Of a DNA stretch of 50,483 bases, positions 1-50,483 are shown piece after piece. Location: NCBI GenBank assembly GCA_946407675.1, contig CAMJPK010000003.1, positions 1-50,483 on the forward strand. The letters are read 5' to 3'. How positions within the stretch are numbered: position 1 is the stretch's first letter; each line of letters opens with the position of its first letter. Below the pieces are notes generated by a model that worked only from the letters and a program-made list of their open reading frames with translations, was not told where the DNA came from and made no database searches. This DNA is from an uncultured Clostridia bacterium (GTDB taxonomy: Bacteria > Bacillota > Clostridia > Oscillospirales > Oscillospiraceae). Position numbers and translations under genes: made by a program.

Positions 1-468
1 TGCGAAGTGAGTTTCGTCAATGCCGTTGGTGATGCTCTTCACAACCGCCCAATCGACAGCCTTCTCATAGTAGCTGTCCGCCGGTACGTCAACAAACTTG
101 GCTTTCTCAAACTTCGCCTCGATCGTTACCTTGCCGCTCGGCTGAGTGAAGGTGTAAGTGCCGTCCTCGTTCTTCGTAAGCTCAACTTCGTTGCCGTTTG
201 CATCTTTAACGGTAAGCTCGGCGAGCTTGTAGCCGGCGTCAGGTGTTGCGGTGATGACAACCTCATCACCCGCCTTAGCTTTCTCAGGCTCGACCGTAAT
301 GGTGCCGTGCTCTGTTTCCGCGATCACCGGCTCGAAGTCTGATACAAAACTACCGCTGTAGTTAGAGTAAGTAATTGCGTAAGTAGAGAATTTGCTTGTA
401 AATACGTGGATAAAGCCATTCTTCTGATCAAGGGTATAGGGATTCGCTACAGCTTTTAGAGTATGCTA
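1..468 (-). pseudogene. C-terminal part of an SLH-domain surface protein, runs off the left edge; no start codon, 5' end truncated at an in-frame stop near 466-468
   Basis: Minus-strand frame reads ...TYAITYSNYSGSFVSDFEPVIAETEHGTITVEPEKAKAGDEVVITATPDAGYKLAELTVKDANGNEVELTKNEDGTYTFTQPSGKVTIEAKFEKAKFVDVPADSYYEKAVDWAVVKSITNGIDETHFA (SLH motif FVDVPADSYYEKAVDWAV). The + ORF 7-342 is its antisense. Confidence 0.75.
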
Positions 469-840
469 GCAAGCACAAGAACCAATAATCAGTTGCATTG
501 CACACGAAACAAAAACAAACACAAGCCCAATTTGACCCATTAGAGATTTTGATAAGGCCCGCAATCCGTTGCGGCGCAATCAGTAGCTGGCACATGATCT
601 GACCCCAACCAGAAAACGCTCGAAAACACGAAAACCGGGAAACCGTTGCGCCCCAGTATTTCCAGCTTCATCCGTCTGAACGCCCGTGTGGGTCAGTTGT
701 GGGTCAGACGGCGTTTCGGAGCGGCTTCACAAAGCCCGTTTCCGGCCGCCTTTCCTGGCAACACGACGCACCGATCCGAGGAAATACCGGACAGAGCCTG
801 ACAAAACCGCGCAATTACAAACATCGCAAAAAGTATCAAA

Positions 841-870
841 AAGCCCTGATTTCTCACGAAATCAGGGCTT
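841..870. terminator. Bidirectional hairpin downstream of tRNA-Tyr copy 1
   Basis: AAGCCCTGATTTC-TCAC-GAAATCAGGGCTT perfect 13-bp stem; identical copy at 49936-49965. Confidence 0.7.
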
Positions 871-872
871 AA

Positions 873-957
873 TGGTGGGGGAAGGTGGATTCGAACCACC
901 GAAGTCACTGACAACAGATTTACAGTCTGCCCCCTTTGGCCACTCGGGAATTCCCCC
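873..957 (-). tRNA. tRNA-Tyr (GTA), copy 1
   Basis: 85 nt, class II arm, anticodon loop CAGACTGTAAATCTG, T-arm GGTTCGAATCC, acceptor GGGGGAA/TTCCCCC-A-CCA encoded. Confidence 0.95.
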
Positions 958-966
958 ATATACAAT

Positions 967-1013
967 TGGAGCTGGTAGACGGACTCGAACCCCCGACCTG
1001 CTGATTACAAATC
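967..1013 (-). pseudogene. tRNA-Thr(TGT) 3'-half fragment (attachment-site duplicate)
   Basis: 47 nt identical to the 3' part of intact tRNA-Thr at 50062-50137, diverges just past the anticodon. Confidence 0.9.
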
Positions 1014-1242
1014 CGCCTCTCAAGGTCAAATGCCTGATATTGCAGGCTTTCCGGGCCTTTTCGCTCCACGCTTCCATGCGGAATCAGCAGGTTTTGTCCG
1101 GTGTATCCATACGCTCCTATCGTCTGGTGGGTCAGCCGGTGGGTCAGAGATTTCCCCGTGTCCGCGTGTCGCGGACATGGGAAAAGCGACCTCTCAGCTT
1201 GTTCTTCCCGTCAATACTACGCTGACAGGTGACAGCCCCCCT

Positions 1243-1276
1243 TTTGCTGTTGTAATACTTGTATTACAACAGCAAA
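1243..1276. repeat. Perfect 34-bp palindrome (16-bp arms)
   Basis: TTTGCTGTTGTAATAC-TT-GTATTACAACAGCAAA. Confidence 0.9.
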
Positions 1277-1365
1277 GGCAGAGAAAAGCAAACTGAAAGG
1301 CAGCTTGCACCTACCCCCCCCTGCACGGAGCAAACGTGGACGAGATCGTGGATGCGATGCCGTTA

Positions 1366-1407
1366 CCTTTGTTAGTAAGTCTACGTTTGTATACTTACTA
1401 ACAAAGG
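1366..1407. repeat. Inverted repeat, 15-bp arms, 12-bp loop
   Basis: CCTTTGTTAGTAAGT ... ACTTACTAACAAAGG. Confidence 0.9.
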
Positions 1408-1508
1408 CAGAGCACGTTTTTTGCGGCTTCCGCAGGTCGAGCCCGCCCCCCCTGCGTCAGTTGCAGAGCAACTATATGGATAATAAATCAAAACCCGACT
1501 GCACAAGC

Positions 1509-2096
1509 TCAAATCGGCGTTGGCACAAACGCCTGCAGCAGGATCGCGACGTCCCGATCCATGCGCGCCACAAGGTCATAGCCGCCCGCACGGCGGGACC
1601 AGTCCAGCGTGATGCCGCGCATTGTCGTCAGGAACAGCTCGGCGAGCGTATCCGCGTCATGCTCCGCCGTGATCTGCCCCTTGGCCTGCCCGGCGGCGAT
1701 GATCTCCCGCAGCTTTTTCACAGCGGGGCGCTCATGCTCCGGGAAGTCGGCACTGTCGGGGTTAATGGAGGAAATGAGCCGGCTGCGCTCGATGCCGTGG
1801 GATGCGACGTGCTCCGCCCAGCCGTGGGCGAACCGCTTCAGGTTGTCGATTGCATGATCGCAGATTAGGAGTGGGAAGGTGTTCTCCTCCAGGTCCTCGT
1901 CGATGATCCAGAGCAGCCCCACCAGCAGGTCGTCCTTCTTTGTGAAGTAATGATAGAACGAGCCGATGGAGATGCCGATTTCCCGGCAGATGTCCGAGAT
2001 GCCGATGTCCTCAAAGGAGCCCTGCGCGATGATGGGGATCGCCGCCTCCAGAATCTCGACGCGTCGCCGGCTCTGTTTTTCCTTGACCTTTGCCAT
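1509..2096 (-). CDS. TetR/AcrR family transcriptional regulator
   Basis: MAKVKEKQSRRRVEILEAAIPIIAQGSFEDIGISDICREIGISIGSFYHYFTKKDDLL: typical TetR N-terminal HTH; divergent from the dehydratase operon. Confidence 0.9.
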   Translation of the reverse strand: MAKVKEKQSRRRVEILEAAIPIIAQGSFEDIGISDICREIGISIGSFYHYFTKKDDLLVGLLWIIDEDLEENTFPLLICDHAIDNLKRFAHGWAEHVASHGIERSRLISSINPDSADFPEHERPAVKKLREIIAAGQAKGQITAEHDADTLAELFLTTMRGITLDWSRRAGGYDLVARMDRDVAILLQAFVPTPI

Positions 2097-2122
2097 TTCT
2101 TGCTTCCTCCCGGAAAAATGCC

Positions 2123-2172
2123 TTGACAACAGGCAGTGTCATGCTATAATAAAAATTAGAATACATTCTAAT
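2123..2172 (+). promoter_or_regulatory. Sigma-70-type promoter plus TetR-type operator
   Basis: TTGACA (2123-2128), 16-bp spacer, TATAAT (2145-2150), then perfect inverted repeat ATTAGAAT-AC-ATTCTAAT (2155-2172). Confidence 0.75.
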
Positions 2173-2237
2173 AATCATTCTATATTTCATTTTACACGAC
2201 ATGACGCGGAAATGCAAGACTTTTTGGGAGGATGCTT

Positions 2238-3482
2238 ATGAACGATACGCTGAAGGGCCTGAGGGTCATTGAGCTGGCCACCTTTATCGCGGTGCCGGCC
2301 TGCGCCCGCTTCTTTGCCGACCAGGGTGCGGAGGTCATCAAGATCGAGGCCGCCGGGGGCGACGCCGTGCGCTGGAACGGCACCAGCGAGGGCCGCCCGG
2401 ACGACCCCTATGAGAACACCACCTTCGACCTGGAGAACGCCAACAAGCGCGGCGTCGTGCTGAACCTGAAGGCCCCGGAGGGCAAGGAGATCCTGTTCCG
2501 TCTGCTCGCGGATGCGGACGTCTTTCTCACAAACTGGCGGCCCCAGGCGCTCGAGCGCATGGGGCTGACATATGAGGCGCTGCATGAGAGGTTCCCGAAG
2601 CTGGTTTACGGCACGCTGACCGGCTACGGCGACCGTGGCCCGGACCGGGACCTGCCGGGCTATGACTTCACGGCCTACTGGGCGCGGGGCGGTTTTCTGG
2701 ACTCTCTGCGTCAAAAGGACGAATGGCCCATCAACCTGATCCCCGGCATGGGTGACCACCAGGCCGGGTTGTTCCTCGCGGCGGGCGTCATGGCGGCGCT
2801 TTTCAATGCCCAGCGCACCGGCGTGGGCGAGCGCGTCAGCACGAACCTGCTGCACAGCTCCGTCTGGGTGCAGTCCATCATGGTACAGGCCGCGCAATAT
2901 ACGGACCTGGGGCAGAGATATCCCATCTCGCACCGCAGCGCGGACAACCCCTTCAACTGCGCCTATCCCACCGCCGACGGGCGCTTTCTGCAAATCTCCA
3001 TGCCGACCTTCGATGTGTTCTATCCGAAGTTCATGCCGCTCATCGGCCGGGCGGACCTTGTCGGGGATCCCCGCTATACGATGGAAAGCATCACGAAAAA
3101 CAAGCTGCACGGCGAGTTTTCCGACATCCTCTCCGACGCCTTCCGCCGGAAGACCGCCGCGGAGTGGGACGCGATCCTGACGGAAAACGACATCCCGCAC
3201 GCCGTCGCCCAGAGCTGGGAGGAGGTGTTGGAAGACCCGCAGGCCCGCGCCAACGACGTGTTTTACGATATGGCCTATCCGAACGGCGCGACGCGCGCGC
3301 TGGTGCGCCAGCCGGTGTTTGTGGGAACGGACCTGCCGGATTACAATCGTGCGCCGCTTTTGGGCGAGCACAGCGAGGATGTTTTGCGTTCCCTCGGTTA
3401 CACGGACGCGCAGCTGGAGGCCTTGCACACTGCCGGCGTCTACAACACCTGGGACGATCTGAAGGCAAAGCACCATGGCTGA
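2238..3482 (+). CDS. CaiB/BaiF family CoA-transferase (HadA/FldA-like)
   Basis: MNDTLKGLRVIELATFIAVPACARFFADQGAEVIKIEAAGGDAVR...; CoA-transferase III family; GGGAGG RBS. Confidence 0.9.
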   Translation: MNDTLKGLRVIELATFIAVPACARFFADQGAEVIKIEAAGGDAVRWNGTSEGRPDDPYENTTFDLENANKRGVVLNLKAPEGKEILFRLLADADVFLTNWRPQALERMGLTYEALHERFPKLVYGTLTGYGDRGPDRDLPGYDFTAYWARGGFLDSLRQKDEWPINLIPGMGDHQAGLFLAAGVMAALFNAQRTGVGERVSTNLLHSSVWVQSIMVQAAQYTDLGQRYPISHRSADNPFNCAYPTADGRFLQISMPTFDVFYPKFMPLIGRADLVGDPRYTMESITKNKLHGEFSDILSDAFRRKTAAEWDAILTENDIPHAVAQSWEEVLEDPQARANDVFYDMAYPNGATRALVRQPVFVGTDLPDYNRAPLLGEHSEDVLRSLGYTDAQLEALHTAGVYNTWDDLKAKHHG

Positions 3483-4260
3483 TATCTACACATTGGGCAT
3501 CGACGTGGGCTCCACCACCTCGAAATGCCTCATTCTGAAAAACGGGACGGAGATCGCGGCATCGTCGCTTATCCCCGCGGGCACCGGCACCAGCGGCCCG
3601 GGCCGCGCGCTGGCGGAGACGCTGAATGACGCGGGTCTGAAGCTCGAAGAACTCGCCGCCGTCACCGCAACCGGCTACGGCCGCAACACCTTTGAGGGCG
3701 CGGATTTCGTCGTCAGCGAGCTGAGCTGCCACGCGCTGGGCGCCGCGGCGCTGATGCCGGGCGTGCGCACCGTCATCGACATCGGCGGACAGGACGCCAA
3801 GGTGCTGCGCGTCAGTCCCGCCGGACGCCTGGAGCGCTTTCTCATGAACGACAAGTGCGCCGCGGGGACCGGGCGCTTTCTGGAGGTCATGGCCCGTGTA
3901 CTGGAAACCGACGTCTCCCAGCTCGCGGAGATGGATGAAAAGGCAAAGGGCGTCGTGCCCATCAGCTCCACCTGCACGGTCTTCGCCGAGAGCGAGGTCA
4001 TCTCGCAGCTGGCAAAAAACGTGGACATCCGCGACCTCGTCGCCGGCATCCACGCCTCCGTCGCCGTCCGCACGGCCGGGCTGGCGCGGCGGCTGGGCGT
4101 GACCGCCCCAGTCGGAATGACCGGCGGCGTCGCCCGGAACGCCGGCGTCGTGCGGGCGCTGGAAAAGGAACTGAATGCGCCGATCGCCGTCTCGCCGATG
4201 GCGCAGCTCGCCGGGGCATACGGTGCGGCGCTTTACGGATTTAAAAAGAAGGAGGGCTGA
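3475..4260 (+). CDS. 2-hydroxyacyl-CoA dehydratase activator, BadF/BcrA/HgdC family ATPase (HadI-like)
   Basis: LGIDVGSTTSKCLIL...VIDIGGQDAKVLRV...NDKCAAGTGRFLEVMA. Confidence 0.93.
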   Translation: MADIYTLGIDVGSTTSKCLILKNGTEIAASSLIPAGTGTSGPGRALAETLNDAGLKLEELAAVTATGYGRNTFEGADFVVSELSCHALGAAALMPGVRTVIDIGGQDAKVLRVSPAGRLERFLMNDKCAAGTGRFLEVMARVLETDVSQLAEMDEKAKGVVPISSTCTVFAESEVISQLAKNVDIRDLVAGIHASVAVRTAGLARRLGVTAPVGMTGGVARNAGVVRALEKELNAPIAVSPMAQLAGAYGAALYGFKKKEG

Positions 4261-4263
4261 GAA

Positions 4264-5475
4264 ATGGACGAGAGAAAACCTGCAAAGATCGTGCTGCGGG
4301 AGCTGCAGGACCGCATCGCGCAGGACGCATGGGATGCCAAACAGCGCGGCGAAAAGGTGGGCTGGTGCGCTTCGAACTTCCCGCAGGAGATCACCACCGC
4401 CATGGGCATCCCCGTGGTGTATCCGGAGAACATGGGCGCCGCCGTCGGCGCGAAGGGCGGCGGGCAGCGCATGTGCGAGTACGCCGAGGGCATGGGGTAT
4501 TCCAATGACCTTTGCTCCTATTCCCGCATCAACTTCGCCTATACGGACTTAAAGCGCTGTGAGGAGCTGGAGATCCCGTTCCCGGACTTCCTGCTGTGCT
4601 GCAACAACATCTGCAACTGCATGATCAAGTGGTACGAAAATCTGGCGCTGGAGCTGGACGTGCCGCTCATCCTCATTGACATCCCGCACCTGGACGCCAT
4701 GACCTGCGACGCCGACCGCGTGAAGTACATCCGCGCGCAGTTTGACGACTGCATCGCGCAGCTGGAAGAAATCACCGGCAAGAAAATGGACTATGACCGT
4801 CTGAACGAGGTCATGTCGATCTCCCAGCGATCCTCAAAAGCCTGGCTGCGGGCCGTCGGCTACATGTCCGCCGAGCCCTCGCCCTTCTCCGGTTTTGACA
4901 TCTTCAACAATATGGCCGTCGCCTGCGTCGGCCGCGGCACGGTCGAGGCCGCCGACGCCTTCGAGCAGCTTGCCGACGAGTATGCAGCCCTTGTCAAGGA
5001 GGGCAAAAGCACCTTCAAGGGCGAGGAGAAGTACCGCATCCTCTTCGAGGGAATCGCGTGCTGGAGCAACCTGCGCTTCACCTACAAGACGCTGCAAAGC
5101 CGGGGCATCAACCTGACCGCCAGCATCTACGGCCCGGCCTTCAGCTTCCTCTACAGCAACTTAGACGAGCTGATGGCGGCCTATTCCTATGTGCCGAACT
5201 CCAACTGCTTTGAAAAGGAGCTGCAGCTGCGCGTGGACGACGCGCTGAAAAACAAGGTGGACGGCGCGGTGTTCCACATGAACCGCAGCTGCAAGCACTG
5301 GAGCGGCAACCTCTACGAGATGGAGCGGCAGTTCCGGGAAAAAACCGGCGTCCCCACCATCGTCTTCGACGGGGATCAGTCCGACCCGCGCTGCTTCTCC
5401 GAGGCGCAGTATGAGACGCGCGTCGACGCGCTCACCGAGATTATGGAGCAGAGAAAGAAGGAGGCGGCGCAATGA
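4264..5475 (+). CDS. 2-hydroxyacyl-CoA dehydratase subunit (HgdA/HadB family)
   Basis: WCASNFPQEITTAMGIPVVYPENMGAAVGAKGGG...FHMNRSCKHWSGNLYEMERQF; DUF1786/HGD-D family organisation. Confidence 0.9.
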   Translation: MDERKPAKIVLRELQDRIAQDAWDAKQRGEKVGWCASNFPQEITTAMGIPVVYPENMGAAVGAKGGGQRMCEYAEGMGYSNDLCSYSRINFAYTDLKRCEELEIPFPDFLLCCNNICNCMIKWYENLALELDVPLILIDIPHLDAMTCDADRVKYIRAQFDDCIAQLEEITGKKMDYDRLNEVMSISQRSSKAWLRAVGYMSAEPSPFSGFDIFNNMAVACVGRGTVEAADAFEQLADEYAALVKEGKSTFKGEEKYRILFEGIACWSNLRFTYKTLQSRGINLTASIYGPAFSFLYSNLDELMAAYSYVPNSNCFEKELQLRVDDALKNKVDGAVFHMNRSCKHWSGNLYEMERQFREKTGVPTIVFDGDQSDPRCFSEAQYETRVDALTEIMEQRKKEAAQ

Positions 5476-6605
5476 ACGAAGTAAAAATGCTGCTGGACGA
5501 GCTGGCCGCAGTCTGCGCCAACCCCAAAGCGCAGCTGGACGCGGCGGTTGCGGACGGCAGAAAGTGCGTGGGCGTGCTGCCCTACTTCAGCCCGGAGGAG
5601 CTGGTTTACGCCGCTGGGATGCTGCCCTTCGGCCTCTGGGGCGCGGAGATGCAGGCCAATGAATCGAAGCGCTATTACCCGGCCTTCATCTGCTCGCTGC
5701 TGCACACGGTGCTGGAGCTGGGATTGAAGGGGGCACTGAACGATCTCTCCGCGATCATGGTCCCCATCTGCTGCGACAGTCTGAAGGGCTTTGGGGCCAA
5801 CTGGAAATACGGCGTCGGGGAGGCGGTTCCCGTCATCGACGTGGCCTGGGCGGAGAACCGGAAGATACCGGCGGGCGTCGAGTTCACCCGCAGCCAGTTC
5901 CGCAAGGTGCTGGGACAGCTGGAGGCCATCGCGGGCGATCGCGTTTCCGACGCGGAGATCGGCGCTTCTGTGGCGGTTTATAACGAAAACCGCGCCGCGC
6001 TACGGGCATTTTCCGCCGCCGCGGCGCGCCGCCCGGAGGCCGTTTCCCCCACGGCGCGCTGCGCCGCCATCAAGGCAGGGTACTTCATGGATCGGGCAGA
6101 GCACACGGAGAAGCTGAACGCCCTGACCGCCGCGCTCGCCGCGCTGCCGGAGCAAAAATGGGACGGCCTGCGCGTCGTCACCACCGGCATCCTGGCCGAC
6201 AGCCCGGCGCTGCTGCGCATCCTCGAGGACAATCAGATCGCGGTTGTGGGCGACCAGATTGCGCAGGAAAGCGTCAATTTCCGCGTGGATACGCCCGTGA
6301 CCGATGACCCCGTTGAAGGCATAGCACAGCGACTGGGGCAGGTCGAGGGCTGCAGTGTCCTCTTCGATCCCGGCAAGCAGCGGGGAAAGGAATTGATCGA
6401 GCTGGCAAAGAAAGTGAACGCCGACGGCATCCTGTGGGTCATGACAAAGTTCTGCGACCCGGAGGAATATGACTACGTCCCCGTCAAGCGCATGGCGGAT
6501 GCCGCAGGCATCCCACTGCTGGCCGTCGAGGTCGATCAGCAGATGGTGAACTACGAGCAGGCCCGCAGCGCCATCGAGGCCTTTGCGGAAATACTGCGCT
6601 TTTGA
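5472..6605 (+). CDS. 2-hydroxyacyl-CoA dehydratase subunit (HgdB/HadC family)
   Basis: CVGVLPYFSPEELVYAAGMLPFGLWGAEMQ...ILWVMTKFCDPEEYDYVPVKRMADAAGIPLLAVEVDQQM. Confidence 0.9.
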   Translation: MNEVKMLLDELAAVCANPKAQLDAAVADGRKCVGVLPYFSPEELVYAAGMLPFGLWGAEMQANESKRYYPAFICSLLHTVLELGLKGALNDLSAIMVPICCDSLKGFGANWKYGVGEAVPVIDVAWAENRKIPAGVEFTRSQFRKVLGQLEAIAGDRVSDAEIGASVAVYNENRAALRAFSAAAARRPEAVSPTARCAAIKAGYFMDRAEHTEKLNALTAALAALPEQKWDGLRVVTTGILADSPALLRILEDNQIAVVGDQIAQESVNFRVDTPVTDDPVEGIAQRLGQVEGCSVLFDPGKQRGKELIELAKKVNADGILWVMTKFCDPEEYDYVPVKRMADAAGIPLLAVEVDQQMVNYEQARSAIEAFAEILRF

Positions 6606-6618
6606 AGGAGATGTCAAT

Positions 6619-7608
6619 ATGAAAATTGCGATCATGACATCCCGGGCGCGGTGTGAGAAATACAGCGACAAATCCATGATTCCCGCCGGGACGGAGCTGG
6701 TCTATTTCGACCAGGGCTACACCGCCGAAGAAGTGCTCTCCCGCGCAGGGGACGCGGAGTTCATCGTGGTGGACGCGGTGCTGCCGGTGACAGCGGAGAT
6801 GATCGAGGGCATGCCGAAACTGCGGATGATCCACTCCGAGGGCGTCGGATTCGCCGCTATCGACATTGAAGCCGCGGCAAAGCGCGGCATCCCGGTCTGC
6901 AACAACCAGGGCGTCAACGCCCCGCAGGTGGCGGAGCACACGGTCATGCTAATCCTCACGGTGCTGCGCCGATTCGCCGAGGGCGAAGCCGCGGTGCGCG
7001 CCGGGCGGCAGATGGAGATGAAGATGGCCGTCATGGCCGGCGGCATGGACGATCTTATCGGCAAGCGCGTCGGGCTCATCGGCTTCGGCGCCATCGGGAA
7101 GGAGCTGGCCAAGCGCCTGCTGCCCTTCGGGTGCAAGCTCTTCTATACCGACCCCTTCCGCGCGTCGGCGGAGGTGGAGACGCAGTACAACATCCATTAT
7201 CTGACGCAGGAGGATCTGCTGCGCACCAGCGACATCGTCACGCTCCATGTGCCCGTGACGCCCAGTACGACGAACCTCATCAACCGCGACACGCTGGCGC
7301 TGATGAAGCCAAACGCTGTCGTCGTCAACTGCGCCCGCGGCGCGGTGGTCAACACCGCCGACCTCGCCGAGGCGATCCGAAACGGCACGATCTACGGCTG
7401 CGCGCTGGACGTTCTGGAGCCGGAGCCCTTCCGCTCGGACGACCCGATCCTCACTCTGCCGGAGCCCTGGCGCTGGCGCGTGTCCGTCTCGCCCCACATC
7501 GCGGGCAACACGATCAACACCTTCTACGCCTCCTACGAGGGCGTCTGGGGCGATATTCAGCGCGTGCTGCGCGGCGAGCGGCCCCGCAACATCGTCAACG
7601 GTATTTAA
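6619..7608 (+). CDS. D-isomer-specific 2-hydroxyacid dehydrogenase
   Basis: GKRVGLIGFGAIGKELAKRL...DIVTLHVPVTPSTTNLINRDTLALMKPNAVVVNCARGAVVNT; GAAGGAG RBS. Confidence 0.93.
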   Translation: MKIAIMTSRARCEKYSDKSMIPAGTELVYFDQGYTAEEVLSRAGDAEFIVVDAVLPVTAEMIEGMPKLRMIHSEGVGFAAIDIEAAAKRGIPVCNNQGVNAPQVAEHTVMLILTVLRRFAEGEAAVRAGRQMEMKMAVMAGGMDDLIGKRVGLIGFGAIGKELAKRLLPFGCKLFYTDPFRASAEVETQYNIHYLTQEDLLRTSDIVTLHVPVTPSTTNLINRDTLALMKPNAVVVNCARGAVVNTADLAEAIRNGTIYGCALDVLEPEPFRSDDPILTLPEPWRWRVSVSPHIAGNTINTFYASYEGVWGDIQRVLRGERPRNIVNGI

Positions 7609-7731
7609 TTGCAGTATGGAAATGTTCTTTTTACACTGCTGCTGGCTTATCCGCTGTCACGTAAGACGCTTAAGGGTAGAAATGTTATCTCGTTTGCCAC
7701 TGTTAAAACTCAAAGCGGAATTACAAAAATT

Positions 7732-7765
7732 CTTTGCGTATGTTGCTTCGGCAACATACGCAAAG
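7732..7765. promoter_or_regulatory. Palindrome upstream of asrA; candidate Crp/Fnr-family operator
   Basis: CTTTGCGTATGTTGC-TTCG-GCAACATACGCAAAG; core TGTTGCTTCGGCAACA recurs as TGTTGCTTTGGCAACA at 11339-11354 upstream of the crp-type gene. Confidence 0.65.
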
Positions 7766-7814
7766 CGCATCCTGGTATATAATTCATTAAATACTGAGAA
7801 AAGGATGTGATCCG

Positions 7815-8834
7815 ATGGGTTTTGAACTCAGTACCGGGGGCGTCAACGCCTTTCTTCGGGAGCTTGCCCGAACCGGCCGCGTTGTCGCGCCCGTGCGCTT
7901 TGAAGGCGGCGGTGCGTTCACGGGTACCGACTGCGTCCGCTATGCCGAGGTTACGGATATTGAGAATGTTGTCTTTGATGAAAAAAGCCGCTTTTCCTTC
8001 AGGGAACTGCTGCTTCCGCCCTCCCAGACGCTCTTCTACTTCACGGAGGACAGCATCACCGAGCCCACGCCGGAGACGAGGGACACGATCATCTTCCTCC
8101 GCAGCTGTGATCTCCACGCCGTGAAGCGCCTGGACGAGATCTGCCGAGGCGGCGCAAACCCGGATTACTATTACGAGCAGCGTCGGAAGAACGTAAAGTT
8201 CGTGCTGATGGGCTGCAAGAAGGCGTTCGACAGCTGCTTCTGCGTGGACATGGGGACGAACATCTCGGACAACTACGACCTTTCCATTGAGCCCGACGGC
8301 GACGGCTGGCACCTTGACTGCAAAAACGCGGAATGGGAGCCGCTGCTGCGCGCGCAGGGCGGTACGGAAACGCCGGTCACGCCCGCCCATGTCACCGAGA
8401 CCAAAACCCGCGTCTCCATCCCGGACGATCTGGATTTCAGTGTTGCGAAGAGCAAACTGTGGGACGAATACGACAAGCGCTGCATCGCCTGCGGACGCTG
8501 CAATTTCTCCTGCCCAACCTGCACCTGCTTCTCCATGCAGGATCTGTTCTATCAGGACAACCCCAAGACCGGCGAACGCCGGCGGGTGCTGGCCAGCTGC
8601 ATGGTGGACGGCTTTTCCGACATGGCAGGAGGCGTCGTCTATCGGAAAAACCACGGCGCTCGGATGCGTTATAAAGTGCTGCACAAGGTTTACGACTTCA
8701 AAAAGCGCAGCGGCTTCCATATGTGCGTGGGCTGCGGCCGCTGTGACGACGTCTGCCCTGAGTATATCTCTTTTTCCCATATCGTCAACCGCCTCGGCGA
8801 CGCCATGAAGGAGGTGTCCGAGCATGCCGAATAA
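7815..8834 (+). CDS. asrA: Anaerobic sulfite reductase subunit A
   Basis: CIACGRCNFSCPTCTCFSMQDLFY...MCVGCGRCDDVCPEYISFS; followed by asrB and asrC. Confidence 0.93.
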   Translation: MGFELSTGGVNAFLRELARTGRVVAPVRFEGGGAFTGTDCVRYAEVTDIENVVFDEKSRFSFRELLLPPSQTLFYFTEDSITEPTPETRDTIIFLRSCDLHAVKRLDEICRGGANPDYYYEQRRKNVKFVLMGCKKAFDSCFCVDMGTNISDNYDLSIEPDGDGWHLDCKNAEWEPLLRAQGGTETPVTPAHVTETKTRVSIPDDLDFSVAKSKLWDEYDKRCIACGRCNFSCPTCTCFSMQDLFYQDNPKTGERRRVLASCMVDGFSDMAGGVVYRKNHGARMRYKVLHKVYDFKKRSGFHMCVGCGRCDDVCPEYISFSHIVNRLGDAMKEVSEHAE

Positions 8835-9624
8835 CGATTACATCCCCATTCGCTCTGAGATCAGGGAGATCATTCGCCACACGGCGCATGAGTGGACCTT
8901 CCGCATGACCTGGGCCGACGCGCTTTCCGTCAAGCCCAGCCAATTCTTTGAGATATCCCTGCCGAAGTACGGCGAGAGCCCCATCTCCGTCAGCGGCATC
9001 GCGCCGGGCCTGCTGGATTTCACCATCCGCAAGATCGGCCATGTGACGAACGAGCTGTTCAACTACAAGGAAGGCGACACGCTCTATATTCGCGGGCCCT
9101 ACGGCAACGGCTTCGATCTGGAGCGTTACAAGGGCAAGGAGCTGGTGATCGTTGCGGGCGGTACGGGCGTTTCCCCGGTGCGCGGCGTCATCGAATACTT
9201 CGCCGATCATATGGACGAGACGTGCGGCATCCAGGTCATCGCCGGCTTCCGGGATGCCAATGAGATCCTGTTTCGGACGGACTTCGCCAAGTGGCGTCAG
9301 GTCATGGACATCACCATGACGCTGGACACCGGTGAGCCTACAGAGGAATACGGCATCGGCCTTGTGACGAAGTACATCCCCGATTTGAAGATCCACGACC
9401 CCGCGACAGCGGAGGCCATCATCGCCGGACCTCCGGCCATGATCAAATTCGCGGCGAAGGCGCTGGCGGAGACCGGATTCCCGGAGGAGCATATGTGGGT
9501 GGACGAGTCCCGCCGTATGTGCTGCGGCCTCGGAAAGTGCGGCCACTGCCGCGTGAACGACACCTATATCTGCGCCGACGGACCGGTGTTCAACTATACC
9601 ACCGTCAAGCAGCTTTCGGACTGA
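8824..9624 (+). CDS. asrB: Anaerobic sulfite reductase subunit B (FAD/NAD-binding)
   Basis: ELVIVAGGTGVSPVRGVIEYF...MWVDESRRMCCGLGKCGHCRVNDTYICADGPVFNY. Confidence 0.94.
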   Translation: MPNNDYIPIRSEIREIIRHTAHEWTFRMTWADALSVKPSQFFEISLPKYGESPISVSGIAPGLLDFTIRKIGHVTNELFNYKEGDTLYIRGPYGNGFDLERYKGKELVIVAGGTGVSPVRGVIEYFADHMDETCGIQVIAGFRDANEILFRTDFAKWRQVMDITMTLDTGEPTEEYGIGLVTKYIPDLKIHDPATAEAIIAGPPAMIKFAAKALAETGFPEEHMWVDESRRMCCGLGKCGHCRVNDTYICADGPVFNYTTVKQLSD

Positions 9625-9639
9625 GAGGGGGTGCGCAAA

Positions 9640-10608
9640 ATGGATATGAACACAGCCAAGCTGAAAAAGAACGCGTTTCGCGTTACCAAGGAGCGCGGCC
9701 TTGCCGCCTCCCGTATCCGTGTCCCCGGTGGCCACATGGACGCCCGTTTTCTCGCCATTATTCAGGAGATCGCAGAGAAGTACGGCAACGGTACCGTCCA
9801 CATCACGAACCGGCAGGGCTTCGAAGTTCCGGGCATCGACTTTACCGATATGCCGAAGGTCAACGAGCTGCTCCAATCCATCATCGAGGGCTTGGAGATC
9901 AATCAGGAAGAGATGAATTGCGGCTACCCGGCATCGGGGACCCGCAACATCAACGCCTGCATCGGAGCCCGTGTCTGTCCCTACGGCTGCTACGACACCT
10001 CTGCCTTCGCCCAGCGAATGGAGAAGGCCGTATTTCCCAACGACCTGCATTTTAAGATCGCTTTCACCGGCTGTCACAACGACTGCGCCAAGGTACGGAT
10101 GCATGATTTTGGTATCATCGGCATGACGCTGCCGCAATTTGACCCCAACCGCTGCGTCAGCTGTGGGGCCTGCGTGAAGAAGTGCCAGACCAAGTCCGTC
10201 GGTGCGTTGACGCTGGTGAACTTCCGCCCGGAGCGGAATCACAAGAAGTGTATCGGCTGCGGTGAGTGCGTCCTGGCCTGCCCGGACGCCGCCTGGATGA
10301 GAAGCAAAGAAACGTATTACCGTCTGACTCTTCTGGGGCGCAGCGGCAAGAAGAATCCCCGCATGGGCGTCAACTTCATCAAGTGGTGCGACGAGGAGAG
10401 CATCATCAAAATCGTTTGCAACACCTACGAATATGTGAAGGAGTACATCGACCCCAACGCCCCCGGCGGGAAGGAGCACATCGGTTATATCGTGGACCGC
10501 ACCGGCGTACCGGAATTCCTGAAATGGGCGCTGCGGGACGTGACGCTTCCGGAGATCGCGGAGGTCAGCTCCCCGCTTTATTGGAACGGTATACGGTATT
10601 CGGAGTAA
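9640..10608 (+). CDS. asrC: Anaerobic sulfite reductase subunit C (siroheme/4Fe-4S)
   Basis: VHITNRQGFEVPGIDF...CGYPASGTRNINACIGARVCPYGCYDTSAFAQ...FTGCHNDCAKVRMHDFGIIG plus ferredoxin motifs. Confidence 0.94.
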   Translation: MDMNTAKLKKNAFRVTKERGLAASRIRVPGGHMDARFLAIIQEIAEKYGNGTVHITNRQGFEVPGIDFTDMPKVNELLQSIIEGLEINQEEMNCGYPASGTRNINACIGARVCPYGCYDTSAFAQRMEKAVFPNDLHFKIAFTGCHNDCAKVRMHDFGIIGMTLPQFDPNRCVSCGACVKKCQTKSVGALTLVNFRPERNHKKCIGCGECVLACPDAAWMRSKETYYRLTLLGRSGKKNPRMGVNFIKWCDEESIIKIVCNTYEYVKEYIDPNAPGGKEHIGYIVDRTGVPEFLKWALRDVTLPEIAEVSSPLYWNGIRYSE

Positions 10609-10618
10609 TACGATCGGG

Positions 10619-10663
10619 AAGCGGAGATACCGGCAGCGAATCATGCTGCCGGTATCTCCGCTT
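10619..10663. terminator. Bidirectional terminator between convergent asrC and crp-type gene
   Basis: AAGCGGAGATACCGGCAG ... CTGCCGGTATCTCCGCTT, 18-bp stem. Confidence 0.8.
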
Positions 10664-11324
10664 ATTCACTTCGTATGATCTCAAAATGGTTTCGCTTCAC
10701 GCGGATGAGCCCGTCGGAGCACATTTTTCCGAGCTCCCTGGACAGCGCCGTGCGCTCCACATTCAAGTAATCCGCAAGTTGCTGGCGGTCAAAGGGAATC
10801 TCAAAGACTGTCGTGCGCTTTTGCAGCGCAACGGAGTTCAGATAGGCCATCACCCTGCCGCGGACGGCCTTCGGCGCGGTGTGGAAGCTCCGGCCGGACA
10901 GGTGGAGGTTTTTTCGGGCGGAGATTTGAAGCAGGTTGGCGGTCAGCTTTGCTCGCCACGCCGCGAGCTCCGCGCACGAAAGCGTGAGACTGTCGATACG
11001 CAGAAACAGGATGCGGCAGCGCTCATTCGCCACCACATCCACCAGAAGCGGCGTATCTGCCAGAAGCGCATAGGACTCAGCAAAGCAGTCGTTCTTTCCA
11101 ACATGGCTGAGGATGGTGCGATTGCCCCACATATCGCTGCTCTCGATGGTGACGCTCCCGTCCAGTACCAGCCCCATGCGGCGACTCTGATCTCCGACTG
11201 ACAGTACCGTTTCGCCCTTTTGGTATTTGCTTTCCCTCGCCGCGAGCGCCTTCAGCGCCAAAGCGATCTCTGCGTCCTCCATGCCTCGAAACAGAGGGAG
11301 CGGCCGGATCAGATCGATATTCAA
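10662..11324 (-). CDS. Crp/Fnr family transcriptional regulator
   Basis: cNMP-like domain then HTH: FEIPFDRQQLADYLNVERTALSRELGKMCSDGLIRVKRNHFEII. Confidence 0.92.
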   Translation of the reverse strand: MNIDLIRPLPLFRGMEDAEIALALKALAARESKYQKGETVLSVGDQSRRMGLVLDGSVTIESSDMWGNRTILSHVGKNDCFAESYALLADTPLLVDVVANERCRILFLRIDSLTLSCAELAAWRAKLTANLLQISARKNLHLSGRSFHTAPKAVRGRVMAYLNSVALQKRTTVFEIPFDRQQLADYLNVERTALSRELGKMCSDGLIRVKRNHFEIIRSE

Positions 11325-11338
11325 AGCGAATCCCCCTT

Positions 11339-11354
11339 TGTTGCTTTGGCAACA
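11339..11354. promoter_or_regulatory. Candidate operator in the crp / zinc-ribbon divergent promoter
   Basis: TGTTGCTTTGGCAACA, one base different from the palindrome core upstream of asrA. Confidence 0.6.
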
Positions 11355-11414
11355 TACATATCAATCGCATTGTACTATATTAATCACAGAAAAGCAAGGA
11401 AAGAGGCGATTTAC

Positions 11415-11681
11415 ATGATCCTACAGGGCTGCCAGGGCAAGCCGCAGCTGGGCGTGATGGAAAAGACCTGTCCCCAGTGCGGACATGAGATCGAGATGTT
11501 CACCGTGGATACGGAGGCCGTCTGCGAGCACTGTGGCTTTACGATCTACAACGACGCGCTGACCTGCGTGCAGTGGTGCCAGTACGCCCGGAAGTGCTTC
11601 GGCGACGAGGCGTATGAACAGCTGATGGAGGTCGCACGGCGGCAGAAGGAACGGAAACAGAAGGAGGCAGAGACAAAATGA
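11415..11681 (+). CDS. Small zinc-ribbon protein
   Basis: CPQCGHEIEMFTVDTEAVCEHCGFTIYNDALTCVQWCQYARKCFG. Confidence 0.8.
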   Translation: MILQGCQGKPQLGVMEKTCPQCGHEIEMFTVDTEAVCEHCGFTIYNDALTCVQWCQYARKCFGDEAYEQLMEVARRQKERKQKEAETK

Positions 11682-12388
11682 TACGGAAGATCATCCACAT
11701 TGACGAAGAAAAGTGTAACGGCTGCAGTGCCTGCGCCAACGCCTGCCATGAGGGCGCCATCCAGATGGTGGACGGCAAGGCGAAGCTCATGCGGGAGGAT
11801 TTCTGTGACGGCTTTGGCGACTGCCTGCCGAACTGCCCGACGGGGGCCATCACCTTTGAAGAGCGCGAGGCGCCGGCCTACGATGCCACCGCTGTGAAGA
11901 AAGCGCAGGAGGAAAAGAAGATGAGCGAGACAAAGCATGCCGGCTGCCCCGGTTCCGCAGTGGCCCAGTTCCAGAGGGAACCTGCACCGCAGGAGACGGT
12001 CCAAGCCGCCGCGAAGCCGGTCTCCCGGCTGGCCCAGTGGCCCTGCCAGATCAAGCTGGTGCCGACCCGGGCGTCCTTCTTTGACGGGGCGAAGCTGCTG
12101 ATCGCCGCGGACTGCACGGCCTACGCCTACGCCAATCTGCACGAGGATTTTATGCGGGGCAAGACCACCGTCATCGGCTGCCCGAAGCTGGACGCCGTCG
12201 ATTACAGTGAGAAGCTGACGGCGATCCTCCGGGACAACGACGTCAGGAGCGTTACGATCGTGCGGATGGAGGTGCCCTGCTGCGGCGGATTGCAGCACGC
12301 AGCGGAGGCCGCGCTGAAAGCCAGCGGTAAGTTCATCCCCTGGCAGGTGGTGACCATCACACGGGATGGAGCGATTCTGGACGCATAA
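11678..12388 (+). CDS. 4Fe-4S ferredoxin-domain protein with C-terminal 'MEVPCC' domain
   Basis: CNGCSACANACHEGAIQMV...DGFGDCLPNCPTGAITF...AKLLIAADCTAYAYANLHEDFMRGKTTVIGCPKLDAVDY...VRMEVPCCGGL. Confidence 0.88.
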   Translation: MIRKIIHIDEEKCNGCSACANACHEGAIQMVDGKAKLMREDFCDGFGDCLPNCPTGAITFEEREAPAYDATAVKKAQEEKKMSETKHAGCPGSAVAQFQREPAPQETVQAAAKPVSRLAQWPCQIKLVPTRASFFDGAKLLIAADCTAYAYANLHEDFMRGKTTVIGCPKLDAVDYSEKLTAILRDNDVRSVTIVRMEVPCCGGLQHAAEAALKASGKFIPWQVVTITRDGAILDA

Positions 12389-12573
12389 TCGTCTTGCATC
12401 GTTAAGGCATTTATGATAGGATAACCTGGCAATCGAATATCGGTCATCGGAGGACAGTACGCCGTAGCGTAGGGGATCGTAAAGCGCAAAACGCTTTGCG
12501 TATCCGCCTGTTGGATAAGATGTCGAGTGAGCTCGGAACGATTGGGTGTTTTCGCACCCTTTTGTTGCCGAGC

Positions 12574-12942
12574 TCACTCTTTTGAACCGACCTCTGTGAC
12601 CCGCCTTTTCCCGATGATATATGTACCGGCATATCGTTCATCGGAAACAATCCTGCCAATCGAAGAACTCCGCCATATCCCACAGCAGCGGAAAATGTCA
12701 TATTTCTTGTGTTCCTTGAGTGCCCTGTACTCACCGGGCGTACAGATCCCCCGTTCAAGCAAAACCTTTGAAATCTGTGTTGAGGTTTTTCCTTCCAGCG
12801 CAAGATCAAAAATGAGACGTATTACAGGAGCGGTCTCTGGATCAGGTTCGAGCCGCCCATCAGCCCCTTTCTGATAACCGTAAAGACATTGTTTTACCTC
12901 TTCTATTTCGACACTCCTTTTTCGACCAATTCCATGCCTCAA
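12574..12942 (-). pseudogene. Serine site-specific recombinase fragment (internal Recombinase domain only)
   Basis: CLYGYQKGADGRLEPDPETAPVIRLIFDLALEGKTSTQISKVLLERGICTPGEYRALKEHKKYD...WRSSSIGRIVSDERYAGTYIIGKRRV; no catalytic N-terminus, abrupt C-terminal stop. Confidence 0.8.
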
Positions 12943-13023
12943 ATATCATGGAAAAATGAATACTTGGGAGCCGTCAAACAATTGAAATTACAGGGTTTTT
13001 CCGACTGTTCCCTATTATACTCT

Positions 13024-13207
13024 ATGGGCACACATACGCCGTGAACAGTCTCCGCGCGGGCGACGATATCAAAACCGTACAGGAAAACTTAGGCCATGCG
13101 ACTGCGGGTTTTACCCTCGCACCTATGCCCATTCGACGCCGGGTATGAAGCAGGAAAGCGCGCACCGCATGGAGATTTTTATCGCCCAGCTGCCTTCCGG
13201 TGTCTGA
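13024..13207 (+). pseudogene. Tyrosine recombinase C-terminal remnant, frameshifted
   Basis: HTYAVNSLRAGDDIKTVQENLGHATAGFTL | (frameshift) TYAHSTPGMKQESAHRMEIFIAQLPSGV*; matches the integrase catalytic C-terminus pattern. Confidence 0.75.
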
Positions 13208-13370
13208 ACCTACCCCCGCCAAATGAGTTTGTCCACTGTGTATATTGTGGTCAAATGGGTAAACGCCGTCTCATCGTGTAAAGGGTAATCGGGATGGTCA
13301 AGCGCAAAATGAGCATCACGAAACCGAACAAATAAAAGCAAAAAGTGATGAAAAACGGCATAAATAAGAA

Positions 13371-13400
13371 AATCTCCGAACTTTTTAAAGTTCGGAGATT
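13371..13400. terminator. Hairpin next to stem-loop element A
   Basis: AATCTCCGAACTTT-TT-AAAGTTCGGAGATT, 14-bp stem. Confidence 0.75.
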
Positions 13401-13495
13401 GGTGGGGGAAGGTGGATTCGCTTTTCTGCGGAAAAGCCACGGGCCGGCAAACATGCCACCGGCATGTTTGCTTGGACGGCCCTTTCGAATCCACC
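13400..13495 (-). repeat. Stem-loop element A ending in a tRNA-Tyr 3'-tail copy
   Basis: Minus strand: GGTGGATTCGAAAGGG...GCAAACATGCCGGTGGCATGTTTGC...CTTTTCCGCAGAAAAGCGAATCCACCTTCCCCCACCA; outer inverted repeat GGTGGATTCG/CGAATCCACC; relative of the element at 31131-31226. Confidence 0.75.
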
Positions 13496-13506
13496 TCTAC
13501 GAATAC

Positions 13507-13542
13507 AGAAACAGGGCACCACAAATGTGGTGCCCTGTTTCT
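13507..13542. terminator. Hairpin between element A and a tRNA-Tyr tail remnant
   Basis: AGAAACAGGGCACCAC-AAAT-GTGGTGCCCTGTTTCT. Confidence 0.75.
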
Positions 13543-13564
13543 GGTGGGGGAAGGTGGATTCGAA
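13542..13564 (-). pseudogene. tRNA-Tyr 3'-terminal remnant
   Basis: tggtgggggaaggtggattcgaa = reverse complement of tRNA-Tyr T-arm/acceptor tail, then unrelated AT-rich sequence. Confidence 0.75.
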
Positions 13565-13763
13565 TTATTAAAATCGCGTATATTCTAACATTTTAGGCCT
13601 AATAAGTGCAGAAATCAAATGATAATCAGCGAATTTCGTACCTGTCAGTCCAATGCGTCCAATATGGTCAAAGCCCGGAAGGGTCAATGAAAATGGTCAA
13701 TTCGACAGCCGTCAGGAGGTAATCTGAAATGAAAACCGAACTTACATATCACAGAGGACGGCG

Positions 13764-14765
13764 ATGGAATACGACACCGACCCGGCCTTCTCCGCGCCGC
13801 AGTCCTGCGGTGAGGTCATCACCGGCGGTCTGGCGGCCGGCACCTACTACGTCCACTGCAAGGCCACGGACACCAACCCGGCGGGCGAGGCAGCCGAGAT
13901 CGTGATCGGCTACAGCGCGGATCAAACGGAGACGGGAGACGGCGCGATCCATGTGACCGCCGCGCCCGATGCGCACGGCAGCATCACGCTTTCCGAGGAC
14001 ACGCTGTCGCCCGGCGGCGACATGCTGGTCACGATCCGCCCGGAGGACGGCTATCTGCTCGACGCGATCTTCGTCAACGACGAGGAAGTGCCGCTCCACG
14101 GACGGTTCACCCGGCGCGGCCTGACGAGCGACACCCGCATCGAGGTCCGCTTTGTGCCGCGGCCGAGCGAGGCGGAGTGGAAGAACCTGTTCAAGGACGT
14201 CTCCGAGCGCGACTGGTTCTTCGACGACGTGTCCTACGCCTGCCGCAGCCGCTGGATGAACGGCGTTGCGGAGGACCGCTTCGACCTGAAGATGCCGCTG
14301 AACCGCGCCGCCTTCGTCACGGTGCTGTACCGCTTCGACCTGATGCCGGAGAGCCCGGAGAGCAGCTTTACGGACGTGCCGGACAACACGTGGCACACCG
14401 AGGCCGTCGGCTGGGCCAGCGACGCTGGGATCGTCAACGGCGTCGGCCACAGCCAGTACGCCCCGCTGGATGACATCACCCGCGAGCAGATGGCGGCCAT
14501 ACTCTACCGCTACATGAACTACCGCGGGCTCGACGTGAGCGCGAAGGACGACGCGGATCTCTCCGGCTTCATCGACGCGGACGAGATCTACGACTACGCG
14601 GCGGACGCCGTGCGCTGGGCGGTGGGCTGCGGCCTGCTGCAGGGCAGAGGCAACGGCGTGCTGGCGCCGCGCGGCACCGCCACCCGTGCGGAAGTCGCGA
14701 CGGTCTTCCACCGGCTGGAGGCCGTGGTGAAGGCCGCCGAGGCCCTCGCGGCGGATCCGGCATAA
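13764..14765 (+). pseudogene. C-terminal fragment of an SLH-domain surface protein (3 SLH repeats), apparently 5'-truncated
   Basis: FKDVSERDWFFDDVSYACRSRWMNGVAEDRF..., FTDVPDNTWHTEAVGWASDAGIVNGVG..., FIDADEIYDYAADAVRWAVGCGLLQG...; no signal peptide. Confidence 0.75.
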
Positions 14766-14775
14766 ACGAAAAAAC

Positions 14776-14855
14776 GCACCCCCTCCGGCGTGCGCGCCGG
14801 AAGGGGTGCGGGTCAAAAAAAGATTCCCCTGATTTCTCTCGAAATCAGGGGAATC
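14776..14855. terminator. Two consecutive hairpins between SLH gene and RidA gene
   Basis: GCACCCC...GGGGTGC hairpin, then GATTCCCCTGATTTC-TCTC-GAAATCAGGGGAATC (14822-14855). Confidence 0.75.
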
Positions 14856-14873
14856 TCTTGCTTTGAATCGCGT

Positions 14874-15245
14874 TTACTTCAGCTCGGCGACCGCTTCGAT
14901 CTCGCACAGGGCGTTTTTCGGAAGGGTCTTCACGGCGACGCAGCTGCGCGCGGGTTTGTTGACGAACCAGCGGGCATAGACCTCGTTGAAGGCCGCAAAG
15001 TCGTTCATATCCGAGAGGAAGCAGGTGGTCTTGATGACGGTCTCGGGGGCGGCGCCGCCTGCCAGAAGCACGGCGGCGACGTTTTTGCAGCTCTGCTCCG
15101 CCTGGGCGGCGATGCCCTCGGGCAGCGCGCCGGTGACGGGGTCGGCGGGCAGCTGCCCGCTGGTATAGACCAGGCCGCCGGCTACGTAGCCCTGCACATA
15201 CGGGCCGATGGCGCCGGGAGCGTCGTTGGTTTTGATCTCTTTCAT
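14874..15245 (-). CDS. RidA family (reactive enamine/imine deaminase)
   Basis: MKEIKTNDAPGAIGPYVQGYVAGGLVYTSGQLPADPVTG...KNVAAVLLAGGAAPETVIKTTCFLSDMNDFAAFNEVYA. Confidence 0.93.
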   Translation of the reverse strand: MKEIKTNDAPGAIGPYVQGYVAGGLVYTSGQLPADPVTGALPEGIAAQAEQSCKNVAAVLLAGGAAPETVIKTTCFLSDMNDFAAFNEVYARWFVNKPARSCVAVKTLPKNALCEIEAVAELK

Positions 15246-15272
15246 GTCAAATCTCCTTTCCCGCTATGGGGT

Positions 15273-16445
15273 TCATTCTGCGCTGCGGACGCGGGTCAAA
15301 CGCTCCATCGCCTGCGCCAGAAGCGGCCTTGCGCAGCCGATGTTGATGCGCATGAACTCGCCGAACTGCGCGCCGTAGTGGGAACCGAAGCCGAGGCCGA
15401 GGCCGCAGACGTCCACGATCCTCCGGCAGAGCTCCTGCTCGCCCAGACCCAGCGCGCTGAAATCCAGCCACATGAGGAAAGTGCCCTCGTGGCGGGAGAC
15501 CCTGACCTCCGGAAGCGTGTTTTTCAGCGCCTCCTGCACCAGCAGGGAGTTGCCTTCCAGATAGCGCAGTTCCTCGTCCAGCCAGGCGTCGCCGTGCTCA
15601 TAGGCCGCCTGCGCGGCCACCAGCCCGAAGATGTTGGGGCTCATGATCCACGCGTCGCCCAGCTTGCCGGTGACGGCGGTGCGCAGCCGCTCGTCCGGGA
15701 TGATGAGGTTGGAGGCCATCAGTCCGGACATGCTGAAGGACTTCCCGGGTGCGGTGTAGCACATGACGAGGTCGCGGACGTTTTCAAAGGAGCCGAGGGA
15801 GACGAAGCGGTTTCCGAACAGCTCCACGTCACAGTGGATCTCGTCGGAGGCCAGATAGACGCCGTAGCGGGCGCAAAGCGCCGTGAGCTGCCCCAGTTCC
15901 TCCGCCGTCCAGATCCGGGAGACGGGGTTGTGGGGGCTGCAGAAGATCATCATCTTCACGCCGCCGCGGAAGCCGTCCTCGATACGGTCAAAGTCCATGT
16001 ACCAGCTCTCGCCGCTGCGCTGCAGCGGGCACTCGACCAGCGTCCGGCCGGTGTTCTGGACGATTGCGAAGAAGGGCTCGTAGGCAGGGGTGAGGATCAT
16101 GACCTTGTCGCCCGGCTGTGTCAGCGCCTCGATGGTGAAGCGCAGCGCGGTCACCACGCCGTAGGTGGGTGCGATCCAGGAAAGCTCGGTCTCCAGACCG
16201 TGCCGACGCCGGAACCAGCCGGACACGGCGCTCAGGTAGTCCTCCATGGCGAAGGTGTAGCCGAAGACGCCGTGGTCGGTGCGCTCGTGGATGGCGGCCA
16301 TCACCTCCTCCGGCGCGCGGAAATCCGTGTCCGCGATCCAGAGGGGGATCAGCTCCTTGTCCGTGGAGAATTTCTTTTTGCAGCGATCCCACTTGATGCT
16401 GCTCGTCCCCAGCCGCCGGATGGGGGTATCGAACGTACCCGCCAT
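15273..16445 (-). CDS. MalY/PatB family PLP-dependent aminotransferase / C-S beta-lyase
   Basis: MAGTFDTPIRRLGTSSIKWDRCKKKFSTDKELIPLWIADTDFRAPEEV...ASDEIHCDVEL...TAPGKSFSMSGL; start overlaps upstream stop (ATGA). Confidence 0.9.
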   Translation of the reverse strand: MAGTFDTPIRRLGTSSIKWDRCKKKFSTDKELIPLWIADTDFRAPEEVMAAIHERTDHGVFGYTFAMEDYLSAVSGWFRRRHGLETELSWIAPTYGVVTALRFTIEALTQPGDKVMILTPAYEPFFAIVQNTGRTLVECPLQRSGESWYMDFDRIEDGFRGGVKMMIFCSPHNPVSRIWTAEELGQLTALCARYGVYLASDEIHCDVELFGNRFVSLGSFENVRDLVMCYTAPGKSFSMSGLMASNLIIPDERLRTAVTGKLGDAWIMSPNIFGLVAAQAAYEHGDAWLDEELRYLEGNSLLVQEALKNTLPEVRVSRHEGTFLMWLDFSALGLGEQELCRRIVDVCGLGLGFGSHYGAQFGEFMRINIGCARPLLAQAMERLTRVRSAE

Positions 16446-17620
16446 CAGATCGCCTGCTTCTCGGCCAGTGCCGCGATTTCCTCGGTGCTGAGACCCAGCA
16501 GACCGCCGTAGACGTCCTGATTGTCCTGACCGAGGGCGTGGCCGGGCCGGTACTCCAGCGCCGGGTGATTGCTCATCTTCAGCGGGTTGGCACCGAACTT
16601 CACCTTGCCGTAGCCCTCCACGTCGATGTCCACGAGGGTGCCGCGGGCGTTGACCTGCGGATTGGTGAACACGCGGTCGATGGTGTTCACGATGCCGGCG
16701 GGCACGCCGCCCTTGGTCATGATCTCGTCGATCTCGTCGCAGGTGTGATCCTTCATCCAATCCTGCACCAGGGCGTTGACCTCCTTGTAGTGCTTCTGGC
16801 GGTAGGCGGTGTCCAGATACTCGTCCTTCATAAGCTCGGGGTTGCCGATGATCTCACGGATGTACTTGAACAGGGCGGGGAAGCCGCCGTTGACGAAGAT
16901 GCGGCCGTCCTTGGCCTGATAGGTGCCGGAGGGGACGGCGGTGGGGGCGTTGGCGTCCTCGGTGGCGGCGATGATGTTCATGGCGGAATAGTTGGGGATG
17001 TGGGTGAAGAGCATGGGAACGGCGCAGTCCAGCATGCTGACGTCGATATACTGGCCTTCGCCGGTCTTCTGCCGCTCCCACAGCGCCATGAGGATGCCGT
17101 TGAGGGCAAAGAGGCCGGAGATGTGGTCCAACAGCGGCGCGCCGATGCGGGCGGGGCCTGACTGGACGGTGCCGGTGACGCTCATGACGCCGCTCATGGC
17201 CTGAATGATGGAGTCGAAGGCGGCGCGGTTTTTGTACGGGCCGGTCTGGCCGAAGCCGGAAATGGAGACCATGATCATCCGGGGATTGATCTTTTTGACC
17301 TCCTCATAGCCGAAGCCCATCTTCTCCATGGTGCCCGGGCGGAAGTTTTCCACCAGGACGTCGCTCTTCTCGATGAGCTTCCGGAGCAACTCCTTGCCCT
17401 CGTCGGAGCGGAACTGGATGGTGACGCTCTTCTTGTTGCGGTTGACGGCGGGGAAGTCCATGGGCCACATGTCGCGCATGTCGTCGCCCTTGCCGGCCTT
17501 CTCCACCTTGATGACCTCGGCGCCCATATCGCCCATCAGCATGGCGCAGTAGGGCGCGGAGATGATGCGTCCCAGATCCAGGACGCGGATGCCTTCCAGA
17601 ATACCTGCCATTTGGTGCAC
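16445..17620 (-). CDS. CaiB/BaiF family CoA-transferase
   Basis: EGIRVLDLGRIISAPYCAMLMGDMGAEVIKVEKAGKGDDMR. Confidence 0.93.
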   Translation of the reverse strand: MHQMAGILEGIRVLDLGRIISAPYCAMLMGDMGAEVIKVEKAGKGDDMRDMWPMDFPAVNRNKKSVTIQFRSDEGKELLRKLIEKSDVLVENFRPGTMEKMGFGYEEVKKINPRMIMVSISGFGQTGPYKNRAAFDSIIQAMSGVMSVTGTVQSGPARIGAPLLDHISGLFALNGILMALWERQKTGEGQYIDVSMLDCAVPMLFTHIPNYSAMNIIAATEDANAPTAVPSGTYQAKDGRIFVNGGFPALFKYIREIIGNPELMKDEYLDTAYRQKHYKEVNALVQDWMKDHTCDEIDEIMTKGGVPAGIVNTIDRVFTNPQVNARGTLVDIDVEGYGKVKFGANPLKMSNHPALEYRPGHALGQDNQDVYGGLLGLSTEEIAALAEKQAI

Positions 17621-17627
17621 CTCCTTC

Positions 17628-18497
17628 TTACTTCGCCGGCTCTTCCAGCTTGAACAGCCGCGCGCAGTTGCCGCCCAGCCACTTGTCCCTGACCTCGGGC
17701 TTCAAAGGCAGATCCCGGATCTCCTGGATGTTGCGGTCGAAGGGGAGGATCGGCCAGCTGGAGGCGTAGATGATCTTGTTCTGCAGCACGCTGTTGCCGT
17801 AGTGCAGCAGAGTGTCATAGCCGGAGTTGGGCACGCCCAGATACTTCGCGCGCACCGCGGAGGTGGCGATATAGAAGTTGGGGTGGCGCCATGCCACGCC
17901 AACCAGCTCGCTGACCCAGGGGAAGCCGGGGTTCATGGCGACGATCTTCAGCTCCGGGAAGTCGCAGGCCACCTGGTCCAGGTTGCTGGGATGGCCGGAG
18001 TACATGCTGATGGTGTCCGCGAAGCTCATGCTGCTGTGGAGGCAGACGGGAACGTCCAGCTCGCAGCACTTGGCGTAGAAGGGATACATCCGGCGGTCGG
18101 CCGCGGTGATGCGGAACTCAAAGGGGAAGAAGATGGCGCCCAGCAGGCCGAGATCCTTGATGGCGTGTTCCATCTCCCGCAGGGCCTCCATGCCCTTCAG
18201 GGGGTTGACGCCGCAGAGGCCGCGGTAGCGGGGATACTTCTTGCAGAAGTCCGCGACGAACTCGCTGGAGACCTTCTTGGTGCCGACGCTCTCGGTGTCC
18301 TGTGACGCGCAGAAGGCCAGATCGATCCCGGCGCGGTCCATGCCCTCGATCTGCTCCTCGACGGTGATGTTCACGATGTCGTGCATCTTCCGGTAGTTGG
18401 GGTAGATCTTCTCGTAGTTTTCCAGATCCTTCGGGGTGCACTTATACTCCCCGACGAACTCGTCCAGCGGGGGACGCAGATTGAAATCGATAACCAT
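17628..18497 (-). CDS. Amidohydrolase family protein (amidohydrolase_2 / ACMSD-like)
   Basis: MDRAGIDLAFCASQDTESVG...CGVNPLKGMEALREMEHAIKDLGLLGAIFFPFEFRI...CLHSSMSF. Confidence 0.82.
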   Translation of the reverse strand: MVIDFNLRPPLDEFVGEYKCTPKDLENYEKIYPNYRKMHDIVNITVEEQIEGMDRAGIDLAFCASQDTESVGTKKVSSEFVADFCKKYPRYRGLCGVNPLKGMEALREMEHAIKDLGLLGAIFFPFEFRITAADRRMYPFYAKCCELDVPVCLHSSMSFADTISMYSGHPSNLDQVACDFPELKIVAMNPGFPWVSELVGVAWRHPNFYIATSAVRAKYLGVPNSGYDTLLHYGNSVLQNKIIYASSWPILPFDRNIQEIRDLPLKPEVRDKWLGGNCARLFKLEEPAK

Positions 18498-18526
18498 GGA
18501 TTTCAGCCCTTTCTATAATTATTTGA

Positions 18527-19486
18527 TTATAAACCGTTGATCTCTTTGGCAAAGTGGCAGGCGATGGTGTGGCCAGGGGTGATCTCCTCCAGCTTCGGGG
18601 TCTTCTGGAAGCAGATCTCCTTCGCGTAGGGGCAGCGCTGGGCGAAGCGGCACTTCTTGCCCACATTGATGGGGGAGGTGATCTCGCCCTTCAGGAGGAT
18701 CCGCTGCCGCTGCACCAGCTTGGGCTGGGGGATGGCGGACAGCAGCGCCTTGGTGTAGGGGTGATAGTTGTGGACGAACAGCTCCTTGGCGGGGCACTTC
18801 TCCACCAGCATGCCCAGATACATGACGCAGATGTCGTCGGAGATGTGCTTGACGACGGAGAGGTCGTGGGTGATGAACATATAGGTCAGCCCCAGCTGAT
18901 CCTGCAGATCCATCAAAAGGTTGAGGATCTGCGCCTGGATGGACACGTCCAGCGCCGAGACCGGCTCGTCGCAGACGATGAACTTGGGGTTGATGGCCAG
19001 CGCCCGGGCGATGCCGATGCGCTGCCGGCGTCCGCCGTCCAGCTCGTGGGGATACTTCGTGGCCATGTTGTCCGCGAGGCCGACGGTCTCCATCAGCTCG
19101 TGGACCCTGGCCTCATAGTCGCTCTTGGCGTCGAAGACCTTGTAGATCTTCAGCGGCTCGCCGATGATCCCGGCTACGGTCATACGGGGGTTGATGGAGG
19201 AGAAGGGATCCTGAAAGACCATCTGCATCTCCCGGCGCAGCTCGTGGAGCTGTTTGGGATCGACGACGGAGATGTCCCGCCCGTCGAAGAGGATCTTTCC
19301 GGATGTGGGATCCAGCAGGTGCAGCACGGTGCGGCCCAGCGTACTCTTGCCGCAGCCGCTCTCACCGACGACGCCCAGGGTCTTGCCCTTTTCCAGCGTG
19401 AAGCTGACGCCGTCCACCGCGTGCAGGACGCCCCGCGGCGTGTTGAAGTATTTTTTCAGCTTTTTGACTTCCAGCAATGAATCCAT
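18527..19486 (-). CDS. Oligopeptide/dipeptide-type ABC transporter ATP-binding protein (DppF/OppF-like)
   Basis: Walker A GESGCGKSTLGRTVL, LDGGRRQRIGIARALAINPKFIVCDEPVSALDVS. Confidence 0.93.
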   Translation of the reverse strand: MDSLLEVKKLKKYFNTPRGVLHAVDGVSFTLEKGKTLGVVGESGCGKSTLGRTVLHLLDPTSGKILFDGRDISVVDPKQLHELRREMQMVFQDPFSSINPRMTVAGIIGEPLKIYKVFDAKSDYEARVHELMETVGLADNMATKYPHELDGGRRQRIGIARALAINPKFIVCDEPVSALDVSIQAQILNLLMDLQDQLGLTYMFITHDLSVVKHISDDICVMYLGMLVEKCPAKELFVHNYHPYTKALLSAIPQPKLVQRQRILLKGEITSPINVGKKCRFAQRCPYAKEICFQKTPKLEEITPGHTIACHFAKEINGL

Positions 19487-19497
19487 GTCGCCCCTCC

Positions 19498-20481
19498 TTA
19501 CGCCTTCTGCGCTCCGCCGTCGCCGGCGCGGGGGCAGAGGACCATGTGTGTGTCGGACAGATGAACCGGCTTCGGGCGCTCTGATGCGCAGCGCTCCGTG
19601 GCGTAGGGGCAGCGGGGGTGGAATTTGCAGCCGGTGGGCAGATCCGTCGGGGACGGCATCAGACCCTTGATGACGTGCAGCCGGTCCACGTCCTCGTCCA
19701 GATCGGGGATGGAGGCGAACAGACCCTCGGTGTAGGGGTGGCGGTGGTCGGTGAAGATGTCCTTCAGCGTGCCGCTCTCCACCACCTCGCCGGCGTAGAT
19801 GACCGCGACCTTGTCGCAGATCTCCGCCACGACGCCCAGGTCGTGGGTGATCATGATGAGCGAGGTCTTCAGATCCTCCTTGAGCTTGCGCATGAGATCC
19901 AGCACCTGCGCCTGGATCGTCACATCCAGCGCGGTGGTGGGCTCGTCCGCGATCAGCAGCTCCGGGTTGCAGGCCAGCGCGATGGCGATGACCACGCGCT
20001 GCTTCATGCCGCCGGAGAACTGGTGGGGATACTCGCTGCAGCGGGCGCCGGGGATACCGACCATTTCCAGCATCTCCATGGCGCGTGCCATGGCCTGCTT
20101 CTTGCTCATCTTGTTGTGCAGCAGCACCACCTCGGCGATCTGATCGCCCACGGTGAGAACCGGGTTCAGCGAGGTCATGGGATCCTGAAAGATCATGGTG
20201 ATCTTCTCGCCGCGGATCTTGCGCATCTCCGCCTCGCTGGCCTTGAGAAGGTCCTTGCCCTGAAAGATGATCTCTCCGTTCAGTACCCGGCCGGGAGGAT
20301 TGGGAACAAGCCCCATGATGCCGAGGGCGGTGGTGGTCTTTCCGGCGCCGGTCTCACCGACAAAGCCGATGACCTCCTGGGGCGCCAGATCAAAGGAGAG
20401 CCCGTTGACGGCGCAGGCCTCTTCGCCGTCGGTGAAATAATGGATCACGAGGTCTTTGACCTCCAGCAGTATTTCGCTCAT
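19498..20481 (-). CDS. Oligopeptide/dipeptide-type ABC transporter ATP-binding protein (DppD/OppD-like)
   Basis: GETGAGKTTTALGIMGL, FSGGMKQRVVIAIALACNPELLIADEPTTALDVT. Confidence 0.93.
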   Translation of the reverse strand: MSEILLEVKDLVIHYFTDGEEACAVNGLSFDLAPQEVIGFVGETGAGKTTTALGIMGLVPNPPGRVLNGEIIFQGKDLLKASEAEMRKIRGEKITMIFQDPMTSLNPVLTVGDQIAEVVLLHNKMSKKQAMARAMEMLEMVGIPGARCSEYPHQFSGGMKQRVVIAIALACNPELLIADEPTTALDVTIQAQVLDLMRKLKEDLKTSLIMITHDLGVVAEICDKVAVIYAGEVVESGTLKDIFTDHRHPYTEGLFASIPDLDEDVDRLHVIKGLMPSPTDLPTGCKFHPRCPYATERCASERPKPVHLSDTHMVLCPRAGDGGAQKA

Positions 20482-20493
20482 GCTGCGCCCTCC

Positions 20494-21372
20494 TCAGTTC
20501 TTCAGTCTCGGATCCAGCGCGTCGCGCAGCCCGTCGCCGAGGATGTTCAGCGCATAGACCACAAGCATGATCGCAAGACCCGGGAAAATCGTCATCGGCC
20601 AGAACTGGCGGATGAAGTTGCGCCCCGTGGACAGGAGCGAGCCCCATTCCGGCGTGGGCGGCTGGATGCCGAGGCCGAGGAAGCTCAGCGTGGCAGCGGA
20701 CATGATGGCGTTGCCGACGCCCAGCGTGGCCTGCACCAGCAGCGGCGCGAAGGCGTTGGGGAGGATGTGCAGGACGATGGTGCGGAAGCTGGACGCGCCG
20801 ATGGAACTGGCCGCCTCGATGAACTCCTGATCCTTGACCGTCAGCACCGAGGCGCGCATGATGCGGGCGTACTGGGGCATAGAGGAAAGTCCGACGGCGA
20901 TCATCAGGTTCCGGGTGCCGGAGCCCAGCGCCGAGGTGATGGCGATGGCCATCAGCAGGCTGGGGATGGCCATGAAAATGTCCATGAAGCGCATGATGAT
21001 GTTGTCAAGCTTGGGGTAGAAGGCCGCGATGGCGCCCAGCGTGCCGCCCACCACCACCGCGATGCTCACGGCGATGAGGCCGACCTGCAGGGAGATGCGG
21101 GAGCCGTAGATCACGCGGCTGAAGATGTCGCGGCCCAGGTTGTCGGTGCCGAAGGGGTGGGCGAGGCAGGGATAGACGAACTTGTTCTCCAGATCCTGCG
21201 CCGTGTAGTCATAGGGGGCGACCAGCGGCGCGAAGACGGCGCAGAGCACCATGAGGATCAGGACGACCAGCGCAATCATCGCCATCCGGTTTTTCCGGAG
21301 CCGGCGCCAGGCCTCCGCCCAGAGGCCGTTCTTTTTCTCTTTCGTGTTATTCTTCATCGGCATCTTCCTCAT
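20494..21372 (-). CDS. ABC transporter permease (DppC-like)
   Basis: HPFGTDNLGRDIFSRVIYGSRISLQVGL...EFIEAASSIGASSFRTIVLHILPNAFAP. Confidence 0.93.
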   Translation of the reverse strand: MRKMPMKNNTKEKKNGLWAEAWRRLRKNRMAMIALVVLILMVLCAVFAPLVAPYDYTAQDLENKFVYPCLAHPFGTDNLGRDIFSRVIYGSRISLQVGLIAVSIAVVVGGTLGAIAAFYPKLDNIIMRFMDIFMAIPSLLMAIAITSALGSGTRNLMIAVGLSSMPQYARIMRASVLTVKDQEFIEAASSIGASSFRTIVLHILPNAFAPLLVQATLGVGNAIMSAATLSFLGLGIQPPTPEWGSLLSTGRNFIRQFWPMTIFPGLAIMLVVYALNILGDGLRDALDPRLKN

Positions 21373-22345
21373 CCTCGTCCTCGCTCTCGTCGTCGTCGGC
21401 TTTCTTCTTCACGCCCTTGTAGGTGGACTTGATCCGGGGGTCGATGAAGCTGTAGAGAATGTCGACGAGCAGATTGATGACTGTACAAATGGCGGCGATG
21501 AAGATCACCGCGCCCATCACACAGGGGTAGTCCTTTTTATTGATGCTGTCCACCAGAAGCTTGCCGATGCCGTTGATGGCGAAGATGTTTTCGCAGAGAA
21601 CGGCGCCGGCCATCAGCGAGCCGAACTGGACGCCGATGACGGTGATGATGGGGATCAGCGCGTTGCGGAACTCATGGCGCATGATGACCTTGAATTCGAT
21701 CTGGCCCTTGGAGCGGGCGGTGCGGACATAGTCCTGGCGGATGACGTCCAGCATGCTGGAGCGGGTCATGCGCATGATGATGCCGGCCACCGCGGTGCCC
21801 AGCGTGATCGTGGGCATGATCCAGCTTTTCCAGTTGCCCTTAACCACGGTGGAGGGCAGCCAGCCCAGCCCCACCGCGAAGGCGAGGATCAGCAGCAGGC
21901 CCAGCCAGAACGGCGGCATCGAGACGCCGATGAGGGCGACGCCTGTGGCGACGGTGTCCGCCATTTTGTACTGCTTGACGGCGGAGATGATGCCGGTCAC
22001 CACGCCGATGAGCGTCGCCAGTACGATGGCCAGCAGCGACAGCTTCAGCGTGTTGGGCAGGCGGGTGAGGATCTCCGTCATGACGGGCCGCCTCGTGCGG
22101 TAGGACATGCCCAGGTCAAAATGCAGCACCAGGTTCTTCAGATAGCGCCCCAGCTGCACGAGAAAGGGCTGGTCAAGACCCAGCTCCGCGTCCAGAGCAG
22201 CGATGGTCTCAGGGGTGGCGCTGTCACCTAAAAGGATCGCGGAAGTGTTGCCCGGCGCGATGTAGATCAGGGAAAAGACGATGACGATGGCTCCGAGCAG
22301 GATCGGGATCATCCAGAGGATTCGTTTGCAAAGATATTTAAGCAC
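21347..22345 (-). CDS. ABC transporter permease (DppB-like), acidic C-terminal tail
   Basis: MLKYLCKRILWMIPILLGAIVIVFSLIYIAPGN...DYVRTARSKGQIEFKVIMRHEFRNALIP; ends KKKADDDESEDEDEEDADEE. Confidence 0.92.
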   Translation of the reverse strand: MLKYLCKRILWMIPILLGAIVIVFSLIYIAPGNTSAILLGDSATPETIAALDAELGLDQPFLVQLGRYLKNLVLHFDLGMSYRTRRPVMTEILTRLPNTLKLSLLAIVLATLIGVVTGIISAVKQYKMADTVATGVALIGVSMPPFWLGLLLILAFAVGLGWLPSTVVKGNWKSWIMPTITLGTAVAGIIMRMTRSSMLDVIRQDYVRTARSKGQIEFKVIMRHEFRNALIPIITVIGVQFGSLMAGAVLCENIFAINGIGKLLVDSINKKDYPCVMGAVIFIAAICTVINLLVDILYSFIDPRIKSTYKGVKKKADDDESEDEDEEDADEE

Positions 22346-22479
22346 TTGGCTCCTCCTCTCAGCGAGGCCCGGCAGGCCTCAGGGAATGCTAAGCTCTTCG
22401 CGGCTTAGTTCGTCAATGGCTCGGCCGCAAGGGCCGAGCCACTGGCAATCGGATTAATTGTTTCCGGGGCTTCGGGCGC

Positions 22480-24099
22480 TTATTCGAAGTAGCAGTACTT
22501 GAAGCGGGCGCACTCGAAGGAGCCGTTGTGATAGTTCTGGAGCTCGCGGCTCACGCCGGTGAGCTGCTGCTTGTCATAGGTGGGCAGCCAGGGCACTTCC
22601 TCGGCCAGAATGTCGAAGCACTGCTTGTACAGCGCCCAGCGCTCGGTCTGGTCGATGGTGGCGACGGCCTTGTCCAGAATGGCGTCGTACTCGGTGTTGC
22701 GATAGCCCGCAGTGTTCATGCCGCCGGACATGCGGGAGTCGAAGTTGCGGAGGATCTTCTCGGCCTCAACGGTGGTGCAGGTGGCGCCGAGGATGAAGAT
22801 GCCCTGCAGGGTGTTGCTGTCGATCAGGGTGGAGTAGGCGCCCATCTCGAGGGTGACGATGTTGGTCTTGATGCCGACCTTCTTCAGATACTCCTGAATG
22901 GCCTCGCAGAAGGCGATGCGCTCGGGGTCGCTGTTGGTGGTGAGGTCGCACTCAAAGCCGTCGGGATAGCCGGCCTGCTTCAGCAGCTCGACCGCCTTGT
23001 CGGGATCGTAGGTGATGAGATCCATCTTGGAATAGCCGTCGACCTCCGGGTCGACCATGCTGGTGGCGAGGGTGTGCATGCCGCCGTAGGCCGCCTCATA
23101 GCAGGCGGGAACGTCGATGGCATAGGCCACGGCCTGGCGCACGGTGGGATTGTCAAACGGCGCGTACAGGCAGGTGAAGCCGATGTAGTTGGTGTTGTGC
23201 GCCGGGCTCTTCTCGATGCGGGTGGTGGCGCCGTTGGCAATGCGGTCGACGTCGATGACGGAAAGCTCGAAGGCAACGTCAAGCTCGCCGGTCTCCAGCA
23301 TGATGGCGCGGTTGGTGGGCTCGGGAATGACGATCATGTTCAGATACTTGATCGCCGGCTCGCCGCCCCAGTAATCGGGGAACGCTTCAAACTCGACGCG
23401 ATCGCCGGAGACGAAGTTCTTTACCTTGTAGGGGCCGGTGCCGTTGGGATTGGCCATGTAGTCGCCGCCGGTCTCCTCAAAGGTCTTCTTGCAGGAGATG
23501 GCGGTGAGGGGCCACTCCAGCCAGGCGATCTGCGGGGTGTAGGTGTCGGTAAGGGCCATGCGGTAGGTGTACTTGTCGACGACCTCGCTGTTCTCCAGAT
23601 CCACATGGGTCAGCGCGATGCTGGCGGCGCCCATGTCATGGGCACGGGCGATGGAGAAGGCCACGTCCTCGGCGGTGAGCTCGTCGCCGCTGTGGAACTT
23701 GACGCCCTGGCGGATGTGGAAGAGGATGTGGGTGTCGTCCTCCCAGTCCCAGCTCTCCGCGAGACCGCCGGTGATGTTGCCGTCGATGTCGCGGGCAACC
23801 AGGGTCTCATAGACCTGGGTCTTGACGCGCTGGATGTGCTGGCTGTTGTTGTCGTTGGGGTCCAGGTTCATGGGGTCTGCGATGATGCCGACGTTCAGCG
23901 TGTCGCGGCTGGACGCGTGGGTGCCGACCTCGTTGGAGCCCGCGGAGCTCGGCTGGGTCCCGGTCTGGGTGCCCGTCTGGGTTCCGGTCTGGGTGCCCGT
24001 CTGGGTTCCGGTCTGGGCTCCGGTGTTGCCGCCGCTGCCGCAGGCGGCCAGAGCCAGAACCATGACCAGAGCAAGGAGCAGTGCAATCAGCTTTTTCAT
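22480..24099 (-). CDS. ABC transporter substrate-binding lipoprotein, family 5
   Basis: MKKLIALLLALVMVLALAACGSGG lipobox; HIRQGVKFHSGDELTAEDVAFSIARA. Confidence 0.93.
   Translation of the reverse strand: MKKLIALLLALVMVLALAACGSGGNTGAQTGTQTGTQTGTQTGTQTGTQPSSAGSNEVGTHASSRDTLNVGIIADPMNLDPNDNNSQHIQRVKTQVYETLVARDIDGNITGGLAESWDWEDDTHILFHIRQGVKFHSGDELTAEDVAFSIARAHDMGAASIALTHVDLENSEVVDKYTYRMALTDTYTPQIAWLEWPLTAISCKKTFEETGGDYMANPNGTGPYKVKNFVSGDRVEFEAFPDYWGGEPAIKYLNMIVIPEPTNRAIMLETGELDVAFELSVIDVDRIANGATTRIEKSPAHNTNYIGFTCLYAPFDNPTVRQAVAYAIDVPACYEAAYGGMHTLATSMVDPEVDGYSKMDLITYDPDKAVELLKQAGYPDGFECDLTTNSDPERIAFCEAIQEYLKKVGIKTNIVTLEMGAYSTLIDSNTLQGIFILGATCTTVEAEKILRNFDSRMSGGMNTAGYRNTEYDAILDKAVATIDQTERWALYKQCFDILAEEVPWLPTYDKQQLTGVSRELQNYHNGSFECARFKYCYFE
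23956..24021. repeat. Intragenic 12/24-bp tandem repeat encoding (TGTQ)n
   Basis: ggtctgggtgcccgtctgggttcc repeats; protein TGAQTGTQTGTQTGTQTGTQTGTQ. Confidence 0.9.
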
Positions 24100-24531
24100 G
24101 TTTGTCATTTCCTCCTTAAAAAATTTGTTGTCGTGTGAAATGAACGATATGTCGTATGAAACGGTAAATCCTGTGTCGCTTGCCACCTCCTGCTGAAATA
24201 ATGCTCGTTAAGCTCCCGAAAGGGAACGGATTTTGCAAATATACTAGGATTTGCAAAGCAACGCTTTCAAGATTCGTACTTTTTTCACAATATTAATAGC
24301 ATGGAACGCGGCGCGGAATCAATCGGTTTATCGGATTGCGTAATTCAGTTCATCAATCAGTTCATAAATCTGTTAATTCAATTCATATAATAATCATAGC
24401 CGCCGGCCGCATGGAAGCGCGCCCCGGCGCGTCCGTTGTTCGGCATGGGCATATCTTATGTGAAAATGCGCTGCATGTCCAATATCCCATAGGAATACCC
24501 AATAATAGAAATACGCTATAGCAACAATAAA

Positions 24532-24573
24532 ACCGCAGGAACCGAAGTCCCGGAGAACTTCGGTTCCTGCGGT
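24532..24573. terminator. Strong hairpin between the SBP promoter region and the LysR gene
   Basis: ACCGCAGGAACCGAAGT...ACTTCGGTTCCTGCGGT. Confidence 0.7.
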
Positions 24574-24644
24574 CGTTTTCTGTTGCCTATGGAAAACGCA
24601 CATGGGATATGCCCGCGGGAAACGGGGCGGGGTGGGACGGCTTC

Positions 24645-25529
24645 TTACGGTTCGGCATTGAGTACCTTGTAGAAATCCATTGCGGTGCGGGTCTTCTTCC
24701 TGTTCGGCCAGAGGATCACGGTCTTGACCGAGGTGTTTTCATTGTTCAGCGGCACCATGGCCATGACGCTGTCGGAGCCCTGCAGGTTGCAGATCTCCGT
24801 CATGCTGGAGCGGGTGACCAGCACGACGCAGTTGTTGTGGCTGATGTGATACATGAGCTGGCAGCGGTAGCACTCCTGCACCACCTTGGGTTCGAAGCCG
24901 CCCACCTTGCGGAGCAGCTCATCGCCCAGCACGCGCATGGATGAGCCGGCGGGCAGCACCACGAACTGCTCGTCCCGCAGCTCCTGTAAGGAGACGCTCT
25001 CCCGCTTCGCGAGGGGGTGGTTGCGGCTCATGGCCGCCATGACCGGCTCCTCGGTCAGCAGGGTGTACTCGGTCTTGACGTCCTCCAGCCGCAGGAAGCT
25101 GGCCAGCAGGATGTCGCAGTCGGAGGCCTTCAGCGCGCTGGGGATGTCCCGGTGGGAGATCTCGATGCGGCGGAGAAAGACGTCCGGATACTGCCGCTGA
25201 AACTCCAGAAAGCGGCTTTCGTTGCCGGTCTTGGTGCAGGAATAGACCGTGAGGATGCGGTTTTCCGCGTGGGCATAGGCGGAGATCTCCGCCGTGGCGT
25301 TGTCCACCTCCAGCAGAATGCGCTCCACATAGCCCTTGAAGATCTCGCCGCACTCGTTGAGGTATAAGCGGCGGCCGACGCGGTCGAATAAGGGCGCGCC
25401 CAGCTCATTTTCCAGCCGGCTCAGGTTGGCGCTCAGCGCCGGCTGGGAGATGTTCAGCACCTCCGCGGCCTTTGTCAGATGGTTGAGTTCCGCAATGGTT
25501 TGAAAATTCCGAAGCTGCGCGATGTCCAT
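24645..25529 (-). CDS. LysR family transcriptional regulator
   Basis: MDIAQLRNFQTIAELNHLTKAAEVLNISQPALSANLSRLENELGAPLFDRVGRRLYLNECG. Confidence 0.95.
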   Translation of the reverse strand: MDIAQLRNFQTIAELNHLTKAAEVLNISQPALSANLSRLENELGAPLFDRVGRRLYLNECGEIFKGYVERILLEVDNATAEISAYAHAENRILTVYSCTKTGNESRFLEFQRQYPDVFLRRIEISHRDIPSALKASDCDILLASFLRLEDVKTEYTLLTEEPVMAAMSRNHPLAKRESVSLQELRDEQFVVLPAGSSMRVLGDELLRKVGGFEPKVVQECYRCQLMYHISHNNCVVLVTRSSMTEICNLQGSDSVMAMVPLNNENTSVKTVILWPNRKKTRTAMDFYKVLNAEP

Positions 25530-25745
25530 AGCCTGCTCCTTTCGCCTGAGTTCGCCAGGTGTCCTGTGTTTTCACCCCCATTATACCGTCTGCTCCGACA
25601 AAAAACAAGCGAGAAAATCTCCCGCCCCCGCAACTCATAAACGCCGTCAATCAACTGAAAACGAAGTTCGATTGATACCCGGCGCGGCGCTATGCTATTT
25701 TTTAAAGAGTAAACGGAGAACTACGCTTTTTTGCAGGAGGGAGCC

Positions 25746-27008
25746 ATGGGAAACACTGCGATCGTCGGCTTCGGCGGCGCCGGATATCACGCCGCGCGGG
25801 CGCTCCGGGAGGCGGATCCGGACGCGGAGATCCACGTCTACACGGACAGCCCGGACGCGCCTTATAACCCGATGCTGACGACTTATTACGTGGCGGGGCG
25901 GATCGACCGGGAGACCATGATGCCCTATGGCCCGGCGGAGGAGATCGCCGCGAAGCTGGGGCTTTGTCTCCACCGGGAGCGGGTGCTGCGCCTGCGGGCG
26001 CGGGAGCGGACGCTGGTGACGGCGTCCGGGGAGGAGCGGCGCTATGACGACATCGTCCTCGCCACCGGCTCCCATCCCCTCGTCCCGCCCATCGAAGGCC
26101 TGAGCGCCGACTGCGGCGCGGTCTACGTGATGCGCACCCCGGCGGACGCGGACCGGCTTCTGGCGCGGATCCGGGAAGGGATCTCCTCGGCGCTGGTGAT
26201 CGGCGCTTCCTGGGTGGGGATCAAGGTGGTGGAGGCGCTCTGCGCCCACGGCGTCCCCACGACGCTGGCGGACATGGCGCCCCGGATCTTTCCCACCGCG
26301 ACGCTCCCGCCCGTTGCGGAGGAGATCCACCGGCGGCTGGAAGCGCAGGGGATCGCCCTGCGCTTCGGCAGCGGGATCGCTTCCATCGTCCCGTCCGGCG
26401 GCGGCCTCGTCAGCACCTTCTCCGACGGCGCGTCGCTGCGGACGGACGTAGTGGCGCTCTGCCTCGGCCTGCGCCCCACGGTGGACATTGTTGACCCGGC
26501 GGAATTCGGGATGGGGAAGGGGCTGCGGGTGGATCTGCGGATGCGCACCGGCGTTCCTCACATCTATGCCGTGGGCGACTGCTGCGAGGCCTATGAGATG
26601 ATCACACGCCAGAGCATGAACGTGAACCTCTGGGCCAACGCCTTTGAGCAGGGCGAGGTGGCAGGCCGGAACATCGCCGGCGTTCCGGCGCAGTTTGGCG
26701 GAAACTTCATCCACAACATCACCCATTTCCTCGGCATGGATTTCGTGGGGCTGGGCGACAACCGCAGCGAGGGGCGCACGGTCTCCTACCGCCACCCGAC
26801 GGAGGGCTGGCAGCTTTACGCCGTCTTGACGGGCAGCGGCATCGGCTGCATCAATCTGCTGGACAACCACGCGGCGTCCGGCCCGGCGAAGGCGGCGCTC
26901 ATCAAGCGCCTGACCGCCCCGGGCACGGAGATCGGCCCGGCGGCCCGGCTTGCCCTGCGGGAGAGCGGGCTGCCTGCGGACATCATTGCGGAGATCGGAG
27001 GATACTGA
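25746..27008 (+). CDS. FAD-dependent NAD(P)/disulfide oxidoreductase
   Basis: TAIVGFGGAGYHAARALREADPDAEIHVYTDSP...YDDIVLATGSHPLVPPIEGL...HIYAVGDCCEAYEMITRQ. Confidence 0.9.
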   Translation: MGNTAIVGFGGAGYHAARALREADPDAEIHVYTDSPDAPYNPMLTTYYVAGRIDRETMMPYGPAEEIAAKLGLCLHRERVLRLRARERTLVTASGEERRYDDIVLATGSHPLVPPIEGLSADCGAVYVMRTPADADRLLARIREGISSALVIGASWVGIKVVEALCAHGVPTTLADMAPRIFPTATLPPVAEEIHRRLEAQGIALRFGSGIASIVPSGGGLVSTFSDGASLRTDVVALCLGLRPTVDIVDPAEFGMGKGLRVDLRMRTGVPHIYAVGDCCEAYEMITRQSMNVNLWANAFEQGEVAGRNIAGVPAQFGGNFIHNITHFLGMDFVGLGDNRSEGRTVSYRHPTEGWQLYAVLTGSGIGCINLLDNHAASGPAKAALIKRLTAPGTEIGPAARLALRESGLPADIIAEIGGY

Positions 27009-27011
27009 GCT

Positions 27012-29144
27012 ATGGAAGAGAAGGAACTGGAGCGCCGCCTGGCGCACAAGATCCCCGGCGCAGACACCGGCATCGAGGTGAAGCACAGCTTCTGCAGCAT
27101 CTGCTCGCCCAGCTGCCACTGCGGCATCGACGCCTATGTGAAGGACGGAAAGCTCCTGAAGGTGGAGGGCACCCAGGGCCACCCCATGAACGACGGTCTG
27201 CTCTGCACCAAGGGCGCCGCCAACCGGGCATATATCTACCGGCCTGACCGGCTGCGCACGCCGCTGAAACGGGCGGGCGCCCGGGGCGAGGGCCGCTTCG
27301 AGCCCATCAGCTGGGAAGAGGCCTACGACCTCATCGCGGAAAACCTCCTGCGGCTCCGGGCGGAGAGCGGCGCGGACAGCGTGGCCTTCTTCGGCGGCTA
27401 TCAGAAATGGTTCCGCTGGCAGCTGGCCCGCTTTGCCTATGATTTCGGCTCGGTGAACTACGGCACCGAGTCCAGCGCCTGTATGACCGCCAACAAGATG
27501 GCGTGGACGACTCTCACGGGCATGAACGCCAAAATGGATATGAAAAACGCAAAGCTCTACGTGGCCTGGGGCGGCGGCAATCACCACTCCCACCACCTGG
27601 CGGCGAAGAAGGCGGAGAACTTCCACCGCAACGGCGGAAAGGTGATCGTAGTGGATCCGCGCAACACGCCGCTGGCCGCGCGCACCGCCGACCTGCACAT
27701 CGCCGTCCGCCCGGGCACCGACGGCCTGCTGGCGAACGCCGTTGCCGGGATCATCCTTCGCAACGGCTGGCAGGATCAGGCCTACATAGACAAATACGTC
27801 CACGGCTTCGACGATTACGCGGCCTACGTGACCTCGCTGGATCTGCAGGAGGTCAGCCGCATCACCACCGTGCCCGTGGAGAAGATCGAGGAGATGGCGC
27901 GGCTGATGGGGACGGTGAAGCCCATGAGCATCGAGGCCAGCCCCATCTCCCTCATCCACCAGACCAACGGCTACCAGACCGTCCGGGCCATGTTCTCCCT
28001 GAGCGTGATCACCGGCAACTATGACACCGTGGGGGGCAACCAGCCCAACATCGAGACCTTCGCCCATCTGGGCGCGGGCTACGCCACCCGTGAGGAGGAG
28101 TTCATCGAGGCCAATACGCCGGCGGGCTTTGAGAACCGCGTCGGCGCGAAGCGCTTCCCCCTCTGGGCGGACATGGTGCATGAGATGCAGTCGCTGGATC
28201 TCGCCCGCCAGATCCACGAGGGAACGCCCTATCCCATCCGCGGTCTGTTCGCGCTGGGTTTCAATTACCGGATCTTCCCGGACTCGGAATACTTCCGCGC
28301 TGCGCTGGAGAAGCTGGACTTCTTCGTCACGGCGGATCTTTTCATGACGGACACGGTGAAATACGCGGACGTGGTGCTGCCCACCTGCTCTTCGCTGGAG
28401 CGGGAGGAGCTGAAGGTCTACCCCGGCGGCTTCGCCAAGTACTATCTCCCGGCCATCGCGCCGCTCTATGAATCCCGCAGCGACGCGCGGATTTTGCAGG
28501 AGCTGGCAGAGCGGCTGGATCTGGACGACGCGCTGCTGCGCAGCGGTTACCGCAAATGCCTGGAATACGTCTTCGAGCCCACCGGCTACGATCTGGACGC
28601 GCTGATCGCGTCGCCGCTGCCGCTGAAGGCGCCCTGCATGCGTCCCTACAAGCCCCACGCCTATATTGACGGCGGCTGCAAGACCCCCACGGGGAAGCTG
28701 GAGCTTTTCTCCGAGCGGGTGAAGACCGTGGGCGCGGCGGCGGGGCTGGATCCGCTGCCCCGCTGGTACGCGCCGAGCTATCAGCCGACGGAGGAATACC
28801 CCTTCCAGCTCCTCGCCGGCGTCCGGATCCCCAACGCCATCCACAGCCACCTGCACAAGGTGCCGTGGACGCGCTCGCTGCGGCCGGAGCCCATGGCGGA
28901 CATGAACCCGGCCGACGCCCGGGCGCTGGGGATCGCGGCGGGGGACACGATCCGGCTGGTGAGCGCCTTCGGCGCCATCACAGTGAAGGCCAATCCCACC
29001 GCGCTGATGAACCAGGGACAGATCTGCATGTACCACGGCTATTCCGAGGCGGACGTGAACACGCTGCTGGATCGGAACAACGTGGATCCCTATTCCGGCT
29101 TCGCCGGATACAAAAACGGCATCTGTGCCGTGGAAAAGCTCTGA
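27012..29144 (+). CDS. Molybdopterin-dependent oxidoreductase, DMSO reductase family
   Basis: CSICSPSCHCGIDAYVKDGKLLKVEGTQGHPMNDGLLCTKGAAN...ESSACMTANKMAW...KVIVVDPRNTPLAARTADLHIAVRPGTDGLLANAV. Confidence 0.92.
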   Translation: MEEKELERRLAHKIPGADTGIEVKHSFCSICSPSCHCGIDAYVKDGKLLKVEGTQGHPMNDGLLCTKGAANRAYIYRPDRLRTPLKRAGARGEGRFEPISWEEAYDLIAENLLRLRAESGADSVAFFGGYQKWFRWQLARFAYDFGSVNYGTESSACMTANKMAWTTLTGMNAKMDMKNAKLYVAWGGGNHHSHHLAAKKAENFHRNGGKVIVVDPRNTPLAARTADLHIAVRPGTDGLLANAVAGIILRNGWQDQAYIDKYVHGFDDYAAYVTSLDLQEVSRITTVPVEKIEEMARLMGTVKPMSIEASPISLIHQTNGYQTVRAMFSLSVITGNYDTVGGNQPNIETFAHLGAGYATREEEFIEANTPAGFENRVGAKRFPLWADMVHEMQSLDLARQIHEGTPYPIRGLFALGFNYRIFPDSEYFRAALEKLDFFVTADLFMTDTVKYADVVLPTCSSLEREELKVYPGGFAKYYLPAIAPLYESRSDARILQELAERLDLDDALLRSGYRKCLEYVFEPTGYDLDALIASPLPLKAPCMRPYKPHAYIDGGCKTPTGKLELFSERVKTVGAAAGLDPLPRWYAPSYQPTEEYPFQLLAGVRIPNAIHSHLHKVPWTRSLRPEPMADMNPADARALGIAAGDTIRLVSAFGAITVKANPTALMNQGQICMYHGYSEADVNTLLDRNNVDPYSGFAGYKNGICAVEKL

Positions 29145-29158
29145 GGAGGCCGGAACAA

Positions 29159-29668
29159 ATGCGAATGGTCTTTGATCTTGATGTGGAAAAATGCGTCGCC
29201 TGCGGCGCCTGCGCCGTGTCCTGCATGGATCAGAACGACATCTGGCCGGACAGGGGGGACGCGCCCTACCGCCGGGTGGGCGTGGTGGAGCCGCTGCCCA
29301 AGGCCGGCGACGGACGGCTGACCTATCTCTCGCTGGGCTGCATGCACTGCGCGGACGCGCCCTGCATCAAGGCCTGCCCGGTGGGCTGCCTGTTCAAGGA
29401 TGAGCAGAACCTGACGCTCTACGACAACACCCGCTGCATCGGCTGCCACAGCTGCGCCATGGCCTGTCCCTTCGGCGCACCCACCTACGGCCCGGACGGG
29501 AAGATGCGCAAGTGCGACGGCTGCGCGGAGCGGCTGAAAAACGGACTGATCCCCGCCTGCGTGCGCAACTGCCCCACCGGGGCGCTCTCCTGCGTGCCGG
29601 AGGAGACCTACGGCACCGCGGCCTTCGACCGCTCGCTGCGGGCTATCGTCGAGCACGCGGAGCGCTGA
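29159..29668 (+). CDS. 4Fe-4S dicluster electron-transfer subunit of the molybdoenzyme
   Basis: CVACGACAVSCMDQNDI...CMHCADAPCIKACPVGCLFKD...CIGCHSCAMACPFGAPTYGPDGKMRKCDGC. Confidence 0.92.
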   Translation: MRMVFDLDVEKCVACGACAVSCMDQNDIWPDRGDAPYRRVGVVEPLPKAGDGRLTYLSLGCMHCADAPCIKACPVGCLFKDEQNLTLYDNTRCIGCHSCAMACPFGAPTYGPDGKMRKCDGCAERLKNGLIPACVRNCPTGALSCVPEETYGTAAFDRSLRAIVEHAER

Positions 29669-29670
29669 AC

Positions 29671-30999
29671 ATGACGGGAGAGAGGACCGGCGGCAGGGAG
29701 GACTTCCGCCGGATGTACGCCGAGCGCCTCGGCACCGTGGAGGACTGCCTTGCGCTGATCCGCTCCGGCGACACGATCTGGTGCTCCAACAACTATAACG
29801 AGCCGCGGCTGTTCTTCTCCCGCCTGCACGAGATTGCGCCGCGGGTGGAGGACGTCTTCGTCCACAAAAGCCGGATCGGGAACTATCCCTTCATGTCCGA
29901 CCCTGCCATGCGCGGCCACATCCGCTTCGGCAACTATTTCTACGGGCCCCATTATAAAGAAGCGCAGGCGGCGGGGAACTGCACGTTTTTTCCCGTGGAT
30001 CTGCCGAATTATTACCGCACCGTGGCCGCCCGGCGGCCGTGGAGCGTCTTCGTAGCCCAGACCTCTCCCATGACGGAGGACGGTTATTTCTACCTGGGTA
30101 TGAACCAGACCTTCGAGACGGAGCTGGTGCGCGACGCGCTGGAAGGCCACAGGACCATCCTGCTGGAGGTGAACCCCCGGCTCACGTGGATGAACGGCGC
30201 GGCCCGCATCCCCGTCGCGGCGGTGACGAAGCTCTACGAGGCGGACATGCCGGAGGACACCACCGCCCCCATCGTCTGTACCCCGGAGGAGGTGGCCATC
30301 GGCCGCCTCGCCGCGGCGCTGGTCTCCGACGGCGACACGATTCAGATGGGCATCGGCGGCGTCCCCAACGCCATCGGGGACTTCCTCCTGCAGAAAAACG
30401 ATCTGGGCCTGCACACGGAGCAGTTCACCTCCTCCATGGCGACGCTGATCGGCGCCGGGGTCATCACCGGGCGCTGCAAGGTCTTCGACCGGGGGCTGCA
30501 CGTGGGCGTTTTCGCCGACGGCACCCGGGAGCTCTATTGCTTTCTGCACGACAACCCCGCCTGCGTCCTGCGCCCCGGCAGCGAGGTGGTGAACCCATTC
30601 GAGATCGCCCGGCAGGATCACATCGTCTCCATCAACACCTGCGTGGAGATCGATCTCACCGGACAGGTCTGCGCCGAGAGCGTCGGCCCGCGCCAGCTCA
30701 GCGGCAGCGGCGGCGGCTTCTGCTTCACGCTGGGCGCCTTCTACGCCGCCCACGGCAAAAGCATCCTCGCCCTGACCGCCCGGACGAAAAAGGGCGTACC
30801 CAAGATCCGGCCGCTGCTGACCCCCGGTGCCGCGGTCACCCATCCGCGCAACTACGTGGACTACATCGTCACCGAGTACGGCGTGGTGAACCTGAAGGGT
30901 GCCTCCGTCCGGGAGCGCGCCGCGGCGCTCATCTCCGTCGCCCACCCGGACGACCGCGACGCGCTGCGGGACGCCGCCCGGGAGCTGCATTATATATAA
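29671..30999 (+). CDS. Acetyl-CoA hydrolase/transferase family (4-hydroxybutyrate CoA-transferase-like)
   Basis: LIRSGDTIWCSNNYNEPRLFFSRLHEIAPRVEDV...IQMGIGGVPNAIGDFLL...HTEQFTSSMATLIGAGVITG. Confidence 0.9.
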   Translation: MTGERTGGREDFRRMYAERLGTVEDCLALIRSGDTIWCSNNYNEPRLFFSRLHEIAPRVEDVFVHKSRIGNYPFMSDPAMRGHIRFGNYFYGPHYKEAQAAGNCTFFPVDLPNYYRTVAARRPWSVFVAQTSPMTEDGYFYLGMNQTFETELVRDALEGHRTILLEVNPRLTWMNGAARIPVAAVTKLYEADMPEDTTAPIVCTPEEVAIGRLAAALVSDGDTIQMGIGGVPNAIGDFLLQKNDLGLHTEQFTSSMATLIGAGVITGRCKVFDRGLHVGVFADGTRELYCFLHDNPACVLRPGSEVVNPFEIARQDHIVSINTCVEIDLTGQVCAESVGPRQLSGSGGGFCFTLGAFYAAHGKSILALTARTKKGVPKIRPLLTPGAAVTHPRNYVDYIVTEYGVVNLKGASVRERAAALISVAHPDDRDALRDAARELHYI

Positions 31000-31025
31000 T
31001 TATAATAGGTGCCCACTGCACAGAA

Positions 31026-31125
31026 AACGCCCCGCGCCGGGATACGGCGCGGGGCGTTCCAGCTTGTCAAGGAACGAGTTCTTTGACAAGCTGAAGCGCC
31101 TGATTTCTCTTGAAACCAGGCGCTT
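31026..31125. terminator. Three successive hairpins after the CoA-transferase gene
   Basis: AACGCCCCGCGCC/GGCGCGGGGCGTT (31026-31058); AGCTTGTCAA/TTTGACAAGCT (31061-31092); AAGCGCCTGATTTC-TCTT-GAAACCAGGCGCTT (31094-31125). Confidence 0.75.
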
Positions 31126-31130
31126 TTGAT

Positions 31131-31226
31131 GGGGGAAGGTGGATTCGCCCGCCTGCTGGCGGGCCCGGTCGGCGGGAAAACGTGCCACCGGCACGTTTTC
31201 TGACACGCCTCCCCTTCGAATCCACC
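31131..31226 (-). repeat. Stem-loop element B ending in a tRNA-Tyr 3'-tail copy
   Basis: Minus strand: GGTGGATTCGAAGGGG...AAAACGTGCCGGTGGCACGTTTT...GGCCCGCCAGCAGGCGGGCGAATCCACCTTCCCCCATCA. Confidence 0.75.
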
Positions 31227-31272
31227 TCTTACGATGAAAAATGACAGGCCCACGGGTGTGGGTCTGTCATTT

Positions 31273-31357
31273 TGGTGGGGGAAGGTGGATTCGAACCACC
31301 GAAGTCACTGACAACAGATTTACAGTCTGCCCCCTTTGGCCACTCGGGAATTCCCCC
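31273..31357 (-). tRNA. tRNA-Tyr (GTA), copy 2
   Basis: Same 85-nt gene as 873-957. Confidence 0.95.
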
Positions 31358-31358
31358 T

Positions 31359-31615
31359 CGTCAAACAAAGCTCGCTCCATTTTGTTTCGGCGCTGAAAAA
31401 GCGCCAAAACTCCATATCCGCTCCCTCTGTTTTCCTCTTCAAAACAAAAGCCAAGCTTTTGTTTTGATATTCAGTTTTTCCGCGTCTTCCGCATCCCCCG
31501 TCTCACTCGCGGCGCAAACCAGCGAAGCGTTTGCGGCGCGAAAAGGAAGAAGGAGGGAGCGGATGTGGAGCTTTCCGCGCCGCGGGAAGCGGAACGGAGC
31601 GAGCTTCTTCTGACG
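31359..31615. mobile_element. ~257-bp MITE-like long inverted-repeat element inserted between tRNA-Tyr copy 2 and the tRNA-Thr remnant
   Basis: Ends CGTCA..AAGCTCGCTCC / GGAGCGAGCTT..TGACG; inner pair CCATATCCGCTCCCTC (31412-31427) / GAGGGAGCGGATGTGG (31553-31568). Confidence 0.65.
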
Positions 31616-31655
31616 TGGAGCTGGTAGACGGACTCGAACCCCCGACCTGCTGATT
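31616..31655 (-). pseudogene. tRNA-Thr 3'-half fragment (attachment-site duplicate, site 2)
   Basis: tggagctggtagacggactcgaacccccgacctgctgatt identical to the tRNA-Thr 3' part, then diverges. Confidence 0.85.
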
Positions 31656-31965
31656 GCAAAGCGCTGCCAAGGCGTCAAATGCTTGAAAATCCATGCTTTT
31701 TGATGATTTTCGGTATGGTTAAACTTGATGAATCAGCAGGTTTTGTCCGGCTTATCCATGCGCTCCTTTCGGTCAGTGGGTCAGCGGGTGGGTCAGACGC
31801 GAAAGCCAGATCGGACAAAGCGGAAAAAACAATTACGGATGAGTCCGACTCCTTGCGGACACGGGGATATATTTCCACACCCGCACCCCTGCACAGAATA
31901 CAGTGGAACTATATGAAAATGAAATGAAAAACCTCCATCGCGTTTTAAGCGAAGGAGGAGCTGAA

Positions 31966-32499
31966 TCACACATCAAACCGATCATACGGCGTGACGCAAT
32001 CCAGACAACGGTATTCGCCGTCCACCAGACGCACCCAGTTTTCTCCCGTCATTTCGCCGCAGCGAGCGCAGCGATAGGAGCGGAAAATCTTTGCCTCCTC
32101 CGGGAGCGGGCGGGCCACCTTAACAAGAAACAAATCCTTCGGTTCCTGCGACAGGTAATACTCCATGGATTTCTCCCTGGTGACGTTCTCCGGCCTGTCT
32201 TTCAGCACGAGCCGGACGGACTTGCCGCTTTTTCGGTCATAGAAGGAAAACGCCTGTTTCCCGCGGATATGGAACAGCAGATTGCCCTTGCCGACGCTGC
32301 AGCCCAGCAAAACCTGGATCGCATCGACCCCGCAGGAGTCGTTCTCTGTGACACAAACGACCTGCTCGTCGTCGGAATAGCTGAGGCCGAGCAATTCCGT
32401 CGCGCACCGCGCCGCCTGATATCCGATTGCAAGCCCGCCGCAGACGTGACCGTGAAAGGCTGCGCAGCGTTCCCATGCCTGATTATCCATTCTCATCAA
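31966..32499 (-). CDS. FmdE family protein with C-terminal zinc-ribbon
   Basis: CAAFHGHVCGGLAIGYQAARCATELLG...VVCVTENDSCGVDAIQVLLGCSVGKGNLLFHIRGKQAFSFYDRKSGKSVRL...CARCGEMTGENWVRLVDGEYRCLDC. Confidence 0.9.
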   Translation of the reverse strand: MMRMDNQAWERCAAFHGHVCGGLAIGYQAARCATELLGLSYSDDEQVVCVTENDSCGVDAIQVLLGCSVGKGNLLFHIRGKQAFSFYDRKSGKSVRLVLKDRPENVTREKSMEYYLSQEPKDLFLVKVARPLPEEAKIFRSYRCARCGEMTGENWVRLVDGEYRCLDCVTPYDRFDV

Positions 32500-33322
32500 C
32501 CCTCCATGTGATCATCGCCAGACGCACCGTGCTTTCATCGTGCAGCACGCCGCTGTCGGCGTTCTTTGCCAGATAGTCTTTCAGAAAAGCGCTGGATGCT
32601 TCTTCATCTACGCCGAAAATGCGGAAATAGATCGGATACTGCGCCAGAATGGTCTCCGCATCAATGTCGTATTCAGAATGTACGGTCCGACACAGCACAT
32701 TCGGTTGCCGCCCCATCAGATAGAGCACGTTGAAATAGTGGAGCGCCTCCGTTACCATGCCGCCCTTCGGCCGGATGCCGAGCTGCGCCATCATCGCGCC
32801 GCGGTGCCTGTCGGTGCTCCCGCGCGTCACGGTAATCAGGCAGCAATCGCGGCGGGAAAGCGCCTCCATGCGCCGAAGCTCCTCCGGATTGCAGATCGCG
32901 GGACACATAGAGGAAAAGACGAGGTCATAACGCGCCTCCGTCTGAAAGCTCTCCCACAGATCGCAGACGCATCGCACATTCCGAGCACCGCACTGACCGG
33001 CGCGCTCTGTCAAAACATCAAGACTGGCCGCACCGGGCTCCAGCGCGGTCACGCTTTCACAGTGTCGTGCCAGCTCCAGCGCATAACCGCCCATGCCCGC
33101 ACCGATGTCAAGCACGCTGTCGGTCTCGCGCAGAAAACCGCTTCGCACAAGCGCCGCGACAAACCCGTCGGGGTCTTCTTCCAGCACATACGGCCTGCCA
33201 AGCTGCTTTTGTGCCAGATAGTCGTAATAGGGAAGCCAGCGCTTTGTCCGTTCCATGCGCTCCTCAATCGTTCCATGCTGGCCGGCTGCTATCCATTCCT
33301 GCGCACAGGATTCCAGCGTCAT
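32483..33322 (-). CDS. Class I SAM-dependent methyltransferase
   Basis: ETDSVLDIGAGMGGYALELARHCESVTALEPGAASLDVL. Confidence 0.88.
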   Translation of the reverse strand: MTLESCAQEWIAAGQHGTIEERMERTKRWLPYYDYLAQKQLGRPYVLEEDPDGFVAALVRSGFLRETDSVLDIGAGMGGYALELARHCESVTALEPGAASLDVLTERAGQCGARNVRCVCDLWESFQTEARYDLVFSSMCPAICNPEELRRMEALSRRDCCLITVTRGSTDRHRGAMMAQLGIRPKGGMVTEALHYFNVLYLMGRQPNVLCRTVHSEYDIDAETILAQYPIYFRIFGVDEEASSAFLKDYLAKNADSGVLHDESTVRLAMITWRVDENG

Positions 33323-33333
33323 CGTTGCCCACC

Positions 33334-33867
33334 TCACGGATTGTTCATCGTCAGCTTTGCCTTTTCCAACACGATCACCAGCAGAGGGATCAGCACAATA
33401 TGCAGGATGATGCCGGGGATCGCGTTGATCACCGCGCCAGCGAGGAAAAGCTCCAGCGTAAACGCCGTTCCGCGCGCAAGCAGCAGCGCATACTGCGCAG
33501 CGCCCCACACGATCCGCCCGCCGATCATGGCAAGAATCAGGGCGACATAGATGCTCCAGGTCCTGCGTGGCAGGAGCTTGTAGAGGATGCCGGTCAGCGC
33601 GCCGTAGACCGCCAGCTCGAATGTCATGGCGATCGCGGTCGGATACATTGTCGGCATCCCAAAGAGCACGGAGCGAAGCATCGGCGCGATCAGGCCGACG
33701 GCCATGCCCCAGGGCCAGCCGCAGACAAAACCGCACAGCAAAACGGGGATGTGCATCGGCGAGAGCACCGCCCCAATCTCCGGGATCTGTCCGGTGATGA
33801 ACGGCAGCACCAGCGCAATGGCGAGATACAGCGCGGAAAAGGTCAATTTTCGGGTTCGATCATTCAT
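33334..33867 (-). CDS. ECF transporter S component-like membrane protein
   Basis: LTFSALYLAIALVLPFITGQIPEIGAVLSPMHIPVLLCGFVCGWPWGMAVGLIAPMLRSVLFG. Confidence 0.85.
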   Translation of the reverse strand: MNDRTRKLTFSALYLAIALVLPFITGQIPEIGAVLSPMHIPVLLCGFVCGWPWGMAVGLIAPMLRSVLFGMPTMYPTAIAMTFELAVYGALTGILYKLLPRRTWSIYVALILAMIGGRIVWGAAQYALLLARGTAFTLELFLAGAVINAIPGIILHIVLIPLLVIVLEKAKLTMNNP

Positions 33868-33877
33868 AAAAGAATCC

Positions 33878-34942
33878 TTACATCATGTAAGCATACTGGC
33901 CGGCCCATGCGACGCCGTCGGATTCCTCGGTCAGCGCGCGCAGCGCCTCGCCCGCATCGACATCGGCAAGCTGCTCGGGATACATCAGCTTCGCCAGATA
34001 CACCATGACAGCGATCCGGCCTGCCTGCGTGTCCAACAGACTCTGTGAGAGAACGAGAACGCGACGGTTCTGCACAGCGTTGATGCCGTTCCACTCGGCC
34101 CGCGCCGTCAGTTCTTCGCAAAGAGAAGCTGCGGCAAAGGTATCCAAAGCGCCGCTTCCCGTTACCTTGACGATCACCTCGGGATTCTTTCGGACGACCC
34201 ATCCGTCGTCGACCGTCAGGTTTTCCGCCAACAGCTTCGCGGAAACGTCGTAAGCACCTGCGCCGAGGATCAGATCATGCTCCTGAGAGGTCTTGAATAC
34301 CGTGCGGTGATCCTCCGGCGTCTCCCAATAAACATAGAGGCGCTTGCATTCAAAAAGATCGCCGACGCGGTCCGACAGCAGCGTCAGATAATAGGTCTGC
34401 ATACTGTCCGCGACGGCCCCGCTGTCGTCCACGCCGGTCTGATCGGCTTCTTCTGTCGGAACGGTTTCCGTTGCCGTCAACTCGCCGTTTTCTCCTTCGA
34501 CCGGCGTTCCCGCGCCGTCGGTGCCGGCAGGGACTTCGGTCACATCCGGGTTCTGTGTCGGCGCTTGGATGACGTCTTCCGCGCCGGGCGTCAGCTCTCC
34601 GCTTGCGTCGGGCGCATATTCGCGCCGCTCGGATGCCTCATCCTGCTGCGTGGGCGCATAAGGATCGACAGGCGGTTCCTGTGTGGGTTCGGGGGTTGGT
34701 TCGGGGGTGGGAATCGGCGTGGGCTCCGGCGTCGGTTCAAGTGTGGGCTCCGGCGTTGCTTGCGGCTCCGGTTCCTGCGTGGACTGCGGCGTCGGGACAG
34801 CCGAGGTCACAGACACAGCGGGCTGTACGGCAGGCGTTTCTTCCGGCAACTCCGGCTGCACGCTCGTCGCTGTCCGCGAGCGGCAGGAACAGAGCAGCAG
34901 CGCCAAAAGCAGAATCGGCAATAGGTTTTTCCAATACTTCAT
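33878..34942 (-). CDS. Lipoprotein with (PTPE)n linker and C-terminal domain resembling the second lobe of FecB/BtuF-type binding proteins
   Basis: LLLALLLCSCRS lipobox; EPTPEPTPIPTPEPTPEPTQEP; then AENLTVDDGWVVRKNPEVIVKVTGSG...NRRVLVLSQSLLDTQAGRIAVMVYLAKLMYPEQLADVDAGEALRAL. Confidence 0.6.
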   Translation of the reverse strand: MKYWKNLLPILLLALLLCSCRSRTATSVQPELPEETPAVQPAVSVTSAVPTPQSTQEPEPQATPEPTLEPTPEPTPIPTPEPTPEPTQEPPVDPYAPTQQDEASERREYAPDASGELTPGAEDVIQAPTQNPDVTEVPAGTDGAGTPVEGENGELTATETVPTEEADQTGVDDSGAVADSMQTYYLTLLSDRVGDLFECKRLYVYWETPEDHRTVFKTSQEHDLILGAGAYDVSAKLLAENLTVDDGWVVRKNPEVIVKVTGSGALDTFAAASLCEELTARAEWNGINAVQNRRVLVLSQSLLDTQAGRIAVMVYLAKLMYPEQLADVDAGEALRALTEESDGVAWAGQYAYMM

Positions 34943-34944
34943 CT

Positions 34945-35900
34945 TTATCCCTCGCAGAGACAGTCGATGTATTTGAGGTGGAAGCGCTTTTGCGCGTCGG
35001 AACGGTCATAAAGTAGCTTCGCCGTATCCCGCAGCAGCAGACGCACCGTTTCCCGCTGCTCCTCGGTCATGCTATGGCCGCTGTAGGCCGCCTCCTGCCA
35101 GATCGAAGCCGCGGCGGCATAACGTGCGGCATATTCTTCCGGGAGCACCGTTCTGACGGCGCTTTCGCACAGACCGAAGGGGCGGTTTTCCGTCTCCATC
35201 CCGCAGCGGCGAAGCCATGTCATCAGATGCGAGAACATGGCGCGGATCGCCGCCGCATTGTCCGGATCATCAAAGGACGCCCGCATGGCCTCCGTGCGCT
35301 TCCTGGCGCGATTCATCAAAAGAAACGGCAGGAACGGGACAATCAGCAGCGCAAGAACAGCGAGAAGCAGCAGCACGATTCGAAGCCAGTCCACGCGGTG
35401 CGGGAGGGAGATCTCCTGCTCCAGCTCTGTCTCGCGCCGAAAGCTCTGCTGCGGCCGCTGCGCCGCCGGATCGACCTGTACGTCCTCTTCATGCTGCCGA
35501 GATTCCCGATGCGTGAGATTGCGCTCTGCTTCGGGCAGCGGCGTATTCTGCGGCGCGCTGGGCGGGACGGGCTCGATCAGATTGCGCAGATGCTCGGAAT
35601 AGCGCTCTACTGAGGCATTGGGGCGCGGGGCGATGAGCATGACCAGCAGCGCAAGCACGGCAGCGCCGGCGAGCAGGAACGCGGTATGCCTGTGGTCCGG
35701 GGAATCCCATACAAGAGTCAACGCCATCGCAGCGAACAGCAGGATGTTCTTCCACAGGGCGGGCGTGACGCCAAAGACTGCCTCCAGCGCGGCTACAGCG
35801 ACAAATAGAATCAGCGTTGTCCAACGGTATTTTGCCGCCGCTGCGCAAAGCGCGCCGAGCAGCAAACAAAGCGCGGCAAGCGCGGCGTAAATCGTGCAGC
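34945..35900 (-). pseudogene. DUF4129-like membrane protein, N-terminus replaced by an IS end
   Basis: C-terminal SAVRTVLPEEYAARYAAAASIWQEAAYSGHSMTEEQRETVRLLLRDT; the first codons of ORF 34945-35910 (TTG CTT GAC) are IS terminal sequence, no native start. Confidence 0.6.
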
Positions 35901-36124
35901 TGTCAAGCAAAAGTAGACAAACAAAAAGAAGAAGCTAAGAGAAGCCCAGTTCGGTCCTGTACTGAACTGGGCTTTTGTAGCCCAGAGCAGCATGACGGCG
36001 CCGGTAGTTGAAGTATGAAACATACTGATCAAGGAGCGCCGGCACATCCTGTGCATGGTCCAGGTCGAAGTCCAAATAGAGTTCTTCCTTCATCCAACCA
36101 TTTAATGCCTCAATAATTGGATTA
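35901..36124 (-). mobile_element. IS3-family element remnant: transposase OrfB C-terminus plus one terminus
   Basis: Minus strand NPIIEALNGWMKEELYLDFDLDHAQDVPALLDQYVSYFNYRRRHAALGYKSPVQYRTELGFS* and end tgtcaagcaaaagtagacaaac; rest of the IS absent. Confidence 0.85.
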
Positions 36125-36913
36125 TCTGTACATCCAGATCACGTCGCGCACGACGGCGGTGGTGATGGCGCTCTTTTCATTGGCCTCAGCGGCCTCCTTG
36201 AAGATGTAGGAGGAGTCCATGCCGTTGAAGTTGGCGTTGCTGGTGATGACGGCGTAGGTCGCGGCTTCGTCCAGCGGCGCGCCGTTGACCTCCGTAACGG
36301 CGACGCGGCCGAGGGAGGCGGCTTTGAACCAGTTCTTGCCGTAGGCCTCACCCTTGTCATAAGGCTTTGCGAGGTCAACGGTGTACTTCAGCCCGGCGGC
36401 CTGCATGAAGCTGGCGCAGGCGGCGGCGCTTCCCTCGCTGTAGGGCAGCCCCTGGGAGGCGGCCTCCAGCGCTTCGCGCAGCTGCGCGCCGGTCATGTAG
36501 ACGACGGCGACCTTGTTGGGATAGGGCAGCACCTCGGCCAGCTGCACCGCGCCGAACTTGCCCACGGCAACGTCGGAGCGGAGATTGCCGCCGTTCCAGA
36601 GGGCGACGATGTGGTCGGCGTCGACCGCGACGGCGCTGTTGCCGGCGGTCACGTCGTCCTCTTCAAAGAACTCGTTGATCTTGCCCGAGACGGCAAACCA
36701 GCGCAGGGCGTCCGTCCACAGATCGCCGAGGTTGGTCTCGCGCTTCCGGGCGGCGTCGTCCGCACCGTAGAGAACGGCCTCGGAATACGCCTCCAGCGAA
36801 TCGTCCAGCTCGACCTCGTTGCCGTGCGCGTCGATGATCGTCGTCGCGAAGCCGGGCACCGCCAGCGCCAAAAGCAGCGTGAGCGCCAGCATGATACTGA
36901 GCAGTTTTTTCAT
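36122..36913 (-). pseudogene. Secreted 5'-nucleotidase C-terminal-domain protein, probably C-terminally truncated at the IS junction
   Basis: MKKLLSIMLALTLLLALAVPGFA signal; NLGDLWTDALRW...VVALWNGGNLRSDVAVGKFGAVQLAEVLPYPNKVAVVYMTGAQLREALE; stop codon overlaps the IS fragment. Confidence 0.7.
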
Positions 36914-36959
36914 ATGGTTTCCTCCTTATTTCTCGGCTTGTGCCGGTATTTCCTTTGCA

Positions 36960-37541
36960 TCAAATCCGCCTTGTGCCGGCCACCTGATACATGCGCTCGT
37001 CGGAGATCGCAACGTCCACGTCGAACCACGGGGCAAACAGCGCGGCCAGCGTGCGCTCGTCCGGCAGCTCGATGGACACCCGGCTTGCTGCGCCGGAATG
37101 ATGGTGGGCCAGCATGGCGCGGCTCATGCCGTGGGCGACGGAAAGCCGCCCGCCGGGCTTCGTCAGCTCGGCCAGGCGCGCGATCAGGCGCTTCGGCTCG
37201 GAGAAGTGCGGGAAGGCGTTGTAGACCATGACCAGATCATAGCGCCGGGAGAAGGGATGAGTCTCCACATCGCCGCAGATGACCGTCGCATCCGGGAATT
37301 TCGCCCCGGCGCGCTTCGCCATTTCGGGGGAGATGTCGATCCCGGTCACGGAAGCGACGTTTCGCGCAAAGTAATCCGGGAACAGCACGCCGGTCCCGCA
37401 GGCCACGTCCAGCACATCGATTCCGGTGCGCGCCTGCGCGTTGTCCAGTATGGCGCAGATCGCATCTTCGTTTCGGATCATCTCATCGTCCCATGTCTGG
37501 GCGCAGCGGTCGAAAAAAGCAATGATATCTTTCTGCTCCAC
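36960..37541 (-). CDS. Class I SAM-dependent methyltransferase
   Basis: VLDVACGTGVLFPDYFARNVASVTGIDISPEMAKRAGAKFP...VMVYNAFPHFSEPKRLIARLAELTKPGGRLSVAHGMSR. Confidence 0.92.
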   Translation of the reverse strand: MEQKDIIAFFDRCAQTWDDEMIRNEDAICAILDNAQARTGIDVLDVACGTGVLFPDYFARNVASVTGIDISPEMAKRAGAKFPDATVICGDVETHPFSRRYDLVMVYNAFPHFSEPKRLIARLAELTKPGGRLSVAHGMSRAMLAHHHSGAASRVSIELPDERTLAALFAPWFDVDVAISDERMYQVAGTRRI

Positions 37542-37617
37542 GGCTTACCTCCTGTGTCATACGCATACTGCATTTGATGTTGACTAAAATGTAGCACGAG
37601 AATTCGAACATATTATG

Positions 37618-37679
37618 CCCCCCGGGGGGTTATTCTTTCAAAAAAGATGCGGATTTTGTACTTTTTATCCCCCGGGGGA
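37618..37679. promoter_or_regulatory. Two C-tract/G-tract palindromes; candidate metalloregulator operators
   Basis: CCCCCCGGGGGG (37618-37629) and TCCCCCGGGGGA (37668-37679) in the divergent intergenic region. Confidence 0.55.
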
Positions 37680-37779
37680 GCTTGTAAAGAAATCACAGTC
37701 TGTGCTATGTAAAGAAGCATACAGGCGCCGTTTCGTCCATATTCAGCGGCGCGATCACAATCGAAGGGAGACAATCCAA

Positions 37780-38202
37780 ATGGCATGTTTTCTGGTTGGC
37801 GCCGCAGAGGCCATTGTCGTAACGGTGGCGTCCAAGGCGATCAAGGCGAGCGAGAGCAAAAAGGAGCTCGCCGTCCGCTCCAAGGGCGGTGAAAAGGCCG
37901 TCGATGCGCTGCGGGAAAAGCAGGGTATTCCCTGGAGCCGCAAGCTGATGTGGCTGGCTTATCTTCTGTGGGGCGGCGCGTTCCTCCTGGCGTATGAGCA
38001 CGTCTGGCACGGCGAGGTCGTTCCCTGGTTCCCGTTCCTGACGGCGATGAACGATCCCGGCGACACGGCTGAGATGCTCCATGAGATGAGCACGGTCGGC
38101 GTGACCATGGCGGTGATCGTCACCGTGGTATGGGCGCTGCTTTGCGTTGCGGCAGATCTGATCCTGAAGCGCCGCGCGAACAGCCCGCTGGAAAACGCGT
38201 AA
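37780..38202 (+). CDS. Uncharacterised membrane protein
   Basis: MACFLVGAAEAIVVTVASKAIKASESKKEL...LMWLAYLLWGGAFLLAYEHVWHG; RBS gaaggga. Confidence 0.8.
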   Translation: MACFLVGAAEAIVVTVASKAIKASESKKELAVRSKGGEKAVDALREKQGIPWSRKLMWLAYLLWGGAFLLAYEHVWHGEVVPWFPFLTAMNDPGDTAEMLHEMSTVGVTMAVIVTVVWALLCVAADLILKRRANSPLENA

Positions 38203-38214
38203 GGAGGGATCGGT

Positions 38215-38523
38215 ATGACGCTGCTTGTTACGGTTTTCGCCGCAATCATCTGCACGATCCTCTGGTATAAGCGCAAGAACGACGAGATGCGCCTCGGCAC
38301 GCTCTGTTTCCTGTTCTGGGGCGCCTCGCTGATGTGGCTCGGCGACGCGATCTTTGAATATGCCGAGCTGCATGAGGAATTCTTTACGCCCGCGCCCGCC
38401 GACATGCTGAACGATCTCTATCTTGGTCTGTCGGTCGTCGCGTTGGCGATGATCCTCTGGCTCATCATTCTGCTGATCAAGGACCCGAAGGGCGCTGTCC
38501 GCAGGGCGCTGCAGAAGAAATAA
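38215..38523 (+). CDS. Uncharacterised small membrane protein
   Basis: MTLLVTVFAAIICTILWYKRKNDEMRLGTLCFLFWGASLMWLGDAIFEYAELHEEFF; 12 nt after preceding CDS. Confidence 0.8.
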   Translation: MTLLVTVFAAIICTILWYKRKNDEMRLGTLCFLFWGASLMWLGDAIFEYAELHEEFFTPAPADMLNDLYLGLSVVALAMILWLIILLIKDPKGAVRRALQKK

Positions 38524-38772
38524 GCTTGATGTTTCCTTTCTGTTTTCGGGGCCGCGTCATTTCTGGCGCGGTCCCATTTTTTCATGAAAAGGCCGCAGCC
38601 CCCTGCAAAGCACAGGGGGCTGCGTTGAGGGGAATACTGGGAAACACTGATTGATTTGATTGCATTCCATCGGCGCCTGACCGGGGCGGCCGATGCGGAG
38701 CGCTGCGTTGACCGGACGCGGCAACTCCTTCAAGCAGGCGTATCATAACCCGAAAGCGCAAACCGGCGCAAG

Positions 38773-38856
38773 CTCCTCCGGGGGATATTATTGAACTTTT
38801 TTTGAAAAAAAGCAGGCAATAAAAGCGAAAACGCAATGAAATAACCCCCTGGGGGG
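38773..38856. promoter_or_regulatory. C-tract/G-tract palindromes upstream of the His-rich gene
   Basis: CCCCCTGGGGGG (38845-38856) plus weaker CTCCTCCGGGGGA (38773-38785). Confidence 0.5.
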
Positions 38857-38931
38857 CTTGTTTCACAAAGTGCCGAAAGATAAGATGGCAGAAGAAACCG
38901 CACGGAATACCGCCGCAAGGAGGAAATCGAT

Positions 38932-39309
38932 ATGCACGAGCATGAGAACCATATCCATGAAGAGGGACTGATCCACGAGCACACCCATACCCACACCTAC
39001 GAGCACAGCCATCCCCACACCCACGAGCATGACCATGAACACGACCACGATCATACGCATCCCCACACGCACAGCCACGGGGAGGAACCGGCGCTGGACG
39101 GTTCCCTGACGCAGACTGTGGCGCTGCTGCGCTATATGCTGGAGCACAACCGTTCCCACGCCGAGGAAGTGAAGGCGCTGATCCCCAAGCTGACGGAGCA
39201 GGGCCTCGCGGATGCGGCGATGATGCTGGATTCCGGCGTTTCCAGCTATCACGACGGAAATGAGTGGCTGGCCGCGGCGCTGAAGAAGCTGGAGGAGCAC
39301 GGCGCCTGA
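38932..39309 (+). CDS. Histidine-rich, probable metal-binding protein
   Basis: MHEHENHIHEEGLIHEHTHTHTYEHSHPHTHEHDHEHDHDHTHPHTHSHGEEP. Confidence 0.85.
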   Translation: MHEHENHIHEEGLIHEHTHTHTYEHSHPHTHEHDHEHDHDHTHPHTHSHGEEPALDGSLTQTVALLRYMLEHNRSHAEEVKALIPKLTEQGLADAAMMLDSGVSSYHDGNEWLAAALKKLEEHGA

Positions 39310-39331
39310 AACGGCGGAAAGGGCTTGACCG

Positions 39332-39826
39332 ATGAGCGTGATTGAAAACCCCTGGAAAAACTTTGACGACTTTGACCCCGCCTCTTTTGCCGGCAAGGAC
39401 AGCGAGCCGCCGCAGTGGCCGATCAAGCTGTGGAAATCGCCGGTGACGTCGCCGTATTTTCACAAGGCGCATCTGCTGCTCGCGGCGGACTGCAGCGCGT
39501 TTTCCTACGTGAAATTCCACGCCGCATACGCGGCGGGAAAGGTGCCGCTGATCTGCTGTCCGGCGACGGACTTTGACATCACCAGCCGCCTTGCGGACAT
39601 TCTCCGGCACAACGACGTGCGAAGCGTCACGGTGGTGCAGATGGAAGCGCCCTGCTGCAAGGACTTGAAGGAATATGTCCGGCAGGCGGTGGTACACAGC
39701 CATCTGCCGGTGCCGGTTCAGCTTGCCACGGTGTTCACCCCCGGCGAGGATCTGGAGGAGGACGAGGAATTCACCGCGCGGGCGACGGTCCGCCTGCGGC
39801 GGGAAAAGGGCGAAGATGGTGAGTAA
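39332..39826 (+). CDS. Cysteine-cluster protein, paralogous to the C-terminal half of the 11678-12388 product
   Basis: HLLLAADCSAFSYVKFHAAYAAGKVPLICCPATD...ADILRHNDVRSVTVVQMEAPCCKDL vs KLLIAADCTAYAYANLHEDFMRGKTTVIGCPKLD...TAILRDNDVRSVTIVRMEVPCCGGL. Confidence 0.8.
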   Translation: MSVIENPWKNFDDFDPASFAGKDSEPPQWPIKLWKSPVTSPYFHKAHLLLAADCSAFSYVKFHAAYAAGKVPLICCPATDFDITSRLADILRHNDVRSVTVVQMEAPCCKDLKEYVRQAVVHSHLPVPVQLATVFTPGEDLEEDEEFTARATVRLRREKGEDGE

Positions 39827-41417
39827 CAGCATACCGAAAACAGAAGAAACCGCTTCCGAGGTCCTGAAGGGGCTCCAGTCCTATTGGACGGATCGCTCTC
39901 CCAGCTATTCCACATCGAACATCGAGGAGATGAACAACTGGAAGCGCAAGGCGTGGACAGAGCTAATCGCGCAATACGCCCCGGAAGGGCAGCGCCTGCG
40001 CGTCCTTGACGTGGGGACGGGGCCGGGCTTTTTCGCCATGGCGCTGTCGCTGGTCGGACACGACGTTACGGCGGTCGATGTGACGGAGCAAATGCTGGCC
40101 CACGCGAGGGAAAACGCCGCGGCCTACGGCGCGGAGGTCAAATTTGTCCTCCACCGCGGGGAAACGCTCCCGTTTGACGACGCTTCCTTTGACCTGATCG
40201 TCAACCGGAACGTCATATGGAACCTGGAGTTCCCGGAGGAAGCTCTGCGAGAGTGGAAGCGGGTCCTGCGCCCCGACGGGCGCATGGTGTATTTTGACGC
40301 CAACTGGTATCTGTATCTCTACGACGAGGTTCTGCGGGAACAGTACACCGCATACCGTAAGGAATTTGAAAAGCAGTACCCGGATTATACCGGCGACGGG
40401 AAAATCAGCGCGGAGCGCCTGCGGGATCTGGAACTGCTCGCATACGATCTGCCGCTCTCACGGGAAAACAGGCCGGCCTGGGACCGCAAAACGCTTGCCG
40501 CGCTGGATCTGCGGATCGTTCAGGTCATCGAGGACGTCGGTCCGCTTGTACAGGACGAGGCGGAGCGGGCGCGGGGAAAGCTGACGCCGCTGTTCATGGT
40601 TTGCGCGGAGAAGCCGGAGGAATGCGAGGAGAGAAGCCTCATGACAAGAGACCAGGCGTCCATCAACGCGCACTGGACGAAGGGCTCGGACAACTATGAT
40701 AAAATCATCCATGACGAGCTCGCCAGCTTCCGCGTGGCGGGCTGGCAGGAGCTGATCGCGGCGCAGACGGGAAACCGGCAGGGGCTGGACGTTCTGGACT
40801 GCGGCTGCGGCCCGGCGTTCTTCACGATCATCCTGTCGAAAGCGGGTTATCGCGTCACCGGGATCGACGCCGCGGCGGGGATGCTGGTGAAGGCGCGGAA
40901 GAACATAGCAGAGTACCATACGGAGGCGACGATCCTCGAGATGGACTGCCACGCGCTGTCGTTCCCGGAAAACACATTCGACCTCGTGGTCAGCCGGAAC
41001 GTGACGCACACCCTGCGCGACCATGTGCGGGCATATTCCGAATGGCTGCGCGTTTTGAAGCCGGGCGGCACGCTGCTGATCTTTGACGCTAACTGGCACC
41101 TGCCGCTGGCGTCCGATGCAATGTTCCGCGAATCGGCGGAGCGGGAAAGGAAATGCATCGAGCTTTACGGCTCGGATTTCAGCGGGAACACCATCTTTGA
41201 CGACAACGCGGAGTTTGCCGAGGGAAAGCGTTCCCCGCATCCGCTGGGCGACCTGATGCGCCCGGACTGGGACTGCGGCATTCTGCGCGCCGTCGGCTTC
41301 TCGGACATTTCCTATGACCGGGATATCACGGGCCCGCTCTGGGATGACAAGGAAAAGCTGGTCTACGGCAATACACCGATGTTCATGCTGCGGGCGAACA
41401 AGCCAATTAACGCATGA
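39816..41417 (+). CDS. Tandem double-domain SAM-dependent methyltransferase
   Basis: Two complete motif sets: RVLDVGTGPGFFAMALSLVGHDVTAVDVTEQML...FDANWYLYLYD and DVLDCGCGPAFFTIILSKAGYRVTGIDAAAGML...FDANWHLPLAS. Confidence 0.88.
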   Translation: MVSNSIPKTEETASEVLKGLQSYWTDRSPSYSTSNIEEMNNWKRKAWTELIAQYAPEGQRLRVLDVGTGPGFFAMALSLVGHDVTAVDVTEQMLAHARENAAAYGAEVKFVLHRGETLPFDDASFDLIVNRNVIWNLEFPEEALREWKRVLRPDGRMVYFDANWYLYLYDEVLREQYTAYRKEFEKQYPDYTGDGKISAERLRDLELLAYDLPLSRENRPAWDRKTLAALDLRIVQVIEDVGPLVQDEAERARGKLTPLFMVCAEKPEECEERSLMTRDQASINAHWTKGSDNYDKIIHDELASFRVAGWQELIAAQTGNRQGLDVLDCGCGPAFFTIILSKAGYRVTGIDAAAGMLVKARKNIAEYHTEATILEMDCHALSFPENTFDLVVSRNVTHTLRDHVRAYSEWLRVLKPGGTLLIFDANWHLPLASDAMFRESAERERKCIELYGSDFSGNTIFDDNAEFAEGKRSPHPLGDLMRPDWDCGILRAVGFSDISYDRDITGPLWDDKEKLVYGNTPMFMLRANKPINA

Positions 41418-41512
41418 ACCGCGCCCCGCCGTTAGATACACACAAACCCTATGAAGTGAATAAGAAACCTGACGGCGCACACTCCAACCCCGGAGCGTGC
41501 GCCGTCGTCCTC

Positions 41513-42673
41513 TCATATCTTCTCTCTGCGCATACTGATCTGATCATACCGCTTTTTCAGCTCTGCCGCCTTGATCCTCCCGTTGATCGCGTCGTCCCGC
41601 AGATCCTGCACCTGCCGCATCCAGCGGTTCCATTCATCCGTCGAAAGCGTCCCCCGGTGCTTCTGCCCTTTTAAGCGATTGGTCACACGCCGGTATTCCA
41701 CGCGGATGTCCTCGGTGCCGTTCAGACGAACCTCTCTGCGGTGCGCGCCGACCTGCCGGCAGGTCTTGTTCGGCTCGCCCGGCGCGGGGTTCTCGCAGTA
41801 GCGCGTATCGTATCCGCTCTCCAGCAGAAACCACCTCCCGCAGTGCGCGCAGCGCCGCGGCAGGTGACCGGCGGCAAGGCCCCGCATCAAATCCAGAGAA
41901 AGAAAAGCGCCGACGTCCTCAAAGAACACTTCCTCCGCCAGAAGGTAAGCGCCTTTCTCTTTCGGATGGGGTACAGTGCGATACGTAATCTCCACCGGAA
42001 AATGTGCTGGGAAAAAACGGCGGTCCAGTTCCTGCCGGTAGTCCTGCCGGCGCAGCTCAAACGCGCCTCCCGTGAGCTCCTCATCGTCCAGCGCGTCAGA
42101 GGCGAGGATGTGCTCAAACTGAACATGGGTAAAGTAAGTAGAAAGGCACTTTGCGTAACCAGCGGCGGAGCGGTCTTCAACCTCAGAAAAGTAATTCTCC
42201 AAAAGCAGCGCGGCTCTTTCCCGAAACGCACGGAGCGAAGGAACAAGGTTCCGCAGCTTCCTTTGCCACGCCAAAAGCTGTGTGTGTTCCTCCAACCCCT
42301 CCGTCCGCATCCGCTCGCGGACCTCCGGGTATCGCCGGAGGATCAAAACGCTCGGCGTGTGTTTCGTTTCCAGCTCAGCGTAGACCGGGAGCTTCGAGAG
42401 CAGAGAGAAAAAAGCATCCATCGCCTGATTCGTAAATCCCGCCTGCGACGGATCATAGTCGCCGGAGAGATAGGCGGCGATCTCACGCTGCAGCTCTGCG
42501 CTCCGGTGATCGACCTCTTCCAAAACCTGCTCGTCCAGATTCAGCACATCCACAGTCGCGGCGCCCAGCGGGAGCGTGCGCTTCGGAAAGAGCACATTCC
42601 CGCCGCCGAATAGCGCGCGGAACCCGTCAACAAAGTCGTATGCGTGGTACATCGTTCTTCCTCCCGGCATCAC
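41513..42673 (-). CDS. Uncharacterised mobile-element-associated protein with Cys zinc-binding motif (DUF6076-like)
   Basis: RRCAHCGRWFLLESGYDTRYCENPAPGEPNKTCRQVGAHRR. Confidence 0.7.
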   Translation of the reverse strand: MMPGGRTMYHAYDFVDGFRALFGGGNVLFPKRTLPLGAATVDVLNLDEQVLEEVDHRSAELQREIAAYLSGDYDPSQAGFTNQAMDAFFSLLSKLPVYAELETKHTPSVLILRRYPEVRERMRTEGLEEHTQLLAWQRKLRNLVPSLRAFRERAALLLENYFSEVEDRSAAGYAKCLSTYFTHVQFEHILASDALDDEELTGGAFELRRQDYRQELDRRFFPAHFPVEITYRTVPHPKEKGAYLLAEEVFFEDVGAFLSLDLMRGLAAGHLPRRCAHCGRWFLLESGYDTRYCENPAPGEPNKTCRQVGAHRREVRLNGTEDIRVEYRRVTNRLKGQKHRGTLSTDEWNRWMRQVQDLRDDAINGRIKAAELKKRYDQISMRREKI

Positions 42674-42801
42674 GGATAGAGATTCCGTTTGTATCTGATC
42701 TGCGCTCCGCCTCTTGCAAAGCGTGAGCGCGTCTGTTACAGTCGCATCATAACCGACAAAAGAAATAATGTCAATCCGCTATTTAGAAAGGAGAAAAAGA
42801 A

Positions 42802-43152
42802 TTGAAACAACACGGAAGATTCTTTCAGGTGGACGAGCGTGTATTTGACTGCCGACTCAAGCCGATCGAATTCGCCGTCTACTGCTATCTCGTCTCCTGC
42901 GCCGGAAGCCGCGGAAGCTGTTATCCGGCGATGCGCACGATTGCAAAAAAGTGCTCGTGCTCTGAGAGTGCGGCGCGCAGCGCGATCAAAACACTCACCG
43001 CGCTGGGGCTCATCAGCAAGGAATACGGTTACCGGGAAAACCGCTACGGCATCCGGCAGCAGACCAGCAATCTCTATCACATCAAGTCGATCCCACTGTA
43101 CTACGAGAAAGGGGAGCCGAGATATGACTGGGACAGGGAACTGCCGTTTTGA
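42802..43152 (+). CDS. Helix-turn-helix (replication initiator-like) protein of the mobile element
   Basis: FDCRLKPIEFAVYCYLVSCAGSRGSCYPAMRTIAKKCSCSESAARSAIKTLTALGLISKEYGYREN; TTG start. Confidence 0.8.
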   Translation: MKQHGRFFQVDERVFDCRLKPIEFAVYCYLVSCAGSRGSCYPAMRTIAKKCSCSESAARSAIKTLTALGLISKEYGYRENRYGIRQQTSNLYHIKSIPLYYEKGEPRYDWDRELPF

Positions 43153-43279
43153 GAGCCTGTGCGCCCTTGTGCGCGGCGGTCGGAGCAGTGGCAGCACGCC
43201 GGCCCCTCCGAGGCATTTCGACGGGGAATCAGCGGTTTTTGAGGCGATTTCCACGGAGAAAACGCAAAGCAGGATAAAG

Positions 43280-43333
43280 AACCGGCGTCGTGCCCGCGCC
43301 GGTTCACCGGACTTCTGCCCGCAGTGCGGGCAG
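43280..43333. repeat. Two adjacent hairpins upstream of mobilization genes; candidate oriT region
   Basis: AACCGGCG...CGCCGGTT (43280-43304) and CTGCCCGCA-G-TGCGGGCAG (43315-43333). Confidence 0.4.
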
Positions 43334-43455
43334 TCTGGACGCTTCAGCCCTGGGGTCAAAGCCGGAGAAGAAAAGAGCGCCTGCGGTCACAGCGTCGTGT
43401 GTTCCGCAGAAAAGCAGAAGAATCCGTGGGGTCTGCTCCCCAGAAAGGAAACACA

Positions 43456-43875
43456 ATGAGTGAGAAAACAAAATTCGCCCTCTATCTGTCGTCAGAAAGA
43501 AAGGCGGAGCTGGAACGGCGGTATCCGGAGGACGGCAGCCATAGCCAGACGGAATTCGTCGACCATGCCCTGGCGTTTTATCTGGATTATCTCAGCGCGA
43601 AGAACGCCGGCGCCTTCCTCCCGAAAGCGGTCAGCGCGGTGATCGAAGGGCGGCTCGGTCAGTTTGAGGAGCACATGGCTTCCCTGCTGTACAAGCTCTG
43701 CGTGGAGTTGGACATCGTCTCCACGCTCAATGCCAGCGCCTATGAGATCGACGACGACACGCTCCGCCGACTGCGCGCGGACAGCGTTCGGAACGTGAAG
43801 CAGACCAACGGGCGCATTTCCTTCGAGCAGCACGCCCGGTCTTCGATGGAAGGTGAAGCCGGATGGCGCGGCTGA
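43456..43875 (+). CDS. Putative relaxosome accessory protein
   Basis: MSEKTKFALYLSSERKAELERRYPEDGSHSQTEFVDHALAFYLDYLS (RHH-like N-terminus); overlaps the start of the relaxase gene. Confidence 0.65.
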   Translation: MSEKTKFALYLSSERKAELERRYPEDGSHSQTEFVDHALAFYLDYLSAKNAGAFLPKAVSAVIEGRLGQFEEHMASLLYKLCVELDIVSTLNASAYEIDDDTLRRLRADSVRNVKQTNGRISFEQHARSSMEGEAGWRG

Positions 43876-45794
43876 TCGTCAAGAGTCCGTACATCAAATG
43901 CGGCGGCGGCGGGCGGGGCGCGCAGGGGTATCTGAAGTACATCGGGACACGGGAGCACGTCGAACTGCTCCCCGACGCCCGACCGCCGACGCAGAAGCAG
44001 ACGCTGCTCATCGCAAAGTTGCGGAAAGATTTCCCTGACTTGAACGATGATCCTGTCTGTGCGGGCTACGTTTCGAATCCGACGAAAGCCAATGCCTCTG
44101 CCCTGATCTCCGCTGTGTTGGAGCAGCATTGGGATGATGCGCAGCGCTCCGAGGTCTACATGAAGTACATTGCCACCCGTCCACGCGCGGAGCGTGCCGG
44201 GAGTCATGGCCTCTTCGGAGATGAAGCGCCGGTGGATCTCAACGCCGCGATGGAGGAGCTGGAGCAGTACACAGGCAATGTCTGGACGCACATCATCTCC
44301 CTCAGCAGGGAGGATGCCGTCCGCTATGGCTATGATCATGCCGACGCATGGCGCAATCTTCTGCTGACGCATCGGAATGAGATCGCCGAGGCGATGCACA
44401 TTCCGCCGAAGGACTTCCGATGGTACGCTGCCTTTCACGACGAGGGAAACCATCCCCACGTCCACATGATGGCGTGGTCCGTCAAGCCGGGACAGGCGTA
44501 TCTGAACCGCGACGGTATACGGCAGATCAAGTCTGCGCTGACCAACGACGTGTTTCGCTATGAGCTGACGGAGGTGCTGGAGCAGAAATCCGTGTCCCGC
44601 GACGCGCTTGTGCAAGAAGTTCGTCATGCGCTGCTGGAGCTGACGGAGCAGATGGAACGTGGCTTCTGCAATCATCCGGAGGCAGAACAGCGGATGCAGA
44701 CGCTGGCAATGGAGCTCGGTTCGGTCAAGGGAAAGAAATCTTACGGTTACCTCCCCAAGCGCTTGAAGGAACAGGTGGATGAGATCGTAGATGAGATGGA
44801 GCGGCTGCAGAAGGTCTCCGACGCCTATGACAGGTGGCTGGAGCTGCAGCGGCAGGTGGACAGCTACTACAAAGACGAGAAGCGTCCGCGGCGAAAGCTG
44901 TCCGAGGAAAAGGAGTTTCGCGCGATCAAGAACGCCGTCATCCGGGAAGCCGAGCAGATCCGGCTGGGGACGCCGACCTTCGAGGACCGCGGCATCGAGC
45001 TGGAGGATGAGGATTGGGATTCCCGTTATGCCTCTCAAGATTTCTGGGAGATCTTCGACCGGATCGACGAGGACGGGGAAAGAGCGATCCGGGAGCTGGA
45101 GCAGCTCGCGGAGGAGGGCGACGCCGACGCGCAGTTCATGATGGGCCGCCTGTACCGGGACGGGCCGATCCCGATCCCGGACTGGAAGAAGTCCTGCGTC
45201 TTCTTCGAGAAAGCAGCAAGGCAAGGTCTGCCGGAAGCGCAGTACGCGCTCGGAAAACTCCTGCTCTCCGATGATCCGGAGATCCGGAATCCGGCGCTGG
45301 GAATGCGATGGCTGGAGCTCGCAGCGGAGAACGGAAACTCTTACGCCGCCTACCGCGCCGGAAAGGAGTATCTGCGTGGGGAGAATGTGGAGAAGAATGA
45401 AACAAGAGCGGGGAAGACGTTTCAACGCGCAGCTGACCTCGAAAATCCTTACGGGCAGTACATGATGGGGAAGCTGTGCCTCGAGGCCGGAGAAACCGAG
45501 CAGGGACTCGAATGGATGAGCAGGTCTGCTTACCAGGGCAACCGCTGCGCTCAGTTTTTCCTGGACCGCCGGGATTCGCTTGCGCCGCCCTCCGTGATGC
45601 TCTCGGCCACACGCTTACTCCATCATATGGCCGGCGTCTTCCGGGACGCCATGCCGAAGGACGCAACGGGGCAAAGCCTGCACATCGACCGAAAGCGGCT
45701 GCAGGCGCTCGTGGATCAGAAGGGCAGACAGGCGGCGCTGTCCTATGCGCGCGGGCAGAAGGAGAACGGCCCGTCGATGGCTGCGCCGTGGTAA
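43863..45794 (+). CDS. MobP-type relaxase with C-terminal Sel1-like repeats
   Basis: MARLIVKSPYIKCGGGGRGAQGYLKYIGTREHVELL...WYAAFHDEGNHPHVHMMAWS; C-terminal GDADAQFMMGRLYRDG, GLPEAQYALGKLLL, NGNSYAAYRAGKEYLRG, NPYGQYMMGKLCLEAG. Confidence 0.88.
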   Translation: MARLIVKSPYIKCGGGGRGAQGYLKYIGTREHVELLPDARPPTQKQTLLIAKLRKDFPDLNDDPVCAGYVSNPTKANASALISAVLEQHWDDAQRSEVYMKYIATRPRAERAGSHGLFGDEAPVDLNAAMEELEQYTGNVWTHIISLSREDAVRYGYDHADAWRNLLLTHRNEIAEAMHIPPKDFRWYAAFHDEGNHPHVHMMAWSVKPGQAYLNRDGIRQIKSALTNDVFRYELTEVLEQKSVSRDALVQEVRHALLELTEQMERGFCNHPEAEQRMQTLAMELGSVKGKKSYGYLPKRLKEQVDEIVDEMERLQKVSDAYDRWLELQRQVDSYYKDEKRPRRKLSEEKEFRAIKNAVIREAEQIRLGTPTFEDRGIELEDEDWDSRYASQDFWEIFDRIDEDGERAIRELEQLAEEGDADAQFMMGRLYRDGPIPIPDWKKSCVFFEKAARQGLPEAQYALGKLLLSDDPEIRNPALGMRWLELAAENGNSYAAYRAGKEYLRGENVEKNETRAGKTFQRAADLENPYGQYMMGKLCLEAGETEQGLEWMSRSAYQGNRCAQFFLDRRDSLAPPSVMLSATRLLHHMAGVFRDAMPKDATGQSLHIDRKRLQALVDQKGRQAALSYARGQKENGPSMAAPW

Positions 45795-45872
45795 ACCCTG
45801 CGGGCGCAACAGACACGGACGAATCATATGTATAAAAGGAAAAGCCTCCGGCGGGAGGCGGAAAGGGCAAAA

Positions 45873-46085
45873 ATGAAAAACTGCAAATACAAAAGCTATG
45901 AGGAGATGCCGCTGATGCTCTCGGTGCCGGAGGTGGCTTCAGTGCTGGGCATCAGCAGGGCTGGCGCCTACGAGCTGGTGAAAGAGAAGGGCTTCCCCTC
46001 GCTGACCATCGGCTCCCGCATCCTGATCCCACGGGACAAGCTCATTGCGTGGATCGACGAAAAGAGTTCCGGGAATGCGGAATAA
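45873..46085 (+). CDS. Excisionase-type helix-turn-helix protein
   Basis: MLSVPEVASVLGISRAGAYELVKEKGFPSLTIGSRILIPRDKLIAWIDE. Confidence 0.88.
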   Translation: MKNCKYKSYEEMPLMLSVPEVASVLGISRAGAYELVKEKGFPSLTIGSRILIPRDKLIAWIDEKSSGNAE

Positions 46086-46120
46086 TCCAGTAGACTTTCC
46101 TCGCGGCTTGTGGTATGTGT
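46081..46120. repeat. 40-bp direct repeat flanking the AbiE module, copy 1 (copy 2 at 48025-48064)
   Basis: aataatccagtagactttcctcgcggcttgtggtatgtgt vs aataatccagtagactttccccgcggtttgtggtatgtgt (38/40 by eye). Confidence 0.9.
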
Positions 46121-46201
46121 GAAAGCACAAAGACCTAATAATACAAAATGATATTGATAAAACAGTATTATTGAGATAATATAGGTACAAAAGAGGAGGC
46201 G

Positions 46202-46969
46202 GTGTCCATGAAGTATTTAGCCGTTTTACAGCAAAAGAAGATATTCACACTCAATGACGCAGAGCAGATGACGGGGAATCTGATGACGGCCAAAGCGATG
46301 CTGCAATCGTACAAAAAAGCGGGATATATCTTCAGCATACGCCGAAACCTGTATGCAGCCGTTGATCTAGCAAGCGGGGAGGTGCTGGCAAACCGCTATG
46401 AGATCGGTTCGTCTGTCAACCGCGGCGCTTTCATCTCGCATCACTCGGCGCTCGAATACCACGGTGTTGCGAATCAGGTGTTTTATACCGTCACCGTATC
46501 CTCCGCAGATCGCTTCACGGATTTTGAATATGATGGAATCCGCTATGCGCAATATATGCCAAAGATCATGAGCGGCGTGATCGTGCCGTCAATGATGCCG
46601 CTGGTCTCGGTAACGGATATAGACCGGACCGTGATCGACTGTATCTATGACATTCCCTGCGCGGGAGGATTGGAGGAACTGCTGGAGGCCCTGCGCCTGA
46701 TCCCGTCGTTGCATGAAGGGGCGCTCCTGAGCTATCTGGAGGAATACGACCAGATATTCCTTTGGCAGAAAGCGGGGTTTATTCTGCAGCACTTTGCGTC
46801 GGAATTCAATCTGAGCGCACATTTCTTTGAGACTTGCAAAAGCAAGATCCATGAGCGAAAAAAATATCTGACAGACTTCGGTGAATCCGCGTACTATCCG
46901 GAATGGAAGCTTTATGCGCCGAAGAACCTGCTCGGCATTCTGAATGACGGAGGCGATGAGCTTGTTTAA
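46202..46969 (+). CDS. abiEi: AbiEi-type antitoxin / transcriptional regulator
   Basis: LQQKKIFTLNDAEQMTGNLMTAKAMLQSYKKAGYIFSIRRNLYAAVDLASGEVLANRYEIGSSVNRGAFISHHSALEYHG. Confidence 0.88.
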   Translation: MSMKYLAVLQQKKIFTLNDAEQMTGNLMTAKAMLQSYKKAGYIFSIRRNLYAAVDLASGEVLANRYEIGSSVNRGAFISHHSALEYHGVANQVFYTVTVSSADRFTDFEYDGIRYAQYMPKIMSGVIVPSMMPLVSVTDIDRTVIDCIYDIPCAGGLEELLEALRLIPSLHEGALLSYLEEYDQIFLWQKAGFILQHFASEFNLSAHFFETCKSKIHERKKYLTDFGESAYYPEWKLYAPKNLLGILNDGGDELV

Positions 46970-47966
46970 TCTGGATAAAGCATTCCTGAATGAAAAAGCG
47001 GCTGAAAGCGATTTCATCCGGGACAATCTTGAAAAGGTCTACCGGCTTACGGATCTTCTGGCTTTCATCTTTGAAGAACCTATCCTGTCTGACAATCTCG
47101 TTTTAAAGGGCGGAACCGCGATCAATCTGACCGTGTTCCATCTTCCGCGGCTTTCTGTAGACATTGACCTTGATCTCAACCGAAGGTGTTCAAGGGATGA
47201 AATGCTTGCGCTTCGAGAGGAAATCGACGCGATTCTGCTTAGATTTATGGCCGCGAGCGGGTATTCACAGGACTCGCGTAAGCAGAAGGAATCCCACGCT
47301 CTTAGCTCGCGAGTATTCCATTATCGGAACGCCGGCGGGAATCCGGATAACATCAAAGTCGAGATCAACTATTCCATGCGGCAGCATATACTTCCGGTCC
47401 ACAAGGCAACCGTAAATGCGGATGTCCTGGAAACCCGTTTTCAAGTCAACGCTCTGGCGCCGATCGAATTGTTCGGCAGCAAAATCAAGGCGCTGACGGA
47501 ACGAACTGCCGCCAGGGACCTCTATGATGTCTACAATATGCTTTGTCAAGGGGTTTTTGATGAAAGCGAAATGGACTTGCTCCGTAAATGCGTTTTCTTC
47601 TACCGTGCCGTGGGCAGCACCGGAGCGTTTCAGGAGGATATTTGCCTTGACGGCATCAGCAACATCACATATCCCACGATTCGCCAAACGCTGCTTCCTG
47701 TGCTTCGAAAGGGCGAGAAGATCGACTTGGAGCACATGAAAAAAGCGGTTCACAGGTTCGTCGCAGAGCTGCTTAGCCCGACAGATCAAGAACGGGGTTT
47801 CCTGCGTGAATTTGCCGAGGGCAGGTATGAACCGTCTCTGCTGTTCGATGATCCTGAAATCCTCGAGCGAATCGGCGATCATCCCATGGCGATTTGGAAA
47901 TGCGAAAGCATCCGTCAGGCGCAAGGACAGAAAAAGACGCAGGGCTTCTCAATGACCATGCTGTGA
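46956..47966 (+). CDS. abiEii: AbiEii-type nucleotidyltransferase toxin
   Basis: LVLKGGTAINLTVFHLPRLSVDIDLDLNRRCSRDEMLALREEID (GGT...DIDLD). Confidence 0.9.
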   Translation: MSLFNLDKAFLNEKAAESDFIRDNLEKVYRLTDLLAFIFEEPILSDNLVLKGGTAINLTVFHLPRLSVDIDLDLNRRCSRDEMLALREEIDAILLRFMAASGYSQDSRKQKESHALSSRVFHYRNAGGNPDNIKVEINYSMRQHILPVHKATVNADVLETRFQVNALAPIELFGSKIKALTERTAARDLYDVYNMLCQGVFDESEMDLLRKCVFFYRAVGSTGAFQEDICLDGISNITYPTIRQTLLPVLRKGEKIDLEHMKKAVHRFVAELLSPTDQERGFLREFAEGRYEPSLLFDDPEILERIGDHPMAIWKCESIRQAQGQKKTQGFSMTML

Positions 47967-48024
47967 CAAAGCGTACCTGGGTACAGAAGATGAAGGGGAA
48001 CTATATGAAGTGAGTTAAAAAACA

Positions 48025-48064
48025 AATAATCCAGTAGACTTTCCCCGCGGTTTGTGGTATGTGT
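48025..48064. repeat. 40-bp direct repeat flanking the AbiE module, copy 2
   Basis: See 46081-46120. Confidence 0.9.
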
Positions 48065-48090
48065 TTGTGCTGCGAAAGGAGGCGGCGCCC

Positions 48091-48393
48091 ATGTACGACT
48101 ACATGATCGCACTGCTGGAGCGCTTCGGGATTGAGACGCCGGAGCTGTCGGCACGGCAGGCGCGAGCCAGAGCCGCGGAAGAGAAGCTGAAAGAAAAGCT
48201 GGACGCCGAACAGCGAAAGCTGCTCCTGTGTCTGACGGACTGCCACAACACTTACCGGCAGGAAGCCGCCCTCAGCGGCTTCCTGTCCGGGTGGCGGCTG
48301 GCGAACGGCATCCAAAATGAGCTGGACGCCATCCCGCGCTTCTCGATCATCGACGAGGACGAGGCGCGGATGAGAGAGGAGGGAACCGAATGA
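48091..48393 (+). CDS. Uncharacterised small mobile-element protein
   Basis: MYDYMIALLERFGIETPELSARQARARAAEEKLKEKLDAEQRKLLLCLTDCHNTYRQEAALSGFLSGWRLA; overlaps the integrase start. Confidence 0.75.
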   Translation: MYDYMIALLERFGIETPELSARQARARAAEEKLKEKLDAEQRKLLLCLTDCHNTYRQEAALSGFLSGWRLANGIQNELDAIPRFSIIDEDEARMREEGTE

Positions 48394-49538
48394 AAACACG
48401 CAGAGCGGTGGGTGAGGGCAGCATCCGCAAACGCGCCGACGGGCGATGGGAGGGGCGGTATGTCGCAGGGCACGACGCAAACGGAAAAGCCATCCGTAAA
48501 AACGTCCTCGGCAAAACCCAGGCAGAGGTTAGGGAAAAGCTGAAAGCCGCACTGGCGGAGGCGCAGGTGATCGACGTCGCCAGAGCAGACGAGTACACGG
48601 TCAAGCGCTGGGTGGAGACCTGGTATGAGATCTACTCCCGTCCCCACATCCGGGACAGCACCCGCCGCTTTTATGAACGCTATATCGACCGGATTATCCC
48701 GGCGCTGGGTGACATTCCGCTGCAGAAGCTCACCAGCCGGGATATCCAAAAGCTCTACAACGACACCAAGGAGCACGGCAGAATACGGAAGGAGCAGAAG
48801 GAGAAAGACCCCAGCCTCAGCGACACCTATGTGCGCGGAATGCACACGATGCTGCACGGCTGTCTGCAGCGGGCGGTGAAGGAGCGGCTGATCCCGTTCA
48901 ATCCCAGTGAGGACTGCATCGTGCCAAAGGCCCGCAAACGGGAGATGAAGATTCTGCCCCAGGAGAGCATCGGAGCCTATTTCAAGGAAGCGGAGCGCCG
49001 GGGCGTGCTGGCGATGTTCTTCCTGGAGCTGAGCACCGGGCTGCGCAAGGGCGAACTTGCTGCCCTTCTGTGGGAGGACCTGGATGTGGAAGCCCGGACG
49101 CTGCGGGTGGACAAGCAGGCGACGGCGGTCCCCGGCGGAGGCGTGAAGGTCACGCGCCCGAAGACCGAGACTTCTATCCGCACGCTGCCCGTGTCGAAGG
49201 AGGCAATTGAGCTGCTCGTCGCGGAGCATGAAAAACACCCGGACAACCCTTACATGTTTCCTTCGCCGGTGACGGGCAGGATGTACTATCCGGACACGAT
49301 CAACAGCATGCATGAGAAAATCGTGAAGGGGGCGGGGTTGCCCCACATCCGTCTGCACGATATGCGGCACACGGCGGCCACGTTGATGCTGCAAAACGGC
49401 GTTGACATCAAGACGGTCAGCGGAATGCTGGGGCACTACGACGCCGGCTTCACGCTCCGCACCTATACCCACACCACCACGAAGCAGCAGGAGGAGGCGG
49501 CGAACACCATGGGCACGGTGCTCTCGGCCAGCCTGTAA
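48390..49538 (+). CDS. Tyrosine-type site-specific integrase
   Basis: GEGSIRKRADGRWEGRYVAGHDANGKAIRKNVLGKTQAEV...LSTGLRKGELAALLWEDLD...HIRLHDMRHTAATLMLQNGVDIKTVSGMLGHYDAGFTLRTYTH. Confidence 0.96.
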   Translation: MKTRRAVGEGSIRKRADGRWEGRYVAGHDANGKAIRKNVLGKTQAEVREKLKAALAEAQVIDVARADEYTVKRWVETWYEIYSRPHIRDSTRRFYERYIDRIIPALGDIPLQKLTSRDIQKLYNDTKEHGRIRKEQKEKDPSLSDTYVRGMHTMLHGCLQRAVKERLIPFNPSEDCIVPKARKREMKILPQESIGAYFKEAERRGVLAMFFLELSTGLRKGELAALLWEDLDVEARTLRVDKQATAVPGGGVKVTRPKTETSIRTLPVSKEAIELLVAEHEKHPDNPYMFPSPVTGRMYYPDTINSMHEKIVKGAGLPHIRLHDMRHTAATLMLQNGVDIKTVSGMLGHYDAGFTLRTYTHTTTKQQEEAANTMGTVLSASL

Positions 49539-49935
49539 GCGAACGTAAATCACAGCGGGAGCATCGGCTGAAAACTGTGCTCCCGTACTGTACTTTTCCC
49601 ACTCAAAAAATGAGCACAAACGCGATTTGACCCACTCGGGATTCTGAAAAAACCCGCAACCAATTGCGGCCCAACGGATCGCTGGCACACGATTTGACCC
49701 ACTGGCGAAAAAGAAAAATAACGAGGAAACCCGCAAAGCGTTGCGCTCCAATCATTCCATTTTCTTCTGACTTTTTCCCGGGTGGGTCGCCGGTGGGTCA
49801 AAGGCGGTTTTCAGAGCGGTTTCGATACGCATCTTTGTGCCGGACGGAAGACTGATTTTGACCGCACAAAGGGTCGGCCTTGACCCTTTATTTGCTGCAT
49901 CTTTTCATGTACGAAAACGCCGAAAAAGTATCAAA

Positions 49936-49965
49936 AAGCCCTGATTTCTCACGAAATCAGGGCTT
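49936..49965. terminator. Hairpin downstream of tRNA-Tyr copy 3
   Basis: Identical to 841-870. Confidence 0.7.
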
Positions 49966-49967
49966 AA

Positions 49968-50052
49968 TGGTGGGGGAAGGTGGATTCGAACCACCGAAGT
50001 CACTGACAACAGATTTACAGTCTGCCCCCTTTGGCCACTCGGGAATTCCCCC
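49968..50052 (-). tRNA. tRNA-Tyr (GTA), copy 3
   Basis: Same 85-nt gene as 873-957. Confidence 0.95.
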
Positions 50053-50061
50053 ATATACAAT

Positions 50062-50137
50062 TGGAGCTGGTAGACGGACTCGAACCCCCGACCTGCTGAT
50101 TACAAATCAGCTGCTCTACCAACTGAGCTATACCAGC
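50062..50137 (-). tRNA. tRNA-Thr (TGT), intact
   Basis: GCTGGTATAGCTCAGTTGGTAGAGCAGCTGATTTGTAATCAGCAGGTCGGGGGTTCGAGTCCGTCTACCAGCTCCA; full cloverleaf, encoded CCA. Confidence 0.96.
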
Positions 50138-50299
50138 ATTTCCACAGCTCGTTTATATTAACAGACGCTACGCTCTTTGTCAAGGGTTATTTTCAAGAAA
50201 AGAAATTTGTAAACAATTTGCGAACCACTTGCAAAATCGAATTTGGCAGAGTACAATACGTTTGCTGTTTCAAATATTGTTTTAAAGGAAGCGAACATC

Positions 50300-50483
50300 A
50301 TGGCAAAAATTGATATTATCTCCGGCTTTCTGGGCGCAGGCAAGACTACGCTCATCAAGAAGCTGCTGGAGGAAGCCTACAAAGGCGAGAAGATCGTCCT
50401 GATTGAAAACGAGTTCGGCGAGATCAGCATCGACGGCGGCTTTTTACAGGGTACCGGCGTGCAGATCAGCGAAATGTCCTCGG
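50300..50483 (+). CDS. CobW/G3E-family GTPase, N-terminus, runs off right edge
   Basis: MAKIDIISGFLGAGKTTLIKKLLEEAYKGEKIVLIENEFGEISIDGGFLQGTGVQISEMSS. Confidence 0.9.
   Translation, partial: MAKIDIISGFLGAGKTTLIKKLLEEAYKGEKIVLIENEFGEISIDGGFLQGTGVQISEMSS

Follow-up and report, generated by a model that had tools for sequence, protein, structure and literature searches.

Bacterial islands often land at tRNA genes, and the users of these genes that are known to us bring a recombinase and target a single tRNA. The tyrT repeats of E. coli, with the rtT RNA (RF00391), are repeat units behind a tRNA-Tyr gene that each contain a piece of the tRNA 3' end. To our knowledge, they occur at a single locus and have no left arm that tracks different tRNAs. 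The ssrA islands of Dehalococcoides are inserted in the middle of the T-loop and have a 20-bp direct repeat (PMC3146451), and phage Ms6 integrates in the T-loops of tRNA-Ala (PMC1762012).

Element A and its sister copy B

The locus that we compare with these systems lies in a 50,483-nt stretch of DNA from an uncultured Clostridia bacterium of the Oscillospiraceae (contig CAMJPK010000003.1), here called the window. All named pieces of the element A locus were found on the minus strand at 13371-13564 (Table 1), in the order read by the earlier note: a remnant of a tRNA-Tyr tail, a hairpin, an element and a second hairpin. The element, which had been put at about 96 nt, is present and measures 98 nt. 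The proximal tail has the same sequence as the 3' ends of the three intact tRNA-Tyr genes of the window. The first hairpin (T1) is perfect over 18 bp (13506-13543; arms 13506-13523 and 13526-13543) and the second (T2) over 14 bp (13371-13400; arms 13371-13384 and 13387-13400). The left arm of A is the reverse complement of the T-loop and the 3' strand of the T-stem of tRNA-Tyr.

The closing arms and both internal hairpins described earlier are there. The predicted single-strand fold (-53 kcal/mol, z = -6.9) is a three-way junction of the closing stem, the GCC-GGT-GGC hairpin and the hairpin with the CGCA loop; the internal loop of body hairpin 1 is asymmetric. In body hairpin 2, the stem showed compensated variation across copies while the (C/A)GCA loop was constant. 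A was also said to end like tRNA-Tyr, and its distal copy indeed equals tRNA nt 56-76. With up to three mismatches, the 23-nt tail occurs six times in the window against a chance expectation of 0 (three intact tRNA-Tyr genes, two in A and one in B). The core hairpin, also with a chance expectation of 0, is present in A and B.

The covariance model described below matched B with 90.5 bits (31136-31228), and B folds as A does (z = -5.7). The statement that A has no tRNA body was right for A. Its sister B, by contrast, immediately follows an intact tRNA-Tyr, as is usual in the family.

Table 1. Positions in the window of the parts of elements A and B and of genes of the neighbouring integrative mobilisable element
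Feature	Position	Strand	Basis or remark
Proximal tRNA-Tyr tail, TTCGAATCCACCTTCCCCCACCA	13542..13564	-	nt 54-76, rest of tRNA absent
T1 of A, terminator-like hairpin separating tail and element	13498..13541	-	perfect inverted repeat
Element A, 98 nt	13400-13497	-	
Left arm L of A, GAGGTGGATTCGAA	13484..13497	-	inverted repeat and family profile
Body hairpin 1 of A, GGGCCG ... GCAAACATGCC-GGT-GGCATGTTTGC CGGCCC	13441..13483	-	folds, covariation over 15 copies
Body hairpin 2 of A, CTTTTC-CGCA-GAAAAG	13421..13436	-	folds
Distal tail copy of A, CGAATCCACCTTCCCCCACCA, tRNA nt 56-76	13400..13420	-	direct repeat, sharp family boundary at nt 56
T2 of A, second terminator-like hairpin	13371..13399	-	inverted repeat
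Intact tRNA-Tyr(GTA) bearing B	31273..31357	-	ARAGORN and Rfam
T1 of B	31229..31272	-	sequence
Element B: left arm, two-hairpin body, distal tail copy	31127..31228	-	covariance model match
Distal tail copy of B, CGAATCCACCTTCCCCCATCA	31127-31147	-	
T2 of B, hairpin GCGCCTGGTTTC/GAAATCAGGCGC	31096..31126	-	sequence
Tyrosine integrase of the 31616-50137 element	48390-49538		
HTH/AlpA-like protein of the 31616-50137 element	45828-46085		
MobL relaxase of the 31616-50137 element	43863-45794		

A family of hairpins behind tRNA genes

A pattern search with the core hairpin in relatives gave clusters of copies and almost none in the reversed control. An alignment of 15 units (A2) was the basis of a covariance model (R1). 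Compensatory changes were observed in 14 of 28 pairs of this alignment, and the covariation score was 0.404, compared with 0.152 for shuffles and at most 0.127 for slid controls. Among 301 Oscillospiraceae genomes, R1 matched 64, in 35 of 106 genera, with up to 13 reported copies per genome. The earlier note had named a search of this kind as a check, and had counted a lack of further copies or of conserved structure among what would refute its proposal. At the level of genomes the proposal withstood this test, with the structure conserved among the copies, and R1 is able to find further ones. In the class-wide search the matches were rarer (13 of 388 genomes), and the tRNA layout recurs in other families. 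The hosts that have names are mainly rumen and gut Oscillospiraceae MAGs and also Butyricicoccus MAGs; the single isolate record among them is Pseudoflavonifractor sp. An85.

We directly observed one architecture throughout the family: tRNA, terminator hairpin, left arm, two-hairpin body, copy of the tRNA tail and second terminator. We examined 148 copies, and in 84 of them a predicted tRNA ends no more than 120 nt ahead of the element, with 23 anticodons and one tmRNA represented. Many of the others are second units of arrays, lie at contig ends or have a tail without an ARAGORN call, and some of them are genuine non-tRNA copies. Tandem units were directly observed as well. As for the proposed link to tRNA-Tyr, the Tyr tail in A and B stands, but the link was too narrow, since the tail is that of whichever tRNA the copy adjoins. 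The identity as a tRNA-Tyr element was rejected on the 23 anticodons and the tmRNA. The same family structure speaks against simple decay, and A is, as had been claimed, not a tRNA pseudogene of that origin.

Rfam gave no match to the element at gathering or relaxed thresholds, and the best sub-threshold hits were unrelated. Viral contigs and phage and plasmid collections also gave no match. In open-licence papers we found no description of a tRNA-tail hairpin family, and the hairpins behind tRNA genes of gut Clostridia are apparently undescribed.

Several loci differ from the usual layout. Another body type with the same layout was found in one genome (L192 in G180). One copy (L138, contig 12 of G287) has a T1-left arm-body-tail unit almost identical to the tRNA-Gln copy of a sister species and no tRNA upstream. 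In G090 (L280), tRNA-Arg(tct) is followed by a body-like hairpin in reverse and then by a 14-nt tail copy. Relatives of the body hairpin also occur off tRNAs, inside interspersed palindromic repeats (L288, L155, L157, L134, L147, L148-L150 and L156). In L288 (G000 contig 116) and L155, the outer arms are mutually complementary and consist of other sequences, CCGAGGGGG/CCCCCTCGG and CTTGAGG/CCTCAAG. Right beyond a tRNA-Lys copy (L219, G202 contig 32) lies a RAYT-like Y1 transposase that is bordered by a repeat of its own, GAGAACCGTCCCCGTTGACTCC.

Both arms match the adjoining tRNA

The distal copy corresponds to nt 56-76 of the adjoining tRNA, and the left arm reads as nt 54-65 in reverse complement. 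Both arms were directly observed to match the host tRNA. The mean longest match of the right arm was 18.2 nt with the tail of its own tRNA and 6.0 nt with other tRNAs, and its own tRNA was the best in 76 of 84 cases. For the left arm the match was 11.8 nt compared with 7.0 nt, with the own tRNA best in 42 of 84, and it weakens within the acceptor stem. By tRNA position, the start of the distal copy rises from 1% at nt 54 through 28% at nt 55 to 82% at nt 56. The variable positions 57-73 match at 0.80-0.96, compared with 0.26-0.74 by chance, and the copy runs to CCA.

Where an isoacceptor differs between genomes, the distal copy has the base of its own genome at 0.90 and that of the other at 0.02; for the left arm the values are 0.76 and 0.13. 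In the G108 genome, with 43 tRNA hits, we read 30 loci and ten element loci. The arm is absent from the element-free tRNAs there, which have only short chance matches at the left-arm position. The hairpin family also accounts for stray tRNA tails in Clostridia genomes.

The copies at tRNA-Phe are found at the same place across genera, and a change in the T-loop (TTCGATT/TTCAACT) is present in all three copies. This persistence looks like old residence and less like active movement.

DNA palindromes or a processed RNA

The earlier note had left a choice between a structured RNA processed like a tRNA 3' end and a hairpin mobile element that exploits the tRNA tail. If selection acted on an RNA strand, G-U pairs should be more frequent than A-C pairs. 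In 2953 pairs of the body stems we counted 27 G-U (0.9%) and 25 A-C (0.85%), and in 1200 pairs of the adjacent tRNA stems 88 G-U (7.3%) and 8 A-C (0.7%), all in alignments that had been fitted to the model. This balance points to palindromes that are kept in DNA. The outer stem P1, which closes the element, is less clear than the body, with 3.2% G-U and 0.8% A-C. The covariation of the body stems was directly observed to be free of wobble.

A structured non-coding RNA with a 3' end matured like that of a tRNA (RNase P/Z, CCA), in idea like the rtT RNA of E. coli, would fit the strongly conserved fold with its compensatory changes, the exact tRNA 3' end through CCA and the slight G-U excess of P1. 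The tRNA-Phe copies, which have no T1, also agree with it. Some of these were seen between tRNA-Phe and tRNA-Gly; they could be transcribed, and the missing T1 together with this position makes it probable. However, a terminator-like hairpin is at the T1 position in nearly all copies except those at tRNA-Phe, the presence of the element is patchy and there is no Rfam family. The separation of tRNA and element by T1 and the lack of a G-U excess in the body favour a hairpin element at the DNA level, and we consider a processed RNA improbable. The mobile element is supported by dispersed copies behind many tRNAs, a direct repeat that starts in the T-loop and tandem arrays.

Proposed insertion at the tRNA 3' end

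On balance, we lean towards reading A and B as copies of a non-autonomous DNA element with the 3' ends of tRNA genes as its insertion sites. The element would be about 70-140 bp long without a gene, and its core would be the left arm and two hairpins, usually with T1. On insertion, the part of the host tRNA that runs from the T-loop (nt 55/56) through CCA would be duplicated as a direct repeat. The tRNA itself would remain intact, with T1 as its terminator and with the element and a second tail behind it. With the left arm as an inverted copy of T-loop and T-stem, the pieces follow one another as tail, T1, inverted tail, body and tail.

The Ser(tga) and Ser(cga) copies of G081 (L100/L104) have almost identical T1-left arm-body units, directly observed behind two tRNAs of one genome, and each ends in the tail of the tRNA that it adjoins. 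The Ser(gga) and Ala(cgc) copies of G315 have a common T1-left arm-body unit, and the Ala copy has a foreign tail. Such a T1, common to copies at different tRNAs, bears on the question of whether T1 is only the native terminator, as does the likeness of T2 to T1 described next. A unit that recurs behind several tRNAs within a genome also backs the mobile element. Among 54 usable pairs, 17 have a T2 that matches T1 better than the 99th percentile of mismatched pairs, and in these the direct repeat runs through the terminator. The true insertion unit is ambiguous because this holds for about a third of usable pairs. In one single-contig genome (L083) the direct repeat is about 75 bp, and some of the cases with similar T2 and T1 are remains of tandem arrays. 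What speaks against insertion is that we found no clean pair of filled and empty sites from closely related strains.

Accidents of replication could produce the same architecture: at the terminator hairpin, DNA synthesis would turn back on itself and make a reverse copy of the tail, then run through the body hairpin and return to the T-loop. No dedicated recombinase would be involved and the body would be a passive interspersed hairpin repeat. The direct-inverted-direct order and the direct repeats that run through the terminator agree with this, as do the T1 palindromes that often run into CCA/TGG, the almost full reverse tail of one copy (L030), the absence of wobble, the T-loop TTCGAA that is palindromic in itself and the body relatives off tRNAs with other complementary arms. 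Template switching is reported to create hairpin arms and to make inverted-repeat arms equal (PMC8794818, PMC8604942). However, the sharp boundary at nt 56 across many genera looks more like a defined unit, and near-identical T1-left arm-body units at different tRNAs are also against an accident. We regard this origin as rather unlikely.

For the inserting element, movement may occur by recombination or by hairpin-templated copying at the T-loop, with the mover being an enzyme that acts in trans, and the left arm may be kept matched through template switching between the arms. A recombinase with a fixed attP or core cannot by itself fit the arms to some 20 tRNAs, so the missing step would be a new copying of the arms from the target. 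Fold-back DNA synthesis could be the route, together with template switching from one inverted arm to the other, and this would also explain the lack of wobble. Tentatively, the element may even rewrite its own ends at each insertion, with both arms newly copied from the target tRNA, one direct and one inverted. Such a T-loop-specific process would need no gene of its own and would tolerate any tRNA.

We searched the genomes that carry the element for a mobilising enzyme (RAYT, reverse transcriptase and integron integrase), and there was no consistent candidate. Therefore, we infer the mechanism. The Y1 transposase is absent from many element-rich genomes. The reverse transcriptase (RVT_1) was found in 5 of 25 element genomes, and may since have been lost from others; the integron integrase (TIGR02249) gave no hit over the cut-off in 24 genomes. 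Both were rejected as movers since their presence is inconsistent. RAYT was rejected on the one adjacent case, near L065, which carries its own, different repeat.

The surroundings of A and B

A tRNA-Thr 3' part or a whole tRNA-Thr precedes each of the three intact tRNA-Tyr genes. Direct copies of the 23-bp Tyr tail edge the stretch 13565-31295 (17.7 kb); B is at one of its ends, and A lies just outside the opposite one. Its G+C content is 0.631, compared with 0.583-0.588 in the surroundings. No recognised integrase was noticed in it. The bounding Tyr tails, with B and A at the ends, suggest that A was once behind tRNA-Tyr and was later separated. Probably, A is away from its tRNA because the 17.7-kb stretch came between tRNA-Tyr with B and A. 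The genes of the stretch include a CoA-transferase, oligopeptide-transporter-like genes and a molybdopterin oxidoreductase.

Such a stretch beside A and B also raises the thought that the hairpins are useful to the host, either as a spare attachment site to which tRNA-targeting islands are diverted or as a safeguard of the tRNA 3' end. Arms that remain matched over long times would agree with this. However, the subset of tRNAs is random and patchy among species, and islands that use the tail work without a hairpin body. We find a host device highly improbable.

An integrative mobilisable element (31616-50137; genes in Table 1) separates the tRNA-Tyr gene at 49968 from that at 31273. It is flanked by a full tRNA-Thr(tgt) with tRNA-Tyr on one side and by a tRNA-Thr 3' remnant (31616-31654) with an intact tRNA-Tyr on the other. 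A third copy of the tRNA-Thr 3' remnant is at 967-1005, adjoining the intact tRNA-Tyr at 873-957, and its terminator is the same as that of the 49968 copy. About 0.45 kb beyond A, on the same strand, we found a remnant of a large serine recombinase (12574-12942, PF07508).

Comparison with known systems

Several described hairpins share single features with the family. Like the REP/REPIN repeats (RAYT, TnpA-REP), it consists of many small intergenic hairpins without their own gene, but it has no consistent RAYT and its arms match the adjoining tRNA. The GTAG tag of these repeats was found before P1 in 1 of 84 units and before body hairpin 1 in 5 of 84, and the RAYT near L065 has a repeat that differs from the hairpin of the element. 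The attC sites of integrons are also imperfect hairpins with unpaired bases on one side; the attC box RYYYAAC (/GTTRRRY) was searched for, and 0 of 84 units had RYYYAAC. The archaeal 19-nt fixed motif is a palindrome at a set distance behind many tRNAs, but has no copy of the tRNA tail. A classical MITE was rejected because the terminal arms vary with the host tRNA and the repeat is 21-22 nt or longer. With RVT_1 in 5 of 25 genomes, a retroelement repeat moved by reverse transcriptase does not fit. The rtT RNA (RF00391) gave no Rfam covariance match to the copies of the element.

A close parallel are the T-loop integrative elements (Ms6 and the ssrA islands). In these, too, the 3' end of the tRNA or tmRNA is directly repeated with a start in the T-loop (nt 56-76 in the hairpin family), and tandem insertions lie behind one gene whose 3' end stays intact. 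The parallel of the direct repeat supports recombination at the T-loop. However, these elements encode an integrase, bring cargo and are confined to a single fixed target, whereas a unit of about 100-145 bp has no room for a recombinase gene. The hairpin family is geneless at about 100 bp, is found with 23 anticodons and has an extra inverted arm of the tail. Geneless hairpins that track more than 20 kinds of tRNA would mean an unknown mechanism of mobility or an unusually clear natural case of template switching, the latter with three copies (direct, inverted and direct) kept in step.
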